Of a stretch of DNA of 64,000 nucleotides, positions 1 through 64,000 are shown piece by piece. The stretch comes from Streptomyces sp. HUAS 15-9 (GTDB taxonomy: Bacteria > Actinomycetota > Actinomycetes > Streptomycetales > Streptomycetaceae): positions 8,370,001 to 8,434,000 of the forward strand of contig NZ_CP106798.1 of the NCBI RefSeq assembly GCF_025642155.1, in the 5' to 3' direction. The notes beneath the pieces were generated by a model, which had not been told where the DNA came from, did not search any database, and saw only the letters and a program-made list of their open reading frames with translations. Within the stretch, counting starts at the first letter, position 1, and every line of letters starts with the position of its first letter. The translations under genes were made by a program, and so were the position numbers.

Positions 1-1
1 T

Positions 2-1450
2 GCCCGGACGCCCGCGATGAAGGCCATGGGAGAACGGGCTGCCGACCCGCGGTTCGCGCAGTGGATGGTCGTCGGCGCTCCGGCTGGGCTGGACCGGGCT
101 GCGCTCGGCACGGCCGTCGGTGCGGTCGTCGATGCGCACGGCGTGCTCCGCGCCCGCGTCGAGGACGGCGGATCGCGGCTGGTGGTACGCGAGCCCGGGT
201 CGGTGGACGCGGCCGCACTGATCAGCCGCGTCGACGCCACCGACGGCGACCTGGATCAGGTGGTGGGCCGGGCGGCCCGCGAAGCGGTGGAGCGGCTGGA
301 TCCCACCTCGGGCGTACTGCTGCAGGTGGTGTGGGCCGATGCCGGGCCGGCACGAGCGGGCCGCCTGGCGCTGGTGGTCCACCACCTGGCGGTGGACGGC
401 GTCTCGTGGCGGATCCTGCTGCCGGACCTACAGGGCGCGTACGAGGCCGTGGCCGCGGGCGAGACACCGGTTCTCGATCCGACGGGTACGTCGTTCCGCC
501 GTTGGGCGGAGCTGCTGACCACTTGGGCCCGCAGCGACGAGCGGCGGGCCGAACTGCGGGGGTGGACCGAACTGCTCCGGGGTGAGGAACCGCTGCTCGG
601 TGTCCGGCAGTTGGATCCGACCCGGGACACCGTACGAACGCTCAGGCACCGCTCCTGGACGGTGCCGGTGGAGCAGGCGGCGGTGCTGGCCGGGCGGACG
701 GCGGCCGTGTTCCACTGCGGCCTGCACGAAATGCTGCTCGCGACCCTGGCCGGGGCGATCTCCTCCTGGCGGCCCGGCCCGGCCGGCCGGGTCCTGGTCG
801 ACGTCGAGGGCCACGGCCGCGAGCCGGTGGAAGGGGTGGACCTGTCCCGCACGATGGGCTGGTTCACCGACGTCCACCCCCTCCGGCTGGACACCGCCGG
901 GGTGAACCTGCCCCAGGCCCGCTCCGGCGGCCCGGCTGCCGGGGCGCTGCTCAAGGCAGTCAAGGAGCAGGTGGGCGCCGTGCCCGGGGACGGACTGGGC
1001 TACGGTCTGCTGCGTCACCTCAACCCCGACACGGCCGAGGTGCTGGCCCAACTCCCCTCCGCCCAGGTCGGGTTCAACTACCTGGGCCGGTTCACCGCCG
1101 GTGAGCGGTCCGGCCCCGTCCGCGCCTGGCAGATGGCCGGCGAGACGGCGGTCGGTGGCGCCGCCGACCCCGACGCGCCCGTCACGCACCCCCTCGATGC
1201 GGGCGCCGTCGTCCGCGACACCCCGGACGGCCCCGAGCTGACCGTCACGCTCAGCTGGGCCGGCGGGCTGCTGGAGGAATCCGAGGCCGAACGCCTCGGT
1301 GGGCTGTGGCTGGAGATGCTGCACGGCCTGGCCGCGCACACCACCGACCCGGCCGCGGGCGGCCACACCCCGTCCGACTTCCCCCTCCTCGACCTTGCAC
1401 AAGAAGAAGTTGACGAGCTCGAGTCCGAATTCGCCGAGGACCACATCTAA
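2..1450 (+). CDS. NRPS C-terminal fragment: epimerisation domain
   Basis: This is the 3' part of a nonribosomal peptide synthetase whose start lies before the window; the frame is open from base 2. The whole visible part is one epimerisation (E) domain. It shows the active-site motif HHLAVDGVSWRIL, the EGHGRE motif, RTMGWFTDVHPLRL, and the late motif AQVGFNYLGRF, in the usual order. A short acidic tail (EEVDELESEFAED) closes the protein and is probably a docking segment for the next NRPS. The E domain means that the last residue added by this protein is handed on in D form. It is followed after 36 bases by the next NRPS gene on the same strand. The substrate of this module cannot be told because its A domain is outside the window. 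Confidence 0.93.
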   Translation, partial: ARTPAMKAMGERAADPRFAQWMVVGAPAGLDRAALGTAVGAVVDAHGVLRARVEDGGSRLVVREPGSVDAAALISRVDATDGDLDQVVGRAAREAVERLDPTSGVLLQVVWADAGPARAGRLALVVHHLAVDGVSWRILLPDLQGAYEAVAAGETPVLDPTGTSFRRWAELLTTWARSDERRAELRGWTELLRGEEPLLGVRQLDPTRDTVRTLRHRSWTVPVEQAAVLAGRTAAVFHCGLHEMLLATLAGAISSWRPGPAGRVLVDVEGHGREPVEGVDLSRTMGWFTDVHPLRLDTAGVNLPQARSGGPAAGALLKAVKEQVGAVPGDGLGYGLLRHLNPDTAEVLAQLPSAQVGFNYLGRFTAGERSGPVRAWQMAGETAVGGAADPDAPVTHPLDAGAVVRDTPDGPELTVTLSWAGGLLEESEAERLGGLWLEMLHGLAAHTTDPAAGGHTPSDFPLLDLAQEEVDELESEFAEDHI

Positions 1451-1486
1451 CGCGCGCTTTGAGTCGCTGTAAGGAGAGATGGAGCT

Positions 1487-4400
1487 GTGACCCGATCTCG
1501 TGTCGAGGACGTCTGGCCGCTGTCGCCGTTGCAGGAGGGGCTGCTCTTCCACGCCGCCTTCGGAGACGAGGGCCCCGATGTGTACCAAGGGCAGCGCATG
1601 CTCGATCTGATCGGGCCGGTCGACGCCGGTCAACTGCGAGTGACCTGGGATGCGTTGCTGGACAGGCACGCGGCGCTGCGGGCGAGCTTCCGTCGGCGCA
1701 AGTCCGGCGAGGCGGTCCAGGTCATCGCGCGTGAGGTCGTCCTGCCGTGGCACGAGGCCGACGTCTCCAGCCTCCCGCCAGCCGATGCGGCCGCCGAACT
1801 GGAGCGGTTGGCTGAACAGGAGCGCGCGGAGAAGTTCGATCCGGCGGTGGCGCCCCTGTTGCGGCTGCTGCTCGTCCGGCTGGCCGAGGACCGGCACCGG
1901 CTGGTGATGACCAGTCACCATGTGCTCATGGACGGCTGGTCCATTCCGGTCCTGCTCACCGAGTTGTCCGCAGTGTACGCGGCGGGCGGCACCACCGCCG
2001 GATTACCCCGCACGACCTCCTACCGTGAGTACCTGGCGTGGCTGAACCGCCAGGACAAGGCCGCGGCACGGGCGGCTTGGCGCGCGGAGCTGGCGGGGGT
2101 CGAGGAGCCTACTCTGGTCGCTCCGGCCGACCCGGGCAGGCCGCCGGTTGCCGCGGAGAACCTGATCCACGAGATCTCCGAGGAACTGACCCAAAGGGTG
2201 GTGCAACTCGCCCGTGGCCAGGGGCTGACGGTCAACTCCGTGATCCAGTGCGCGTGGGCGATCGTGCTGGCACACCTGACCGGACGCACCGACGTGGTCT
2301 TCGGCGCCACGTCGGCGGGACGGCCCACGGAACTCCCCGGCGTGGAGTCGATGGTCGGTCTCTTCCTCAACACCCTCCCGGTAAGGGCGCGACTCGACGC
2401 AGCCCAGCCTGTCGCCGAGCTGCTGGCCGATCTGCAGGCGCGGCAGTCCGCGCTCATGGCGCACCAGCACCTCGGGCTGCCCGAGGTCCAGCGCCTCGCC
2501 GGTGCCGGCGCGGTCTTCGACACCCTTGTGGTGTACGAGAACTACCCCCGCCCGCCCGCCGGACCGCCCAGCCCGGACGGCCTCGCCATCCGCGCCGGCG
2601 GGGCGCAGGAAGCGGCCCACTATCCGCTGACGCTCGTCGCGGTCCCGGCCGACCGGATGCACTTCAAGCTCGACTACCGGCCCGACCTCTTCGACCGCGA
2701 CGCCGCCATGTCGGTCATCGACCGGCTGGTGCGGGTGCTGGAGCAGATCGTGGACGATCCGCGGATCCGGGTCTGCGACATCGACGTGCTCGGCGAGACC
2801 GAGCGTTCGCGGGTGGTGGAGGAGTGGAACGACACGGCCCGTCCGGTGTCGTCCGACACCTTGCTCGACCTGTTCCGGGACCGGGTACGGCGCTCACCGG
2901 AGACGGTGGCCCTGCGGTGCGGGGACGAGACGGTCTCGTACGGCGATCTGGAGGCCCGCGCCAACCGGCTGTCCCGCCATCTACGCCGACTGGGCGTTGG
3001 GGCTGAGTCGCGGGTGGGGCTGTGTCTGCCGCGCGGGGTGGACATGGTCGTGGGCGAGTTGGCGGTGTGGAAGGCGGGCGGTGCCTTCGTGCCGCTGGAC
3101 CCCGAATACCCGGTGGACCGGCTGGCGTTCATGGTCGCCGACAGCGGTACGGCGGTGGTGCTCAGCACTCGTGACACGCTCGGCGATGTGCCGGCGCTGG
3201 AAGCTGAACACCTGGTGCTGCTCGACGAGGTGGCGGAGGCGATTGCCGCGGAACCCGCGGACGCGCCGGAGTCGTCCCCGGAGTTCGACCAGCTGGCGTA
3301 TGTCATCTACACCTCCGGCTCGACGGGCTGGCCGAAGGGCGTGGCCGTCGCGCACGGTGGTCTGGTGAATCTGGCGGAGGCGATGCGCCCGGTGCTGGGC
3401 GTGGAACAGGGTGTGTCGGCTCTTCAGTTCGCGTCGTTCAGCTTCGACGCGGCCGTCCTCGATGTGGCCGTCACGCTGGGGGCGGGCGGTACGCTGGCCA
3501 TCGCCTCCAGCGAGGAGCGGGGCGATCCGGGCGCGCTCGCGGAGATGATCCGTACGGCGGGTGCGAGCGTGGCGAGCGTGGTGCCTTCGCTGCTCGGGGT
3601 GTTGGACCCGGCCGCTGTGCCCGGGGTGTCCAACTGGGTGCTGGGCGCCGAGCGGTTGAGCGCCGACCTGGCCGCCCGCTGGCAGGCGCGGGCACGGGTG
3701 TGGAACACCTACGGTCCGACCGAGGCCACTGTCATCACCACCGCCACCCCCGTCGACGGCGGCACCACCCCTGAGGACCCGCCCCCGCCGATCGGCCGCC
3801 CGCTGGCCAACACCCGGGTGTTCGTGCTGAACGGCTTCCTCCAGCCCGTCCCCTTGGGCTCGGTGGGTGAGCTGTACATCGCCGGGCCGGGCCTGGCACG
3901 CGGCTACGTCGGGCGCCCGGAGCTGACCGCGGAGCGGTTCGTGGCCTGCCCGTTCCTGCCCGGTCAGCGCATGTACCGCTCCGGCGACCTGGCCCGGTGG
4001 AGCGCGGACGGTCAACTGCACTTCGCCGGACGCGCCGACGAGCAGGTGAAGATCCGAGGGCACCGAGTGGAGCCGGGCGAGGTCGAGGCCGTGCTCGCCG
4101 CCCATCACGACGTCGGCCAGGCGGCGGTCATCGCCCGTGAGGACGGGGCGGGCGACACACGCCTGATCGCCTACGCCGTCCCCAACGGCCAGGACGGCAC
4201 CCAGGACACCGGCGCACTGCGGGAGTTCATGGCGGCCTCGTTGCCCGACTACATGGTCCCGGCCGCGGTCGTGGTGCTGGCCGCGCTGCCGCTGACCGTC
4301 AACGGCAAGCTCGACCGCGCCGCGCTGCCCGCGCCCGACCTGGTGGTCAAGGGCGGACGGGGACCGGCGACCCCGACCGAGGAAGTGCTGTGCGGACTGT

Positions 4401-7400
4401 ATGCGGAGGTGCTGGGTCTGGAGCGGGTCGGTGCTGAGGCGTCGTTCTTCGGTCTGGGCGGTGACTCGCTGCTGGCGATGCGGTTGTTGGCGCGGGTGCG
4501 GTCGGTGCTGGATGCGGAGGTGAGCATCCGTGAGTTGTTCGGTGCGCCGACGGTGGCCGGGATCGCGCGACTGATCGAGGGTGCGTCCGGCACCAGCCGG
4601 TTGCCGTTGCGGCCGCAGTCACGGCCGGAGGTGCTGCCGCTGTCGTACGCCCAGCAGCGCATGTGGTTCCTGAACCGGCTGGAGGAGACCGCCTCCGGCA
4701 CGGCGGCCGCCGCCTACAACCTGCCGCTGGCGCTCCGGCTGTCCGGTGAACTGGACACGACGGCCCTGGAGGCGGCGCTGGGCGATGTGGCGGAGCGGCA
4801 CGAGAGCCTGCGCACCGTCTTCCCGAGCGTCGAGGGCGTACCGCGGCAGCGGATCCTCGACGGCGACGCGGCACGGCCGTCACTGACGGTGGTCGAGACC
4901 GCCGCCGACGAGGTCGTGCAGGTGCTCGCCGAGCTGTCCGAGCGGGGCTTCGAGCTGAGCAAGGAACTGCCGTGGCGGGTGTGGCTGCTGCGTGTGTCGC
5001 CGAGTGAGCATGTGCTGCTGGTCGTGACGCATCACATCGCGTCGGACGGCTGGTCGATGGGGGTCCTGGCGCGGGATCTGCGGGCCGCGTACGCCGCGCG
5101 TCTCGAAGGCCGGACACCGGACCGGCAACCCCTGCCGGTGCAGTATGCGGACTACGCGCTGTGGCAGCGCGAGGCGCTCGGCGACCTCGACGACCCGGAC
5201 AGCATCATCAGCGGCCAACTGGGCTACTGGAAGCAGGCCTTGGCAGGCCTCGGCGAGGAGATCGCCCTCCCCACCGACCGGCCGCGGCCCGCGGTCGCCT
5301 CGTTCCGCAGTGGGAGCGTGCCGGTGGGGGTGGACGCGGCCACGCACGCCCGGCTGGTGGAGCTGGCGGGGCGGGGCCGGGCGACGATGTTCATGGTGGT
5401 GCACGCGGCGCTCGCGGTGCTGCTGTCCCGCATGGGCGCGGGCGACGACATCCCGCTCGGAACCCCGGTCGCCGGCCGGGGCGAGCCTCAACTGGAGGAG
5501 CTGGCCGGGTTCTTCGTCAACACCCTGGTGCTGCGCACGGACCTCAGCGGCGACCCGACCTTCGCCGAGCTGCTGGGGCGGGTGCGCGAGGCGGATCTGG
5601 CGGCGTACGCACATCAGGACGTGCCGTTCGAGCGGCTGGTGGACGAGCTCAACCCCTCGCGCTCCCTCTCACGGAACCCGCTGTTCCAAGTAATGCTGGC
5701 GCTGCAGAACGTGCCGGAGGCGCAGTGGGACCTGCCCGGACTCCGGGTGGCGCCGCTGCCGCCCATGCAGGCGCCGCCGGCCCGGTTCGATCTGTCGGTC
5801 ACCCTGGCCGAGGAACGCGACGCCGACGGCACCCCGGCCGGTCTCGGCGGCGGCATCCTCTACGCCGCCGACCTGTTCGACGAGGACACGGCCCAGCGGC
5901 TCGCCCAGCGCCTCGCCCGGGTGTTGGAGCAGATCGCGGCCACACCGCAGCTGCGCCTCAGCGACATCGACGTGCTTGGCGAGGCCGAGCGTGCGCGGGT
6001 GGTGGAGGAGTGGAACGACACCGCGCGGCCGCTGCCGTCCGGCTCGACAGTGGACCTCATCGCCGCACGGGCCGAGGACACTCCGCAGGCCACGGCTGTG
6101 CGCTGCGGGGACGAGGCGCTCTCGTACGGTGAACTGGAGTCGCGCGCGAACCAGTTGGCCCGCCACCTGTGCCGCCTGGGCGTTGGCGCGGAGTCGCGGG
6201 TGGGGCTGTGTCTGCCGCGTGCAGTGGACATGGTCGTGGGTGAGCTGGCGGTGTGGAAGGCGGGCGCCGCGTTCGTGCCGCTGGACCCCGAATACCCGGC
6301 CGACCGGCTGGCGTTCATGGTGGCCGACAGCGGTACGGCGGTGGTGCTCACCACCTCCGAGGCGCTGGCCGGGCTGCCGTTGGAGGCCGAGCACGTGCTG
6401 CTGCTGGACGAGGCGGTGGAGGCGATTGCCGCGGAGTCGGAGGAGCCGCTGGGGTCGTCACCGAGTCCTGACCAGCTGGCGTATGTGATCTACACCTCCG
6501 GCTCGACCGGCCGTCCGAAGGGAGTGGCGCTCGCGCATGGCGGTCTGGTGAACCTGGCCGAGGCGATGCGCCCGGTGCTCGGTGCCGAACAGGGCATCAC
6601 CACGCTGCAGTTCGCCTCGTTCAGCTTCGACGCCGCCGTCCTCGACGTGGCTGTCACCCTTGTCGCGGGCGGTACCCTGGCCATCGCCTCCAGCGAGGAG
6701 CGGGGCGACCCGGCCGCGCTGGCGGAAATGCTGCTCACCTCGGGCGTTTCGGTGGCCAGTGTGGTGCCTTCCCTGCTCGGCGTACTCGACCCGGCTGCTG
6801 TGCCCGGGGTGTCCAACTGGGTGCTGGGCGCCGAGCGGTTGAGCGCCGACCTGGCCGCCCGCTGGCGGGCCCAGGCTCGGGTGTGGAACACCTACGGGCC
6901 CACGGAGGCCACCGTCATCAGCACCGCCACTCTCCTGGAGGACACTCTGTCTCCGGAGGCCGCGCCCCCTCCGATCGGTCGCCCCCTGGCCAACACCCGG
7001 GTGTACGTGCTGGACGATTTCCTGCAGCCGGTGCCTGTCGGCGCGGTGGGCGAGGTGTACATCGCCGGGCCGGGGCTGGCCCGCGGCTATGTCGGACGCC
7101 CGGGGCAGACCGCGGAGCGGTTCGTGGCCTGCCCGTTCGCACCGGGCCGGCGGATGTACCGCTCCGGAGACCTGGCCCGCTGGTCGGCCGACGGGCAGCT
7201 GCACTTCGTCGGCCGGGCGGACGAGCAGGTGAAGATCCGAGGGTTCCGTATCGAGCTGGGCGAGGTCGAGGCGGCGCTGGCCGCTCACCCCGACGTCGGC
7301 CAGACCGCCGTCGTCGTGCGCGAGGACCGACCCGGCGACCGGCAACTCGTCGCGTACGCCGTCCCGGCCACCGACGCCGAGTTCGACAGCACCCTGCTGC

Positions 7401-10400
7401 GCGAACACATCGCCAAGTCCCTGCCGGAGTACATGGTCCCGGCTGCCGTGGTGGAGCTGGAGGCGCTGCCGCTGACCGTCAACGGCAAACTCGACCGCAT
7501 CGCCCTGCCCGCCCTCGACCAGGCCACCCGCGACGAGAGCCGTGCTCCCGCCACGCCCACCGAGGAGGTGCTGAGCGGACTGTTCGCGGAGGTGCTGGGT
7601 CTGGAGCGGGTCGGTGCTGAGGCGTCGTTCTTCGGTCTGGGTGGTGATTCGCTGCTGGCGATGCGGTTGTTGGCGCGGGTGCGGTCGGTGCTGGATGCGG
7701 AGGTGAGCATCCGTGAGTTGTTCGGTGCGCCGACGGTGGCCGGGATCGCGCGACTGATCGAGGGTGCCTCCGGGGCCAGCCGGTTGCCGTTGCGGCCGCG
7801 GGTACGGCCGGAGGTGCTGCCGCTGTCGTACGCCCAGCAGCGGATGTGGTTCCTCAACCGGCTGGACGAGGGCGACTCCGGCGCGGCCGCGGCCGCCGCC
7901 TACAACCTGCCGCTGGCGCTCCGGCTGTCCGGTGAGGTGGATGCGACCGCCTTGCGCGCGGCGCTGGGCGATGTCGCGGAGCGGCACGAGAGCCTGCGCA
8001 CGGTCTTCCCGCAGTCCGAGGGCGTGCCGCGACAGCGCATCCTGCACGGCCCGGCCGCCCGCCCACGCCTGTCCGTGGTCGAGACGAACGAGGAGGAGCT
8101 GGCGGATCGGCTGGCCACGTACTCCAAGCGGGGCTTCGATCTGAGCAAGGAGCTGCCTTGGCGGGTGTGGCTGCTGCGGGTGTCCCCGAGTGAGCATGTG
8201 CTGCTGGTCGTGACGCATCACATCGCGTCGGACGGTTGGTCGATGGGGGTGCTGGCGCGGGATCTGCGGGCCGCGTACGCCGCGCGTCTTGAGCGGCGGC
8301 TGCCGGACTGGCAACCGCTGCCGGTGCAGTACGCGGACTACGCGCTGTGGCAGCGGGACGCTCTCGGCGAGCTCGACGATCCGAACAGCGTCGTCAGCGG
8401 TCAACTGGGTTACTGGAAGCAGGTCCTGGCCGGAGCGCCGCAGGAGTTGCGGCTACCGGCCGACCGGTTGCGACCGGCGGCTTCCTCGTTCCGCAGCGGG
8501 AGCGTACCGGTCGGCGTGGACGCGGCCACACACGCCTCGCTGGTGGAGCTGGCGGGGCGGGGCCGGGCGACGATGTTCATGGTGGTGCACGCGGCGCTCG
8601 CGGTGCTGCTGTCCCGCATGGGCGCCGGGGACGACATCCCGCTGGGCACTCCGATCGCGGGGCGTGGCGACACACACCTGGAGGAGCTGGCCGGGTTCTT
8701 CGTCAACACCCTGGTGCTGCGCACGGACCTCAGCGGCGACCCGACCTTCGCCGAGCTGCTGGGGCGGGTGCGCGAGGCGGATCTGGCGGCGTACGCACAT
8801 CAGGACGTGCCGTTCGAGCGGCTGGTGGACGAGCTGAACCCGGCCCGTTCGCTGTCGCGCAACCCGCTCTTCCAGGTGATGCTCACGCTGCAGAACGTCC
8901 CCGACTCCCGCTGGGAGCTGCCCGGACTCGAGATCACCCCGATACCGGCTGCCGAGGCGCCGCCGGCCCGGTTCGACCTGTCGGTCACCCTGGCCGAGGA
9001 ACGCGACGCCGACGGCACCCCGGCCGGTCTCGGCGGCGGCATCCTGTACGCGGCCGACCTGTTCGACGAGGGCACCGTCCAGGGTCTGGCCGTACGCCTG
9101 GCCCGGGTGCTGGAGCAGGTCGCCGCCGACCCGGACACCCGTCTGAGCGCCATCGACCTCCTCGGCGAGGCCGAGCGTGCGCGGGTGGTGGAGGAGTGGA
9201 ACGCCACCACAGGCCCGGTTCCCCCGGGCACGCTCGTGCAGCGGATCGCCGAGCAGGCGGAGCTGGCGCCGGATGTGGTGGCCGTGCGCTGCGGGCACGA
9301 GATGCTCTCGTACGCGGAGTTGGAGGCGCGCTCCAACCGGTTGGCCCGCCATCTGCGCGACCTGGGGATCGGCCGGGAGTCCCGGGTGGGGCTGTGTCTG
9401 CCCCGCGGTGTCGACATGATCGTGAGCGAAGTGGCGGTGTGGAAGGCGGGCGGTGCGTTCGTACCGCTTGATCCGCAATGCCCCGCGGATCGGCTGGCGT
9501 TCATGGTTGCCGACAGCGGTACGGCGGTAATACTCGCCACCACCGAGGCGTCGGCCGGGCTGCCGTTGGAGGCCGAACACGTGGTGCGGCTCGACCAGGT
9601 CGCCGAGGCCGTCGCGGCCCGCTCCGGCCGACCGCTGGAGGCGCCACCGACCCCTGACCAACTGGCCTATGTGATCTACACCTCCGGCTCGACCGGCCGT
9701 CCGAAGGGAGTGGCGCTCGCGCATGGCGGTCTGGTGAACCTGGCCGAGGCGATGCGCCCGGTGCTCGGTGCCGAACAGGGCATCACCACGCTGCAGTTCG
9801 CCTCGTTCAGCTTCGACGCGGCCGTCCTCGACGTGGCTGTCACCCTGGCGGCGGGCGGCACACTGGCCATCGCCTCCAGTGAGGAGCGGGGCGACCCGGC
9901 CGCGCTGGCGAAGATGATCCGTAGCTCCGGGGTCGGCGCGGCCAGCGTGGTGCCGTCGCTGCTCGGCGTGCTGGACCCGGCCACCGTGCCCGGCGTGGAC
10001 AACTGGGTGCTGGGTGCCGAGCGGTTGAGTGCGGACCTTGCCGCGCGGTGGAGGCCGCAGGCGACGGTGTGGAACACCTACGGGCCCACCGAGGCCACCG
10101 TGATCACCACCGCCGTCCCGCTCGACGAGGGCATCCGCCCCGGGGACGCGCCGCCCGCGATCGGTCGCCCGCTGGCCAACACCAGGGTGTATGTGCTGGA
10201 CGACTTCCTCCAGCCGGTGCCTGTCGGCGCGGTGGGCGAGCTCTACATCGCCGGGCCGGGGCTGGCCCGCGGCTACGTCGGACGCCCGGGGCAGACCGCC
10301 GAGCGGTTCGTGGCCTGCCCGTTCGCACCCGGCCGACGCATGTACCGCTCCGGAGACCTGGCTCGCTGGACCGCGGACGGACAGCTGCACTTCGCGGGGC

Positions 10401-13400
10401 GGGCGGACGAGCAGGTCAAGATCCGCGGTTTCCGCATCGAGCCTGGGGAGGTCGAGGCGGTGCTCGCCGCCCACCCCGACGTCGGCCAGGCCGCGGTCGT
10501 CGCCCGCACCGACGGGCCCGGTGACCCGCAGCTCGTCGGCTATGCCGTCCCCGCCACGGCCGGCGACGAACTCGCCCCGGCCCTGCTGCGCGAGCACATC
10601 GCCAAGGCCGTGCCGGAGTACATGGTGCCCGCCGTGATCGTGCCGCTGGGCGCGCTGCCGTTGACCCCCAACGGCAAGCTCGACCGCGACGCCCTGCCCG
10701 CCCCCGACTTCGGCGGCCAGGTGTCCGCGCTGATGCCGCAGGGTGAGGTGGAAGAGATCCTGTGCGGACTGTTCGCCGAGGTCCTTGAGGTCGAACGCAT
10801 CGGCGCGGACGACAACTTCTTCGACCTGGGCGGCAACTCGGCGCTCGCGATGCGCCTCGCCGGACGGATCCGCACCGAGCTCGGTGCCGAGCTGAGCATG
10901 CGCCACTTCTTCGGCGCACCGACCCCGGTCGGCGTGGCCCGGCTGCTCGGCTCGAAGGTGCGCCCCGCACTCCGCCCCGCCGACGAGCGCCCGGCGGAGA
11001 TCCCCCTCACGGCAGGCCAGCTCCGTACCTGGGACATGGACCGACGCCTCGAGGACGCGACGGCCTACCAGACCGCGGTCGCGCTGCGCCTGGGCGGCCC
11101 ACTGGACCAGGACGGACTCCGGGCGGCGCTCGGGGACGTCGCCGCGCGGCACGACATGCTGCGGACGCTCTTCCCCGAGGTCGGCGGCGTGCCCCACCAG
11201 CGGGTACTGGACCCCGATGAGGCCCGGCCCTCGCTCACGGTGACGTCGGCGACCGAGGAGGAGCTGCCGGAACTGCTGGCCGCCCACACCGCACACCGGT
11301 TCGACCTGACGCGGGAGACACCCTGGAGGCCGTACCTCTTCCCGCTGTCCAAGGACGACAGCGTGCTGCTCCTCGTCGTCCACCGGATCGCCGCGGACGA
11401 CGCGTCGCTCGACCTGCTCGTCCGGGACCTGGCCGCGGCGTACGGCGCGCGGCGCGAGGGCCGGGTGTCGGAACGGGCGCCGCTGCCCATGCAGTTCGCG
11501 GACTACGCGCTGTGGGAGCGGGAGTTGCTCAAGGGCGAGGAGCGGCCTGACAGCCTGATCAGCGATCAGGTGGATTACTGGCGGGAGACCTTGGCGGGCG
11601 TCGGCGCCGAGACCGAGCTGCCGGCCGACCGGCCGCGGCAGGCGTCGCCGTCGCGTCGCGTGGACTCGGTACCGGTGCGCCTGGGCGCCGAGGCGCACGA
11701 CCGGTTGATGGAGGCGGCGCAGTCCGGCGGCTCGCCCTCGGCGTTCATCGTGGTGCACGCGGCGCTCGCGCTGCTGCTCAGTCGGCTGGGGGCGGGCACG
11801 GACGTCACGCTCGGTACCGTGCTGCCGCGCCATGAGGCCGAGGACAGCCTGGAGGGTGTGGTGGGCCCGTTCGCCGGCCCGCTGCCGCTGCGTACGGACA
11901 CCTCCGGCGACCCGACCTTCCTGGAGCTGATCGGCCGGTCACGGGACGCCCACCAGGAGGCGCTGCTCTACCGGGACCTGCCGTTCGAGCGGATGGTGGA
12001 GGTGCTGCCCCTGCCCGACCCGGCGGCGCCGCACCACCCCGTGTTCCAGGTCCTGCTCGAGGTGCACGACGACGACGCGGAGAAGTGGGACACCTCCGAG
12101 ATGCCGGGTCTGAGCACCAGGCGCCTGGACGTGGGGACGGAGTCCTCCGAGCTCGATCTGACCGTCAGCCTCACCGAGCGGAGCCACGACGACGGTACGC
12201 CGGACGGCATCGACGGCGTGATCCGGTACGCGACGGAGCTGTTCGACCGGGCCACTGTCCAGGCTCTGGCCGGTCGGCTGGTGCGGGTGCTCGAACAGGT
12301 CGCGGCCGATCCCGAGCTGCGCCTGAGCCAGGTGGACGTGCTCCTGGACCCGGCCGAGTACCAACAGGTGGTCGAGGCGTGGAACGCCACCGCGGCCGAG
12401 GTGCCGACGGGCACCGTGGTCGAGCTGCTGGCAGCCCGGGCGGCCCGGACCCCGGACGCCGTCGCCCTCGTGGAGCAGGGCCAGGACAGCGCACTGACGT
12501 ACGCGGAACTGCGGGACGTGGGCTCGCGGCTCGCGCGGCGGCTGGCCGAGCGGGGCATCGGGGCCGACGACGTCGTGATGGTGGCCGTACCGCCGAGCAG
12601 CGGCGTCGTGGTCGGCGCGCTCGGTGTGCTCGAGGCCGGTGCCGCCTGTCTGTTCGCGGGACCGGACCGGCCCGTGGAGGAGGTCGGCGAGCTGGTGCGC
12701 GAGTCCGGCGCCGCGGCGCTGGTGTGCCCTGCGACCATCGCCGGGGTGGTGCCCGAGGACGTGACGATCCCGGTGGTCGCGCTGGAGGAGGAGCAGGAGG
12801 CGACCGGGGTCCGGGAGAGTGTGGCGGTGCCGAGGCGGCCGCGGCCGGGCAGCGCGGCCTTGCTGCTGCCCGTCTCGCCGGAGGACGGCCTCAGCGAGGT
12901 CACGGTGATCGAGCACCGGGCACTGCTCAATCTGGTGGCCCAACGGATGCGGGCCCTGCCGTCGGAGTCGGCGGAGCTGGTGCTCGACGGGCGGGCCCCG
13001 GTCCAGGCGCAGGCCGCCCTGCTCGCACCGGCGCTCGCGGCGCTGTGCGCGGGCGTGACCGTACGACTCGGCGCACCTGGTGCGCGGCCGGTGGCGGCCA
13101 CGACGGACGGCACCGCGGTGCTGGTCACCACCGCCGGTCAGCTGCCGGACGGGCAGATGCCCGACGGCGGGCGGGAGTTCACGGAAGTGTGGGCGATGGG
13201 TCACGGCACCCCGGTGGTCGCGGAGGACCTGCACAGGCGGCGGGCGGAACACTCGCAGTCCAGGCTGGTGACCGTCCAGGGCGCGGCCGAGACCGGCTGG
13301 GCGTGGTGGGAGAACCGCACCCCCTCCGGCGAGGAGCGAGCCTCCTCCGGCGAGGAGCGAGCCTCCTCCGGGACACTGTCGGCGGAGCCGCTCGCAGGCG

Positions 13401-14455
13401 GTCCTGTCGCCAACACCCGCGCGTTCGTGCTGGACGACTTCCTGCGCCCGGTACCGCCCGGAGCGGTGGGCGACCTGTATGTGGCGGGTGCCTCGCTGGC
13501 CCGCGGCTGTGCGGGCTGGCCCGGCCGGACGGGCTCGCGCTTCGTGGCATGTCCGTTCGGGCCCGCGGGGGCGCGGATGGTCCGTACCGGCGAGCGGGCG
13601 AAACGCACCGCCGAGGGCCTGATCGCCCTGCGGGACAAGAGGCAGGACCGGTACGGAGGTTCCGTGACGGCGCGCCGCAAGGTCCGCAATCGCGACGACC
13701 TGGAGGTGCTGCTGCCGCTGCGGGCCGAGGGCAGCCGCCCGCCGCTGTTCTGTGTGCACCACAGCACCGGTCTCAGCTGGGGCTATGCGGCCCTGCTCCA
13801 GCACCTGCCGTCGGACCTGCCGGTCTACGGCGTGCAGGCGCGTGGGCTGGCCGGGCCCGAGCCGCTGCCGCAGAGCATGGAGGAGATGGTCGCCGACTAT
13901 GTCGAGCAGATCCGGGGGCTGCAGCCCAGCGGCCCGTACCACCTCCTCGGCTGGTCCTTCGGCGGTGTGATCGCGCAGGCGATCGCCGCTCGTCTGGAGG
14001 AACTCGGTGAGCAGACCGCCCTGGTCGCCCTGCTCGACTCGTACCCCGCCGGGCTCGGCCGGGCCCTCGTCGGCGACGACGAGGCGGGGGAGACCCACTC
14101 GGCGCCGGAGCAGCGGCGCGAGTTCCACACCTCCCCGGACGGCGGCGAAATGCCGATGGGCGTGAGCGGTCCGCTGATGACCAGCATGGAGGAGGTCATG
14201 CGGAACGCGGTCGGCATCTCCCGCAACCACACGCCCCCTCGCTTCGGCGGTGACGTCCTGCTGTTCGTCGCGACCGAGGACCGGCCCGAGGACCTGCCGG
14301 TGGCGGAGGCGGTGGACAGCTGGCGTCCCTACACCGCGGGGGACGTCGTGGCGCACGAGATCGCCGCCGCCCACAACGACATGCTGCAGTCCGCGCATCT
14401 GGCGGACATCGGGCGCGTCATCACCGAGACGCTCCGGTCCGGGACCGACGCCTGA
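1487..14455 (+). CDS. Terminal trimodular NRPS with X domain, decayed A domain and thioesterase
   Basis: A cytoplasmic assembly line of 4,322 residues. Domain order (approximate residues): C 5-440 (HHVLMDG from His144), A 455-960, T with Ser994, C 1045-1490 (HHIASDG from His1182), A 1515-2020, T with Ser2055, C 2105-2560 (HHIASDG from His2244), A 2580-3080, T with Ser3118, X 3165-3630, decayed A 3640-4060, TE 4068-4322 with GWSFGG at Ser4157. The X domain has HRIAADD (His3299, Asp3304, Asp3305) in place of HHxxxDG. That substitution marks the non-catalytic X domain which recruits Oxy P450s to the bound peptide in glycopeptide assembly. The first C domain is probably a DCL type, matching the E domain upstream. 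No E domain is present. By hand alignment all three working A domains show the same pocket residues (DALVVGTVI plus Lys). The start is GTG, 8 bases after AAGGAGAG. The final peptide should be released by the TE. Confidence 0.95.
2003..2005 (+). promoter_or_regulatory. Rare TTA leucine codon in the NRPS
   Basis: Codon 173 of the large NRPS is TTA, in frame, within the residues TTAGLPRTT. In Streptomyces TTA is read only by the bldA-encoded tRNA, which is active late in development. A TTA codon in an antibiotic gene usually means that translation depends on bldA. The codon is read directly from the sequence; its regulatory effect is inferred. Confidence 0.7.
4403..4584 (+). repeat. Intragenic repeat, copy 1 (carrier-protein region)
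   Basis: This 182-base stretch covers most of the first carrier-protein domain. It is repeated at 7586-7767 with only two silent differences that I can see (GGC/GGT and GAC/GAT). Codon use inside it (GGT, GCT, TTG) is less GC-rich than around it. The near-identity points to recent duplication or gene conversion between modules. Confidence 0.85.
7586..7767 (+). repeat. Intragenic repeat, copy 2 (carrier-protein region)
   Basis: Second copy of the carrier-protein repeat at 4403-4584, over the second carrier domain. The third carrier domain is clearly different at the DNA level and reads DLGGNS instead of GLGGDS, so the homogenised pair is modules 1 and 2 of this protein. Confidence 0.85.
13323..13370 (+). 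repeat. Short tandem repeat in the decayed A domain
   Basis: A 21-base unit encoding SGEERAS occurs twice in a row and is followed by a partial third copy. It lies in the decayed adenylation region between the X domain and the thioesterase, where the A5 region would be expected. It looks like slippage in a segment no longer under strong selection. Confidence 0.7.
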
Positions 14456-14502
14456 CCGGGCGCGGCGACGAACGCGACGAAGTCGACGAAAGGGATCCGC
14501 CA

Positions 14503-15681
14503 ATGCCGAAGCCGCCGGAAGTTCTGCAGAACCACACGCGGGACGGTCTCGAACCGCTGCCCGAACTGAGCCGGATGAGCGCCGAGACACCGATGCTGAA
14601 GAACACCGGACCGGGCATCCACGACTGGATCGTCACCGGCCGGGAACAGGTGCGGGCCATCCTCGGTGACGCGCAGCGGTTCACCACCCGGCCGCCCGCG
14701 GACAGTGAGGAGGAGTCCCGGCAGATCACCCAGATCGGCAATCCGCTGCAGTACGACCCGCCGGAGCACACCCGGTTGCGGCAGATGCTGACGCCGGAGT
14801 TCACGGTGCGGCGGATGCGGCGGATGGAGCCGCTGATCGAGAAGATCGTCGAGGACCGGCTGGATGTGCTGGAGCGGGCGGGACAACCGGCCGACCTGAT
14901 GCGGCACTTCGCCTGGCCCATTCCCGGCCTGGTCGGCTGCACACTGCTCGGCGTGCCCCGTGACGACCAGCCCGAACTGGCGCGCAACCTCGACCTCAGC
15001 CGACGCGCCAACCGCAACTGGCAACTGCGGCAGGCCGCGGTGAACGCGTTCGACGGCTATCTGGCCAGGTTCGTCAAGCAGAAGCGCCGCGACCCGGGCG
15101 ACGACATGCTCGGCATGCTGATCCAGGACCACGGCGCCGACGTCACCGACAAGGAGCTCGTCGGCATCTGCGCGTCCGTCATCGCCGCCGGCATGGAGAA
15201 CGTCGCCGGCATGCTCGGCCTCGGCACCCTGGCACTCCTCGACCACCCCGGCCAACTCGAACTGCTTCGGGAGAAGCCTGAGTTGATGGATCAGGCGGTC
15301 GAGGAAGTGCTGCGGTACGTCGCCGTCGTACCGATCGCCTCGCCGCGTACCGCGCTGGAGGACGTGACCATCGGCGGCCAGGAGATCAAAGAGGGCGAGA
15401 TCGTCTCCTGCTCCCTGCTCGCCGTCAACCGCGCGCAGCTCGACGACACCGACAGGGACGAGTTCAGGGTCGATCGCGAGAACGTCTCGCACATGGCCTT
15501 CGGGCACGGCATCCACTTCTGCGTCGGCGCGGCACTGGCCCGGATGGAACTGCGGACCGCCTATACGGGACTCCTGCGCCGCTTTCCGGGTCTGCGCCTG
15601 GCCGTGCTCCGTCAGGAACTGCGCTTCCGGCCGCCGCTGTTGGCCACGTACGGCGTCGAGAAGCTGCCCGTCGCCTGGTAG
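14503..15681 (+). CDS. Cytochrome P450, Oxy-type cross-linking enzyme 1
   Basis: A soluble P450 of 392 residues, related to the Oxy enzymes that join aromatic side chains of a carrier-bound peptide. The haem-binding motif FGHGIHFCVG is present with Cys340, and the protein ends in LPVAW, like Oxy enzymes. The I-helix reads AAGMENVAG, so the usual Thr after the acidic residue is Asn233. The gene follows the NRPS after 47 bases with an AAAGGGA ribosome site. It is the first of three tandem homologues. The X domain in the NRPS is the expected docking site. Which ring (aryl-aryl or aryl-ether) it forms cannot be told from sequence alone. Confidence 0.9.
   Translation: MPKPPEVLQNHTRDGLEPLPELSRMSAETPMLKNTGPGIHDWIVTGREQVRAILGDAQRFTTRPPADSEEESRQITQIGNPLQYDPPEHTRLRQMLTPEFTVRRMRRMEPLIEKIVEDRLDVLERAGQPADLMRHFAWPIPGLVGCTLLGVPRDDQPELARNLDLSRRANRNWQLRQAAVNAFDGYLARFVKQKRRDPGDDMLGMLIQDHGADVTDKELVGICASVIAAGMENVAGMLGLGTLALLDHPGQLELLREKPELMDQAVEEVLRYVAVVPIASPRTALEDVTIGGQEIKEGEIVSCSLLAVNRAQLDDTDRDEFRVDRENVSHMAFGHGIHFCVGAALARMELRTAYTGLLRRFPGLRLAVLRQELRFRPPLLATYGVEKLPVAW
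14748..14878 (+). repeat. P450 repeat block, copy 1
   Basis: About 131 bases, from the region encoding QYDPPEHTRLRQMLTPEF onward, are almost identical in all three tandem P450 genes (other copies near 15977-16107 and 17164-17294). I see only a few substitutions. The flanking coding sequence differs more, which suggests gene conversion or recent duplication with strong constraint on this block. Confidence 0.8.
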
Positions 15682-15734
15682 CGGAACGGCACGTCCGGCG
15701 GCTCCACGAGGTGTATGAAGGAAGGGATCCACCC

Positions 15735-16907
15735 ATGCCGAAACCGACAGACATTCCCCTGCACCAGGGCCGTGACGGGATGGACCCGCTGCCGGGGCTG
15801 CGCCGGATGGCCGAGCGGACGCCGGTCCTCGAAGACTCCGGCTCCGGGTTCCACGACTGGGTCGTCTCCGGCCGGGAGGAGGTGCGCGCGGTCCTCGGTG
15901 ACGCGGAGCGGTTCAGCAACCGGCCGCCGGAGGCGAGCGCCTCGCTGGCCCGGCGCACCCAGTCCGGCAACCTGTTGCAGTACGACCCGCCGGAGCACAC
16001 GCGGTTGCGGCAGATGCTGACGCCGGAGTTCACGGTGCGGCGGATGCGGCGGATGGAGCCGCTGATCGAGAGGATCGTCGAGGACCGGCTGGACGTGCTG
16101 GAGCGGGCCGGACAACCGGCCGACCTGATGAGGCACTTCGCCCGGCCCGTGCCCGGCCTGGTCGGCTGCGCGCTCTTCGGAGTGCCCCGTGACGACCAGG
16201 CCGAGCTGGCCCGCAACCTCGACCTCAGCCGCAGCGCCAACCGCACCCGGCAGCAGGCGGCGGCCAAGGCGTTCGAAAGCTACATGGGCCGGCTCGTGGC
16301 GCAGAAGCGACGCGACCCGGGAGCGGCCGACGACCAGCTCAGCATGCTGCTCCGCGAGCACGGCGACGAACTCACCGACGAGGAGCTGATCGGCATCTGT
16401 GCCTCGGAGATGGCCGCCGGCTGGGAGAACAGCGCCGGCATGCTGGGCCTGGGCACCCTCGCCCTCCTCGCCCACCCCGAGCAGTTCGAACTGCTGCGGG
16501 TGAAGCCCGAGTTGATGGACCAGGCGGTCGAGGAACTGCTGCGCTACGTGTCCGTCATCCCCGTGGCCTCCCCGCGCACCGCACTGGAGGACGTGAGGAT
16601 CGGGGACCAGGTGATCAAGGCGGGCGACAGCGTGATCTGCTCCCTGTTCGCGGCCAACCGGGCGCAGCCGGGAGAGGAGGACCAGGACGGACTCGACATC
16701 ACCCGTGAGCACCCCAACCATCTCGCGTTCGGCCACGGCATCCACTTCTGCGTGGGGGCCGCGCTGGCGCGGCTGAATCTGCGTATCGCCTTCGCCGCGC
16801 TGGTGCGGCGCTTCCCCGGGCTGCGGCTGGCCGTGCCCCGGGAGGAGCTGCGCTTCAAACCGCTGGCGCCCCAGTACGGCGTCGAGACACTCCCCGTCGT
16901 CTGGTGA
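15735..16907 (+). CDS. Cytochrome P450, Oxy-type cross-linking enzyme 2
   Basis: A P450 of 390 residues and close paralogue of its neighbours. It has the haem motif FGHGIHFCVG, an I-helix AAGWENSAG with Asn in place of the usual Thr, and a C-terminus ending in LPVVW. The ATG at 15735 was chosen because it aligns with the MPKP start of the other two and is preceded by GAAGGGATCC; an upstream in-frame ATG at 15711 is less likely. It probably catalyses a second cross-link on the X-domain-bound peptide. Confidence 0.9.
   Translation: MPKPTDIPLHQGRDGMDPLPGLRRMAERTPVLEDSGSGFHDWVVSGREEVRAVLGDAERFSNRPPEASASLARRTQSGNLLQYDPPEHTRLRQMLTPEFTVRRMRRMEPLIERIVEDRLDVLERAGQPADLMRHFARPVPGLVGCALFGVPRDDQAELARNLDLSRSANRTRQQAAAKAFESYMGRLVAQKRRDPGAADDQLSMLLREHGDELTDEELIGICASEMAAGWENSAGMLGLGTLALLAHPEQFELLRVKPELMDQAVEELLRYVSVIPVASPRTALEDVRIGDQVIKAGDSVICSLFAANRAQPGEEDQDGLDITREHPNHLAFGHGIHFCVGAALARLNLRIAFAALVRRFPGLRLAVPREELRFKPLAPQYGVETLPVVW
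15977..16107 (+). repeat. P450 repeat block, copy 2
   Basis: Second copy of the 131-base block shared by the three tandem P450 genes. It is nearly base-for-base identical to the third copy. Confidence 0.8.
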
Positions 16908-16918
16908 GGATGCCTGCC

Positions 16919-18088
16919 ATGCCGAAGCCACCCGAGGTGCCCGTCCACCGGATCCGGGACGGAGTGGACCCCGTGCCCGAGCTGTGTCGGATGGCGGCCC
17001 GGACGCCTCTCGTCCGCGACGACGGGCCCGGGGCCAACGACTGGGTCGTCTCCGGCCGGGAGGAGGCGCGCGCGGTCCTCGGTGACGCACAGCGGTTCAC
17101 CACCAGACCGCCGGCGGAGACCGCCGAGGCCTCCCGTCGGCTGGTCGAGCCGGGCAACCTGTTGCAGTACGACCCGCCGGAGCACACGCGGTTGCGGCAG
17201 ATGCTGACGCCGGAGTTCACGGTGCGGCGGATGCGGCGGATGGAGCCGCTGATCGAGAGGATCGTCGAGGACCGGCTGGACGTCCTGGAGCGGGCCGGAA
17301 AGCCCGCCGACCTCATGCGGCACTTCGCCCGTCCCGTGCCCGGCCTGGTCGGCTGCGCGCTGGTCGGCGTGCCCCGGGACGACCAGGCCGAGCTGGCCCG
17401 CACCCTCGACATCCGCTCCTCCGGCCGGGGCAAGAAGAACATCCAGGCCATGAAGGCGTTCAACGCCTACATGGTCAGGATGGTGGCGCAGCGCCGCCGC
17501 GCGCCGGGCGACGACCTGCTGAGCATGCTGATCCTCGGGCACGGCGAGGACCTGGACGACAGGGAACTGGGCGGCGTCTGCGCCTCGCTCGTCGCGGGCG
17601 GCTTCGAGAACGCCGCCGAGATGCTGGCGCTGGGCACCCTCGTACTGCTGGAGCACCCCGATCAGCTCCAACTGCTCAGGAAACAGCCGGAGTTGACGGA
17701 CGGTGCGGTGGAGGAGCTGCTGCGTCATGTCTCGGTCGTCTCCACCGCCTCACCCCGCACCGCGCTCGCGGATGTGCCCATGGGTGACCAGGTCATCAAG
17801 GCCGGTGACCTCGTGGACGTCTCGCTCTTCGCGGCCAATCGCATCCAGCCGCCGGGCGCGCCGCCCGACCGGTTCGACATCACCCGCGAACAGACCAACC
17901 ATCTCGCGTTCGGCCACGGCATCCACTTCTGCGTGGGCGCGGCCCTCGCCAGAATGGAGCTGCGCATCGCCTATGCGGCACTGCTGCGCCGCTTCCCGGA
18001 TCTCCGGTTGGCCGTCCCGCCGGGCGAACTGCGCTTCCGCCCGCTGGCACCCCAGTACGGCCTCGAAGTCCTGCCCGTCACCTGGTGA
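16919..18088 (+). CDS. Cytochrome P450, Oxy-type cross-linking enzyme 3
   Basis: A P450 of 389 residues, third of the tandem set. It has the haem motif FGHGIHFCVG, an I-helix AGGFENAAE with the same Asn substitution, and the ending LPVTW typical of Oxy enzymes. The ATG at 16919 aligns with the MPKP start of the paralogues and has GAGG nine bases upstream; GTG at 16904, overlapping the preceding stop, is the alternative. It lies between P450-2 and the ferredoxin gene with almost no spacing, so the three P450s and the ferredoxin are probably co-transcribed with the NRPS. Confidence 0.9.
   Translation: MPKPPEVPVHRIRDGVDPVPELCRMAARTPLVRDDGPGANDWVVSGREEARAVLGDAQRFTTRPPAETAEASRRLVEPGNLLQYDPPEHTRLRQMLTPEFTVRRMRRMEPLIERIVEDRLDVLERAGKPADLMRHFARPVPGLVGCALVGVPRDDQAELARTLDIRSSGRGKKNIQAMKAFNAYMVRMVAQRRRAPGDDLLSMLILGHGEDLDDRELGGVCASLVAGGFENAAEMLALGTLVLLEHPDQLQLLRKQPELTDGAVEELLRHVSVVSTASPRTALADVPMGDQVIKAGDLVDVSLFAANRIQPPGAPPDRFDITREQTNHLAFGHGIHFCVGAALARMELRIAYAALLRRFPDLRLAVPPGELRFRPLAPQYGLEVLPVTW
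17164..17294 (+). repeat. P450 repeat block, copy 3
   Basis: Third copy of the 131-base block shared by the tandem P450 genes. Confidence 0.8.
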
Positions 18089-18102
18089 GAGGAGAAGAGA
18101 GG

Positions 18103-18339
18103 ATGGAGGTACGGGTCGACCGCGACACCTGCCTGGGCACCGGCCAGTGCATGATGGCGGTGCCGGAGGTCTTCGACCAGTCCGACGACGACGGCAAGGT
18201 GCTCCTGCACACCGCGTCACCCGGCCCCGGACAGGTCACGGCGGTACGGATGGCGGCCGCCAGATGCCCGGCCGGCGCGATCACGCTACGGCACGACGAC
18301 GAGCACACGAAGCAGCCCAGCGCCTCCGAGGCGAGCTGA
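18103..18339 (+). CDS. Small iron-sulfur ferredoxin for the P450s
   Basis: A 78-residue ferredoxin with cluster ligands in CLGTGQC and a downstream CP pair (ARCPAGA). This is the pattern of the single-cluster [3Fe-4S]/[4Fe-4S] ferredoxins that serve Streptomyces P450s. It would pass electrons from a reductase to the P450s just upstream. No ferredoxin reductase gene is in the window, so a general cellular one must be used. The ATG at 18103 gives the normal family N-terminus (MEVRVDRDTC); GTG at 18085, overlapping the P450 stop, would add six residues. It is the last gene before a strong hairpin. Confidence 0.88.
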   Translation: MEVRVDRDTCLGTGQCMMAVPEVFDQSDDDGKVLLHTASPGPGQVTAVRMAAARCPAGAITLRHDDEHTKQPSASEAS

Positions 18340-18348
18340 CCGGCCCGC

Positions 18349-18386
18349 GCGCCCCCGCCCGATGGATCATCCGAGGGCGGGGGCGC
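18349..18386 (+). terminator. Hairpin terminator after the NRPS-P450-ferredoxin run
   Basis: A perfect 12-base-pair stem (18349-18360 with 18375-18386, all G/C) closes a 14-base loop. It starts 10 bases after the ferredoxin stop. There is no T tract, as is common in Streptomyces. Confidence 0.7.
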
Positions 18387-18475
18387 CGCCATGTGCGCCC
18401 ACGGGATTTCGCCCTCATCGGGTGCCCGGGACTTTGTGCCCGGCGTGTGACCGCCCGCACCGTAGAACTTGGCCC

Positions 18476-19039
18476 ATGTTCACGACACGCAAGCGAGTCA
18501 TCTCGCAGACCTTAGTGGCCATGTCCGCAGTCATCCTCGGGTTTGGGTTGAGCGGCTGCTCCGGTGAGTCGGAGGCCCAGACCAATGACAATCCCAGTTC
18601 CTCGTCGTCCACTTCCGGTGCCGACCAGGCCGTGGCCTTCGCGCAGTGCATGCGTGAGAACGGCGTGCCCAAGTACCCGGACCCGGAGCCGGACAGCAAC
18701 GGCCGTGTCCGCATCGGTCCCGGCAGCGGCGTGGACCCGAACTCACCGGAGTTCCAGAAGGCGATGTCGGCCTGCCGCGACAAGATGCCGCAGGGCCAGG
18801 GCGGACCCAACGGCGGCACCGTCGACTCGGCGAAGGCCGCGGAGTGGGCCAAGTGCATGCGCAAGAACGGTCTGCCCAAGATGCCCGACCCCGAGATCAA
18901 CGGCAACGAACTGGTCGTGAACGTCGGCGACTCCGGCATCACGCCTGGCGACCCCGCGTTCCAGAAGGCGCAGCAGGCGTGCCAGGACAAGTTCCCCGGC
19001 GGCATGCTCAGGCTCGCGGGTCCTGGCGGTCCCCAGTGA
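18476..19039 (+). CDS. Secreted lipoprotein of the efflux operon
   Basis: A 187-residue protein with a basic N-terminus, a hydrophobic stretch and a lipobox ending in LSGC, so it should be lipid-anchored outside the membrane. The mature part holds two similar halves, each with a CMR-NG-P-PDP pattern (QCMRENGVPKYPDPEP and KCMRKNGLPKMPDPEI) followed by a helix with one Cys. Four Cys residues beyond the lipid Cys could form disulfides. Its stop overlaps the start of the adaptor gene by four bases (GTGA), so it is translationally coupled to an adaptor/MacB-like efflux set. Proteins of this kind commonly sit next to such ABC efflux genes in Streptomyces; their exact role is not known to me. Confidence 0.8.
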   Translation: MFTTRKRVISQTLVAMSAVILGFGLSGCSGESEAQTNDNPSSSSSTSGADQAVAFAQCMRENGVPKYPDPEPDSNGRVRIGPGSGVDPNSPEFQKAMSACRDKMPQGQGGPNGGTVDSAKAAEWAKCMRKNGLPKMPDPEINGNELVVNVGDSGITPGDPAFQKAQQACQDKFPGGMLRLAGPGGPQ

Positions 19040-20412
19040 CGTCCGAAGGCACGCATGAGCTGAACCGGGCAGGCGGTGAGCGCGGCGCCCTCGAACTCCA
19101 CGAGAACGCCGAGGCGGCGCGCGAGACCTCGAAGGCGCTGGCCGCGCAGGGCGACGACGGCACCCTCGCCGTCGCGGACGGCGGCGAGGGCGGTGAGGGC
19201 GGCGACGAGACGCCCGCGCCGGGCGCCCGCCGGCCGCGTCGGCCCGCCCGTCTCGCGATGATCGTGGTGATCGCCATCGCGGTCGCCGCGGCGGCCGGTG
19301 CCGCCGCCTCGGGCGCCTTCGGCGGTGACGGCGGCGGGTCCGCCGCCGCGGCCCCATCGGGCCCGCCGGCCACGGCGAAGGTGAAGCGCACCACGCTCAC
19401 CAGCACGGAGACCGTCGACGGCAACCTCGGCTACGGCGACGTCACCACGGTCAAGGCCCCGGGCTCCTCCGGCGGGAGCAGTGGTGCCAGCGGTGGCGGG
19501 CAGTCCTCGCAGGGCGACGGCTCGGCAGGCAGCGGCACCTCCGGCGGCGACTCCTCCTCCGGGACCATCACCTGGACGCCCGGCGAGGGCGACGTCATCA
19601 AGCGCGGCAAACCCGTGTACAAGGTCGACGAGGAGTCGGTGCCGCTGCTCTACGGATCCGTGCCCTTCTACCGCGCCCTGAAGGACGGTGTGGAGGGCAA
19701 CGACGTCAAGGTCCTGGAGCAGAACCTCGCCAAGCTCGGCTACACCGGATTCACCGTCGACGACGAGTACACCTCCGGCACCGCCGACGCCGTCAAGGAG
19801 TGGCAGAAGGACCTGGGCCGGGACGAGACCGGCGTCGTACAGCCCGGTGATGCCGTCGTGGCATCCGGCGCACGGCGGGTCTCCGCCGTGGACGCCTCAC
19901 CCGGCGACCAGTCGAGCGGCACCGTGCTGTCCTGGACGGGAACCGAACGCGTCATCACCGTGGACCTGGACGTCCAGTACGAGGGCCTGGTCCACAAGGG
20001 CGTCAAAGCCACCGTGGCCCTCCCCGACGACACCACGGTCGATGCCGAGGTGACGGACGTCGGCAGCCCGACCGCGCCCGCCAACAAGGACTCCTCCGGC
20101 AGCGGCAGCGACTCGAACGACAGCAAGACGCCCACTCTGCCCGTGGAACTGAAGGTCAAGAACCAGCACGACCTCGGCAGTTACCAGGCGGCCGGCGTCG
20201 ACGTCACCCTGAAGTCGCAGACCCGCAAGAACGTGCTCGCCGTGCCCATCAACGCGCTCGTCGTCCAGCCCGGCGGGCAGTACTCCGTGGAGGCCGTCAC
20301 GGACAAGGGCGTCGAGTACGTCCCGGTCAAGACCGGCATGTTCGCCGACGGCCTGGTCGAGGTGTCCGGCAGTGGCATCCACGAAGGGATGGAAGTGGGG
20401 GTCCCCAAGTGA
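19036..20412 (+). CDS. HlyD/MacA-like efflux adaptor with peptidoglycan-binding domain
   Basis: A 458-residue membrane-anchored adaptor. It has a charged, Gly-rich cytoplasmic N-terminus, one membrane segment (LAMIVVIAIAVAAAAGAAAS), a Ser/Gly-rich low-complexity insertion, a peptidoglycan-binding-like domain (VKVLEQNLAKLGY to AVKEWQKDLG) and a beta-rich C-terminal part typical of membrane-fusion proteins. The start is GTG at 19036, overlapping the lipoprotein stop. It should work with the ATPase and FtsX-like permease encoded directly downstream to move a substrate across the envelope. Position inside the cluster suggests that the peptide product or an intermediate is the cargo, but this is an inference. 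Confidence 0.85.
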   Translation: MTSEGTHELNRAGGERGALELHENAEAARETSKALAAQGDDGTLAVADGGEGGEGGDETPAPGARRPRRPARLAMIVVIAIAVAAAAGAAASGAFGGDGGGSAAAAPSGPPATAKVKRTTLTSTETVDGNLGYGDVTTVKAPGSSGGSSGASGGGQSSQGDGSAGSGTSGGDSSSGTITWTPGEGDVIKRGKPVYKVDEESVPLLYGSVPFYRALKDGVEGNDVKVLEQNLAKLGYTGFTVDDEYTSGTADAVKEWQKDLGRDETGVVQPGDAVVASGARRVSAVDASPGDQSSGTVLSWTGTERVITVDLDVQYEGLVHKGVKATVALPDDTTVDAEVTDVGSPTAPANKDSSGSGSDSNDSKTPTLPVELKVKNQHDLGSYQAAGVDVTLKSQTRKNVLAVPINALVVQPGGQYSVEAVTDKGVEYVPVKTGMFADGLVEVSGSGIHEGMEVGVPK

Positions 20413-21125
20413 CCCGACCCATCGTCGATCTGACCGGGGTCTCCAAGACGTACGGCGACGTGGTCGCGCTGCACGCCGTCGACCTGGTCATCCAGCGCGG
20501 CGAACTGCTCGCCATCGTCGGCCCGTCGGGCTCGGGCAAGTCCACGATGCTCAACATCATGGGCACGCTCGACCGCCCGACGGCCGGCACGGTGCGCATC
20601 GACGGCCACGACATCGACGACCTCAGCGACCGCGAACTGTCCGCGCTGCGCGCGGGCACCATCGGCTTCGTCTTCCAGCAGTTCCACCTCGCGCCCGGAG
20701 TCCCCGCACTCGACAGCGTCGCGGACGGACTGCTCTACAGCGGCATGCCGCGCTCCGAGCGCCGGCGGCTGGCGGCCCGCGCACTGCGGCGGGTGGGCCT
20801 CGGCCACCGGCTCTACCACCAGCCGCACCAGCTGTCCGGCGGCGAGAAGCAGCGGGTGGCCATCACCCGGGCCGTGGTCGGTGACCCGCCGCTGCTGCTC
20901 GCCGACGAACCGACCGGCGCGCTGGACTCCCGCTCCGGAGCGACCGTGATGGCGCTGCTGCACGAGCTGCACACGTCCGGGACGACGGTCCTGGTCATCA
21001 CCCACGACCGCGACATCGCCGCGTCCCTGCCCCGAGAGGTACGGGTCAAGGACGGGCGGATCGAGCACGATTCCGGACGTCGGCCGATACCGCTCGCCCG
21101 CGTCACCGAGGAGGTTGCGGGATGA
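20409..21125 (+). CDS. MacB/LolD-type ABC transporter ATPase
   Basis: A 238-residue ABC ATPase. It has Walker A GPSGSGKST, the signature LSGGEKQRVAI, Walker B LLLADEPTGALD and the switch His (VITHD). The pattern belongs to the MacB/LolD group that pairs with FtsX-like permeases. The GTG start overlaps the adaptor stop, and its own stop overlaps the permease start (ATGA), so the genes are tightly coupled. Confidence 0.93.
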   Translation: MTRPIVDLTGVSKTYGDVVALHAVDLVIQRGELLAIVGPSGSGKSTMLNIMGTLDRPTAGTVRIDGHDIDDLSDRELSALRAGTIGFVFQQFHLAPGVPALDSVADGLLYSGMPRSERRRLAARALRRVGLGHRLYHQPHQLSGGEKQRVAITRAVVGDPPLLLADEPTGALDSRSGATVMALLHELHTSGTTVLVITHDRDIAASLPREVRVKDGRIEHDSGRRPIPLARVTEEVAG

Positions 21126-22378
21126 GCGCGCTGGACATCACGAGCAAGCCCGAGGGGTCCGACGGCCCCACGGCACCCGCGCCCCGCCGGCCCAAGCCCG
21201 CCCGGATGGGGTTCGCGGACGTGGTGCGGGTCGGCGGCTCCGGACTGCGTTCGCGACCCATGCGGGTGTTCCTGTCGGCGCTGGGCATCGCGATCGGCAT
21301 CGCCGCCATGGTGGGCGTGGTCGGCATCTCCAGCTCGTCCACCGAGAACCTCAACCGCCGCCTCGCCGCACTCGGCACCAACCTGCTGACGGTCACCCCC
21401 GGCCAGACCCTGGCCGGCGACTCCGCGCACCTGCCGGAGGAGTCCATCGGGATGATCGCCAACAACCCGTCCGTCGAGTCCGTCTCGGCCGTCGGCAAGA
21501 CGACGGCCAAGATCTACCGCAACGACCACATGCCGAAGGAGGAGACCGGCGGCCTCAGTGTCAACGCCGCACGCCTGGACCTGCTGAAGTCCATCGGCGG
21601 CGAGGTCGTCGACGGTCAGTGGCTCAACAAGGCGAGCAGCCGCTACCCCGCGGTGGTCCTCGGATCCCACACCGCCGAGCAGTTGGGGGTCTACCGGGCG
21701 GGATCCGACGTACGGGTCTGGCTCGGCGGCCGCTGGTACACCGTCGTCGGTCTGCTCGCCCCCAACGAACTGCTGCCCGCGATGGACTCCGTGGCCCTGG
21801 TGGGCTGGCCCGTCGCCGAGAAGCAGCTGGACTTCGACGGCTACCCGACGACGATCTACACGCGGGCCGACGAGTCCGCCGTCACCGAGGTCCAGGGCGT
21901 ACTCGGCGCCACGGCCAACCCGGAGAGCCCCGGCGAGGTCGATGTCTCCCGGCCCTCCGACGCGCTGGCCGCCAAGGAGGCCACCGACGACGCCCTGAGC
22001 GGCCTGCTGCTGGGACTAGGCGGCGTGGCGCTGCTGGTCGGCGGGGTGGGCGTGGCCAACACCATGGTCATCTCCGTCCTCGAACGGCGCGCCGAGATCG
22101 GGCTGCGCCGCTCCCTCGGCGCGACCCGCGGCCAGATCCGCACCCAGTTCCTGTCCGAGGCGCTGCTGTTGTCCGGCCTCGGCGGCGTCGGCGGGGTGCT
22201 GCTGGGCATCGCGGTCACCGGCGGCTACGCCGCCTACCAGAACTGGCCCTCCATCGTGCCGGTCTGGGCGATGGCGGGGGGCGTCGGGGCCACCCTGGTC
22301 ATCGGCGGTCTGGCCGGCTTCTATCCGGCCGTACGAGCGGCCCGACTGCCTCCGACCGAGGCGCTGGCCGCCCACTAG
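21122..22378 (+). CDS. FtsX/MacB-like ABC transporter permease
   Basis: A 418-residue permease with the MacB topology: one N-terminal membrane segment (RVFLSALGIAIGIAAMVGVV), a large extracytoplasmic domain, and three C-terminal membrane segments around LLLGLGGVALLVGGVGVANTM, LLSGLGGVGGVLLGIAV and GATLVIGGLAGFYPAV. The conserved ERRAEIGLRRSLGATRGQI loop that contacts the ATPase is present. It is last in the lipoprotein-adaptor-ATPase-permease operon. Confidence 0.92.
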   Translation: MSALDITSKPEGSDGPTAPAPRRPKPARMGFADVVRVGGSGLRSRPMRVFLSALGIAIGIAAMVGVVGISSSSTENLNRRLAALGTNLLTVTPGQTLAGDSAHLPEESIGMIANNPSVESVSAVGKTTAKIYRNDHMPKEETGGLSVNAARLDLLKSIGGEVVDGQWLNKASSRYPAVVLGSHTAEQLGVYRAGSDVRVWLGGRWYTVVGLLAPNELLPAMDSVALVGWPVAEKQLDFDGYPTTIYTRADESAVTEVQGVLGATANPESPGEVDVSRPSDALAAKEATDDALSGLLLGLGGVALLVGGVGVANTMVISVLERRAEIGLRRSLGATRGQIRTQFLSEALLLSGLGGVGGVLLGIAVTGGYAAYQNWPSIVPVWAMAGGVGATLVIGGLAGFYPAVRAARLPPTEALAAH

Positions 22379-22685
22379 GCCGCGGTGCTCGTGCCGGAAT
22401 GTCCCCCCGTTCGCAGGAGCACCGCTTGCACGGCCACCGCTCCACGACGCCCGGCCGTGCCGTCCAACCGTCCGCCTTTCACGGTTGGACACCCGGCCCA
22501 CGGCTCTCACGGAATTTACGATTCCGCTGAATTGGGTCCCCCACAAGAATAAGCAGGAACAGTCCCCCGTCGCATGGGTGCTGTTGCGTTCCGGTGAGTT
22601 GGACGCCGTTGTAGACGCGCGTCGCTCATGAAAATCTAATCACCGGAAAGCGAACGCAATTGGCCGCTGCTTGTGGGGGAAATTC
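22379..22685. promoter_or_regulatory. 307-base intergenic region before hmo-hpgT
   Basis: No credible gene is seen here. The first half holds a perfect hairpin (22462-22490). The second half is AT-richer than its surroundings and contains a short palindrome (GGAAT-5-ATTCC, 22511-22525) and the stretch AAGAATAAG, so the promoter for the hmo-hpgT/dpg genes is probably here. I could not fix -35 and -10 boxes with confidence. Confidence 0.45.
22462..22490. terminator. Perfect inverted repeat after the efflux operon
   Basis: GTCCAACCGT at 22462-22471 pairs perfectly with ACGGTTGGAC at 22481-22490 around a 9-base loop. It lies 84 bases after the permease stop. It may be a terminator, or an operator for the genes downstream. 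Confidence 0.55.
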
Positions 22686-24905
22686 ATGGCGGTACGGGGG
22701 GCCGGCGGGACGACGTCGGCACGGCATGGCACGGCCCGCGTGCCGGACGACGTCCTGGCCGCAGAGGAGCGCGCCTGGGCGTCGAACCGCGAGGCGCTGT
22801 CCCGGGCGGGGCTGCGCCAGGGGACTTCGGGAGCGGCCGGCCTGCCCGATACGGCGACCAAGATCCTCGACCGTACGTGGGTCGCGCCGCTGGCCGTCGG
22901 GCCCTTCGCCGCGCCGACCCGTCTTCAGGACGAGATCGCCGTGGTCGAGGCGGCCGGCGCCGCTGGTCTCCCGGCCGTCGTCAGTGCGTACGGCGCACGC
23001 GAACTCCCTGACGTGACGGCGGCCGTCGGCCCGGCCCCCTGGCTGCGACTCCCCGGCGTGGATGACCGGGAGGCGGCCCTGGGCCTCGCCCGCCGCGCGC
23101 CGGCAGCCGGGTTCGGCGCACTGCTGGCGACGCCCGACCACCTCGGGCTCCCTGCCCTCGTGGCAGTACGCGAGGCCGCTGGACTTCCGCTCCTCGCCGC
23201 GGGCATCGGCACGGCCGTGGACGTCGTACGAGCGCTCGACGCGGGTGCCGAGGGCGTCCTGGCCGCCTCCTTGCACACGCTGCCGGAGATCGCGGCGACC
23301 GTCGCGGGACGTTGCCCCGTCCTGCTCGACGGCGGCATCCGGCGCGGCGCCGATGTGCTGGTGGCCCTCGCCCACGGAGCCGACGCGGTGCTGCTCGGCC
23401 ACCTGGCCGTTGCCGAACTGCTCGCCGACGGGCCCGAGGGCCTGCCGCGGGCCCTGGACCGCCTCGTCGCGGAACTGACCGAGGCCATGGCGTTCACCGG
23501 AACCGGCACGGTCGCCGACGTACGGCCCGAGGTGGTGGCCGGACTGGGCACCGTGGTCGCGGCCCACTTCGCGCATCCGGCCCCTGCCGCGGCGGGGCCG
23601 CAGCCTCCGCCCGTCCTGCGCAAGACAGACCTGCACGCCAGCGTCTCGGACCCGGTCCTGGACACCATGAACTTCCTCAACGAGGTGACGTTCCGCTACC
23701 CCGACGCGATCTCCTTCGCACCCGGCCGCCCCTACGACGGGTTCTTCGCCACCGAACAGATCTTCACCCACGTCCGTGGCTATCTGGACCACTTGGCCGA
23801 ACAGGGCGCCTCGGAGCAGGACATCCGCACCGCGATGTACCAGTACGGCCCGACCGCCGGTCGGATCCGTGAGATCCTCGCCGACTCCCTGCGCGTCGAC
23901 GAGGGCATCGACGTCCCCGCCGAGTCCCTCGTGGTGACCGTCGGCGCCCAGGAGGCCATGCTGCTCGTGCTGCGCGCCCTGATGGCGCGGCCCGAGGACG
24001 TGCTGCTGCACGCCAGCCCGTGCTACGTGGGCATCACCGGCGCGGCCCGGCTGCTCGACGTCCCCGTGCGTGGCGTCGAGGAGCGCGCGGACGGGGTCCA
24101 CTGTGCCGACGTCGAGGCCGCGATCCACGATGAGCGCGCCCGAGGGCGCCGGCCCCGTGCGTTCTACGTGGTCCCCGACCACTCCAATCCGTCCGGGACC
24201 ACGCTGAGCCTCGAAAGCCGTACCGAACTGCTGGAACTGGCCGACCGGCACGGCATCCTGATCCTGGAGGACAGCCCGTACCGGCTGGTCAGCCCCGGGC
24301 CGCCGCTGCCGACGCTGAAGTCGCTCGACCGAGCGTGCCGTGTCGTGCACCTCGGCTCGTTCTCCAAGACCGTCTTCCCCGGCGCCCGGGTCGGGTTCGT
24401 CGTCGCGGATCAGCGGGTCGTGGACGACTCCGGCCGCACCGGACTGCTCGCCGACGAACTCGCCAAGATCAAGAGCATGGTGACGGTCAACACCTCGTCC
24501 CTCGGCCAGGCCGTTGTCGCGGGCACCCTGCTGGCTGCCCGGGGCCGGGTGTCGGAGCTCAACTCCGGCCCCGCCGCGTACTACGGCGGCTCCATGCGCG
24601 CCACGCTCGAACAGCTCGATCGGCGCCTGCCCGCCGCCCGCAGGGAGACCCTCGGCGTGCGGTGGAACAGGCCCACCGGCGGATTCTTTCTGCGGGTCGA
24701 GGTGCCCTTCGAGGCGGACGACGCGGCTCTGACCCGGTCCGCGGAGGGATTCGGTGTCATCTGGACGCCGATGCGCAACTTTCATCCGCACGGCGGCGGC
24801 CATCGCGCCCTCCGCCTGTCCACCAGCTATCTGACGCCCGAGGAAATAGAAGAGGGCATCGGGCGGCTCGTCCGCTTCATCGAAGCGGAAGCAGAGGCGT
24901 CCTGA
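22686..24905 (+). CDS. Fusion of decayed hydroxymandelate oxidase (Hmo) and HpgT aminotransferase
   Basis: A 739-residue two-part protein. The C-terminal half (about 310-739) is a complete PLP aminotransferase of the HpgT type. It has YGPTAGRIREILAD, VVPDHSNPSGTTLS, the Lys of GSFSKTVFPGARVGFV, and ALRLSTSYL. HpgT makes 4-hydroxy- and 3,5-dihydroxyphenylglycine from the glyoxylates. The N-terminal half aligns with FMN-dependent hydroxymandelate oxidase but lacks key parts. The loop between the third and fourth strands is shortened, the FMN-contacting Lys of the VLKGI region is Ala (LLAAGI), and the SNHGGRQ segment with the catalytic His and Arg is deleted between GVLAA and SLHTLPEI. That half is probably inactive. 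Hmo-HpgT fusions are known, for example in the enduracidin cluster. The ATG at 22686 follows GGGGGA by five bases. Upstream TTG at 22671 is an alternative start. Confidence 0.88.
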   Translation: MAVRGAGGTTSARHGTARVPDDVLAAEERAWASNREALSRAGLRQGTSGAAGLPDTATKILDRTWVAPLAVGPFAAPTRLQDEIAVVEAAGAAGLPAVVSAYGARELPDVTAAVGPAPWLRLPGVDDREAALGLARRAPAAGFGALLATPDHLGLPALVAVREAAGLPLLAAGIGTAVDVVRALDAGAEGVLAASLHTLPEIAATVAGRCPVLLDGGIRRGADVLVALAHGADAVLLGHLAVAELLADGPEGLPRALDRLVAELTEAMAFTGTGTVADVRPEVVAGLGTVVAAHFAHPAPAAAGPQPPPVLRKTDLHASVSDPVLDTMNFLNEVTFRYPDAISFAPGRPYDGFFATEQIFTHVRGYLDHLAEQGASEQDIRTAMYQYGPTAGRIREILADSLRVDEGIDVPAESLVVTVGAQEAMLLVLRALMARPEDVLLHASPCYVGITGAARLLDVPVRGVEERADGVHCADVEAAIHDERARGRRPRAFYVVPDHSNPSGTTLSLESRTELLELADRHGILILEDSPYRLVSPGPPLPTLKSLDRACRVVHLGSFSKTVFPGARVGFVVADQRVVDDSGRTGLLADELAKIKSMVTVNTSSLGQAVVAGTLLAARGRVSELNSGPAAYYGGSMRATLEQLDRRLPAARRETLGVRWNRPTGGFFLRVEVPFEADDAALTRSAEGFGVIWTPMRNFHPHGGGHRALRLSTSYLTPEEIEEGIGRLVRFIEAEAEAS

Positions 24906-25044
24906 CACGTATTCGCACACCTATCCGCAGGTGTATCCATACCAATTCGCGATCGATTCAGAAAGGCATGCACGTGATCAGCGTTCGTGTCACTCGGCGG
25001 CGACGGCTGTTCAGCAAGCCGCGAATGTGGGGTTGGACTTTCCG

Positions 25045-26202
25045 ATGACCGTCAATGTCGCAATTCCTGAAGCGCCGGAAGCGGATCTGCTCGGGTCCCC
25101 GGTCCCGGTCGGCGTGCGCCTCGACCCGGCCGCGGCCCGTCCGCGGATGATCGGCGTCGGTACGGCCGCGCCCGCCACCTCGTACACGCAGCAGGAGGTG
25201 CTCGACGCCTTCGCCATCACCGATCTCAGGATCCGCTCGGTCTTCATGAACAGCGCGATCGAGCGTCGGCACCTGGTGCTGCCCCCCGCGGACGAGACGG
25301 GGGTGCGGGTCTCGGAGCCGCAGGGCGATCTCCTCGACAAGCACAAGCGGTCGGCGGTCGAGATGGGGGCGGAGGCCCTGCGGGCCTGTCTGAAGCGGGC
25401 CGGCGCCGAGCTGTCCGACCTGCGCCATCTGTGCTGCGTCACCTCCACCGGCTTCCTCACCCCCGGGCTGAGCGCCTTGCTCATCAAGGAACTCGGCATC
25501 GACCGCCACTGCGGCCGCTCCGACATCGTCGGCATGGGCTGCAACGCGGGCCTGAACGCCCTGAACGTGGTGGCGGGCTGGTCCGCCGCGCACCCGGGCG
25601 AGCTCGCCGTCGTACTGTGCGCCGAGGCGTGCTCCTCGGCGTACGCCATGGACGGGACGATGCGCACCGCCGTCGTCAACAGCCTCTTCGGCGACGGCGC
25701 CGCCGCCGTCGCGCTGATCAGCCAAGGCGCCCACGGGCCGGGCGGGGCGGCCGGCGGCGAGGGCCCCGGCATCCTGAAGTTCGCCAGCTGCATCATCCCC
25801 GAAGCGGTCGACGCCATGCGCTACGAATGGGACCGCGACCAGGGCAGGTTCAGCTTCTATCTCGACCCCCTCATCCCGTATGTGGTCGGAGCCCATGCCG
25901 AGATCGTCGTCGACCGCCTGCTGGAGGACACCGGGCTGCGGCGCAGCGACATCCGGCACTGGCTGGTGCACTCCGGCGGCAAGAAGGTCATCGACGCCGT
26001 CACCGTGAACCTCGGGCTGACCCGGCACGACGTGCGCCACACCAGCGGTGTGCTGCGCGACCACGGCAACGTCTCCAGCGGCTCGTTCCTGTTCTCCTAC
26101 GAGCGGCTCCTCGACGAAGGCGTCACCAGGCCCGGCGAGTACGGCGTCCTCATGACGATGGGGCCCGGCTCCACGATCGAGACGGCGCTGGTCCGATGGT
26201 GA
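25045..26202 (+). CDS. dpgA: DpgA, 3,5-dihydroxyphenylacetyl-CoA synthase (type III PKS)
   Basis: A 385-residue type III polyketide synthase. It joins four malonyl-CoA units to form the 3,5-dihydroxyphenylacetyl-CoA precursor of the amino acid Dpg. The catalytic Cys is in GMGCNAGLNALN (Cys166), with the His in HWLVHSGGKK and the Asn in RDHGNVSSGSFLF. These motifs and the dpgB-dpgC neighbours identify it as DpgA and not a general chalcone-synthase homologue. The ATG at 25045 gives the usual length; the frame is open further upstream, and an in-frame GTG at 25027 is possible. The 139 bases before the gene hold no other gene. The stop overlaps an ATG of the next frame. Confidence 0.95.
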   Translation: MTVNVAIPEAPEADLLGSPVPVGVRLDPAAARPRMIGVGTAAPATSYTQQEVLDAFAITDLRIRSVFMNSAIERRHLVLPPADETGVRVSEPQGDLLDKHKRSAVEMGAEALRACLKRAGAELSDLRHLCCVTSTGFLTPGLSALLIKELGIDRHCGRSDIVGMGCNAGLNALNVVAGWSAAHPGELAVVLCAEACSSAYAMDGTMRTAVVNSLFGDGAAAVALISQGAHGPGGAAGGEGPGILKFASCIIPEAVDAMRYEWDRDQGRFSFYLDPLIPYVVGAHAEIVVDRLLEDTGLRRSDIRHWLVHSGGKKVIDAVTVNLGLTRHDVRHTSGVLRDHGNVSSGSFLFSYERLLDEGVTRPGEYGVLMTMGPGSTIETALVRW

Positions 26203-26216
26203 GCGCGGAGGGCGTG

Positions 26217-28180
<1,964 letters not shown>

Positions 28181-28212
28181 CCGAACCCGGCGGATGAAAG
28201 GGGGTACAGGAC

Positions 28213-29013
28213 ATGCCGGTTGCCCGCATCAACGGGATCAACCTCGCTTACGACGACCACGGCACGGGGGATCCCGTCGTGATGGTCACCGGCACCGGAG
28301 CGCCGGGCCGGATGTGGCGCACCCACCAGGTGCCCGCCCTCAGAGCGGCGGGCCACCGGGTGATCACACTCGACAACCGGGGCATCCCGCCGAGCGATCC
28401 GTGCCCGGACGGATTCACGCTCGACGCCATGGCGGCGGACGTCGCCTCGCTCATCGACCACCTCGGCATCGGCGCGTGCCGGATCGTGGGCTTCTCGCTG
28501 GGGGCCGTCGTCGTCCAGGAACTGCTCGTGGCTCGGCCGGAGTTGGTGCGGCAGGCCGTGCTGATGGCCACCACGGCCAGAGCCGACGCCCTCACCGACG
28601 CCATGACAGCCGCTGAGCTGGAACTCTGCGACAGCGACATCAAGGTCCCGCCGCGTTACGCGGCCTACGTACAGGCGCTGCAGAACCTCTCGCCCGCCAC
28701 GCTCAACGACGAGGCCCGGCTGCGAGACTGGCTCGACGTCTTCGAGATGTCGATGGTCGACCTCGCGAGCGTGCGCGGACAGCTGGCGCTCCAGATGATC
28801 CCGGACCGGCGGCCCGCGTACCGGGCCATCGCATGTCCGTGCCTGGTGATCGGATTCGGCGACGACCTGGTCATGCGGCCCCGTCTGGCCAGGGAAGTGG
28901 CCGACGCCATCCCACGGTGCCGCTACACCGAGATCGCGGGGTGCGGCCACTACGGATATCTGGAGAAGCCGGAAGCGGTGAATTCCGCGATCGTCGACTT
29001 CTTCGCCGCATAA
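28213..29013 (+). CDS. Alpha/beta hydrolase next to dpgABC
   Basis: A soluble 266-residue alpha/beta hydrolase. The nucleophile is Ser95 in GFSLGA, a likely acid is in GFGDDLV, and the His is in [12 protein letters not shown] near the C-terminus. The oxyanion region is [10 protein letters not shown]. It starts 32 bases after dpgC with GGGGG upstream, and is followed by mbtH. Its substrate is unknown. Two reasonable roles are a thioesterase-like helper in Dpg formation, taking the place of the absent DpgD, or a proofreading/release enzyme for the NRPS. Context supports membership in the cluster but does not decide between these. Confidence 0.85.
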
Positions 29014-29077
29014 CACACACGTGTTTCCCAAGGCATTTGCGCACGTTCCGTGCGACAACCATCTGACGGGAGTGATC

Positions 29078-29302
29078 ATGACCAACCCCTTCGACGACGA
29101 GAACGGCTCCTTCCTGGTGCTCGTGAACGACGAGAACCAGCACTCGCTCTGGCCGGTGTTCGCCGAGGTACCGGCGGGCTGGCGGACCGTCTTCGGCGAG
29201 AGCAGCCGCAAGGAGTGCCTCGACTACATCGAGGAGAACTGGACGGACATGCGTCCGCAGAGCCTCATCGACGAGATGAGCAAGTACGAGACCGCCAACT
29301 GA
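29078..29302 (+). CDS. MbtH-like protein
   Basis: A 74-residue MbtH-family protein, which binds NRPS adenylation domains and is often needed for their solubility and activity. The family hallmarks are present: [33 protein letters not shown] and [11 protein letters not shown]. The ATG at 29078, five bases after CGGGAG, gives the normal start. It most likely serves the A domains of the NRPSs in this cluster. Confidence 0.95.
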
Positions 29303-29351
29303 ACCGGCCCGTTCCCGACAGCAATCCCGAGACAAGACAGAGGTGGTATCT

Positions 29352-31535
29352 GTGGCCATGATGGGTGGCCCGGGACCGGTGTTGATCCACGGGGAAGGGC
29401 CGGAGACGCCCTCGGGCAAGATGCGGGTCAAGCCCGGCACGGCGAAACGGATCGTCCCCTACGCACGGCCATACCGCGGCATCATCAGCGCTCTCCTGGC
29501 CATTACCACGCTGAACGCCGGCATCACCGTGGCGATGCCGCTGATGTTCAAGTACCTCATCGACGACGGAATCGCCGACCACGACAAGTCCGTCGTCGTG
29601 TGGATCGCCGTCGCGGTGGGCGTACTGGCCGTCGCGGCGGCCTTCCTCGCTTACGCCGAATCCTGGTTCTCGGCACGGGTGAGCGAGGGCCTCGTCTACG
29701 ACCTGCGGACCCGCGTCTTCGACCATGTGCAGCGGCAGCCGATCGCGTTCTTCACCCGGGCACAGACCGGCGCCCTGGTGAGCCGGCTCAACACCGACGT
29801 GGTCGGAGCGCAGCAGGCGTTGACGAACCTGTTCGCCACGGTGGTCTCCGCAAGCCTCACCCTGGTCTTCGTCCTCGTCACGATGTTCTATCTGTCGTGG
29901 GAGATCACCGTCATCTCGCTGTTGCTGCTGCCGTTCTTCGTGCTGCCGGGCAGGATCGTCGGCCGCCGACTGCAACGGCTGCTGCGCCAGCACATGCAGA
30001 TCAACGCCGAGATGGGCTCGATGATGAACGAGCGCTTCAACGTCACCGGGGCGCTCCTGGCGAAGCTCTACGGCCGTCCCCACAGCGAGACACGGCTCTT
30101 CGCCGGTCTTGCGGGCCGGAGCCGGGACGTCGGAGTGCGCAACTCCGTGTCCATGAAGATGCTGTTCATCACGAACATGCTGGTGATGTCGCTGGCCACG
30201 GCCGTGGTCTACGGTTTCGGCGGGTCCATGGCCATCGACGGCGCGTTCCAGATCGGCACGCTGGTGGCGATGGCCACGCTGCTCACCCGGCTGGGCGCGC
30301 CGATCGGCCAACTGTCCAATGCCCAGGCGGATGTGATGACCGCGCTGGTCAGCTTCGACCGGCTCTTCGAGGTGCTCGACCTCAAGCCGCTGATCGCGGA
30401 GAAGCCGGACGCGGTGGCACTGCCGTCCAGAGCCGCACCGGAGGAGAAGGCGCCGGAGATCGAGTTCGGCAATGTGTCGTTCCGTTACCCGAAGGCGTCG
30501 GAGGTCTCGCTGGCTTCCCTGGAGTCCATCGCGATGCCGACGCGGGAACGCGACAGTGACGCATGGGTGCTGCGCGACCTGAACTTCACCGCGCCCGCGG
30601 GCAAGCTGACCGCGCTGGTCGGCCCGTCGGGCGCGGGCAAGACGACCATCACCCACCTGGTGCCACGGCTCTACGACCCGATGGAGGGCACCGTCCGCAT
30701 CGGCGGGCGCGACATCCGCGACCTGACGCTGGAGTCGCTGCACGACACGGTCGGCATGGTCACCCAGGACGCCCACCTCTTCCACACCACACTGCGGGAG
30801 AACCTCCTCTACGCCCGCCCGGAGGCGACCGAACAGGACATGATCGAGGCGTGCAGGGCGGCGCAGATCTGGGAGCTGATCGAGTCGCTGCCCGACGGGT
30901 TCGACACCGTGGTCGGCGACCGCGGCTACCGGCTGTCGGGCGGGGAGAAACAGCGCATCGCCATGGCCCGGCTGCTGCTGAAGGCACCGCCGATCGTGGT
31001 GCTCGACGAGGCCACCGCACATCTCGACTCCGAGTCGGAGGCGGCGCTGCAGCGGGCGCTGAAGACCGCGCTGGCGGGCCGGACCTCGCTGGTGATCGCA
31101 CACCGGCTCTCCACCATCCGGGACGCCGACCAGATCCTCGTCATCGACGACGGGCAGGTCCAGGAGCGCGGCACGCACGACGAGTTGATCGCGCGCAACG
31201 GCCTCTACGCCGAGCTGTACCGCACACAGTTCTCGCGGCACGACGACGCGCCGCTGCCGGAGCCGGCGCCCGAGCGTACTCCCGAACCCGCGGGCGCCCC
31301 CGGTCCGGGCTACCACCACTTCGGTCCCGGGGCCGGTGCGCCGGACCTCAGCCGGGCCGTCCCCGGCGGGCCTCCTCCGATCTTCCATCACCACGGCCCG
31401 CCCCCGGGCGGCGGCCCGGACGGTGCCGACGGCGCAGGGCCTGGGCGGTCCCGGGCCGGTCCACCACCACAACGGACCCTCCGGGCCTCGCAAGAGGTGA
31501 CGGCACGGGCCGACGAGAACGGCACGCCACCGTAA
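29352..31535 (+). CDS. ABC exporter with fused membrane and ATPase domains
   Basis: A 727-residue half-transporter that should work as a dimer in the cytoplasmic membrane. A six-helix membrane domain (about 40-320) is followed by an ATPase with Walker A GPSGAGKTT, signature LSGGEKQRIAM, Walker B IVVLDEAT and the switch His in VIAHRLS. Exporters of this type occur in glycopeptide clusters and are taken to secrete the product. The C-terminus has an unusual tail of about 100 residues rich in Pro, Gly and His, predicted to be disordered. GTG at 29352 was chosen because CAGAGG lies eight bases upstream; ATG at 29358 and GTG at 29343 are alternatives. It is the last plus-strand gene of the cluster. 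Confidence 0.92.
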   Translation: MAMMGGPGPVLIHGEGPETPSGKMRVKPGTAKRIVPYARPYRGIISALLAITTLNAGITVAMPLMFKYLIDDGIADHDKSVVVWIAVAVGVLAVAAAFLAYAESWFSARVSEGLVYDLRTRVFDHVQRQPIAFFTRAQTGALVSRLNTDVVGAQQALTNLFATVVSASLTLVFVLVTMFYLSWEITVISLLLLPFFVLPGRIVGRRLQRLLRQHMQINAEMGSMMNERFNVTGALLAKLYGRPHSETRLFAGLAGRSRDVGVRNSVSMKMLFITNMLVMSLATAVVYGFGGSMAIDGAFQIGTLVAMATLLTRLGAPIGQLSNAQADVMTALVSFDRLFEVLDLKPLIAEKPDAVALPSRAAPEEKAPEIEFGNVSFRYPKASEVSLASLESIAMPTRERDSDAWVLRDLNFTAPAGKLTALVGPSGAGKTTITHLVPRLYDPMEGTVRIGGRDIRDLTLESLHDTVGMVTQDAHLFHTTLRENLLYARPEATEQDMIEACRAAQIWELIESLPDGFDTVVGDRGYRLSGGEKQRIAMARLLLKAPPIVVLDEATAHLDSESEAALQRALKTALAGRTSLVIAHRLSTIRDADQILVIDDGQVQERGTHDELIARNGLYAELYRTQFSRHDDAPLPEPAPERTPEPAGAPGPGYHHFGPGAGAPDLSRAVPGGPPPIFHHHGPPPGGGPDGADGAGPGRSRAGPPPQRTLRASQEVTARADENGTPP

Positions 31536-31542
31536 GGAAAAA

Positions 31543-31585
31543 CCGACGTGCCCGAGGCGGGGGAGCCCCGCCGCGGGCACGTCGG
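31543..31585. terminator. Bidirectional terminator between exporter and sulfation operon
   Basis: A long nested hairpin: CCGACGTGCCCG (31543-31554) pairs perfectly with CGGGCACGTCGG (31574-31585), and inside it GGCGGGG pairs with CCCCGCC. It lies seven bases after the exporter stop and before the facing stop of the sulfotransferase gene, so it can end both transcripts. Confidence 0.8.
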
Positions 31586-31603
31586 CCTGTCCCAGGAACG
31601 CGC

Positions 31604-32263
31604 TCACCCGGCCGGTTCCGCCGTGCTGCCGGCGGCCCTGAGCCGGGCGAGCTGCGCGGTGAAGGCCGCCCGGTCGTTGCTGCGCGGGAAGGGCTCGTCG
31701 GGGGCGGGCACCCCGAGGAACGCACACAGCGGCTCCCAGCCCTGGCCGACCTCGAAGACCAGCAGCCGTGCGGGGTCCAACTCCCGCTTGACCGCGGCAA
31801 TATGCCCCTCGTAGACGTCCAGGGCGTGCTGCCGGTCGGTGAACCGACCGCCGAAGACGCCGTCCCAGACGACGTCGAGCGACATCTGCCGCACCCGGGC
31901 GAACAGCGGATCGGCGTCATCGGGCAGCGGCGCCACGGCGGCGGCGTGGATGCTGCTCTCGGCGCTGGCGTACCAGGCGTCCGGGTCGCGTTCGGTGAGG
32001 ATCACCTTCGCCTCGGGGAAGGCGGCGGTGATCTGCCGCCAGAAGGCGGCGCCCGGCCAGTCGACGCCCGACCGGTAACCCTGGTACACCCGCGTCCAGT
32101 CGACCGGCTCCCCGCGTGCGGCGGCCTGCCACAGCGCAACGGTGTCCGGGTCCTCGAACAGGCCCAGCATGTGATGGCACGGGCCGAACCCGAGCCGCTC
32201 CAGAGCCTTCTTGAGCGACAGGGTTCCGGTGCGCCCGAAGCCCACGCCGAAGATCTCCAGCAT
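31604..32263 (-). CDS. PAPS-dependent sulfotransferase (Cpz8-like)
   Basis: A 219-residue cytoplasmic sulfotransferase. The 5'-phosphosulfate loop is GFGRTGTLS (residues 8-16) and the 3'-phosphate region is ILTERDPDAWYAS (88-100), both as expected for PAPS-using enzymes of the short family. The ATG at 32263 follows GAGGAGAG. It is the last gene of a three-gene minus-strand operon after an arylsulfate sulfotransferase and a type III PKS. In caprazamycin the equivalent enzyme (Cpz8) moves sulfate from PAPS to the phenolic product of the type III PKS. I infer the same role. Direct sulfation of the peptide, as StaL does in A47934, is the alternative. Confidence 0.82.
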   Translation of the reverse strand: MLEIFGVGFGRTGTLSLKKALERLGFGPCHHMLGLFEDPDTVALWQAAARGEPVDWTRVYQGYRSGVDWPGAAFWRQITAAFPEAKVILTERDPDAWYASAESSIHAAAVAPLPDDADPLFARVRQMSLDVVWDGVFGGRFTDRQHALDVYEGHIAAVKRELDPARLLVFEVGQGWEPLCAFLGVPAPDEPFPRSNDRAAFTAQLARLRAAGSTAEPAG

Positions 32264-32298
32264 TGTCTCTCCTCATGTCGTACGGGTCTTACGGGTGT

Positions 32299-33345
32299 TC
32301 ACGCGCCGCGCAGCAGCACCGCCCAGATCGTGGCGCCGGGCCCGAAGGCCAGGACGACGCCGTGCTCTCCGGGGGCCAGCGGCCGGGCCGCCTGCAGTTG
32401 CTGCAGCACGCCGAGGACGGCCGGGGCCGCGGTGTTGCCGTAGGCACGCATCGCGGCGCGGGCCACCGCCATGGAGTCCTCGGGCAGTCCGATCGCCTCC
32501 TCGACGCGGTCCAGGATGCGCCGGCCGCCGGGATGCACGGCCCACCAGACCACGTCGCCCCAGGCGAGACGATTCCTGGCCAGCAATGCCTTGGCCGGGA
32601 CGCCGACGGCCGCGGCCACGACGTCCGGCATGGTGGGGGCGAGCCGGATCCGCAGCCCGAGGTCGCCGACGTGCACCTGGAGGTCCTCGGCATGTGCCGG
32701 GACGGTCAGTTGCTCGGCGTCGACCACCTGCGCCCCGGAGGTACCCCGCTTGTCCTTGTCGGGCAGCAGCACGACCGCCGCGGCCCCGTCGCCGAAGAGT
32801 GTCCACACCACCGCCGCCTCCTTGTCGTAGGGCGGCGGCTGCATGTGCGGCGAGAACAGGTCCACGGCCAGCAGTACGGCGGGCCTGCGCCGGGCCGCGA
32901 CCCAGTGCGCGCAGGCGGTCAGGGCCGGCAGGGCCGCGTAGCAGCCCATCGGACCGAGGGAGAGGATCTCGACGTTCTCGCGCATGCCGAGTGCCGGGGC
33001 GAGGGCGTCCAGGCCGGGGGCCGAGTGGGTCGTGGTGGTGACGGTGGCCAGCAGCCCGACGTCCCGTGCGCGCAGTCCGGCCCGGCCGAGCGCCTCCAGC
33101 ACCGCCGCCCCGCCCAGCCGGGAGGCCTCGGCGAGGCCGCGGTCCATCCGCTGCCGGGTCGACCACCACCGTGGGTCCTCGACCAGCACGTTGACCGCCA
33201 TGCCCTTGGTGGAGATGGCCGAATTGCCGACGACCTTGGCGATGGCGAAGCCGCCGACGTCGGAGGCGACATGACCCGCCAGCTCCGCCATCTTCACCAG
33301 CGGCGGCGTCCGGAAGGAGAGCGCCGCGATCCGTGCGTGCGTCAT
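32299..33345 (-). CDS. Type III polyketide synthase (Cpz6-like)
   Basis: A 348-residue chalcone-synthase-family enzyme with an intact Cys-His-Asn triad: Cys135 in SLGPMGCYAALPAL, His271 in WAVHPGG and Asn304 in AYGNTAA. It differs clearly from DpgA in the same cluster (Cys context GPMGCYAA against GMGCNAGLNALN). It lies between the two sulfotransferase genes, 12 bases from one and 35 from the other. In the caprazamycin cluster the matching enzyme, Cpz6, makes phenolic or pyrone polyketides that act as sulfate carriers. Its own starter and product cannot be told from sequence. Confidence 0.88.
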   Translation of the reverse strand: MTHARIAALSFRTPPLVKMAELAGHVASDVGGFAIAKVVGNSAISTKGMAVNVLVEDPRWWSTRQRMDRGLAEASRLGGAAVLEALGRAGLRARDVGLLATVTTTTHSAPGLDALAPALGMRENVEILSLGPMGCYAALPALTACAHWVAARRRPAVLLAVDLFSPHMQPPPYDKEAAVVWTLFGDGAAAVVLLPDKDKRGTSGAQVVDAEQLTVPAHAEDLQVHVGDLGLRIRLAPTMPDVVAAAVGVPAKALLARNRLAWGDVVWWAVHPGGRRILDRVEEAIGLPEDSMAVARAAMRAYGNTAAPAVLGVLQQLQAARPLAPGEHGVVLAFGPGATIWAVLLRGA

Positions 33346-33357
33346 CGCGACCCCCGC

Positions 33358-34917
33358 TCAGCGGACGCCGGACGCGGCGGCGCCGACGGGTGTGACGGGC
33401 GAGCTGTCGATCACCTTGCCCCGCTCGTCGAGCGCCTGGACCTGGAGCCGTGCGGCGTCACGAGCGCCGGCGGGCAGCTTGATCGGCGTGTCGAAGCCGT
33501 CCCAGGCCGCGGTCGCGACCGGCTTCAGGCCGCCCTGCGGTCCACCGGCGAGCAGCTGCCAACGGGCCACGTCCGAGGCGCCGTTCCAGTTGGCCCTGAC
33601 CACACCGGAGGCGGCGTTCTCGACGATGAGCTCGGGATTGGTCAGCGGCCGGCCCTTCCAGCCGAGCCGGTAGGCGCGGTAACTGCTGCCGTTGTAGGGG
33701 AACGTGGCGTCGAACAGCAGCCTGCCGTCGCGCGAGAACTCCGACATACGGCCGGGCCCCGCCACGCCCCAGCTCACAAAGGTGTCTCCATTGTTCAGCG
33801 CCTGACTGTTGCCCTCCACGGGGCTCGACATCAGTTTCGGGTGGACCTGCTGGCGTATCAGCTTCGACGTGCCGTGAGCGGGGTCGATACTGATCCACGC
33901 CACCCGCGACTCGTAGCCCTCCAGACCGCGCCGCGTGCCATTGTCGAAGACGCGGTAGGTGTGGTGGCCGACGGCCCGGACATCGTGCTGCCAGCTGAAA
34001 CGTACGCCCGCGCCGAGCCGGAAGTCGCTGTGCCGCCCGCCCAGCCGCCAGATGATCCTGCCGGTGCGACGGTCCACCTTGTAGATCGTGCTGGCCCCGT
34101 TGCCGGAGACGAGCAGGTTCCCGTCGGAGTCGACGTCGACGGAGTTCACATGCAGGTAGTCGTAGGGGACGGTGCTGCCGGGGGCGGGCCGGAAGTCGGA
34201 GTCGGTGAGCGGGACATGCTCCAGGCTGCTCCAGTTCATCACCTTCTTGCCGGTGGCGATGTCTATCTCCTGCACGACGCTGTCGACGACCGAGCCGTCC
34301 TTGGGCCCGCCGTACTGGCTCAGGTCGTACGGCTTCTGCTGGTAGCTGACGATGAGCGCGGTGCCCTGCGGAGTCAGCAGGAACTCGTGAAGGTCCATCA
34401 CCTCGCCGGGATCCGGTGTCTGCACCGTGGCGATGATCTCGTAGTTCTGGTTGGCGATGTATCCGATGCCGGAGCCGACACCGGTGTTCGTGGACTCGCC
34501 CTCCCACCACGTCAGCACCTTCTGCCCGTGGTACTCCTGCACACGGAAGTCGCTGGCGAAGTTGCCGTCCGGTACCTTGCGGAACCAGATGGGGCGGCCG
34601 CGGTCATCCATGATCTGCGGCCCGCGCGCAAACTCGGTCTGCCCCTGGGCCGTGACGAAGAGGTCTCCCTGGGCCCGTCCCGGGCGACGGACCAGTACGT
34701 CGACGGGCGGCGGCTCGTCCACCGCCGATGAGGCGACGTCTCCCGGACGCAGCGCGGAGCCGATGCGCGCGGCGCCCGAGCCATGGGTGGAGACGGCCGA
34801 CGTGGCAGCTGTGGCGGCCGCTGCCCGCACGGCCGGGGTTCTGCCTGTGCTGTTGGACACGACCACCATCAGGGCGGTCGCCGCTAACGCGGTACAGGTC
34901 CGGAGCCGATGAGCCAT
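33358..34917 (-). CDS. Secreted arylsulfate sulfotransferase (PAPS-independent, Cpz4-like)
   Basis: A 519-residue protein of the arylsulfotransferase (ASST/Arylsulfotran_2) family, with an N-terminal export signal (RTCTALAATALMVVVSNS) followed by an Ala/Thr-rich linker. Repeated beta-propeller-like segments carry conserved His residues: VMDLHEFLLTPQGTALI, DYLHVNSVDVDSDGNLL, IIWRLGG and FSWQHDVR. ASST enzymes move sulfate from an aryl sulfate to another hydroxyl through a sulfo-His, without PAPS. It is the first gene of the operon with a type III PKS and a PAPS-dependent sulfotransferase. By analogy with caprazamycin Cpz4 it would take sulfate from the aryl-sulfate carrier and pass it to the final product outside the membrane. 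The exact catalytic His was not fixed here. Confidence 0.85.
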   Translation of the reverse strand: MAHRLRTCTALAATALMVVVSNSTGRTPAVRAAAATAATSAVSTHGSGAARIGSALRPGDVASSAVDEPPPVDVLVRRPGRAQGDLFVTAQGQTEFARGPQIMDDRGRPIWFRKVPDGNFASDFRVQEYHGQKVLTWWEGESTNTGVGSGIGYIANQNYEIIATVQTPDPGEVMDLHEFLLTPQGTALIVSYQQKPYDLSQYGGPKDGSVVDSVVQEIDIATGKKVMNWSSLEHVPLTDSDFRPAPGSTVPYDYLHVNSVDVDSDGNLLVSGNGASTIYKVDRRTGRIIWRLGGRHSDFRLGAGVRFSWQHDVRAVGHHTYRVFDNGTRRGLEGYESRVAWISIDPAHGTSKLIRQQVHPKLMSSPVEGNSQALNNGDTFVSWGVAGPGRMSEFSRDGRLLFDATFPYNGSSYRAYRLGWKGRPLTNPELIVENAASGVVRANWNGASDVARWQLLAGGPQGGLKPVATAAWDGFDTPIKLPAGARDAARLQVQALDERGKVIDSSPVTPVGAAASGVR

Positions 34918-35164
34918 CCGCTTGATCTCCTGTGTGAGAGGGGGGCGGGCGGGTGTGCGCTGATCTACCGGCGTTGCACGCGGACGCTCTGCCGCTCCTG
35001 CGCGGCCCGGCAGGAGCGCCGCGACGGTCCCGAACGTTCTATCCGCTCCTCGGTCACCGGACAGTCATGAGCCCTGTGACCGCTGGGTGACCATCGCGGA
35101 CTGCCAACCCGTGTGAGCGCGGTCCCGCTCTGCTCCTGGGACATTGCGGCCCTGGGAATCGGAC
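34918..35164. promoter_or_regulatory. Intergenic region before the sulfation operon
   Basis: About 250 bases without a gene, between the sulfation operon (reading left) and the gluconokinase gene, whose 3' end faces it. The operon promoter should be here. A perfect 9-base-pair hairpin, CGCTCCTGC (34993-35001) with GCAGGAGCG (35010-35018), stands about 75 bases before the first start codon. It could be part of the leader RNA or a terminator for transcripts coming from gntK. Confidence 0.45.
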
Positions 35165-35689
35165 CTACGAATCCGGCCGGGTCAACCGGCGCAGCGCCGA
35201 TTCCAGGATTTCCGCCGTGCTCCTCGATGCGTCCACCGTGAGTCCGGGCTCGTCGGCCTGCAGCGGTTCCAGCGTCTCAAACTGGGAGTTGAGCAGTTTC
35301 GGGGGCATGAAGTGCCCCTTCCGGCGGGCGATCCGCTCTGCCGCCACGTCAGGGTCCAGGGCCAGATGGAGAAACTGGACGTTCGCCCCGGTGCGGCGAA
35401 ACTGATCCCGGTACGCGCGTCTGAGGGCCGAACATGACACGACTCCGCCCCGCTCTCCGGCAGCCGTCCGGATCCAGGCGGTGAGGGCTTCCAGCCAGGG
35501 TCGGCGGTCCGCCTCGTCGAGGGGGTGCCCGGAGGCCATCTTGGCGCGGTTCGCGGCCGGATGGAGATCGTCACCTTCCAGGAACGGCACGCCGAGACGT
35601 TGCGCGAGCAGCGTTCCGACCATGGACTTCCCGGATGCCGACACACCCATCACGACCACCACCGGCGAATGCCCGACGGGCCTGGTCAA
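35165..35689 (-). CDS. gntK: Gluconokinase
   Basis: A 174-residue P-loop kinase that phosphorylates gluconate to 6-phosphogluconate. It has Walker A GVSASGKS and the family motifs FLEGDDLHPAANRAKMASG, VVSCSALRRAYRD and GHFMPPKLLNSQFETLEPL. The TTG start at 35689 was chosen because AGGGAGG lies four bases upstream and it gives the normal family length; the frame is open further but the added residues look non-coding. A PQQ-type sugar dehydrogenase nearby could supply gluconate, which makes this kinase a sensible neighbour. Confidence 0.9.
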   Translation of the reverse strand: MTRPVGHSPVVVVMGVSASGKSMVGTLLAQRLGVPFLEGDDLHPAANRAKMASGHPLDEADRRPWLEALTAWIRTAAGERGGVVSCSALRRAYRDQFRRTGANVQFLHLALDPDVAAERIARRKGHFMPPKLLNSQFETLEPLQADEPGLTVDASRSTAEILESALRRLTRPDS

Positions 35690-35708
35690 CGGGCCTCCCT
35701 GCCGACCC

Positions 35709-37043
35709 CTAGCCGCCCGGGGGACGGCCGGTCCGGATGTACGGGTCGTGCTGGACGTCGATGGCCGCGCCGATGAACGGCCGTTCGCGGCGGATGCCTC
35801 GTGTGAACGCCAGCGCCCAGGTGAGGATCGCACCGACGCGGTTGCGGTAGCCGGTCAGAAACGCGATGTGGATGAAGAGCCAGGTCAGCCAGCCTGGCAT
35901 GCCACCGAACTGCAGGCGGCCGACGCTGACCACCGCCTGCCCTCGGGAGATGTACGCCGCCGAGCCCAGGTCGAGGTACCGGAAGGGACCGGGGTCACCC
36001 TGCCCGGTGGTCAGCCGTCTGATCCGGTGTGCGGCGTACAGTCCGCCTTGCATGGCGACCTCCGCCACACCGGGTAGCTCCTCCAGGCTCATCAGGTCGC
36101 CGACGACCGAGATCTCGGGGTGTCCCCGCACGGTCAGGTCGGGTTCGACGCAGATGCGGCCGGCCCGGTCGCAGGAGGCTCCGGTGGCCTTGGCCAGCGC
36201 GCCGGCGAGGGCGGGCGCCTGCACCCCTGCCGTCCACAACACGGTTCCCGCGTCATAGCGCGTTTCGTTGCCCTTCCGGTCCCGGGCGATCAGCCCGTCG
36301 CCGTCGACGTGGGTAACCAGGGCACCCATGTGCAGTTCGACTCCGAGAGCCCGCAGAGCGCGGCCCGCCCTGGCGGCGAGTTTCGGTCCGAAGGCCGCCA
36401 GCGGCTTCACGGCGCCGTCGAAGAGCAGGACACGCGCGTCCTCGGGCTCGATGGCGCGGAACTCGGACCTGAGCGTGTGCGTGGCCAGTTCGCGCAACTG
36501 CCCGGCGAGCTCCACGCCCGTCGGACCCGCCCCGACCAGGGCGAAGGTGAGCAGACGCCTGCGCTCGACGGGATCCCTGGCCGTCTCGGCCCGTTCGAAG
36601 GCACCGAATACACGCCGCCGGATTTCCAGTGCGTCGGCCAGGGTCTTCATGCCCGGCGCGAAGCGCGCGAACTCCTCGTGACCGAAGTACGACTGATGGA
36701 CACCGGCCGCGACAATGACGTGGTCGTAGGCAAGCTCGATCTCCTCCCCGCCCGGCCGTCGCGCCAGCACCTTGTGGCCCGCGATGTCGAAATCGAACAC
36801 CTCGGCCAGGACCACCTCGGTATTGCGGTGGCGTTTGAACAGGTCACGCAGCGGCACGGAGATCTGTCCCTCGGACAGAATTCCGGTGGCGCACTGATAG
36901 AGCAGCGGCTGGAACAGGTGATGGCCGGCGCGGTCGACGACAGTCACGTCGACCTCTGCGCGGCGCAGCTCGCGGGCCGCGAACAGCCCGGCGAAGCCGC
37001 CGCCGATGATCACGACCTTCGGCCTGGTAGCGGTACGGTCCAT
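35709..37043 (-). CDS. Type II NADH dehydrogenase (NDH-2 family)
   Basis: A 444-residue flavoprotein that passes electrons from NADH to the quinone pool without pumping protons. It has two nucleotide-binding folds (VVIIGGGFAGLFAARELRRA near the N-terminus and ALVGAGPTGVELAGQL near 165), the quinone-site region LFQPLLYQCATG, and the FAD motif SVVGDLMS. The C-terminal GWLTWLFIHIAFLTGYRNR is the membrane-associating helix. The gene is divergent from the GMC oxidoreductase with about 170 bases between. Confidence 0.93.
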   Translation of the reverse strand: MDRTATRPKVVIIGGGFAGLFAARELRRAEVDVTVVDRAGHHLFQPLLYQCATGILSEGQISVPLRDLFKRHRNTEVVLAEVFDFDIAGHKVLARRPGGEEIELAYDHVIVAAGVHQSYFGHEEFARFAPGMKTLADALEIRRRVFGAFERAETARDPVERRRLLTFALVGAGPTGVELAGQLRELATHTLRSEFRAIEPEDARVLLFDGAVKPLAAFGPKLAARAGRALRALGVELHMGALVTHVDGDGLIARDRKGNETRYDAGTVLWTAGVQAPALAGALAKATGASCDRAGRICVEPDLTVRGHPEISVVGDLMSLEELPGVAEVAMQGGLYAAHRIRRLTTGQGDPGPFRYLDLGSAAYISRGQAVVSVGRLQFGGMPGWLTWLFIHIAFLTGYRNRVGAILTWALAFTRGIRRERPFIGAAIDVQHDPYIRTGRPPGG

Positions 37044-37212
37044 GTCGTCGGGCCCGTCCTCGTTCAGCGGTAGCTGTGCAGGTCAAGGGTATGAGCACGG
37101 CAGCATCCGGGCGAGTCGGACGCCGTGAATCACTTGAATGGGCCAACTCGCCGGAAATATCGCCTGGAGATACCTTTGTGTGGGAGCCCAGGACCCGAGG
37201 GCGGTGGCCGAG

Positions 37213-38799
37213 ATGACCGCAGCGCAGCACTACGACGTCATTGTCATCGGTACAGGTGCGGGCGGTGGCACGATCGCCCACCGGCTGGCGGACACGGGAA
37301 AACGGATCCTCCTTCTCGAACGCGGCGACTATCTGCCGCGCGAACGCGACAACTGGGATTCCACCGCGGTCTTCGTCAAAGGGAAATACCGTGCCCCGGA
37401 ATTCTGGTTCGACAAGAGCGGGAACCAATTCCCGCCCGAGGTGAATTACTACGTGGGCGGCAATACCAAGTTCTACGGCGCCGCGCTCTTCCGGCTGCGC
37501 CCCGAGGACTTCGGCGAACTCCGTCACCATGACGGCACCTCGCCCGCCTGGCCGCTGCGCTACGAGGACCTCGAGCCCTACTACACCCGGGCCGAACACC
37601 TCTACCTCGTGCACGGCCGGCACGGCGAGGACCCCACCTGCGGTCCCACCAGCGCCCAGTACGCCTACCCGCCGGTCCAGCACGAGCCCCGCATCCAGCA
37701 GCTCAGCCATGACCTGGAGAAGCAGGGGCTGCACCCCTTCCACCTCCCGATCGGGGTGAACCTCATCCAGGACGACCAGGGCCGGGCCGTGCACACCAGC
37801 GCCTGCATCCGGTGCGACCGCGTCGACGGCTTCCCCTGCCTGGTCGGCGCGAAGTCCGATGCCCAGGTCATCTGTGTCGATCCCGCCCTCGAACACGCCA
37901 ACGTCGAGATGATCACTCATGCGGACGTACGGCGCCTGGAGACCGATGCGACCGGCCGGAGTGTCACCTCGGTCGTCGCCACCGTGGGCGACGGCGACCC
38001 TACGACTGTGGAGTTCAGCGCCGACATCGTGGTCGTCGCCTGCGGTGCCGTCAACTCCGCGGTCCTGCTGCTGCGTTCGGCCAACGACCGGCACCCGGGG
38101 GGCCTGGCCAACAGTTCGGACGTGGTGGGCCGGAACTACATGCGGCACAACAACCTGGCACTGATGGCCGTGTCCAGGGAACCGAACGACACCAAGTTCC
38201 AGAAGACCCTGGCGCTGCACGACTGGTACCTGGGATCCGACGACTGGGAATACCCCCTCGGCGGCATCCAGATGCTCGGCAAGTCCGACGCCGAGCAGAT
38301 CCACGGCGAAGCACCCCGCTGGGCCGGGGCCGTGACCCCTGACATGCCGTTCGAGGTACTGGCCCACCACGCCGTCGACTTCTGGCTGTGCGGGGAGGAC
38401 CTGCCGACCCCCGACAACCGCGTCACCCTGGACCGGGACGGCGGCATCCACCTGGCCCTCGACGAGAAGAACAACATCGCCGGGCTGCAACGTCTGCGGC
38501 ACAAACTGCAGGACATGCTCAGCCACTTGGGCATGCACGAACACCATCTCCTGTCGCGCAGCATCTACCTGCACAAGGGAATGCCCATCGGCGCCACCGC
38601 GCATCAGGCGGGCACGGTCCGCTTCGGCAGCGACCCGGCGAGCTCGGCCCTGGACGTCAACTGCAAGGCCCACGACCTCGACAACCTCTACGTCGTCGAC
38701 ACGAGCTTCTTCCCGAGCATCGGAGCGGTCAATCCCTCCCTGACCGCGATGGCCAACGCCCTGCGCGTCGGCGACCACATCGCGGAGCGACTTCAGTGA
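37213..38799 (+). CDS. GMC family FAD oxidoreductase
   Basis: A 528-residue glucose-methanol-choline family oxidoreductase. It begins with the FAD-binding motif VIVIGTGAGGGTIAHRLA. A GMC signature region follows (VGGNTKFYGAALFRLRPEDF), and the C-terminal domain contains HQAGTVRFGSDPASSALDVNCKAHDLDNLYVVDTSFFPS with the usual catalytic His-Asn neighbourhood. ATG at 37213 puts the FAD motif near the N-terminus; the upstream frame is open but unlikely to be coding. The substrate is unknown, probably a sugar or other alcohol. A cytoplasmic location is likely because no signal peptide is seen. Confidence 0.9.
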   Translation: MTAAQHYDVIVIGTGAGGGTIAHRLADTGKRILLLERGDYLPRERDNWDSTAVFVKGKYRAPEFWFDKSGNQFPPEVNYYVGGNTKFYGAALFRLRPEDFGELRHHDGTSPAWPLRYEDLEPYYTRAEHLYLVHGRHGEDPTCGPTSAQYAYPPVQHEPRIQQLSHDLEKQGLHPFHLPIGVNLIQDDQGRAVHTSACIRCDRVDGFPCLVGAKSDAQVICVDPALEHANVEMITHADVRRLETDATGRSVTSVVATVGDGDPTTVEFSADIVVVACGAVNSAVLLLRSANDRHPGGLANSSDVVGRNYMRHNNLALMAVSREPNDTKFQKTLALHDWYLGSDDWEYPLGGIQMLGKSDAEQIHGEAPRWAGAVTPDMPFEVLAHHAVDFWLCGEDLPTPDNRVTLDRDGGIHLALDEKNNIAGLQRLRHKLQDMLSHLGMHEHHLLSRSIYLHKGMPIGATAHQAGTVRFGSDPASSALDVNCKAHDLDNLYVVDTSFFPSIGAVNPSLTAMANALRVGDHIAERLQ

Positions 38800-38844
38800 C
38801 CTCGGCCCTCCCGGCCCGAGAGGGCACCCCGCGCACTGCGTGGA

Positions 38845-39972
38845 TCACGGCGCCGTGGGCTTCAGCGCCGCCTCGAGCACCTGGTCCGATCCGTCGGGCT
38901 GGGTGCCGTTGTGATCCGTGTTGCAGGTGAAGAGCCACAGCGCAGCCCTGCCCGGAACCTTCTGTACGGCGCGGAGGCGGCCGTACTTGTCCTGGTAGTA
39001 CGCCGCCGGTGTGCCGATGTCGGTGCCGCTGACGGGGATGCGCCACAGGCGCTGGCTGCGCAGGCCCGCCATGTACAGATTGCCGTCGGCGTAGGTGAGC
39101 CCGCTCGGGGACGCGTCGCTGACGGACCAGGTGGCTTTGGGGTTGGTCATTCCCGCGGTGTCGCAGGGCCCGACGCAGGTGGGCCAGCCGTAGTTCTTGC
39201 CGGGCTCGATGAGGTTGAGCTCGTCGTTCGAGTCCGGGCCGAGCTCGGACGCCCACAGATGGCCCGCGGAGTCGAACGCCAGACCCTCCGGGTTGCGGTG
39301 CCCGTAGGAGTACACGTACGTGCCGAACGGATTGCCGGGTGCGGGCTTGCCGTCGGCCGTCAACCTCAGGACCTTTCCGTTGAGGGAGCCCTTGTCCTGA
39401 GCGAGTTGGTCCTGGTGCGCGTCCCCCGCCCCCGCGTAGAGGTAACCGTCCGGACCGAACACCAGTCCGCCGCCGTTGTGCCAGTCCCCCCGTTCGATGC
39501 CGGTGAGCAGCGCACGGTAGTCACCGAGCGTGGTCCCGTCGTAGGTCATCCGCGCGATCCGGTTGCCCTCGTCGGCCGTGTGGAACACGTAGATGTGGTG
39601 GTCCTCCGCCCAGTGGGGCGACACGGCGATGCCCAGCAGACCGTCCTCCTGCTTGGTGGTCACCGTCTGCGGGACGGATCCCACGAGGGTCTTCTCGCCG
39701 GCCGGGGTGAGCCGGTAGATCTTGAACGTCTCGCTCTCGCCGACCAGCGCGGAACCGTCCGGCAGCCAGCTGACGCCCCAGGGCGTGGTCCACCCGGTCG
39801 AGACGTTCGTGACGTCGCCCGGTTCCGTGGCGGCGCGCGGTCCCGGCAGGTGGGACGCGCTGCTTCCGGGCTCGGCCAGCACGAGCAGTCCGGCGACCAT
39901 GGCGGCGACGGCGGTTGCCGTACGCAGCGGCCTTCTCCCCGGGGTCCTTCGGGGCATCGCGACAGTGGGCAA
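38845..39972 (-). CDS. Secreted PQQ-dependent sugar dehydrogenase-like protein
   Basis: A 375-residue protein of the soluble glucose/sorbosone dehydrogenase family, a six-bladed propeller that oxidises sugars with PQQ. An export signal is present (TATAVAAMVAGLLVLAEPGSSAS). Family motifs include WTTPWGVSWLPDGSALVGE, EDGLLGIAVSPHWAEDHHIYVF, HNGGGLVFGPDGYLYAGAGD, YSYGHRNPEGLAFD and GKNYGWP. The TTG at 39972, seven bases after TGGAGG, is the best start; ATG at 39957 is an alternative. The divergent pqqA-C-D-E operon next door supports real PQQ use. Confidence 0.88.
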   Translation of the reverse strand: MPTVAMPRRTPGRRPLRTATAVAAMVAGLLVLAEPGSSASHLPGPRAATEPGDVTNVSTGWTTPWGVSWLPDGSALVGESETFKIYRLTPAGEKTLVGSVPQTVTTKQEDGLLGIAVSPHWAEDHHIYVFHTADEGNRIARMTYDGTTLGDYRALLTGIERGDWHNGGGLVFGPDGYLYAGAGDAHQDQLAQDKGSLNGKVLRLTADGKPAPGNPFGTYVYSYGHRNPEGLAFDSAGHLWASELGPDSNDELNLIEPGKNYGWPTCVGPCDTAGMTNPKATWSVSDASPSGLTYADGNLYMAGLRSQRLWRIPVSGTDIGTPAAYYQDKYGRLRAVQKVPGRAALWLFTCNTDHNGTQPDGSDQVLEAALKPTAP

Positions 39973-40145
39973 GGTGCATCCTCCAGGCGGAAGGGGCAGT
40001 TCACCCGGAGCGTAGGTCGGCCTTGCCGGGCGGAGGCTCGGACAGGCCCGAAGTGACACCCGTCTGGCCGCCTCCCGGTTGCCCGACCTGCGAAGACTCC
40101 GGATGCTGCGGTGGGGACCCACCGTCCACCGGAAGGAGAGGCACC

Positions 40146-40307
40146 ATGCCGAACGAAGCGACGGACCGTACGAACGGTCCCGATCGGGAAGCCCGCACCG
40201 AGGCGGCCCCGCGCCCGAGCACGGCCGAGGCCGCCTGGGAGCGACCCGACTACGTCGTCGTCGACACCGCGCTGGAAGTCACCGCGTACTCGCTGGCCAC
40301 CCGCTAG
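40146..40307 (+). CDS. pqqA: PqqA, precursor peptide of PQQ
   Basis: A 53-residue peptide. The C-terminal part TALEVTAYSLATR holds Glu44 and Tyr48 with three residues between, the pair that PqqE cross-links to make pyrroloquinoline quinone. This form is longer at its N-terminus than the 23-29 residue proteobacterial PqqA. A strong ribosome site (GGAAGGAGAGG) precedes the ATG. About 170 bases separate it from the divergent sugar dehydrogenase gene; this gap should hold both promoters. Confidence 0.93.
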   Translation: MPNEATDRTNGPDREARTEAAPRPSTAEAAWERPDYVVVDTALEVTAYSLATR

Positions 40308-40347
40308 GGCCGGCGCGGACGTGACGCGGACGGAAGGAGATCACGCC

Positions 40348-41064
40348 ATGACGGCTGCGGAGGCCCTGCGGCCGTGGGGGCGCGAGGAGTTCGAGGAACG
40401 GCTGCGGGCGGTGGCCGAAAAGCGCTACCACGACCGCCATCCCTTCAACATCCGCATGGACGAGGGACGTTTGAGCCCGGCGGAGCTCCGGCGCTGGATC
40501 ACCAACCGTTTCCACTACCAGCGGCACATCCCGGTCAAGGATGCCCTCATCACCGCCAAGTTCGAATCCCCGGACCTGCGGCGCATGTGGCTGCGCAGGA
40601 TCGAGGAGCACGACGGCCGTGCGGAGGGCGAGGGCGGCATCGAGCGGTGGCTGCGGCTGGGCGATGCCGCCGGCCTGGACCGGAGCGTGCTGCTGTCAGG
40701 CAGGGACGTGCTGCCCGGGGTACGGCTCGCCGTCGACGGATACGTCAACTTCTGCCGACTGCGGTCACCGCTGGAGGCGGTCGCCGCGTCCCTGACCGAA
40801 CTGGCGGCTCCGGACCTCATGCAGCGGCGCATCGAGGCCTTCGAACGGCACTACCCGTGGATCGACCCCGACGGCCTGGCCTACTTCCGCACACGCGTCC
40901 GGCAGGGCCGACGGGACAGCGGCGAGGCACTGCCCCTGGTCCTGAAGTGGGCACGCGGCAGGGCCGAGCAGGACCAGGCGGTGGCGGCGCTCGCTTTCAA
41001 ATGCGACATCCTGTGGTCACTGCTGGACGCCGTCGACCTCGTACCGCGGGAGACCCGCTCATGA
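40348..41064 (+). CDS. pqqC: PqqC, PQQ synthase
   Basis: A 238-residue protein of the PqqC/TenA-like fold. It carries out the last ring closure and oxidation to PQQ without a metal. Family motifs are RYHDRHPFNIRMDEG, RRWITNRFHYQRHIPVKDALI, HYPWIDPDGLAYFRTR and FKCDILWSLLDAVD. AAGGAG lies upstream of the ATG at 40348. Its stop overlaps pqqD. Confidence 0.95.
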   Translation: MTAAEALRPWGREEFEERLRAVAEKRYHDRHPFNIRMDEGRLSPAELRRWITNRFHYQRHIPVKDALITAKFESPDLRRMWLRRIEEHDGRAEGEGGIERWLRLGDAAGLDRSVLLSGRDVLPGVRLAVDGYVNFCRLRSPLEAVAASLTELAAPDLMQRRIEAFERHYPWIDPDGLAYFRTRVRQGRRDSGEALPLVLKWARGRAEQDQAVAALAFKCDILWSLLDAVDLVPRETRS

Positions 41065-41333
41065 CGGCGGAAGCCCCGCCGCACTGGCGCCCCGGACTCG
41101 CCCCTGCCGTACTGCTGCGGCACGACCGGGTGCGCGGCACCGATCTGCTGGTCATGCCGGAACGCGTGGTGGTCCTGACCGGGCAGGCCGGCACCGTCCT
41201 CGGCCTGTGCGACGGTGAGCGCGACGTCCGGCGGATCGTCGAGGTGTTGGGGGCACGCTTCCCCGGATCCCCGGTGGCCACCGACGTTGCGGTGTTCCTC
41301 GGCCGGATGCGGGCCGAGGGCTGGCTGCGATGA
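41061..41333 (+). CDS. pqqD: PqqD, peptide chaperone for PQQ synthesis
   Basis: A 90-residue PqqD protein that binds PqqA and presents it to PqqE. It has the typical winged-helix pattern, with GQAGTVLGLCDGERDVRRIVEVLGARFPG and a final helix DVAVFLGRMRAEGWLR. Start and stop overlap both neighbours by four bases. Confidence 0.94.
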   Translation: MTAEAPPHWRPGLAPAVLLRHDRVRGTDLLVMPERVVVLTGQAGTVLGLCDGERDVRRIVEVLGARFPGSPVATDVAVFLGRMRAEGWLR

Positions 41334-42421
41334 CCCGCGTGCCACGGCCCTGGGCCCTGCTCGCCGAGCTGACGCATGCCTGCCCGCTGCGCTGCCCGTA
41401 CTGCTCCAATCCGCTGGAACTGACCCGCCGATCACGTGAGTTGTCCACGGACCAGTGGGCGGACGTGATGCGACAGGCCGGGGACCTGGGCGTCGTCAGC
41501 ACCCATCTGTCCGGCGGGGAGCCGCTGTTGCGCCACGGCCTGGAGGCGATCGTCGCCGCGGCCGACTCCGCGGGGATCCACACACAGCTCGTCACCAGCG
41601 GGCTGGGACTGGACCAGGCCCGGCTGACCGAGCTCCTGGCGGCGGGACTGCGCAGCGTACAACTGTCGGTGCAGCACGCGGACCCCGTCTCCTCCGACCG
41701 GATCGCCGGGCGCCGTTCGTTCGCCGCCAAGGAACGCGCGGCCGCGCTGGTCCGGCAGGCAGGCCTTCCCCTGGGGGTCAACGTCGTCCTGCACCGCGAC
41801 AACCTCGACGCGATCGACGTCCTGGTGCGACGGGCACTGGAGTGGGGCGCGGACCGGATCGAGCTGGCCAACACCCAGTTCTATGGCTGGGCCCTGCGCA
41901 ACCGTGCCGCACTCATGCCGAGCCGCGACCAGCTGCGCCGCGCGGCGGAGACCGTGGCACGGTGGCGGGAGCGGCTGGCCGGACGCACCGAGCTCGTCTG
42001 GGTCGTACCGGACTATGTCGACGGAGTCGCGAAACCGTGCATGGGCGGCTGGGGAGCGGTGTCGCTCACGGTCACTCCGGACGGCACCGTGCTGCCCTGT
42101 CCGGCCGCGGCGACCCTGCCCGGCCTCGATCCGCCCAATGTCGCCAACAGGCCGCTCGCATGGATCTGGGAGCACTCCGGCGCCTTCGAGCAGTACCGCG
42201 GCACGGATTGGATGCACGAACCCTGCCGCAGCTGCCCGCGCCGTGACGAGGACTTCGGAGGCTGCCGCTGCCAGGCCTTCGCACTCACCGGCGACGCCAC
42301 CCGCACCGACCCGGCGTGCCGCCTGTCCCCGGACCACGACCTGGTGGAGAAGGCGGTGGCCGCGAAGGGAAGCGGGTCCGGCTATCAATACCGGGCGTAC
42401 GCGGACCGCGAGACGCGCTGA
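41330..42421 (+). CDS. pqqE: PqqE, radical SAM cross-linking enzyme
   Basis: A 363-residue radical SAM protein that joins the Glu and Tyr side chains of PqqA. The SAM cluster motif is CPLRCPYC near residue 17. The C-terminal SPASM-type Cys set is present (CMGGWGAVSLTVTPDG, LPCPAAATLPGL, CRSCPRRDEDFGGCRCQAF). It ends the pqqA-C-D-E operon. A pqqB gene does not follow. Confidence 0.95.
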   Translation: MTRVPRPWALLAELTHACPLRCPYCSNPLELTRRSRELSTDQWADVMRQAGDLGVVSTHLSGGEPLLRHGLEAIVAAADSAGIHTQLVTSGLGLDQARLTELLAAGLRSVQLSVQHADPVSSDRIAGRRSFAAKERAAALVRQAGLPLGVNVVLHRDNLDAIDVLVRRALEWGADRIELANTQFYGWALRNRAALMPSRDQLRRAAETVARWRERLAGRTELVWVVPDYVDGVAKPCMGGWGAVSLTVTPDGTVLPCPAAATLPGLDPPNVANRPLAWIWEHSGAFEQYRGTDWMHEPCRSCPRRDEDFGGCRCQAFALTGDATRTDPACRLSPDHDLVEKAVAAKGSGSGYQYRAYADRETR

Positions 42422-42436
42422 CGACACGCGAAATGT

Positions 42437-42718
42437 TCAGATCTCCATGACGGCATCGCAGTCGGGGCAGACGAGGGACGCGTACTCGGCGGGGTACCAG
42501 GGAGCCCCAGGGCGCTCGGACGGCTGCCCAGGGGCCTTCTCCATGGCGAAGGTGTCCTTGCCGCACAGTGTCCGCGGTCCGGCGGCATCGGGTCTGCCAG
42601 GGGCGGCGGGCGCGGCGTGCACCCGGCGGGGGAGCCGTTCCGTATCGGGCGAGCCGGCCGCGGACGTATGCCCCGCCACCGGCTCGTCGAGCTCGTACAC
42701 GACGACGATCTCGCTCAT
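42437..42718 (-). CDS. Small Cys-containing hypothetical protein
   Basis: A 93-residue protein I do not recognise. It starts MSEIVVVYELDEPVAGHTS, has a Pro/Ala-rich middle, and ends YPAEYASLVCPDCDAVMEI. Together with LCGKDTF the CPDC pair could bind zinc. It reads in the same direction as the large methyltransferase fusion, whose stop is 56 bases upstream. A GTG at 42778 overlapping that stop is an alternative start. Confidence 0.6.
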   Translation of the reverse strand: MSEIVVVYELDEPVAGHTSAAGSPDTERLPRRVHAAPAAPGRPDAAGPRTLCGKDTFAMEKAPGQPSERPGAPWYPAEYASLVCPDCDAVMEI

Positions 42719-42774
42719 GTCTCCACGCCGGGCTCTGTCGCGGCCGAACCGCTGAGCAACGCCTTCACCCGCGT

Positions 42775-43080
42775 TCACCCGCGCCCGGCACCGGGGAGAG
42801 TGAGTTCACGGCCGCGGTAGAAGCCCTCGCTCTCCTCGACGACGTAGGGAGCCATGGCCGCCCGCCGCTGCGCCTCCGAATCCGAGGTCCGCCATGCGTC
42901 GCATGCCTCCTGGGAATCCCAGAACGACACCCCGGTGATCTCCTGCCCGTCCTGGGACCAGTACGCGAAAGCACGGCGCAGTCCCTCCGGGGCGGGGGCC
43001 GGGCGCCATGCCCTCTCGAACTCCTCCAGCGTGCCCTGCTGAAGGCGGCGCGTCGTCACCCAGACGTAGTGCTCCTGCAT
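42775..43080 (-). CDS. Small antibiotic-biosynthesis-monooxygenase-like protein, possible separate start
   Basis: An ATG at 43080, preceded by GAAGGAAG, would give a 101-residue protein starting MQEHYVWVTTRRLQQG. It looks like an ABM-fold (dimeric alpha+beta barrel) protein, with FAYWSQDGQEITGVSFWDSQEACDAWR. It lies in the same frame as the upstream fusion and no stop codon separates them. Internal initiation, fusion by stop loss, or both are possible. Confidence 0.6.
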   Translation of the reverse strand: MQEHYVWVTTRRLQQGTLEEFERAWRPAPAPEGLRRAFAYWSQDGQEITGVSFWDSQEACDAWRTSDSEAQRRAAMAPYVVEESEGFYRGRELTLPGAGRG

Positions 43081-45453
43081 GGCGGCTTCCTTCGTCGTAC
43101 GCGGTTCGGCTTGCCCCCTCTCGGATTCACCGTAGGTCCGATGCGCCACTTCGGCGCGTCTTGGACGCCCACGTGAAGAGGAGGCGGTGTGCGGCTTGTT
43201 CAGGATGTGGCCGTGGGGCAGCTCCCGGTCGGGGCTCTGTGGGGGGTGTACCTGCAGGCGGGGGCTGGTGGTGCGGGCGTCGCGGTCCCAGGCGGTGACC
43301 AGGTCGGCCATCGTGTCGGCGAGGGCGTCGGCGTGTGGGCCGTATGCATGGATGCCGAACTCCGCCACGCTGCGGCCGGAGCCGTCGCTTGCGACCTTGC
43401 GGGTGAGGAGGTGGGCCAGGGAGTCGTCGCGGATCAGGGCGGCGGCGTCCCAGCCGCCAAAGTGGTGGAGGAGCCCGGTGTCGAGGTCGGCGTCGACGCG
43501 GAGGCGGGCGAAGCCGTCACCGAGATGGTTCGCCAGCCACAGCGGGAGCATGTCGAAGGGCACGTCGCAGGGAATGGTCACGCCGGTCCAGCGTTCGGTG
43601 CGGGGCATGTCGAGGGCGGCATCGAGGCGGCTGGTGTCGGCAGGGGTGCCGTCGGCGAACCGTACGGCGATCTCGCCGCCGCGGAGACGGGTGACGACGT
43701 CGCCGCGGTAGCCGGGACCCTGGAGGGGCACGAACCCGCACACGGTGTAGGTGTCCGCGATCAGCACTCCGCCGCGCTTGGTGAAGGGGATGTTCCATGT
43801 GTAACCGTGGATGCGCAACGGGACCAGGAGACGGCCGCCCTCGGCGAGGCAGTCGACCCAGGCGGGCGGAATGTCGCGGGCCTCGACAGTCACGATGACG
43901 GCGTCCACGCTCCCGGGCGCCACGAGGTGGGCCGGGGCCCGCTCACCGTCGCCGAGGTGGACGCGGACCTGGTGGTAGCCGGTCTCGGTGAGGAAGCGGC
44001 GGGCGCGTTCGGTGACCCATGGGTCGATGTCGATGCTGATCACGGTGCCATGGGGGCCGACGACCTCCTGGACGAGGGCGGCGTTGTAGCCGCCGGAGCC
44101 GATCTCGAGCACGGTGTCGCCGGGGCGGAGGGCGGCGTCACGGATCATCTCGGCCTGTAGCCAGGGTGCCGACACGCTGCTGGTGGGCGCCCCGCGAACG
44201 GTGCGCTTCGTGACGGGCGCCCGGTACGCGTCATGGGCCTCCTCGAGGGCAACGCCGGGCAGGAAGCGGTGACGTGGCACGCGCCGCATGGCGGCCTCGA
44301 TCGTGCCGTCGGCGTCCATCCTGCCGTCGGCCAGCAGCCGGTCGGCCATCGCCTGCCGCAAAGGTGCCGCCTCCAGGGCCTGTTGGGCGGGCTCGGGTAC
44401 GTCGGCGGGCGTGATCGGGTAGCGGTGGACGGGCGGCAGATCGGGCAGCAGGCCGGGCCAGACGGTGGCGATGACATGCGCGCTCGGCGTGAACAGCGGT
44501 TGAGCGAGCGCGGGCAGGTCGGCGGGCTCGTGCCACTCCCAGCGGCTCAGCAAGTGCGGTTCGGTCACGGCCGGTTCGCCGCTGTAGGCGGTGACGCGAA
44601 CGGCGGCCGTCATCCGGGGGATCCCGTGGACGGCGTCCATCAGGAGGGCCAGTAGCCGTGCGGCGGCGCGGTCGGCCCGCAGCCCGGTCTCCTCTTCCAA
44701 CTCCCGGACGGCGGCGTCGAGGAAGTTCTCGTCGCCGTCGTTCTTGCCACCGGGCAGCTCCCACGCATCGCGCCGGGCCGACCAGCCCAGCAGGATCCGC
44801 CCCGCCGGGTCGGTGACGACGACCCCGGCCCCCGTGAGGGCGTGCGGGGCAGGCCGCCCCTTGTCGGCGCAGGTGACCCGGGTGGGGGCGGGGTCGCGCA
44901 GGACGACGAAGGCGAGCCCGTCCGCGTCGTGTCGCTCGGCGACCGTCCAGCCCTCCTGGAGCAGGCCGATCTCCCTCTCGTCGAGGGCGATGTCCTGCCG
45001 GCTGTCCGGCACGGCCTCGGCGACGGGTGTGATGACGCAGAGCGTGCCGCCCGGGCGCAGGCGTTCGCGCAGCCGGTTGATGACGCGCGTGCGGTCCCGG
45101 ACGAAGGCCAGGCTGAGGCGGAAGGTGATGAGGTCGTAGGCGGGGTGGGGCAGATCGTCGAGGCCGTCCCGCTCGATGTCGGCGAGCCGGTACGTGACCG
45201 CCGTGGCGGCGGTGTTCTGGGCTTCGGCTTGGGTGAGGGCGGCGGGGGCGTAGTCGATCGCGTCGACCCGGTAGCCGCGGGCGGCGAGGTGGCGGGCCAG
45301 TTCGCCCAGCCCGCAGCCGAGATCGAGGGCGAGGCCGCCCGGGGTGGCCGGGGCATGCTCGGCGAGCAGCCGGCGCTCGGCGTCGCCGAGGGGCCGGAAG
45401 GTCTTGCCGCTCGCGTAGTGAGTGTCCCACTCGTCGGGCGTGGTGTGTCCCAC
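42775..45453 (-). CDS. Methyltransferase-Nudix-PCMT fusion reading into a monooxygenase-like domain
   Basis: One open frame of 892 codons from a GTG start, with AGGGAG upstream. Residues 1-185 are a class I SAM methyltransferase (LALDLGCGLGELARHLA). Residues 205-335 are a Nudix hydrolase with a full Nudix box from GGKNDGDE to REL-EEETGL. Residues 362-750 are a PCMT-type methyltransferase (VLEIGSGGYNAALVQEV), resembling those annotated as FxLD-system methyltransferases. Residues 751-791 look like translated spacer. Residues 792-892 are a separate small domain with its own ribosome site and ATG, listed separately. I saw no FxLD precursor peptide or lanthionine enzymes nearby, so the substrate is unknown. 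The first three domains are probably one real protein; the fourth may be made separately. Confidence 0.75.
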   Translation of the reverse strand: MGHTTPDEWDTHYASGKTFRPLGDAERRLLAEHAPATPGGLALDLGCGLGELARHLAARGYRVDAIDYAPAALTQAEAQNTAATAVTYRLADIERDGLDDLPHPAYDLITFRLSLAFVRDRTRVINRLRERLRPGGTLCVITPVAEAVPDSRQDIALDEREIGLLQEGWTVAERHDADGLAFVVLRDPAPTRVTCADKGRPAPHALTGAGVVVTDPAGRILLGWSARRDAWELPGGKNDGDENFLDAAVRELEEETGLRADRAAARLLALLMDAVHGIPRMTAAVRVTAYSGEPAVTEPHLLSRWEWHEPADLPALAQPLFTPSAHVIATVWPGLLPDLPPVHRYPITPADVPEPAQQALEAAPLRQAMADRLLADGRMDADGTIEAAMRRVPRHRFLPGVALEEAHDAYRAPVTKRTVRGAPTSSVSAPWLQAEMIRDAALRPGDTVLEIGSGGYNAALVQEVVGPHGTVISIDIDPWVTERARRFLTETGYHQVRVHLGDGERAPAHLVAPGSVDAVIVTVEARDIPPAWVDCLAEGGRLLVPLRIHGYTWNIPFTKRGGVLIADTYTVCGFVPLQGPGYRGDVVTRLRGGEIAVRFADGTPADTSRLDAALDMPRTERWTGVTIPCDVPFDMLPLWLANHLGDGFARLRVDADLDTGLLHHFGGWDAAALIRDDSLAHLLTRKVASDGSGRSVAEFGIHAYGPHADALADTMADLVTAWDRDARTTSPRLQVHPPQSPDRELPHGHILNKPHTASSSRGRPRRAEVAHRTYGESERGQAEPRTTKEAAMQEHYVWVTTRRLQQGTLEEFERAWRPAPAPEGLRRAFAYWSQDGQEITGVSFWDSQEACDAWRTSDSEAQRRAAMAPYVVEESEGFYRGRELTLPGAGRG

Positions 45454-45601
45454 CTGGCAGGCTCCCTGTCTGGTCGAAGTGGCCCGGGTCCGCCGGCCGT
45501 TCCGTCCGGATCCCGGGTCCGCCCCGCGTCGCCGGGGCCCGGCTCTGGGCGCGGCGACACGGGACGAGACGACCCACGTCCTGGTGGATCGCGTAGCGGG
45601 G

Positions 45602-46546
45602 TCAGGCGAGGCAGGTGAGGGGCCGGCCGCCGTTGTAGGCGATCATGTCGGCGATGGCCGCGGCGACATCGATGGGTCGGCCGAGGGGGCCGCCCTCCAA
45701 CTCGGCGTACGCCCGGTGGAGGTTTCCGACGATGCGCTCGCGGTCCAACAGGTCGGCGTACGCGCCCAGGTCCACTTCGCGGGCGGCCTCCAGCGGCGTG
45801 AGCCCGGCCGCACGGGCGGCGCGAGCGGTGCTCTGCACGAACCGCAGATAGCCGAGCACGTCGTCGATGAGGTCGGGGCCGGCGACACCGCCGTGCCCGG
45901 GAACGATCGTCGTCGCTCCCAGGGGCCTGATCACCTCCTCCAGGACCTGGATGGCGCCGGCCACGGATCCCTGGACGAGGAACGGCGTGCCGCCGTTGAA
46001 CAGCACGTCGCCGCTGAAGAGCACCTTCCGCTCCGGCAGCCAGACGATCGAGTCGTTCGTCGTGTGGGCGGCCACACCGACATGGCGTACGTCCGCGCGC
46101 AGTTCGTCGGACCAGACCGTCACCGCATCGGTGTAGGTGAGGAACGGGGGCTCGGGGACGATGTCACCCCAGTCGACCTCGGTCCAGAACGGAGCGATCG
46201 CCTTCGGGTCGCCCCACTCCAATACGTTCGCCCGGGTGGCCTCGTGCCCGACGATCGTGGCGCCGCCGAACAGATGGTTGCCAAATGTGTGGTCGCCGTG
46301 GTGGTGAGTGTTGATCAGAGTCCGTACCGGCTGCGGCGTGATGGAGGAAATGGCGTCCAGATAGGCGCGGGTACGACGTACCGTCGAGCAGGAATCCACG
46401 CTGATCACGCCGCGCTCGCCCACGAGGAAGCCGGTGTTGTTGATCCACCAGCTGCCGTCGGGCTGTATGTAGGCGAAGACCCCCTCACTGACTTCCTCGA
46501 CCCGTGGCGGGGGAAGCTCGGTGACGTCATGGTGGACAGTGCTCAT
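45602..46546 (-). CDS. Metallo-beta-lactamase-fold hydrolase
   Basis: A 314-residue zinc hydrolase of the metallo-beta-lactamase fold. The metal motif is THHHGDHTFGNHLF, followed by a His in VGVAAHTTND, the Asp in FSGDVLF and a His in VPGHGG. ATG at 46546 follows GGAG; the longer open frame upstream runs over a terminator and is not used. It is not PqqB by motif. The substrate is unknown. It could act on small esters, lactones or thioesters. The 148 bases between it and the methyltransferase fusion show no gene. Confidence 0.88.
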   Translation of the reverse strand: MSTVHHDVTELPPPRVEEVSEGVFAYIQPDGSWWINNTGFLVGERGVISVDSCSTVRRTRAYLDAISSITPQPVRTLINTHHHGDHTFGNHLFGGATIVGHEATRANVLEWGDPKAIAPFWTEVDWGDIVPEPPFLTYTDAVTVWSDELRADVRHVGVAAHTTNDSIVWLPERKVLFSGDVLFNGGTPFLVQGSVAGAIQVLEEVIRPLGATTIVPGHGGVAGPDLIDDVLGYLRFVQSTARAARAAGLTPLEAAREVDLGAYADLLDRERIVGNLHRAYAELEGGPLGRPIDVAAAIADMIAYNGGRPLTCLA

Positions 46547-46632
46547 GCTGGGCTCCTGCCGTAGTGGGTGGGCGGTGTGCTCGAAGCGACCAAGGGGTCG
46601 ACGACATCCTCCCAGGCGTGACGGCAGCGCGC

Positions 46633-46669
46633 CGACAGGCTGGGAGAGTCCTTCCCTCCCGGCCTGTCG
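46633..46669 (-). terminator. Terminator after the chitinase gene
   Basis: A 14-base-pair stem with one G-T pair (46633-46646 with 46656-46669) and a 9-base loop. It begins 9 bases after the chitinase stop in the reading direction. Confidence 0.75.
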
Positions 46670-46677
46670 ACGGGTCG

Positions 46678-48243
46678 TCAACCTCGGTACGCCGCGAAGA
46701 TCTTCGCGAACTCGTACGGCGACTGTGCGATGTTGGTGCACCGGTACAGGGCACCCGTGCAGGCGTTGCGGTCGCGGGTCGCCTCCCAGAAGGCGAGCTC
46801 GCCCAGGTGCCTGCTCTGGGCGAAGGCGACCAACTGGCGGGCGTCGGCCTGGTCGTACACATGGCCGTCGTCGTTCTGGCCGAGCATCGGCGTCACCCCG
46901 ACCATCGCCCACACCTGGGCGTCCGACTTGCCCGGGTAGAGTGACTTCAACTGGGTGAAGGTGCTCTGCGCGGCCTGGAGCGCGGCATCGCCGTAGTCGA
47001 CATTGCGGTAGTAGTCCATGGCCATGACGTTGACGACGTCGAGGTCGACCCCGGCGTCGCGGGTGGACGTGACCACGTTGAGCCCGTCGGCGGTGAGGCC
47101 CTCGGGGAGCACCGGGAGGGTGAGTGAGATCCTCAGTCCCGGATGGGCCTGCTGCAGCCGGGCCAGGGCCTGGGAACGGCGGGTGACGGAGGCCGGGTCG
47201 GCGGTGGCCGCGCCCTCGATGTCGAAGTCCACGTACGTCAGGTTGTAGGCGTTCACGACGGCGTTGTACTCGGCGTAGAGCGAGTCCACCGAGCCGCAGG
47301 CCTGGGCCAGTTCGATACCGGAGGCACCGCCGAAGGAGACCTTGACGTCCCCTCCGCCGGCCCGGATCGCGTCGATCTGGTCCTTGGCCCAGCCGTCGCG
47401 CGGGTCATAGGCGTTGAACCACATCGCCTTGCAGCCCGAGGCGGTGATGAAGGCCATGGTGTAGCTCGTGACCCCGCTCGCGGAGGCCGTCTCGGGCATG
47501 CTCGGGGTGGGCCAGGCACCCATGTCGATATAGGGCGCGGTGTGTACGCCACCGCCCGGCGGGGTGCCGCCGGACGTGGTGGTGCCGCTGACCGCCGCGC
47601 TGTAGGCGGAGAGGTTGCCCGCCGCGTCCTTGGCGCGGACACGGAAGGAGTAGCTTGTCGCGGCCGTCAGCCCGGTGGCGGTGTACGAGGTTCCCGTGAC
47701 GGTGACGGGTGTGCCGCCGTCGCGTGAGACCTCGTAGCCCGCGACCGATCCGGAGTCGTCGGTGGCGGCGGTCCACCGCACGGTGAGTGACGAGCCGCTC
47801 GCCGATCCTACGGTCACTCCCGTCGGCACGCTGGGCGGTGTGGTGTCGCCGCCGGAACCGCCCGTGCAGGACGCGCCGTTGAGCCGGCAGCCGGTGGGTG
47901 TGCCGGTGCCGGTGGACACCCAGCCGAACGTGGTGGCGGCGCCCGGCGCCAAAGTGCCGTTGTACTCACGGTTCTTGAAGGTGTAGTGGTTGCCGCTCTG
48001 GGTGAGCAGAGCGTCCCAGTACGAGCCGACCGTGGTGCCGGAGGGCAGGTCGAACTCGACGGTCCAGCCGGACAGTGCGGTGCCGCCACCGTTGGTGACG
48101 GTGTACGCGCCCTGATAACCCGTGTCCCAGGAAGCGGACTTGGAGAAGGCGGCCGTAGCCGATCCCGCGGCGTCGGCGGGTGGGGCCACGAACAGGAGGA
48201 GCGCCCCGACGGACAGGGCGATGAGTGCTGACGGTCTTCGCAT
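46678..48243 (-). CDS. Secreted family 18 chitinase with CBM2 and FnIII domains
   Basis: A 521-residue secreted enzyme. After a signal peptide (ALIALSVGALLLFVAPPADA) come a CBM2 carbohydrate-binding module (ATAAFSKSASWDTGYQGAYTVTNGG to STGTGTPTGCRLNG), a fibronectin type III domain (PPSVPTGVTVGSASGSSLTVRW) and a GH18 catalytic domain with the active-site motif YVDFDIEG. It is a chitin-degrading enzyme; the compact GH18 domain resembles the ChiC/ChiD-like Streptomyces group. The ATG at 48243 has GGAGG six bases upstream. A DasR-like operator lies 56 bases before the start. Confidence 0.92.
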   Translation of the reverse strand: MRRPSALIALSVGALLLFVAPPADAAGSATAAFSKSASWDTGYQGAYTVTNGGGTALSGWTVEFDLPSGTTVGSYWDALLTQSGNHYTFKNREYNGTLAPGAATTFGWVSTGTGTPTGCRLNGASCTGGSGGDTTPPSVPTGVTVGSASGSSLTVRWTAATDDSGSVAGYEVSRDGGTPVTVTGTSYTATGLTAATSYSFRVRAKDAAGNLSAYSAAVSGTTTSGGTPPGGGVHTAPYIDMGAWPTPSMPETASASGVTSYTMAFITASGCKAMWFNAYDPRDGWAKDQIDAIRAGGGDVKVSFGGASGIELAQACGSVDSLYAEYNAVVNAYNLTYVDFDIEGAATADPASVTRRSQALARLQQAHPGLRISLTLPVLPEGLTADGLNVVTSTRDAGVDLDVVNVMAMDYYRNVDYGDAALQAAQSTFTQLKSLYPGKSDAQVWAMVGVTPMLGQNDDGHVYDQADARQLVAFAQSRHLGELAFWEATRDRNACTGALYRCTNIAQSPYEFAKIFAAYRG

Positions 48244-48298
48244 TGCTGCCTCCACTGGGGGGTTGGGCGCCGGGGTGGCGCGCGAGGCTGCGCAGAAT

Positions 48299-48310
48299 TG
48301 GTCCATACCA
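48299..48310 (-). promoter_or_regulatory. DasR-responsive element (dre-like) of the chitinase
   Basis: TGGTCCATACCA matches the Streptomyces chitinase-promoter and DasR site pattern (TGGTCTAGACCA) except at two positions. It is placed 56 bases before the chitinase start codon. Binding by DasR would couple the gene to N-acetylglucosamine. Confidence 0.65.
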
Positions 48311-48357
48311 AGTTCTCTGTCATGTACGTACAGAGCCGAGGACCGTCCGTCAAGCAG

Positions 48358-48391
48358 AAAGGCCCCGCCGTTCAGCGACGGCAGGGCCTTT
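48358..48391 (-). terminator. Terminator after the AMIN-like gene
   Basis: AAAGGCCC and CGCCGT pair with ACGGCA and GGGCCTTT across a short loop, giving a strong hairpin flanked by A and T runs. It starts 13 bases after the stop of the AMIN-like gene in the reading direction. Confidence 0.8.
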
Positions 48392-48403
48392 CGGGAGGTG
48401 CGG

Positions 48404-48913
48404 TCAGGCACAGGTGTTGGCGTGCCTGACATCGAGGACGAAACGCTCCGGAGAGTGGAGCTTGAACGTCTTGTAGACGGGCTTGGTGTGGAAAGCGGCT
48501 CCGAAGGTGACCGCACCCTCGAAGTCACCGGTGAGGGCGAGGCCCTTGAGCGCGGGCAGGTGGATCTTGACCAGCTGGGGTCCTCGGTAGACGGACCGGC
48601 CCGCCTCGTCGTGTGCGGCGGCGGGGGAGAGCTTGATCTCCAGGAAGTACCTCCCGGCCAGCGGGACCTTCTTCCCGGAGGGGTCGTAGCGGAGCTCCTT
48701 GACCGGTTTCACGGCGACCGGGGGCATGGTTCCCCGGACGTCGATGACGAGCCGGTCGTAGGTGCAGTGCCCGCCCCAGCGGGCGTTGACCACCAGGGCG
48801 GTCGCGGAAGGCTGCCGGGACTGCGGGGCGGCGGAGGCGGGAACCGTGGCGCCGAAGGCGGCGGTGAGAAGAATTCCGGCCGCGATGGCCGTACGGCGTG
48901 GATGGCGGTGCAT
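48404..48913 (-). CDS. Secreted AMIN-like domain protein
   Basis: A 169-residue exported protein. A signal peptide (RRTAIAAGILLTAAFGATVPASA) is followed by a single beta-rich domain with CTYDRLVIDVRGTMP, LAGRYFLEIKL and ERFVLDVRHANTC. The pattern is that of the AMIN-like proteins seen in many Streptomyces, which may bind cell-wall material. Two Cys residues could form a disulfide. The function is unknown. It stands alone, with about 125 bases without genes upstream. Confidence 0.75.
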   Translation of the reverse strand: MHRHPRRTAIAAGILLTAAFGATVPASAAPQSRQPSATALVVNARWGGHCTYDRLVIDVRGTMPPVAVKPVKELRYDPSGKKVPLAGRYFLEIKLSPAAAHDEAGRSVYRGPQLVKIHLPALKGLALTGDFEGAVTFGAAFHTKPVYKTFKLHSPERFVLDVRHANTCA

Positions 48914-49039
48914 GACGCCCCCGATCTTTCTCGCAAGGGGACAGCGATGTCACCAGGGGAGACATGCGAGCGGGCCATACGGTTGCATTGCCCGCGAGCA
49001 GCTTCTCATTCGTCCGCACCCCTGTGATGGGCGTGTGGA

Positions 49040-49843
49040 TCAGGCCTTGAGGTGCCTGAGGGTGAACTCTGGCCGCGCATAGGGACCGGCCTGGGGTGCG
49101 GTCGGGTCGGCGGGGAGGCCCGCGCCGGGAATGTCCGCGGCGTGGAGTTCGGCGTCGTCGACGGGGGTGTAGTCCAGTACGGCCGGGTCGGGGAGCTCCC
49201 AGAAACGGCGCGTGTTGGCGGAGACGGCGTACACCGTGGCGAAGCGGGTGGACGGCGGGGCGGTCAGCGCGGCGCGCAGATAGCCGACCGCGTCGCGTGG
49301 GCTCAGCCAGGTCGCGAGATGCCGGGGCTCGCTGGGCCTGTGCTCGAAGCTGCCGATACGCAGGCAGATCACGGACAGACCGAACTTGTCGGCGTACAGC
49401 TGCCCGAGAGCCTCGACGGCCACCTTGCTCACCCCGTAGAGGCCGTCGGGGCGTACCGGCTCTCGTGGACCGGTGTGATGTCCCACGGGATAGAAGCCGG
49501 TGACACGGTTGCTGCCCGCCAGCACCACCCGCCCGATCCCCGCGCGCCGCGCCGCCTCCAGGACGTGATGGGTGCCGAGCACGTTGGCTTCGAGCAGATC
49601 GGCAAGCGGCGCCTCGTCCGGAACACCGCCCAGATGGAGCACGCGGTCGGCCCCGGCGAGCGCCGACTCCACGGCGGCCGCGTCCCTCAGATCGACGGTG
49701 TGGACGTCCTCGTTCTCGGCCCGCGGCGTCAAGGGCACCCGGTCGACCAGGACCAGACGCGCCGCCTCGCCCCGCAACGCCTCGCGCACCACGGAACCGA
49801 TGTTCCCCGCCGCACCCGTGACCGCCACCGTTCCCAGACCCAC
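49040..49843 (-). CDS. NAD-dependent epimerase/dehydratase, uronate dehydrogenase-like
   Basis: A 267-residue short-chain enzyme with the NAD motif VTGAAGNIGSVV and the catalytic YGVSK. The sequence VLAGSNRVTGFYP and RIGSFEHRPSEPRHLATWLSPRDAV resemble uronate dehydrogenase, which oxidises hexuronic acids to lactones. The GTG at 49843, four bases after GGGGAGG, was chosen over the longer frame. The neighbours do not help to confirm the substrate. Confidence 0.82.
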   Translation of the reverse strand: MGLGTVAVTGAAGNIGSVVREALRGEAARLVLVDRVPLTPRAENEDVHTVDLRDAAAVESALAGADRVLHLGGVPDEAPLADLLEANVLGTHHVLEAARRAGIGRVVLAGSNRVTGFYPVGHHTGPREPVRPDGLYGVSKVAVEALGQLYADKFGLSVICLRIGSFEHRPSEPRHLATWLSPRDAVGYLRAALTAPPSTRFATVYAVSANTRRFWELPDPAVLDYTPVDDAELHAADIPGAGLPADPTAPQAGPYARPEFTLRHLKA

Positions 49844-49945
49844 TGCGCCTCCCCAGGTTGCGACAACCCTCGCATCCACGCGGCGGCCGAACCACTCATT
49901 AAGCCCCGGCGAGAGGATGGCCGGGGCCGCGGTCGTGCGGTGGGT

Positions 49946-51278
49946 TCAGCAGGTGATGGTGCCCTTGCGCAGCGCGTGGCCGCTGTCGTTGCTGTCGTCG
50001 GCCCAGTACACGGGCTTGGAGCCGCCGACGCACTCATCCGCTCCGGCCACCGAGAATCCCTCGTTGTTGAGGTTGGCCATGCCGGTGGGACGGTTGTGGA
50101 TCGCGGTGGTGACGAAGGCGCCGGACGCGTCGACCTGCATGGTCCAGGTGTCGACGGGCCGGTGGAGCCAGTCGCGGGGCAGGGAGAAGGTGATCAACTC
50201 ATCGGCACCGGGCGTGAGATGAAGGATGGCTGCCTCGATGTGGTCCTGGACGTAAGCACTCAGCCGGGCACGGGGCACGGTGTCCGAAGCGACCGGGTGC
50301 CGACGGCCTCCGCTGAACGCCGTGACTTCCACGCGTACTTGGTCCTCGCCTTCGCCGCTGGGCCCCAACTCGACGAGAATGGGCGACCAGTCGGGCCCGG
50401 ACTCCGGCTCGTCACCGGCTCCGAGCAGGGCCTCCAGCCGGTCGGCGAACCGGGTCGCGGTGTCCGTGGCCTCCCGTGCGTCGAGTTCGTACAGGACGAA
50501 ACGCGCCGCCGACCGGAGCGAGTCGAACCCGCCCGTCGGCGCGGGCGGGTCGAAGTCGCCCGCGGCGGCGTCGTAGAGCCGCACCGGATCGCACTTCAGG
50601 CCCGCGCGGACCGTTTTCTCGACCAGCTCGCGCAGTCGTGCCTGCTCGGCGGCCGCGCGCGGTGACTCCGGGGCCAGAGCGCGCAGGTCGTGCCAGTAGC
50701 GCTGCAGGACCCGGGTGGGCAGCATCCGGCCGACCAGAACGGCGCGGTCGTGACGGCCGAGACCATGCCGACCACCGTGCCGTCGGCGAGCGCCACCGCC
50801 GCACCGCTGAAACCCGCCGCCAGCGGCTGGCCGTGCGCCGTGAGAACCTCCAACCGGACCCACTCGTCGAGGATCAGCAGGCCGGGCACGGCACGGTAGG
50901 AGGCGAGCACACCCTCGTCGGACCCCTTCGGGAAGCCGTACGCGACCAGTTCGGGGGCGGGACTTCCGCACTCGGCCCCGGGCGACGCGAAGGCGGCCGG
51001 GCGAGTGACACCGGGTAGTCCAGTTCGAGGACGGCCATGTCCCCGGCATCGGTGACACCGCCGGACCAGCCGCCGTGCACGACGACGCGCGCCGGTACGG
51101 GAGGGGCGGCGGGAAGCTGCGGGAAGGACACGGTCACCGCCGCCTCGGCACTGCCGTGCACGACATGAGCACAGGTCAGAACCTTGTCGGGGGTCACCAG
51201 GAAGCCCGCGCCGACCACCTGACCCGCGCACTCGATCCTGGCGTGCCACCCGAAGCTCCGCATGACCGGACCGTTCAT
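49946..51278 (-). pseudogene. Frameshifted trypsin-like protease with VMAP-type C-terminal region
   Basis: Coding similarity runs through three different frames. The N-terminal part (from ATG 51278) reads FGWHARIECAGQVVGAGFLV and LTCAHVV (catalytic His) and DMAVLELD (Asp). A shift near 50990-51012 leads to AAFASPGAECGSPAPELVAY and GFSGAAVAL (Ser). A second shift near 50735-50760 leads to a 250-residue helical and beta-rich C-terminal part ending in KPVYWADDSNDSGHALRKG. Such trypsin-VMAP proteins belong to predicted NTPase/protease conflict systems. Two same-direction shifts within 300 bases, each in a well-conserved stretch, mean either a decayed gene or two sequencing errors. All three catalytic residues are still visible. 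Confidence 0.75.
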
Positions 51279-51391
51279 GACCGGCCGACGCGCTCCCGGG
51301 CGTACGCCGACCGTGTCGGCCCGGCCGCCGCGCGCCCCGCGTCCGTGCGCAGGGTGCCGCCACCGCTCTCGAGATCCACCAGGCCTTCCAT
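51275..51391 (-). pseudogene. Short remnant, possibly of a trypsin-co-occurring protein
   Basis: A 38-codon frame (MEGLVDLESGGGTLRTDAGR...) with GGGGG upstream, whose TGA overlaps the protease start. The first dozen residues look like the start of the small CU044_2847-type proteins that are encoded before trypsin-VMAP genes, but the rest is missing. It may be an internally deleted copy. This is a weak call. Confidence 0.35.
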
Positions 51392-51518
51392 GGCACGCCC
51401 CCGTCGTCACACTGCCACGTGTATGTCCATTGTTACGGACGGTACTCGGGGTTGTCCCGGGTCCCGGCACCGCCGCCGCTCTCACCCCGGAGTACCGCCT
51501 CCGGCCCGGACCGTGCTG

Positions 51519-51749
51519 TCACAGGCCCAGGGAGATGGCCAGCCGGGTGAGTTCCGCGGTGCTGTTGATGTTGAGCTTGGCGCGGATGCGGCGGAGATAG
51601 GCGTCGACCGTGTGCTTGGACAGTCCCATGTGGCGAGCCGTCTGCAGGTAGGTGTGACCGGCGGCGATGTGCTGCAGGGTCTCTCGCTCACGCGGGGCCA
51701 GCGCGGGCACGGTGTCTTCGTCGTGCTGCGTAGTAGCGGTGAGGCTCAT
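51519..51749 (-). CDS. Single-domain LuxR-type HTH regulator
   Basis: A 76-residue protein made of little more than a GerE/LuxR DNA-binding domain: LAPRERETLQHIAAGHTYLQTARHMGLSKHTVDAYLRRIRAKL. There is no receiver or sensor domain. GAGGAAA lies six bases before the ATG. It is divergent from the SpoIIE phosphatase gene and upstream of the broken protease in the same direction, separated by about 125 bases without further genes. Its targets are unknown. Confidence 0.88.
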   Translation of the reverse strand: MSLTATTQHDEDTVPALAPRERETLQHIAAGHTYLQTARHMGLSKHTVDAYLRRIRAKLNINSTAELTRLAISLGL

Positions 51750-52046
51750 GAGGTTTCCTCTGACAGATCGGCTCGGTCATCGCTGCTCACGTCGACGGAA
51801 GCAAGACACATGCCCGAAAACTGCAATTTGTCCGTTTCCAAATACTTTGATCGGTCGACGTCATCACGCTGTCCGCCGACTGTCACAGGCGTGTCACAGG
51901 GCCCCTGCGGGCGGTGCGTGGGCGGTGGGCAGGGGCCCCGTACCGACGCGCGGGGCCGCCCGGCGGCGGACTGGTGCTCCGTCGCCGTCGGGATCATGCT
52001 GGTTAGAGGGCCTCGGCCGGGCAGGTTCGTCGAAGGGTGAGCGGCG
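51750..52046. promoter_or_regulatory. Divergent promoter region with direct and inverted repeats
   Basis: About 300 bases between the LuxR and SpoIIE-family genes. A low-GC patch near 51815-51852 (rich in AAA and TTT) probably holds promoters. TGTCACAGG occurs twice at 51881-51889 and 51892-51900, eleven bases apart. A perfect 10-base inverted repeat, GGGCCCCTGC (51899-51908) with GCAGGGGCCC (51929-51938), follows. These could be regulator sites on one face of the helix. Confidence 0.5.
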
Positions 52047-54482
52047 ATGGAGCGACTTCCCACCCCTCCCAGGAAGCAGGCGCAGGCTCACGCACACGCT
52101 GTGCCTCCACGGGCCTACTCCGCCACGGCCACCGTCGATGGACAGGGCATCGTGACGGGATGGAGCGACGGTGCCAGGCTGCTGCTGGGTTACCAGCCCG
52201 CGGAGGTCGTGGGACACGGGGCCGCGCGTCTGCTCGCCGATGTTCCGGGCGAGGCCGTCGGCCATGGGTGGCGAGAAGCAGCCGCACGCCGGCGGTGGGG
52301 CGGTGCCGTCGTACTGCGCCACCGGGACGGCTACCGGGTGGAGCGGCACGTAGTGGCGCACCGTCGCCCCGCACAAGGTGGCACGGGCGTGGAATGGCTG
52401 ATCGTGTCCGCGGTGGCCGGTCCGTCGCATCCCGGCAGTGACAGAGCACTGGGGGAGTGGGCCTTCGACCGCTCACCCTGCCTTCTCGCGGTGTTCGATC
52501 ATGATCTGCGACTGGTGCGGGCCAGCGCCGGAATGGAGCGTGCGCTGTCCCTGACCGAGGCCACGATGAGCGGGCTGCGCCTGCCCGACATCGTGCCGCA
52601 CCCGGCCAGTCACGAGGCCGAGACGAGCATGCGGCGGATCCTCGACGGCGGTGAGCCGCAGGACGTCCACCTCTGCCTGGACCCGATCGACCCGCGGCGC
52701 ACCTGGCAGGCCGGTCTCGTGCCGCTGGCCGACTCCGCCGGCCAGGTACGAGCCGTGAGCCTGACGGCACATTCCCATGCGCCCGAGGAGCTCATCCAGC
52801 ACCGGATGCGGTTGCTGAGCGACGCGGGACGGCGCATCGGCACGAGCCCCGACACGCATCGCACCGCGCAGGAGCTGGCCGACGTCGCTGTCCCGCGGCT
52901 CGCCGACATCTGCACCGTCGACCTGCTGGACACCCCCCGGCGCGGCGAGCCGCCCCCCTCATGGTCGGCCGTGGGCCTCACTCTCAGCCGCGTCGCCGTG
53001 CGGACGGTGACCGAGCAGTACCCCGCGCCCCGGGCCACCGACCGACCGCGGCGCTGCGCGGCCGGGTCGCCACTCGCCCAGTGCCTGGCCGAGGGCCGGG
53101 CCGCGGTGCGCTCGGGCAGCGAGGACGCCGTCATCCAATGGGTGCGGGACGACCCCCAGGCCACTTGGATCCGCGACAGTCGCACACACTCGCTGATGGT
53201 GGTGCCTATCCGGGCCGACGACACCTCGTTCGGTGTGGCTCTGTTCGGGCGGCATCAGCGTCCCGACCCCTTCGACGCGGACGATCTGTGGCTGGCCGAG
53301 CAGCTGGCCGCGAAGGCGGCCACCAGCATCCACAGCACCAGCCGCCCCGAGCGGCAGCACACCTCCACCATGGCCCTGCAGCGCAGCCTTCTTCCCCAGT
53401 CGCTGCCCGAGCAGGGGGCCATGGACATCGCCACCCGCTATCTGCCCTCCGTCAGCCAGGCCGGTGTGGGCGGCGACTGGTTCGATGTGATCCCGCTGTC
53501 CGGCACCCGGGTCGCGCTCGTCGTGGGCGACGTCGTCGGCCATGGGATCCGCGCCTCCGCCACGATGGGCCGGGTCCGCACCGCGGTCCGCACGCTGGCC
53601 GACGTGGACCTGCCGCCCGACGAACTGCTCAGCCACATCGACGACCTCGTCATCCATCTGTCCGCCGAGGAGGCGGGCACCGACAACGCCTCCGAAACCG
53701 CCGGTGGCGTCGGTACCACCTGCCTGTACGCCGTCTACGACCCCGTCACCCGCCACTGCACGCTCGCCCGGGCCGGCCACCCCCCGCCCGCCGTGGTCAC
53801 CCCTGGCGGTGTCGTCCGCTTCCTCGACGTCCCCGCGGGTCCCCCGCTGGGCCTGGGCGGGCTGCCCTTCGAAGCCGTCGAGACCGAACTGCCCGAGGGC
53901 AGCCTGATCGCCTTCTACACCAACGGTCTGCTCGAACCCCGCGACCATGACATCGACGACTCCCTGGACACCATGTTCGCCGCCCTCGCCCGCCCCGCCC
54001 AGAGCCTCGACGCGGTGTGCGACAGGGTCCTCACCTCGATGCTCACCCACCGCCCCGACGACGACATCGCCCTGCTCATCGCCCGTACCAAGGCCCTGGA
54101 CGCCGACCGGGTCGCCACCTGGGACCTGCCCTTCGACCCTGCCACGGTCTCCGACGCGCGTCAGCTCGCCACCGACCAGCTCACCGCCTGGCACCTGGAC
54201 GAGGCCGCGTTCATCACCGAGCTCGTGGTGAGCGAGCTGGTCACCAACGCGATCCGCTACGGCCGACCCCCCATCCGGCTCCGACTCATCCACGACAACC
54301 ACACCCTGACCTGCGAAGTGTTCGACTCCAGCAACACCGCGCCCCACATGCGGCGCGCTCGCACCTTCGACGAGGGTGGGCGTGGCCTCCTCCTGGTCGG
54401 GCAGCTCTCGCAACGCTGGGGGGCTCGCCCCACCTCGGCAGGTAAAACCGTCTGGGCCGAGCAGTTCCTCAGCGAGGCCTGA
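52047..54482 (+). CDS. PAS-GAF-SpoIIE phosphatase with anti-sigma-like ATPase domain
   Basis: A soluble 811-residue signalling protein. Two PAS-like regions (about 20-110 and 150-235) precede a GAF domain (about 255-435), a SpoIIE/PP2C phosphatase domain (QRSLLPQSLPEQ, GVGGDWFDVIPLSG, VVGDVVGHG, DDDIALLIART) and a C-terminal histidine-kinase-like ATPase domain (ELVVSELVTNAIRYG, DEGGRGLLLVGQLSQRWG). Such proteins control anti-anti-sigma factors by removing phosphate and may also bind sigma or anti-sigma partners. No membrane segment is present. It converges on a Ser/Thr kinase gene eight bases away. Confidence 0.92.
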   Translation: MERLPTPPRKQAQAHAHAVPPRAYSATATVDGQGIVTGWSDGARLLLGYQPAEVVGHGAARLLADVPGEAVGHGWREAAARRRWGGAVVLRHRDGYRVERHVVAHRRPAQGGTGVEWLIVSAVAGPSHPGSDRALGEWAFDRSPCLLAVFDHDLRLVRASAGMERALSLTEATMSGLRLPDIVPHPASHEAETSMRRILDGGEPQDVHLCLDPIDPRRTWQAGLVPLADSAGQVRAVSLTAHSHAPEELIQHRMRLLSDAGRRIGTSPDTHRTAQELADVAVPRLADICTVDLLDTPRRGEPPPSWSAVGLTLSRVAVRTVTEQYPAPRATDRPRRCAAGSPLAQCLAEGRAAVRSGSEDAVIQWVRDDPQATWIRDSRTHSLMVVPIRADDTSFGVALFGRHQRPDPFDADDLWLAEQLAAKAATSIHSTSRPERQHTSTMALQRSLLPQSLPEQGAMDIATRYLPSVSQAGVGGDWFDVIPLSGTRVALVVGDVVGHGIRASATMGRVRTAVRTLADVDLPPDELLSHIDDLVIHLSAEEAGTDNASETAGGVGTTCLYAVYDPVTRHCTLARAGHPPPAVVTPGGVVRFLDVPAGPPLGLGGLPFEAVETELPEGSLIAFYTNGLLEPRDHDIDDSLDTMFAALARPAQSLDAVCDRVLTSMLTHRPDDDIALLIARTKALDADRVATWDLPFDPATVSDARQLATDQLTAWHLDEAAFITELVVSELVTNAIRYGRPPIRLRLIHDNHTLTCEVFDSSNTAPHMRRARTFDEGGRGLLLVGQLSQRWGARPTSAGKTVWAEQFLSEA

Positions 54483-54490
54483 GACACGGC

Positions 54491-55471
54491 TCAAGAACCG
54501 GGCGACGCGTCGAAGACCGGTTGTGCCCAGGGCGGCGGGCCGGGGATCGGATCGGAACGTCGCACGGCCGTGACCGTCCGGCGACCCGCGCGAGTCGGTG
54601 CGCGGGACTCCGTACGGGAACCGCCGATGGCAGCCCGCAACGCGCCCACGAACTCCAGGCAGGACTCGTGACGGTCCTCGGGAACCTTGGCCAGCGCCTT
54701 CGCGATCACACCATCCAGTTCCGGCGGCAACTCCGACCGCATCCCGCTCAGGGGAGGTGGAGTGTCGTACTGATGGGCCCACAGCAGCGCGATGTCGTCT
54801 TCCTGACGGAATGGAGGCCTGCCCGCGAGTATCTCGTAGACGACGCAGGCAAGGCTGTAAAGGTCGCATCGGCCATCCACCGGACGACCCGAGATCTGCT
54901 CGGGCGCCACATAGTCCAGCGTTCCGACGAATTCCCCCACCGTCGTGAATCCCGACAGCGACAAGGACTTCTTCGTCAGTCCGAAATCCGTGAGATAGAC
55001 ATGCTCGGGATGCTCGCTGTCCGTGCCCTGTGCCACCAGGACATTTCCCGGTTTGACGTCCCGGTGCACCAGATCGTGCTCATGGGCCGCGTCGAGCGCC
55101 GACGCGACCTGACCCGCGATGCGCAGGGCGGTGTCGACACTCAGCACACCCTCCCGGTCGATCAAGGCCCGCAGATCGCACCCCGACACATAACGCATGG
55201 CGATATACAGCACACCGTCCATCTCGCCGGCCTCGAAAATCGGCACGATATGCGGATGGTCGATCGCGGCAGCCACGCGCGACTCGTGCATAAAACGCTT
55301 GCGGAACGTGTCATTCCGGGCCATTTCCGGAGTGAGCAGCTTCAGCGCCACCGTCCGTTCCAGGCGCAGATCCCTCGCGCAGTACACCACCGCCATTCCC
55401 CCATGTCCGATCTCACGCAGCACCTCATAGCCGGCAATCCGCGTCCCCACCAGATCGAACGTCTCGCGCAC
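54491..55471 (-). CDS. Soluble Ser/Thr protein kinase
   Basis: A 326-residue Hanks-type kinase. It has the Gly loop EIGHGGMAVVY, the Lys in VALKLL, the catalytic loop HRDVKPGNVL, DFG in LTDFGLTKKS, and APEQISGRPVDGRCDLYSLACVVYEIL. It lacks the transmembrane and PASTA parts of PknB-type kinases, so it should be cytoplasmic; the short C-terminal tail is basic then Pro-rich. The start is GTG. It lies tail-to-tail with a SpoIIE-type phosphatase, and the two may act on the same pathway. Confidence 0.93.
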   Translation of the reverse strand: MRETFDLVGTRIAGYEVLREIGHGGMAVVYCARDLRLERTVALKLLTPEMARNDTFRKRFMHESRVAAAIDHPHIVPIFEAGEMDGVLYIAMRYVSGCDLRALIDREGVLSVDTALRIAGQVASALDAAHEHDLVHRDVKPGNVLVAQGTDSEHPEHVYLTDFGLTKKSLSLSGFTTVGEFVGTLDYVAPEQISGRPVDGRCDLYSLACVVYEILAGRPPFRQEDDIALLWAHQYDTPPPLSGMRSELPPELDGVIAKALAKVPEDRHESCLEFVGALRAAIGGSRTESRAPTRAGRRTVTAVRRSDPIPGPPPWAQPVFDASPGS

Positions 55472-55742
55472 TGCTCGTCACCTGTCCCTACGGCCCATTC
55501 ATGCCAAAACCCTATGCCCGGCATCATGCGCACGCAGGACGACAGGGTCATGTTCCGACAGCTCGGGACTTGACGCGGGCACCGGATCGGCTCTCTTCGC
55601 ACTCGTCCTTCGAAGCGCAATCCCGAACGGCCCCGCCGACGTACTGAAAGTAGGGCCGCAACCACAGCCCTGTGCGGCTGCGGTCATCCCTCGCGTGACG
55701 CCGAGAGTCGCGCGAGACGATGGAAGGAAGAGTGCATCCGTC
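55472..55742. promoter_or_regulatory. Intergenic region between kinase and small secreted protein
   Basis: About 270 bases without a gene. It should contain the divergent promoters of the kinase and the secreted protein. I see no clear terminator or operator; a short imperfect hairpin (GCCGCA with TGCGGC) lies near 55655. Confidence 0.4.
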
Positions 55743-56057
55743 ATGCGAGCACACCGCGCGAGGCGTCTCGTCGCGGCGTCCGCGGTCAGCGTTCTGCTGG
55801 CCGGCGGCGCTTCGATCGGCGCAGCAGGCACGGCCGCGGCGGCAGCCCCTGCCGTGCACCCCCAGGTGACCACCAACATGTGCTTCGGCCGCAGCGACTT
55901 CCGCTGCTTCGACCGCGGCGGGTTCCGCTTCGACCACAGCCAGTTCTGCTTCAACCACCCCGGGTTCTGCTTCGGCAACCACTTCGGCAACCGCTTCGAT
56001 CACCGCTTCGACCACCGCTTCTTCAACAACGGATCCTTCGTGATCATTGTGTTCTAG
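55743..56057 (+). CDS. Small secreted Cys/Phe/His/Asn-rich protein
   Basis: A 104-residue exported protein with a signal peptide (RLVAASAVSVLLAGGASIGAAG). The mature part is almost all Phe, His, Asn, Asp, Arg and Gly, with four Cys residues in MCFGR, FRCFD, QFCFN and GFCFG and a short repeat GNHFGNRFDHRFDHRFF. I do not recognise the family. The repeated aromatic and charged residues suggest a surface-active, metal-binding or self-assembling protein. The ribosome site GGAAGGAAG stands about 12 bases before the ATG, which is rather far. Confidence 0.7.
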   Translation: MRAHRARRLVAASAVSVLLAGGASIGAAGTAAAAAPAVHPQVTTNMCFGRSDFRCFDRGGFRFDHSQFCFNHPGFCFGNHFGNRFDHRFDHRFFNNGSFVIIVF

Positions 56058-56101
56058 TACGTGATCATCGGGTTCCGGTCGTGGTCGCCGCGGACACAAG
56101 A

Positions 56102-56126
56102 GGGCGTGCCCATCGCGGGCGCGCCC
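56102..56126. terminator. Hairpin terminator
   Basis: GGGCGTGCCC (56102-56111) pairs with GGGCGCGCCC (56117-56126) around a five-base loop, with one G-T pair. It lies between the secreted protein gene and the facing end of the second SpoIIE-type gene and could serve both. Confidence 0.7.
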
Positions 56127-56169
56127 CCTTCGTATGCGCCGACTCACGGGTGGGGCCCGCCCGTCGAGG

Positions 56170-58965
56170 TCACAGGGTGGGATCGCCGAACTGTTCGAGG
56201 AGAACGTCGACCGGTGTGTAGACCGCGCCGGCGGAGGCGCCGTCGTGGAGGACCTGTTCCGCCCAGATGACCTTGCCGCCACGGTTGTACCGCGTACCCC
56301 ATCGCTGCGCGAACTGTGCCACGAGGAACAGCCCCCGGCCGCCCTCGTCCGTGGTCGTCGCCCGCCGCAGCCGGGGCGAGGTGCTGCTGCCGTCCCACAC
56401 CTCTGAGGTCAGACAACGCCCGTTCAGCAGCCGCAGCTTGACCGGTGGCGATCCGTACCGGATGGCGTTCGTGGTCAGCTCGCTGAGAATCAGTTCCGTG
56501 GTGAAGCCGACTTCCTCCAGCCCCCACTCCCGCAGCTTCTCCCTGCATTCGGCCCGGATGGACGGCACCACCGCCGGGTCCGACGGTACGTCCCACTCCG
56601 CCACGCGCGAGGACGGGAACAGCCGGGTCCGTGCTGTCAGCAGCGCGATGTCGTCGCCGGGGTGTGTCGGCTTCAGCGCATCCATCACCATGGCGCAGGT
56701 CTCCTCCGCGGTGCGGCCCCCGGCCCCGCCCAACACCCGGCGCAGCCTCTCCAGACCCACGTCGATGTCGCGGGTACGGTCCTCCACCAAACCGTCGGTG
56801 TAGAGCACCAGTTGGGAACCCTCGGCGAGGCGCAGCTCGACGGTTTCGAAGGGGTAGCCGCCCAGACCCAGCGGTGCCGAGGCCGGCACGCCGGGAGAGG
56901 TGACGGTTCCGTCCGGACCCACCACCAGCGGTTCGGGATGCCCCGCGCGGGCCATCGTGCACGCCCCCGAAACCGGGTCGTAGACCGCGTACAGGATCGT
57001 CGCTCCCGTCACCCCCTCACCCTCGTGGTCCTCGGCGAGACCGTCGGTGTCCTCCTCCTCGTCCATGCGTACGACCAGGTCGTCCAGGTACCCGAGCACC
57101 TCGTCGACCGGCAGGTCCAGCGTGGAGAAGTTGTGCACCGCGGTGCGCAGCCGGCCCATCGTCGCCGCCGCGTGCAGCCCGTGCCCGACGACATCGCCCA
57201 TCACCAGCGCCACCCGGGCACCCGGCAGGGGGATGACGTCGAACCAGTCCCCGCCCACCCCGGCCTCCGCCGGCACGTACCGCCAGGCCACCTCCAGCGC
57301 GTCCTGTTCCGGCTGTCCCCGGGGCAGGAGACTGCGCTGCAGCGTCACCGCCGTCGCGTGCTCCCGGGCGAACCTACGGGCGTTGTCGATCGCCACCGCG
57401 GCCCGCGCGCCCAGCTCCTCCGCGACGGACAGATCGTCCCGCTCGTACGGCGGGGAATCCACCGTCCGATAGAAGTTCACCACGCCCAGCGGTACGCCCC
57501 TGGCCTGCAGCGGCACGGTCACCAGGGAGTGCAGCCCGCGCTCCAGGGCCTTCTCGGTGCGCTCCGGATCCTGCTGCTGCCAGGCGTGGGCATGCCGCAG
57601 GTCCGCCTCCAGCACACCCCGCCCCTCCTGCAGCGTCCGCATCTGCGGGGTGTCCGGCGAGAAGGTGATCACTTCGCCGAGCGGATACACCGGCATCCTC
57701 GACTGTTCGCCGCTGAGTGCCGCACGGTGCAGATGCCGCCATCCCTCCGCCGTCGGCTCCAGCCCGCGCAGCACCGCCTCCAGCAGATCCACGGTGACGA
57801 GATCGGCGAACCGCGGCACCGCGACATCGCCCAACTCCCGGGCCGTACGCCGTACATCCAGCGTCGTCCCGATCCGCATGCCCGCCTCGTACAACAGCGT
57901 CAGCCGCTCCCGCGCGACCTCGGCCCGCCCGGAGACCGCGACCAGCTCCGTGGTGTCCCGCAAGGTCACCACGTTGCTTCCCCGGTCCGTGTCCCGGAGC
58001 GTGGACCGCTTGCTCACCGCGAGCAACCGGTCGTCCGCGAGATGCACCTCGTCGGTCACCATCTCCGGCGATGTGAGCACGGACGTGAGCTGCTCCGGCA
58101 GCCCCAGCTCCCGCACCGGGCGCCCCAGCGCGTCGGGCCCCAGGCCGAGCAGCCGCTGTGCCTCGTCATTGGCCAGCGTCAGCCGTCCGTCGGCGTCGAC
58201 GATCAGCACCCCTTCCCGCACCGAGTGGAGGACCGCGTCGTGGTGCTCGTACATCCGCGCCAGCTCCACGGGGGCCAGACCGTGCGTCTGACGCCGCACA
58301 CGCCGGGAGATCAGCGTGGTGCCGGTCGTCGCGAGTGCCAGCGCGACTGCACCGGAGCCGATGATGATCGGCAGTTGTGGCATCCAGCGTTGCGTCACGT
58401 TGTCGATCGTGATTCCGGCGGAGACCAGCCCGACGACCTTTCCGTGCGAGTCGGTCACCGGGACCACGGCCTGTACGGCTATTCCCCTGCCGGCCGGCAG
58501 GGGCGGACCGCCGGCCTGCTCGATGACGGTGCGGCCTTCCAGCGCCGGTTTGATGTTGCCGACGAACTTCTTCCCGATCTCCTTGGGGTACGGATACGTA
58601 TAACGAATTCCGTCGGTGTTCATGACGACGATGAAATCGACGCCCGCCCTCTTACGTGCTGCCTCGGCTCGTGGCTGCAGGGCCGCGGTCGGATCCCGGC
58701 CGCGCAGCGCTTCGTCCACACCGGGGGCGTTCGCGAACCCCTGCGCCGCGACGACCGACTCGCGACGTCCCTGCCGCACGGCGTCCCGGTCCGCCTGGAT
58801 CACCAGAGCGACCACCGCCGCGACGACGAGCAGTACCACGATCATGATCTGGAGGAGGAACCCCTGCCCGGCCGCGCTGCGTGGGTTCACCAGGGAATCC
58901 CGGTCACGCAGCCGCCGGGTGAGGGGATGACGCGACGGGCTCCGAAAACGCCCGAAAGGTCCCAT
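56170..58965 (-). CDS. Membrane sensor SpoIIE phosphatase with PAS, GAF and ATPase domains
   Basis: A 931-residue membrane sensor. An N-terminal helix (IMIVVLLVVAAVVALVIQ), an extracellular sensor of the DcuS/CitA type (AAQGFANAPGVDEALRG, YTYPYPKEIGKKFVG) and a second helix (LPIIIGSGAVALALATTGT) are followed by a PAS domain, a GAF domain, a SpoIIE/PP2C domain (GVGGDWFDVIPLPG, VMGDVVGHG, GDDIALLTAR) and an ATPase domain (ELILSELTTNAIRYG, DEGGRGLFLVAQFAQRWG). It shares this domain set with the phosphatase at 52,047. The ATG at 58965 follows AAGG; the frame is open further upstream. It should link an outside signal, perhaps an organic acid, to a sigma-factor switch. Confidence 0.92.
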   Translation of the reverse strand: MGPFGRFRSPSRHPLTRRLRDRDSLVNPRSAAGQGFLLQIMIVVLLVVAAVVALVIQADRDAVRQGRRESVVAAQGFANAPGVDEALRGRDPTAALQPRAEAARKRAGVDFIVVMNTDGIRYTYPYPKEIGKKFVGNIKPALEGRTVIEQAGGPPLPAGRGIAVQAVVPVTDSHGKVVGLVSAGITIDNVTQRWMPQLPIIIGSGAVALALATTGTTLISRRVRRQTHGLAPVELARMYEHHDAVLHSVREGVLIVDADGRLTLANDEAQRLLGLGPDALGRPVRELGLPEQLTSVLTSPEMVTDEVHLADDRLLAVSKRSTLRDTDRGSNVVTLRDTTELVAVSGRAEVARERLTLLYEAGMRIGTTLDVRRTARELGDVAVPRFADLVTVDLLEAVLRGLEPTAEGWRHLHRAALSGEQSRMPVYPLGEVITFSPDTPQMRTLQEGRGVLEADLRHAHAWQQQDPERTEKALERGLHSLVTVPLQARGVPLGVVNFYRTVDSPPYERDDLSVAEELGARAAVAIDNARRFAREHATAVTLQRSLLPRGQPEQDALEVAWRYVPAEAGVGGDWFDVIPLPGARVALVMGDVVGHGLHAAATMGRLRTAVHNFSTLDLPVDEVLGYLDDLVVRMDEEEDTDGLAEDHEGEGVTGATILYAVYDPVSGACTMARAGHPEPLVVGPDGTVTSPGVPASAPLGLGGYPFETVELRLAEGSQLVLYTDGLVEDRTRDIDVGLERLRRVLGGAGGRTAEETCAMVMDALKPTHPGDDIALLTARTRLFPSSRVAEWDVPSDPAVVPSIRAECREKLREWGLEEVGFTTELILSELTTNAIRYGSPPVKLRLLNGRCLTSEVWDGSSTSPRLRRATTTDEGGRGLFLVAQFAQRWGTRYNRGGKVIWAEQVLHDGASAGAVYTPVDVLLEQFGDPTL

Positions 58966-59059
58966 ATAACCTTGATAACACCGCTGCGTGAGCCCTGACC
59001 TGCTCAGCCGGAACCGTCGCGGCCGAGCGAGTCCTGGCCTGGTGTGTAGTGACCCTCCC

Positions 59060-59731
59060 ATGAAGTCCATGCCCAAGGAGCCGGCAGATCTCGTACGAGC
59101 CCTCGGAGCCGCCGGGATCAGGGACGAGCGACTGCTCGAAGTCGTGCGAACAACGCCTCGGGCGGCATTCGTCCCGGCCGGACACGAGGCCGACGCCTAC
59201 CGCGACGTACCCATAGCGATCGGGCAGGGACAGGTCACCACCCAGCCGTCGCTGTCCGCCATGATGATCGAGAGCCTCGGTCTGGACGGCAGCGAGCACG
59301 TCCTCGAGATCGGTACCGGCCTCGGCTTCCAGACCGCGCTGCTCGCCCGGCTGGCCGCCGACGTGGTCAGCATCGAGACCCGGCCGGGCATCGCCCACCA
59401 GGCGCGGGAGAACCTCGCACGCCAGGGCGTACGGAACGTGGACTTGCGGATCGGCGACGGCAGCGGCGGCGTGCCCGACCGCGCTCCGTACGACGCCGTC
59501 CTCGTGTCCGCCGCGTACCCGGACGTGCCCGCGCCCCTGGCCGCGCAGGTACGGCCGCGCGGCCGCCTGGTGCAGCCCATCGGTCCCGGCGGGCACGAGC
59601 AGGTGGTGTGCTTCGAGCGCACCTCATCGGGGCTGGAGCAGGTGCGGATGGTGACCGGGGCGTGCTTCGTGCGACTGCAGGGGCAATACGCCTTTCCGCC
59701 GGGCGACGCGGAGTTCCCTACGCGTCCATGA
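59060..59731 (+). CDS. pcm: Protein-L-isoaspartate O-methyltransferase
   Basis: A 223-residue PCMT that repairs isoaspartyl residues in proteins using SAM. Motifs are IGQGQVTTQPSLSAMMIESL, VLEIGTGLGFQTALLARL, VVSIETRPGIAHQARENL and GDGSGGVPDRAPYDAVLVSAA. ATG at 59060 or 59069 is the likely start. It is divergent from the sensor phosphatase and its 3' end overlaps the facing PP2C gene by 14 bases. Confidence 0.92.
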   Translation: MKSMPKEPADLVRALGAAGIRDERLLEVVRTTPRAAFVPAGHEADAYRDVPIAIGQGQVTTQPSLSAMMIESLGLDGSEHVLEIGTGLGFQTALLARLAADVVSIETRPGIAHQARENLARQGVRNVDLRIGDGSGGVPDRAPYDAVLVSAAYPDVPAPLAAQVRPRGRLVQPIGPGGHEQVVCFERTSSGLEQVRMVTGACFVRLQGQYAFPPGDAEFPTRP

Positions 59732-60497
59732 CGCGTACGACCGCCAGCGTGATGTTGTCGGGGCCGCCCGCCTCGATGGCGGCCTTCCACAGCTCGACCG
59801 CCGCACGGCCGTCGTCGTGCTCCCGCATCACGTCGTCGATCATATCCGGCGGCACCGGATCGGTCAGACCGTCCGTGCAGATGAGGTAGCGGTCACCGAG
59901 CGCCAGGGAGGCGGTTGCCACATGCGGCTGGACGGCGCGGTACGTGCCGGTGCCGCCCAGGCACTGCGTCACGAGGGAGGTGGTGCGCCGCCCGGGTCCC
60001 AGCGGAGGGGAGTCGTCGACGCTGACCTGGAGCAGTCCGCGACTGGAGGCCGCGAAGACCCGGCTGTCGCCCACGTTGAACACCAGGAGCGAGCCGGGCT
60101 GTACGACAGCGCCGGCGATCGTCGTCCCCATGGTGGTGAGCTCGCTTCCCTCGTCGCCGCCGGAGGCCAGGTAGACGGCCCGGTTGCAGTCGTTCAGTGC
60201 GTCGCGGACGGCGTCCTCGCTGCTCAGGGCGGGACCGATCGACGCGATCCGGCGGACCACCAGGGCGCTGGCCACGTCGCCGCCGGGATGCCCGCCGAGC
60301 CCGTCCGCGACGGCGACGACGAGAGGCGTCGCGAGCGGGAAGTACAGCGTCTGCGGGCTCTCGGTCACCGTGGCGCACAGCGTCCACGGTCCGATGACGA
60401 GGCTGTCCTCGTTCCGGGAGCGCAGCAGCCCGGGATGGCTCAGCGCACTCACCGCCACGTACGGCACGGAACGCCACCGCCTTCCCGCACCGGGCAC
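59718..60497 (-). CDS. PP2C-type Ser/Thr protein phosphatase
   Basis: A phosphatase of about 250-259 residues with the PP2C metal motifs: HPGLLRSRNEDSL, VAVADGLGGHPGGDVAS, MGTTIAGAVVQ, FNVGDSRVF, ICTDGLTDPV and GGPDNITLAVV. It lacks membrane segments. It could reverse kinase action in the same region. The start is uncertain: GTG at 60497 gives the full frame, and GTG at 60467 starts just before the conserved core. Confidence 0.9.
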   Translation of the reverse strand: MPGAGRRWRSVPYVAVSALSHPGLLRSRNEDSLVIGPWTLCATVTESPQTLYFPLATPLVVAVADGLGGHPGGDVASALVVRRIASIGPALSSEDAVRDALNDCNRAVYLASGGDEGSELTTMGTTIAGAVVQPGSLLVFNVGDSRVFAASSRGLLQVSVDDSPPLGPGRRTTSLVTQCLGGTGTYRAVQPHVATASLALGDRYLICTDGLTDPVPPDMIDDVMREHDDGRAAVELWKAAIEAGGPDNITLAVVRVMDA

Positions 60498-60613
60498 ACA
60501 GCCCTAGGTCGGCCGATGGTCATGCATCAAGGGTAGGCGTGCTCGACATGACTCCCGCAAGTCGCGGCGTTACGTTGGCTGCGACAGCGGAAGGCGCGAG
60601 GCGGGAGCTCGCC

Positions 60614-63600
60614 ATGGGCCTGCGGCAGTGGATCGACGGCTGGCCGGTGTACCGGCAGATCACCGGTGACGACGCACTGGGCAGGGGAAGCGCGGCCCGC
60701 TCGCGCGGCACCGAGCAGCTGTCCGCGCGTACCGAGCGGGCCGACAGGGTTGTACGGTCCGTGTGCCCGTACTGTGCCGTGGGCTGCGGCCAGAAGGTAT
60801 TCGTCGAGGACGAGAAGGTCATCCAGATCGAGGGCGACCCGGACTCCCCGATCTCACGCGGCCGGCTGTGCCCCAAGGGCTCGGCCAGCAAGCAGCTGGT
60901 GACCGGCCCCGGCCGGATCAGCGCCGTCCTCCACCGGCCACCGCACGGCGCGGGATGGGAGCGGATCCCGCTCGACCGGGCGATGGACATGATCGCCGAC
61001 CGGGTCCTCGAGACCCGTCGGCAGACCTGGCAGGACACGCACCACGGTGTTCCCGTCCGGCGCACGCTCGGCATCGCCTCCCTCGGCGGAGCGACGCTGG
61101 ACAACGAAGAGAACTACCTGATGAAGAAGCTCTACACGGCGCTGGGCGCGATCCAGATCGAGAACCAGGCGCGGATTTGACACTCCGCCACCGTCCCCGG
61201 TCTGGGGACCTCGTTCGGCCGTGGCGGAGCCACGACGTTCCAGCAGGACCTGGCCGAGGCCGACTGCATCGTCATCCAGGGCTCGAACATGGCCGAGTGC
61301 CATCCGGTCGGCTTCCAGTGGGTGATGGAGGCCAAGGAACGCGGCGCCACGATCATCCACGTCGACCCCCGCTTCACCCGCACCAGCGCGCTCGCGGACG
61401 TCCATGTCCCGCTCCGGGCCGGATCCGACATCGCCTTCCTCGGCGCCCTGATCAACCATGTGCTGAGCAACGACAAGGACTTCCGCGAGTACGTGGTCGC
61501 CTACACCAACGCCCCGGCGATCCTGCGCGAGGACTTCGCCGACACCGAGGACCTGGACGGGCTGTTCTCCGGCTACGACCCGGACAGCCGCCACTACGAC
61601 ACCACCAGCTGGATGTACGAGGGCGCGCGGGTCGCGGCCGCGGCCGGCGAGCGGGACCAGTGGCGGACATCGGGGGAGGAGGGCGAGCGGGGCACGGCTG
61701 CCGGACACCAGCACGGAGGGCGGGAGGCGCACGAGAGCTCCCGTTCGCAGTCGTACGGCTCCGGCGGCCCCGCCCTGAGCGGGAAGCCGGCCATGGACCC
61801 GACGCTGCGACACCCGCGCTGTGTGTACCAGGTGCTCAAGCGCCATTTCGCCCGCTACACACCGGAGTTGGTCGAGGACGTCTGTGGCGTTCCCCGCGAG
61901 CTGTTCGCCCAGGTGGCCGAGGCCATCACCACCAACTCGGGACGCGAACGCACCACGGCACTGTGCTACTCCGTCGGCTGGACCCAGCACACCGTCGGGG
62001 TGCAGTACATCCGGACCGCGTCCATCCTGCAGACGCTGCTGGGCAACATCGGCCGGCCGGGCGGCGGCATCCTGGCACTGCGCGGGCACGCCAGCATCCA
62101 GGGCTCCACGGACGTACCGACGCTGTTCGACCTGCTGCCCGGCTACATCCCCATGCCGCACGCCCATCAGCACCAGGACCTGGACGCGTTCGTGGCCGCG
62201 GACGCCGGCACCACCGGCTTCTGGGGCAACATGCGCGCGTACACGGTGAGTCTGCTCAAGGCGTGGTGGGGAGAAGCGGCCACCGAGGAGAACGACTACC
62301 GCTTCGACTGGCTGCCCCGTCTGACCGGCGACCACGGCACCTACCAGACCGTGCTCAACCAGCTCTCGGGGCAGTGCAAGGGGTACTTCCTCGTCGGCGA
62401 GAACCCCGCGGTCGGCTCGGCCAACGGCAAGCTCCAGCGCCTCGGCCTGGCGAACCTGGACTGGCTGGTGGTGCGCGACCTGCGGCTGATCGAGAGCGCG
62501 ACCTTCTGGAAGGACGGCCCGGAGATCGAGACCGGTGAGCTGCGCACCGAGGAGATCCCGACGGAGGTGTTCTTCCTGCCGGCCGCGGCGCACACGGAGA
62601 AGAACGGCAGCTTCACCAACACCCAGCGGCTGCTGCAGTGGCACCACGCGGCGGTCGAGCCGCCCGGCGACGCCCGCAGCGACCTGTGGTTCTACCACCA
62701 CCTCGGACGGATCATCAGGGAGAAGCTCGCCGGATCCACCGACCCACGCGACCGCCCCCTGCTCGACCTCACCTGGGACTACCCGACGTCGGGCCCGCTG
62801 GCCGAACCGAGCGCCGACGCCGTCCTGGCCGAGATCAACGGGTACGGGCCGGACGGGCAGCCCCTGTCGACGTACACCCAGCTGCGCGACGACGGCTCCA
62901 CCTCCTGCGGAGTCTGGATCTACTGTGGGGTCCACGCCGACGGGCACAACCATGCGGCGAACCGCCGACCGCGCGACGAACAGAGCCGGGTCGCCCCCGA
63001 CTGGGGCTGGGCCTGGCCGGCCAACCGCCGCATCCTCTACAACCGGGCGTCGGCCGACCCCGAGGGACGACCGTGGAGCGAACGCAAGCGGTATGTGTGG
63101 TGGGACGCCGGACAAGGCCGGTGGACCGGGGACGACATCCCGGACTTCGAGGCCGACAAACCGCCCGACTACCGGCCGCCGCCGGACGCGAGGGCCCAGG
63201 ACGCCCTGGCCGGCACCGACCCGTTCATCATGCAGAGCGACGGCCGCGCCTGGCTGTTCGCACCGGCCGGACTGGCCGACGGCCCGCTGCCCGCACACTA
63301 CGAGCCCTACGAGTCGCCGGTGGACAACCCGCTGTACGGCCGGCAGACGAACCCCACGCTCCAGGCCTACGACCACCCGGCCAACCCGTACCACCCGGCA
63401 GGCAGCCCGGTGTATCCGTACGTGTTCACCACCTACCGCCTCACCGAGCACCACACGGCCGGCGGCATGAGCCGTACGCTGCCCTATCTGTCCGAGCTGC
63501 AGCCGGAGTTCTTCTGCGAGGTCTCCCCGGAACTCGCCACGGAGCGACGCCTGAAGCACCTGGGCTGGGCGACCATCACCACGGCCCGCACGGCGGTCGA

Positions 63601-63922
63601 GGCGAGAGTGTTGGTGACCGACCGCATCAAATCCCTGCGGATCCGCGGCCGCACCATCCACCAGGTGGGGATCCCCTACCACTGGGGTCCGGACGGGCTG
63701 TCCACGGGTGACTCGGCCAACGACCTGCTGTCCGTGGTGCTCGACCCGAACGTACGCATCCAGGAGTGCAAGGCGGCGACCTGCGACATCAGGCCGGGCA
63801 GGCGCCCACGTGGCCCGGCGCTCGGCGCCCACGTGGCGGCCTGCCGGCGGCGCGCCGGCCTGCCGGACGACAGCCCGCCGGGCGACGACACCCCACAGGG
63901 CCCAGGAGAGGGGCAGCCATGA
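60614..63922 (+). CDS. Formate dehydrogenase alpha subunit, selenoprotein (UGA = Sec189)
   Basis: A molybdenum/tungsten formate dehydrogenase of 1,102 residues, if the in-frame TGA at 61178-61180 is read as selenocysteine. The N-terminus has the [4Fe-4S] motif CPYCAVGCGQKV with the last Cys in GRLCPKG. The TGA lies in ENQARI-U-HSATVPGLGTSFGRGG, exactly where FdnG/FdhF enzymes hold the catalytic Sec before HxxTV. The frame continues to molybdopterin-binding regions (GNIGRPGGGILALRGHASIQGSTDVPTL, GENPAVGSANGK, EKNGSFTNTQRLLQWH) and a normal C-terminal domain. A SECIS hairpin follows the TGA. ATG at 60614 has GGGAG upstream. The protein oxidises formate to carbon dioxide. The overlapping next gene is probably its electron-transfer partner. 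No selenium genes (selA, selB, selC, selD) are in the window. Confidence 0.92.
61178..61229 (+). promoter_or_regulatory. Selenocysteine UGA codon and SECIS element
   Basis: The TGA is followed by a hairpin with outer stem CTCCGCCAC (61183-61191) paired to GTGGCGGAG (61221-61229) and an upper stem GTCCCC (61193-61198) paired to GGGGAC (61204-61209). The top loop is GGTCT, the same as in E. coli fdhF, where SelB binds it. The loop begins 18 bases after the TGA, which is also the spacing in fdhF. The stems are kept although the bases differ, and the element is inside the coding sequence. Confidence 0.9.
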
Positions 63923-64000
63923 CCACCGCGGACCACAACAGGCTGTCCGGCCCGCTGGCCGACCCCGCCGCGGACGCCGGTTACCCGGACACCCACCCGC
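63919..64000 (+). CDS. Start of the next gene, probably formate dehydrogenase iron-sulfur subunit
   Basis: The ATG at 63919 overlaps the alpha-subunit stop by four bases and has AGGAGAGGGG upstream. Only 27 residues are visible (MTTADHNRLSGPLADPAADA...), with no cluster motif yet. Tight coupling and the usual gene order suggest the FdhB-type iron-sulfur subunit. The window edge cuts it. Confidence 0.6.
   Translation, partial: MTTADHNRLSGPLADPAADAGYPDTHP

Follow-up and report, generated by a model that had tools for sequence, protein, structure and literature searches.

A candidate caprazamycin-type sulfation cassette beside a glycopeptide-like biosynthetic cluster in Streptomyces

Three co-directional genes at the end of a glycopeptide-like, vancomycin-related biosynthetic cluster of a soil bacterium are read here as a two-step sulfation operon of the caprazamycin kind, the likely acceptor being a phenol of the exported peptide; the probability of this reading is put at roughly one half. 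The combination of genes suggests that this peptide may be sulfated extracellularly via a small carrier molecule. The genes are located in a window of 64,000 nucleotides, the whole stretch of DNA that was analysed (G000:C1:8370001-8434000), which belongs to a Streptomyces genome of 9.6 Mb in three contigs, designated G000. Among the best named protein matches were those of Streptomyces sp. NPDC001435, with 93% for the arylsulfate sulfotransferase of the cassette and 97% for DpgA of the cluster.

Genes and proteins of the cassette

The cassette is encoded on the minus strand and comprises genes for a PAPS-independent arylsulfate sulfotransferase (ASST; 33358..34917, 519 aa), a type III polyketide synthase (PKS; 32299..33345, 348 aa) and a small PAPS-type sulfotransferase (ST; 31604..32263, 219 aa). 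The original prediction of three closely spaced genes was exact in its coordinates: all three frames are open, with gaps of 12 nt between ASST and PKS and 35 nt between PKS and ST. The enzyme assignments made there, including the PAPS dependence of ST and the intact Cys-His-Asn triad of PKS, agree with the protein comparisons as well.

ASST matched PF14269 (Arylsulfotran_2) at 5.1e-52, and its nearest relative among solved structures is its homologue Cpz4, including the reaction-intermediate structure 9kf6, at 38% identity. All 42 sequences of an alignment keep His177, His256 and His311, and almost all keep Arg291; the same His and Arg residues are present in Cpz4, and they are probably the catalytic residues. 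By eye, an AGGAG site precedes the start codon and the N-terminus resembles a Sec-type signal; residues 1-52 have a pLDDT under 50. ASST is presumably secreted.

PKS, a candidate counterpart of Cpz6, carries the chalcone/stilbene synthase domains PF02797 (3.7e-22), PF00195 and PF08392. Its triad Cys135/His271/Asn304 is unchanged in every row of a 32-row alignment, and this triad-bearing type III PKS is found in one operon with both sulfotransferases. The locus has a second type III PKS, DpgA, and in a tree built without Cpz6 a branch with 100/100 support lies between the two. Cpz6 did not occur as a name in the 120 PKS matches listed, in which names are shortened.

ST matched PF17784 (Sulfotransfer_4) at 2.1e-63, and a phmmer search of solved structures returned 9kf1/9kf2, entries titled Cpz8, at E 1.1e-61 and 48-50% identity. 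A loop of the form G-x-G-x-GRTGTLSL is conserved across four sequences. The predicted structure of ST is poor (pLDDT 42.6), and a fold search with this model only named 9kf1/9kf2; the homology to Cpz8 is therefore based on the sequence match. In the Pfam scan, Sulfotransfer_1 was not matched by ST at E <= 0.001. As this family is taken here to define the StaL-type glycopeptide sulfotransferases, ST does not appear to be one of them. An APS kinase (PF01583) is encoded in the source genome, and the supply of PAPS is therefore plausible.

The adjoining glycopeptide-like cluster

Between positions 31535 and 31604, where the last plus-strand gene of the peptide cluster and the cassette face each other, a hairpin (31543..31585) was predicted with folding energies of -47.6 kcal/mol on the plus and -50.4 kcal/mol on the minus strand. 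It is probably a bidirectional terminator at the exporter/cassette boundary, in line with the shared terminator proposed originally. The facing gene encodes an ABC exporter with membrane and ATPase domains (29379..31535, start approximate; PF00664, PF00005).

All further cluster genes given here with coordinates are also on the plus strand. Upstream of the exporter gene are those for an MbtH-like NRPS chaperone (29072..29302; PF03621, 3.8e-31) and the Dpg block, consisting of DpgA (25147..26202; NF042429, 652.8 bits, cut-off 425), DpgB (26196..26876; NF042431, 307.7 bits, cut-off 140), DpgC (26873..28180; NF042432, 734 bits, cut-off 530) and an alpha/beta hydrolase (28213..29013), of which 73-76% identical copies occur near Dpg genes in related clusters. 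A fusion of an FMN dehydrogenase with an aminotransferase (22740..24905; PF01070 and PF00155) is presumably, by name, of the Hmo-HpgT type. It is preceded by a MacB-type exporter block (18632..22378) of a small protein without Pfam match, a peptidoglycan-binding adaptor, an ATPase and a permease. PF01471, PF12704 and PF02687 were found for adaptor and permease, and the ATPase was assigned by eye; such a block is also present at the end of related clusters. A ferredoxin gene (18103..18339; PF13459) follows three genes for Oxy-like cytochromes P450 (14503-15681, 15780-16907 and 16919-18088). The 3' portion of the NRPS genes occupies 65..14455, with PF00668 in 65-1450 and more modules upstream of the window.

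The glycopeptide-like character of this neighbour, which had been claimed from the start, is well founded. DpgA, DpgB and DpgC all exceed their NCBIfam cut-offs, and 11 A-domain core motifs are distributed over three NRPS genes. For the first and third P450, the two that were searched, the best solved relatives include Oxy proteins, as expected for cross-linking; the second resembles both by eye. An X-domain-like HRIAADD motif was recognized by eye downstream of the final carrier site and ahead of the thioesterase, and it may mark an X domain in the last NRPS module. At the far end of the peptide cluster, genes for a response regulator and for a sensor kinase were noted by eye.

On its right, the cassette is flanked by genes for a gluconokinase (35165-35833), an NADH-dehydrogenase-like protein of the pyridine nucleotide-disulfide oxidoreductase family and a GMC oxidoreductase-like protein (37138-38799), all of which look unrelated. 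For related loci, and in part for the window, genes were called with a simple composition-based caller, so that small genes and the positions of start codons are approximate; the gluconokinase gene escaped this caller, and the 5' end of the ASST gene was clipped.

Distribution of the cassette and of glycopeptide-type clusters

Relatives of PKS were searched in a genus sample of 392 genomes, that of the window included. At E <= 1e-40 they were detected in 17/392 genomes, only five of which showed 73% identity or more: G000, Streptomyces sp. F001 (G219, with identical proteins), S. phytophilus (G074), G071 and G207. In all five, ASST and ST genes adjoin the PKS gene, and the cassette proteins of the window and F001 are 77-85% identical. 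Outside the sample, the cassette was found in S.PNR 29 and S. aculeolatus DSM 41644, bringing the genomes examined to seven. Between 118 ASST and 87 PKS list entries, 22 contigs could be matched by equal record length, and the joint recurrence of PKS and ASST is thus supported. A second genus draw of 389 genomes, in which the listed genomes overlapped the first sample, yielded three matches, all known, and no further cassette genome. In a class-level survey of 246 genomes, seven others were hit at E <= 1e-60 with at most 48% identity, and the plasmid search returned one record at 39%.

Originally, a survey was asked for of whether the cassette stays with the NRPS in related genomes. It does so in terms of joint presence in a genome, the cluster or at least DpgA being found in 7/7 cassette genomes examined, but it does not always do so in terms of position, adjacency having been seen in the window and F001. 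In F001, the cassette ends a glycopeptide-like cluster in convergent orientation to the MacB-type exporter, with the Dpg block on the other side, so that gene order differs from that of the window. In the other five of the seven (G071, G207, S. phytophilus, S. aculeolatus and S.PNR 29), the cassette had no NRPS next to it in the stretch read, which was about 10 kb on each side in S. aculeolatus and S.PNR 29 and one side only in S. phytophilus. In G071 and G207, about 2.8-2.9 Mb separate the cassette from DpgA. All five harbor DpgA at 83-86% identity. NRPS and exporter genes were also read in four of them, G071, G207, S. aculeolatus and S.PNR 29, in the last case on two contigs; in S. phytophilus, DpgA and exporter fragments alone were seen.

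Within the sample, DpgA at 84% identity or more is present in 5/5 cassette genomes, compared with 22/392 genomes overall at 82% or more. The hypergeometric probability of this coincidence is 3.5e-7, or 6e-6 without the window, at a threshold of 82% that was picked after the table had been seen. With a looser marker, DpgA at E <= 1e-80 (55/392 genomes, 54/391 without the window), it is 3e-4 without the window. It becomes 0.003 when each of the other two lineages in the sample is entered a single time, which is the sole correction for relatedness. Seventeen of the 22 marker genomes, for example G117, have no cassette; surroundings were read in ten of these, and a Dpg block with MbtH, ABC exporter and NRPS genes was recognized in six. 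S. fumanus and Streptomyces sp. KR55, which possess cassette-type proteins, were not among the best 120 of 1271 DpgA rows.

Conservation of the cassette at the same site in strains without the NRPS had been named originally as evidence against a link to the peptide, and it was not observed in the genomes analysed. The survey was anchored on the GMC oxidoreductase gene, which has relatives of 71-89% in 12/60 other genomes. Around these relatives in G024, G018, G033 and G004, four of six genomes fetched, neither the cassette nor the NRPS of this cluster was seen. The sole shared neighbour above 50% identity was found in G018, where a protein related to the NADH-dehydrogenase-like one (64%) is encoded close to the GMC gene.

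As an alternative, the cassette could be an independent unit that carries out both sulfation steps for an acceptor of its own, such as another metabolite, a glycolipid or a wall component, and it would then adjoin the cluster in two genomes by chance. The clusters of F001 and S.PNR 29 are closely related (DpgA 91%, MbtH 96%, ABC exporter 94%, DpgB 83%), but their cassettes are 81-86% alike and located in different places; therefore, cassette and cluster do not move as a single block. An acceptor of its own would fit the mismatched divergence of cassette and cluster, the cassettes without NRPS in the stretches read in S.PNR 29 and in the S. aculeolatus group, and the PKS relatives of 55-70% identity in Actinomadura, Actinoallomurus, Spirillospora and Plantactinospora among the matches listed. 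Yet it leaves unaccounted for a glycopeptide-type DpgA in every one of the seven cassette genomes and the convergence of the cassette with a cluster end in two of them. This alternative is possible, though on balance doubtful.

Relation to known systems and proposed mechanism

The system closest in composition is Cpz4/Cpz6/Cpz8 from the caprazamycin producer Streptomyces sp. MK730-62F2, reportedly first described by Tang et al. in 2013, which has the three enzyme types in common with the window. The proposed likeness to this shuttle stands as far as Cpz4 and Cpz8 are the nearest solved relatives of both sulfotransferases and a triad-bearing type III PKS is encoded between them; the comparison covered Cpz4 and Cpz8. 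The two systems differ in their surroundings, a liponucleoside cluster for caprazamycin and a glycopeptide-like NRPS in the window.

Sulfation of a cross-linked peptide, the outcome expected for the window too, is known from the PAPS-dependent enzymes StaL and Teg12-14. These presumably belong to Sulfotransfer_1, whereas ST of the window is a PF17784 protein without a match to that family and is partnered by an ASST. A corbomycin-type (type V) cluster in G117, apparently Streptomyces sp. WAC 01529, which is taken here to be the corbomycin producer, shares the Dpg block, MbtH, ABC exporter, NRPS, P450s and MacB-type exporter with the window. In the window 11 A-domain motifs were counted, and, unlike the window, G117 yielded neither a PKS nor an ASST of the cassette type under the thresholds applied.

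That the pairing of such a cassette with a glycopeptide cluster is new, as first supposed, is too strong a statement, since lone ASSTs are already in print for the glycopeptide clusters aba of Amycolatopsis bartoniae (Aba19) and TEG (Teg19), as stated in the available part of PMC11727664. In that text, Aba19 is reported to share 39% identity with LpmB and Cpz4. These clusters are described as having three more sulfotransferase genes, which belong to the sulfotransfer_1 superfamily, and the portion available names no type III PKS besides the DpgA orthologue. What Aba19 and Teg19, as described there, have in common with the window is an ASST in a glycopeptide cluster (PMC11727664, in part). Searches of the open-licence literature, mostly at the level of listings, turned up no case in which ASST, type III PKS and Cpz8-like ST together adjoin or accompany a glycopeptide-like cluster. 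Thus, ASSTs in glycopeptide clusters are known, and the addition of a dedicated type III PKS and a Cpz8-like ST is apparently new, as judged from these searches.

In the mechanism proposed, PKS would form a small phenolic pyrone in the cytoplasm, where ST would sulfate it with PAPS as donor. After export of this putative carrier, ASST, itself exported, would take the sulfate from the aryl sulfate onto an active-site histidine and pass it to the final acceptor outside the membrane, most likely a phenol of the cross-linked, glycopeptide-like peptide after its export. In this peptide, phenols would be the obvious groups to receive sulfate. Against a phenol of the peptide stand the preference of Cpz4 for sugar hydroxyls over phenols, reported in the available part of PMC13426309, and the lack of a match to a glycosyltransferase family among the cluster proteins scanned, a subset of the genes.

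Sulfation could also end at the polyketide, with ASST shifting sulfate between phenols or stripping it and the peptide uninvolved. A phenol sulfate should be obtainable from PKS and ST alone, and ASSTs are described as accepting many phenols (PMC13426309, part of the text), but the best relatives of both sulfotransferases come from a pathway for which transfer to the antibiotic is described (PMC4257720, as far as available), and this possibility is regarded as improbable. A cassette that is merely carried along at the cluster edge, inactive or silent, is very improbable given three open frames, conserved catalytic-type residues and the similarity of its proteins to their F001 counterparts.

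The preferred reading, sulfation of the exported peptide, can be widened to a glycopeptide-like class that receives its sulfate extracellularly from a polyketide-borne shuttle, whose cassette changes its site yet is kept by peptide-making hosts; this is advanced tentatively, at a little under even odds. If true, the sulfate shuttle of the liponucleosides would amount to a tailoring device of general use that can be transferred, and there would be an account of how a peptide becomes sulfated after export. The cassette would then also offer a defined gene set towards sulfated glycopeptide analogues and give grounds to seek +80 Da forms where only the parent peptide was sought.

Additional ASST genes in cassette genomes

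The genome of Streptomyces sp. HUAS 15-9 encodes another, distant ASST (40% identity; G000:C1:5620693-5622147). Three further cassette genomes each contain an additional ASST gene, located at G071:C1:6194649-6196148, G207:C1:1809409-1810929 and, in S. phytophilus, G074:C1011:4382-5608, the products being 56-60% identical to the ASST of the window across the three genomes. For G071 and G207, PKS or ST genes of the cassette type were not found adjoining the second ASST gene within the stretches read.

Cassette surroundings and exporter block

In the window, the cassette is adjoined by a GntK-type gluconokinase gene (35165-35833; TIGR01313). The four-gene MacB-type exporter block (18632-22378) occupies a terminal position in several such glycopeptide-like clusters, and it is also present at the cluster end in the cassette-less genomes G117, G270 and G303.

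Arrangement in strain F001

In Streptomyces sp. F001 (G219:C2:884219-898099; gene functions assigned by eye), the exporter and the cassette are separated from the halogenase-like gene by an integrase-like gene, a gene for a signal-bearing protein of 3031 aa and a transposase-like gene. This arrangement hints at rearrangement in this stretch.
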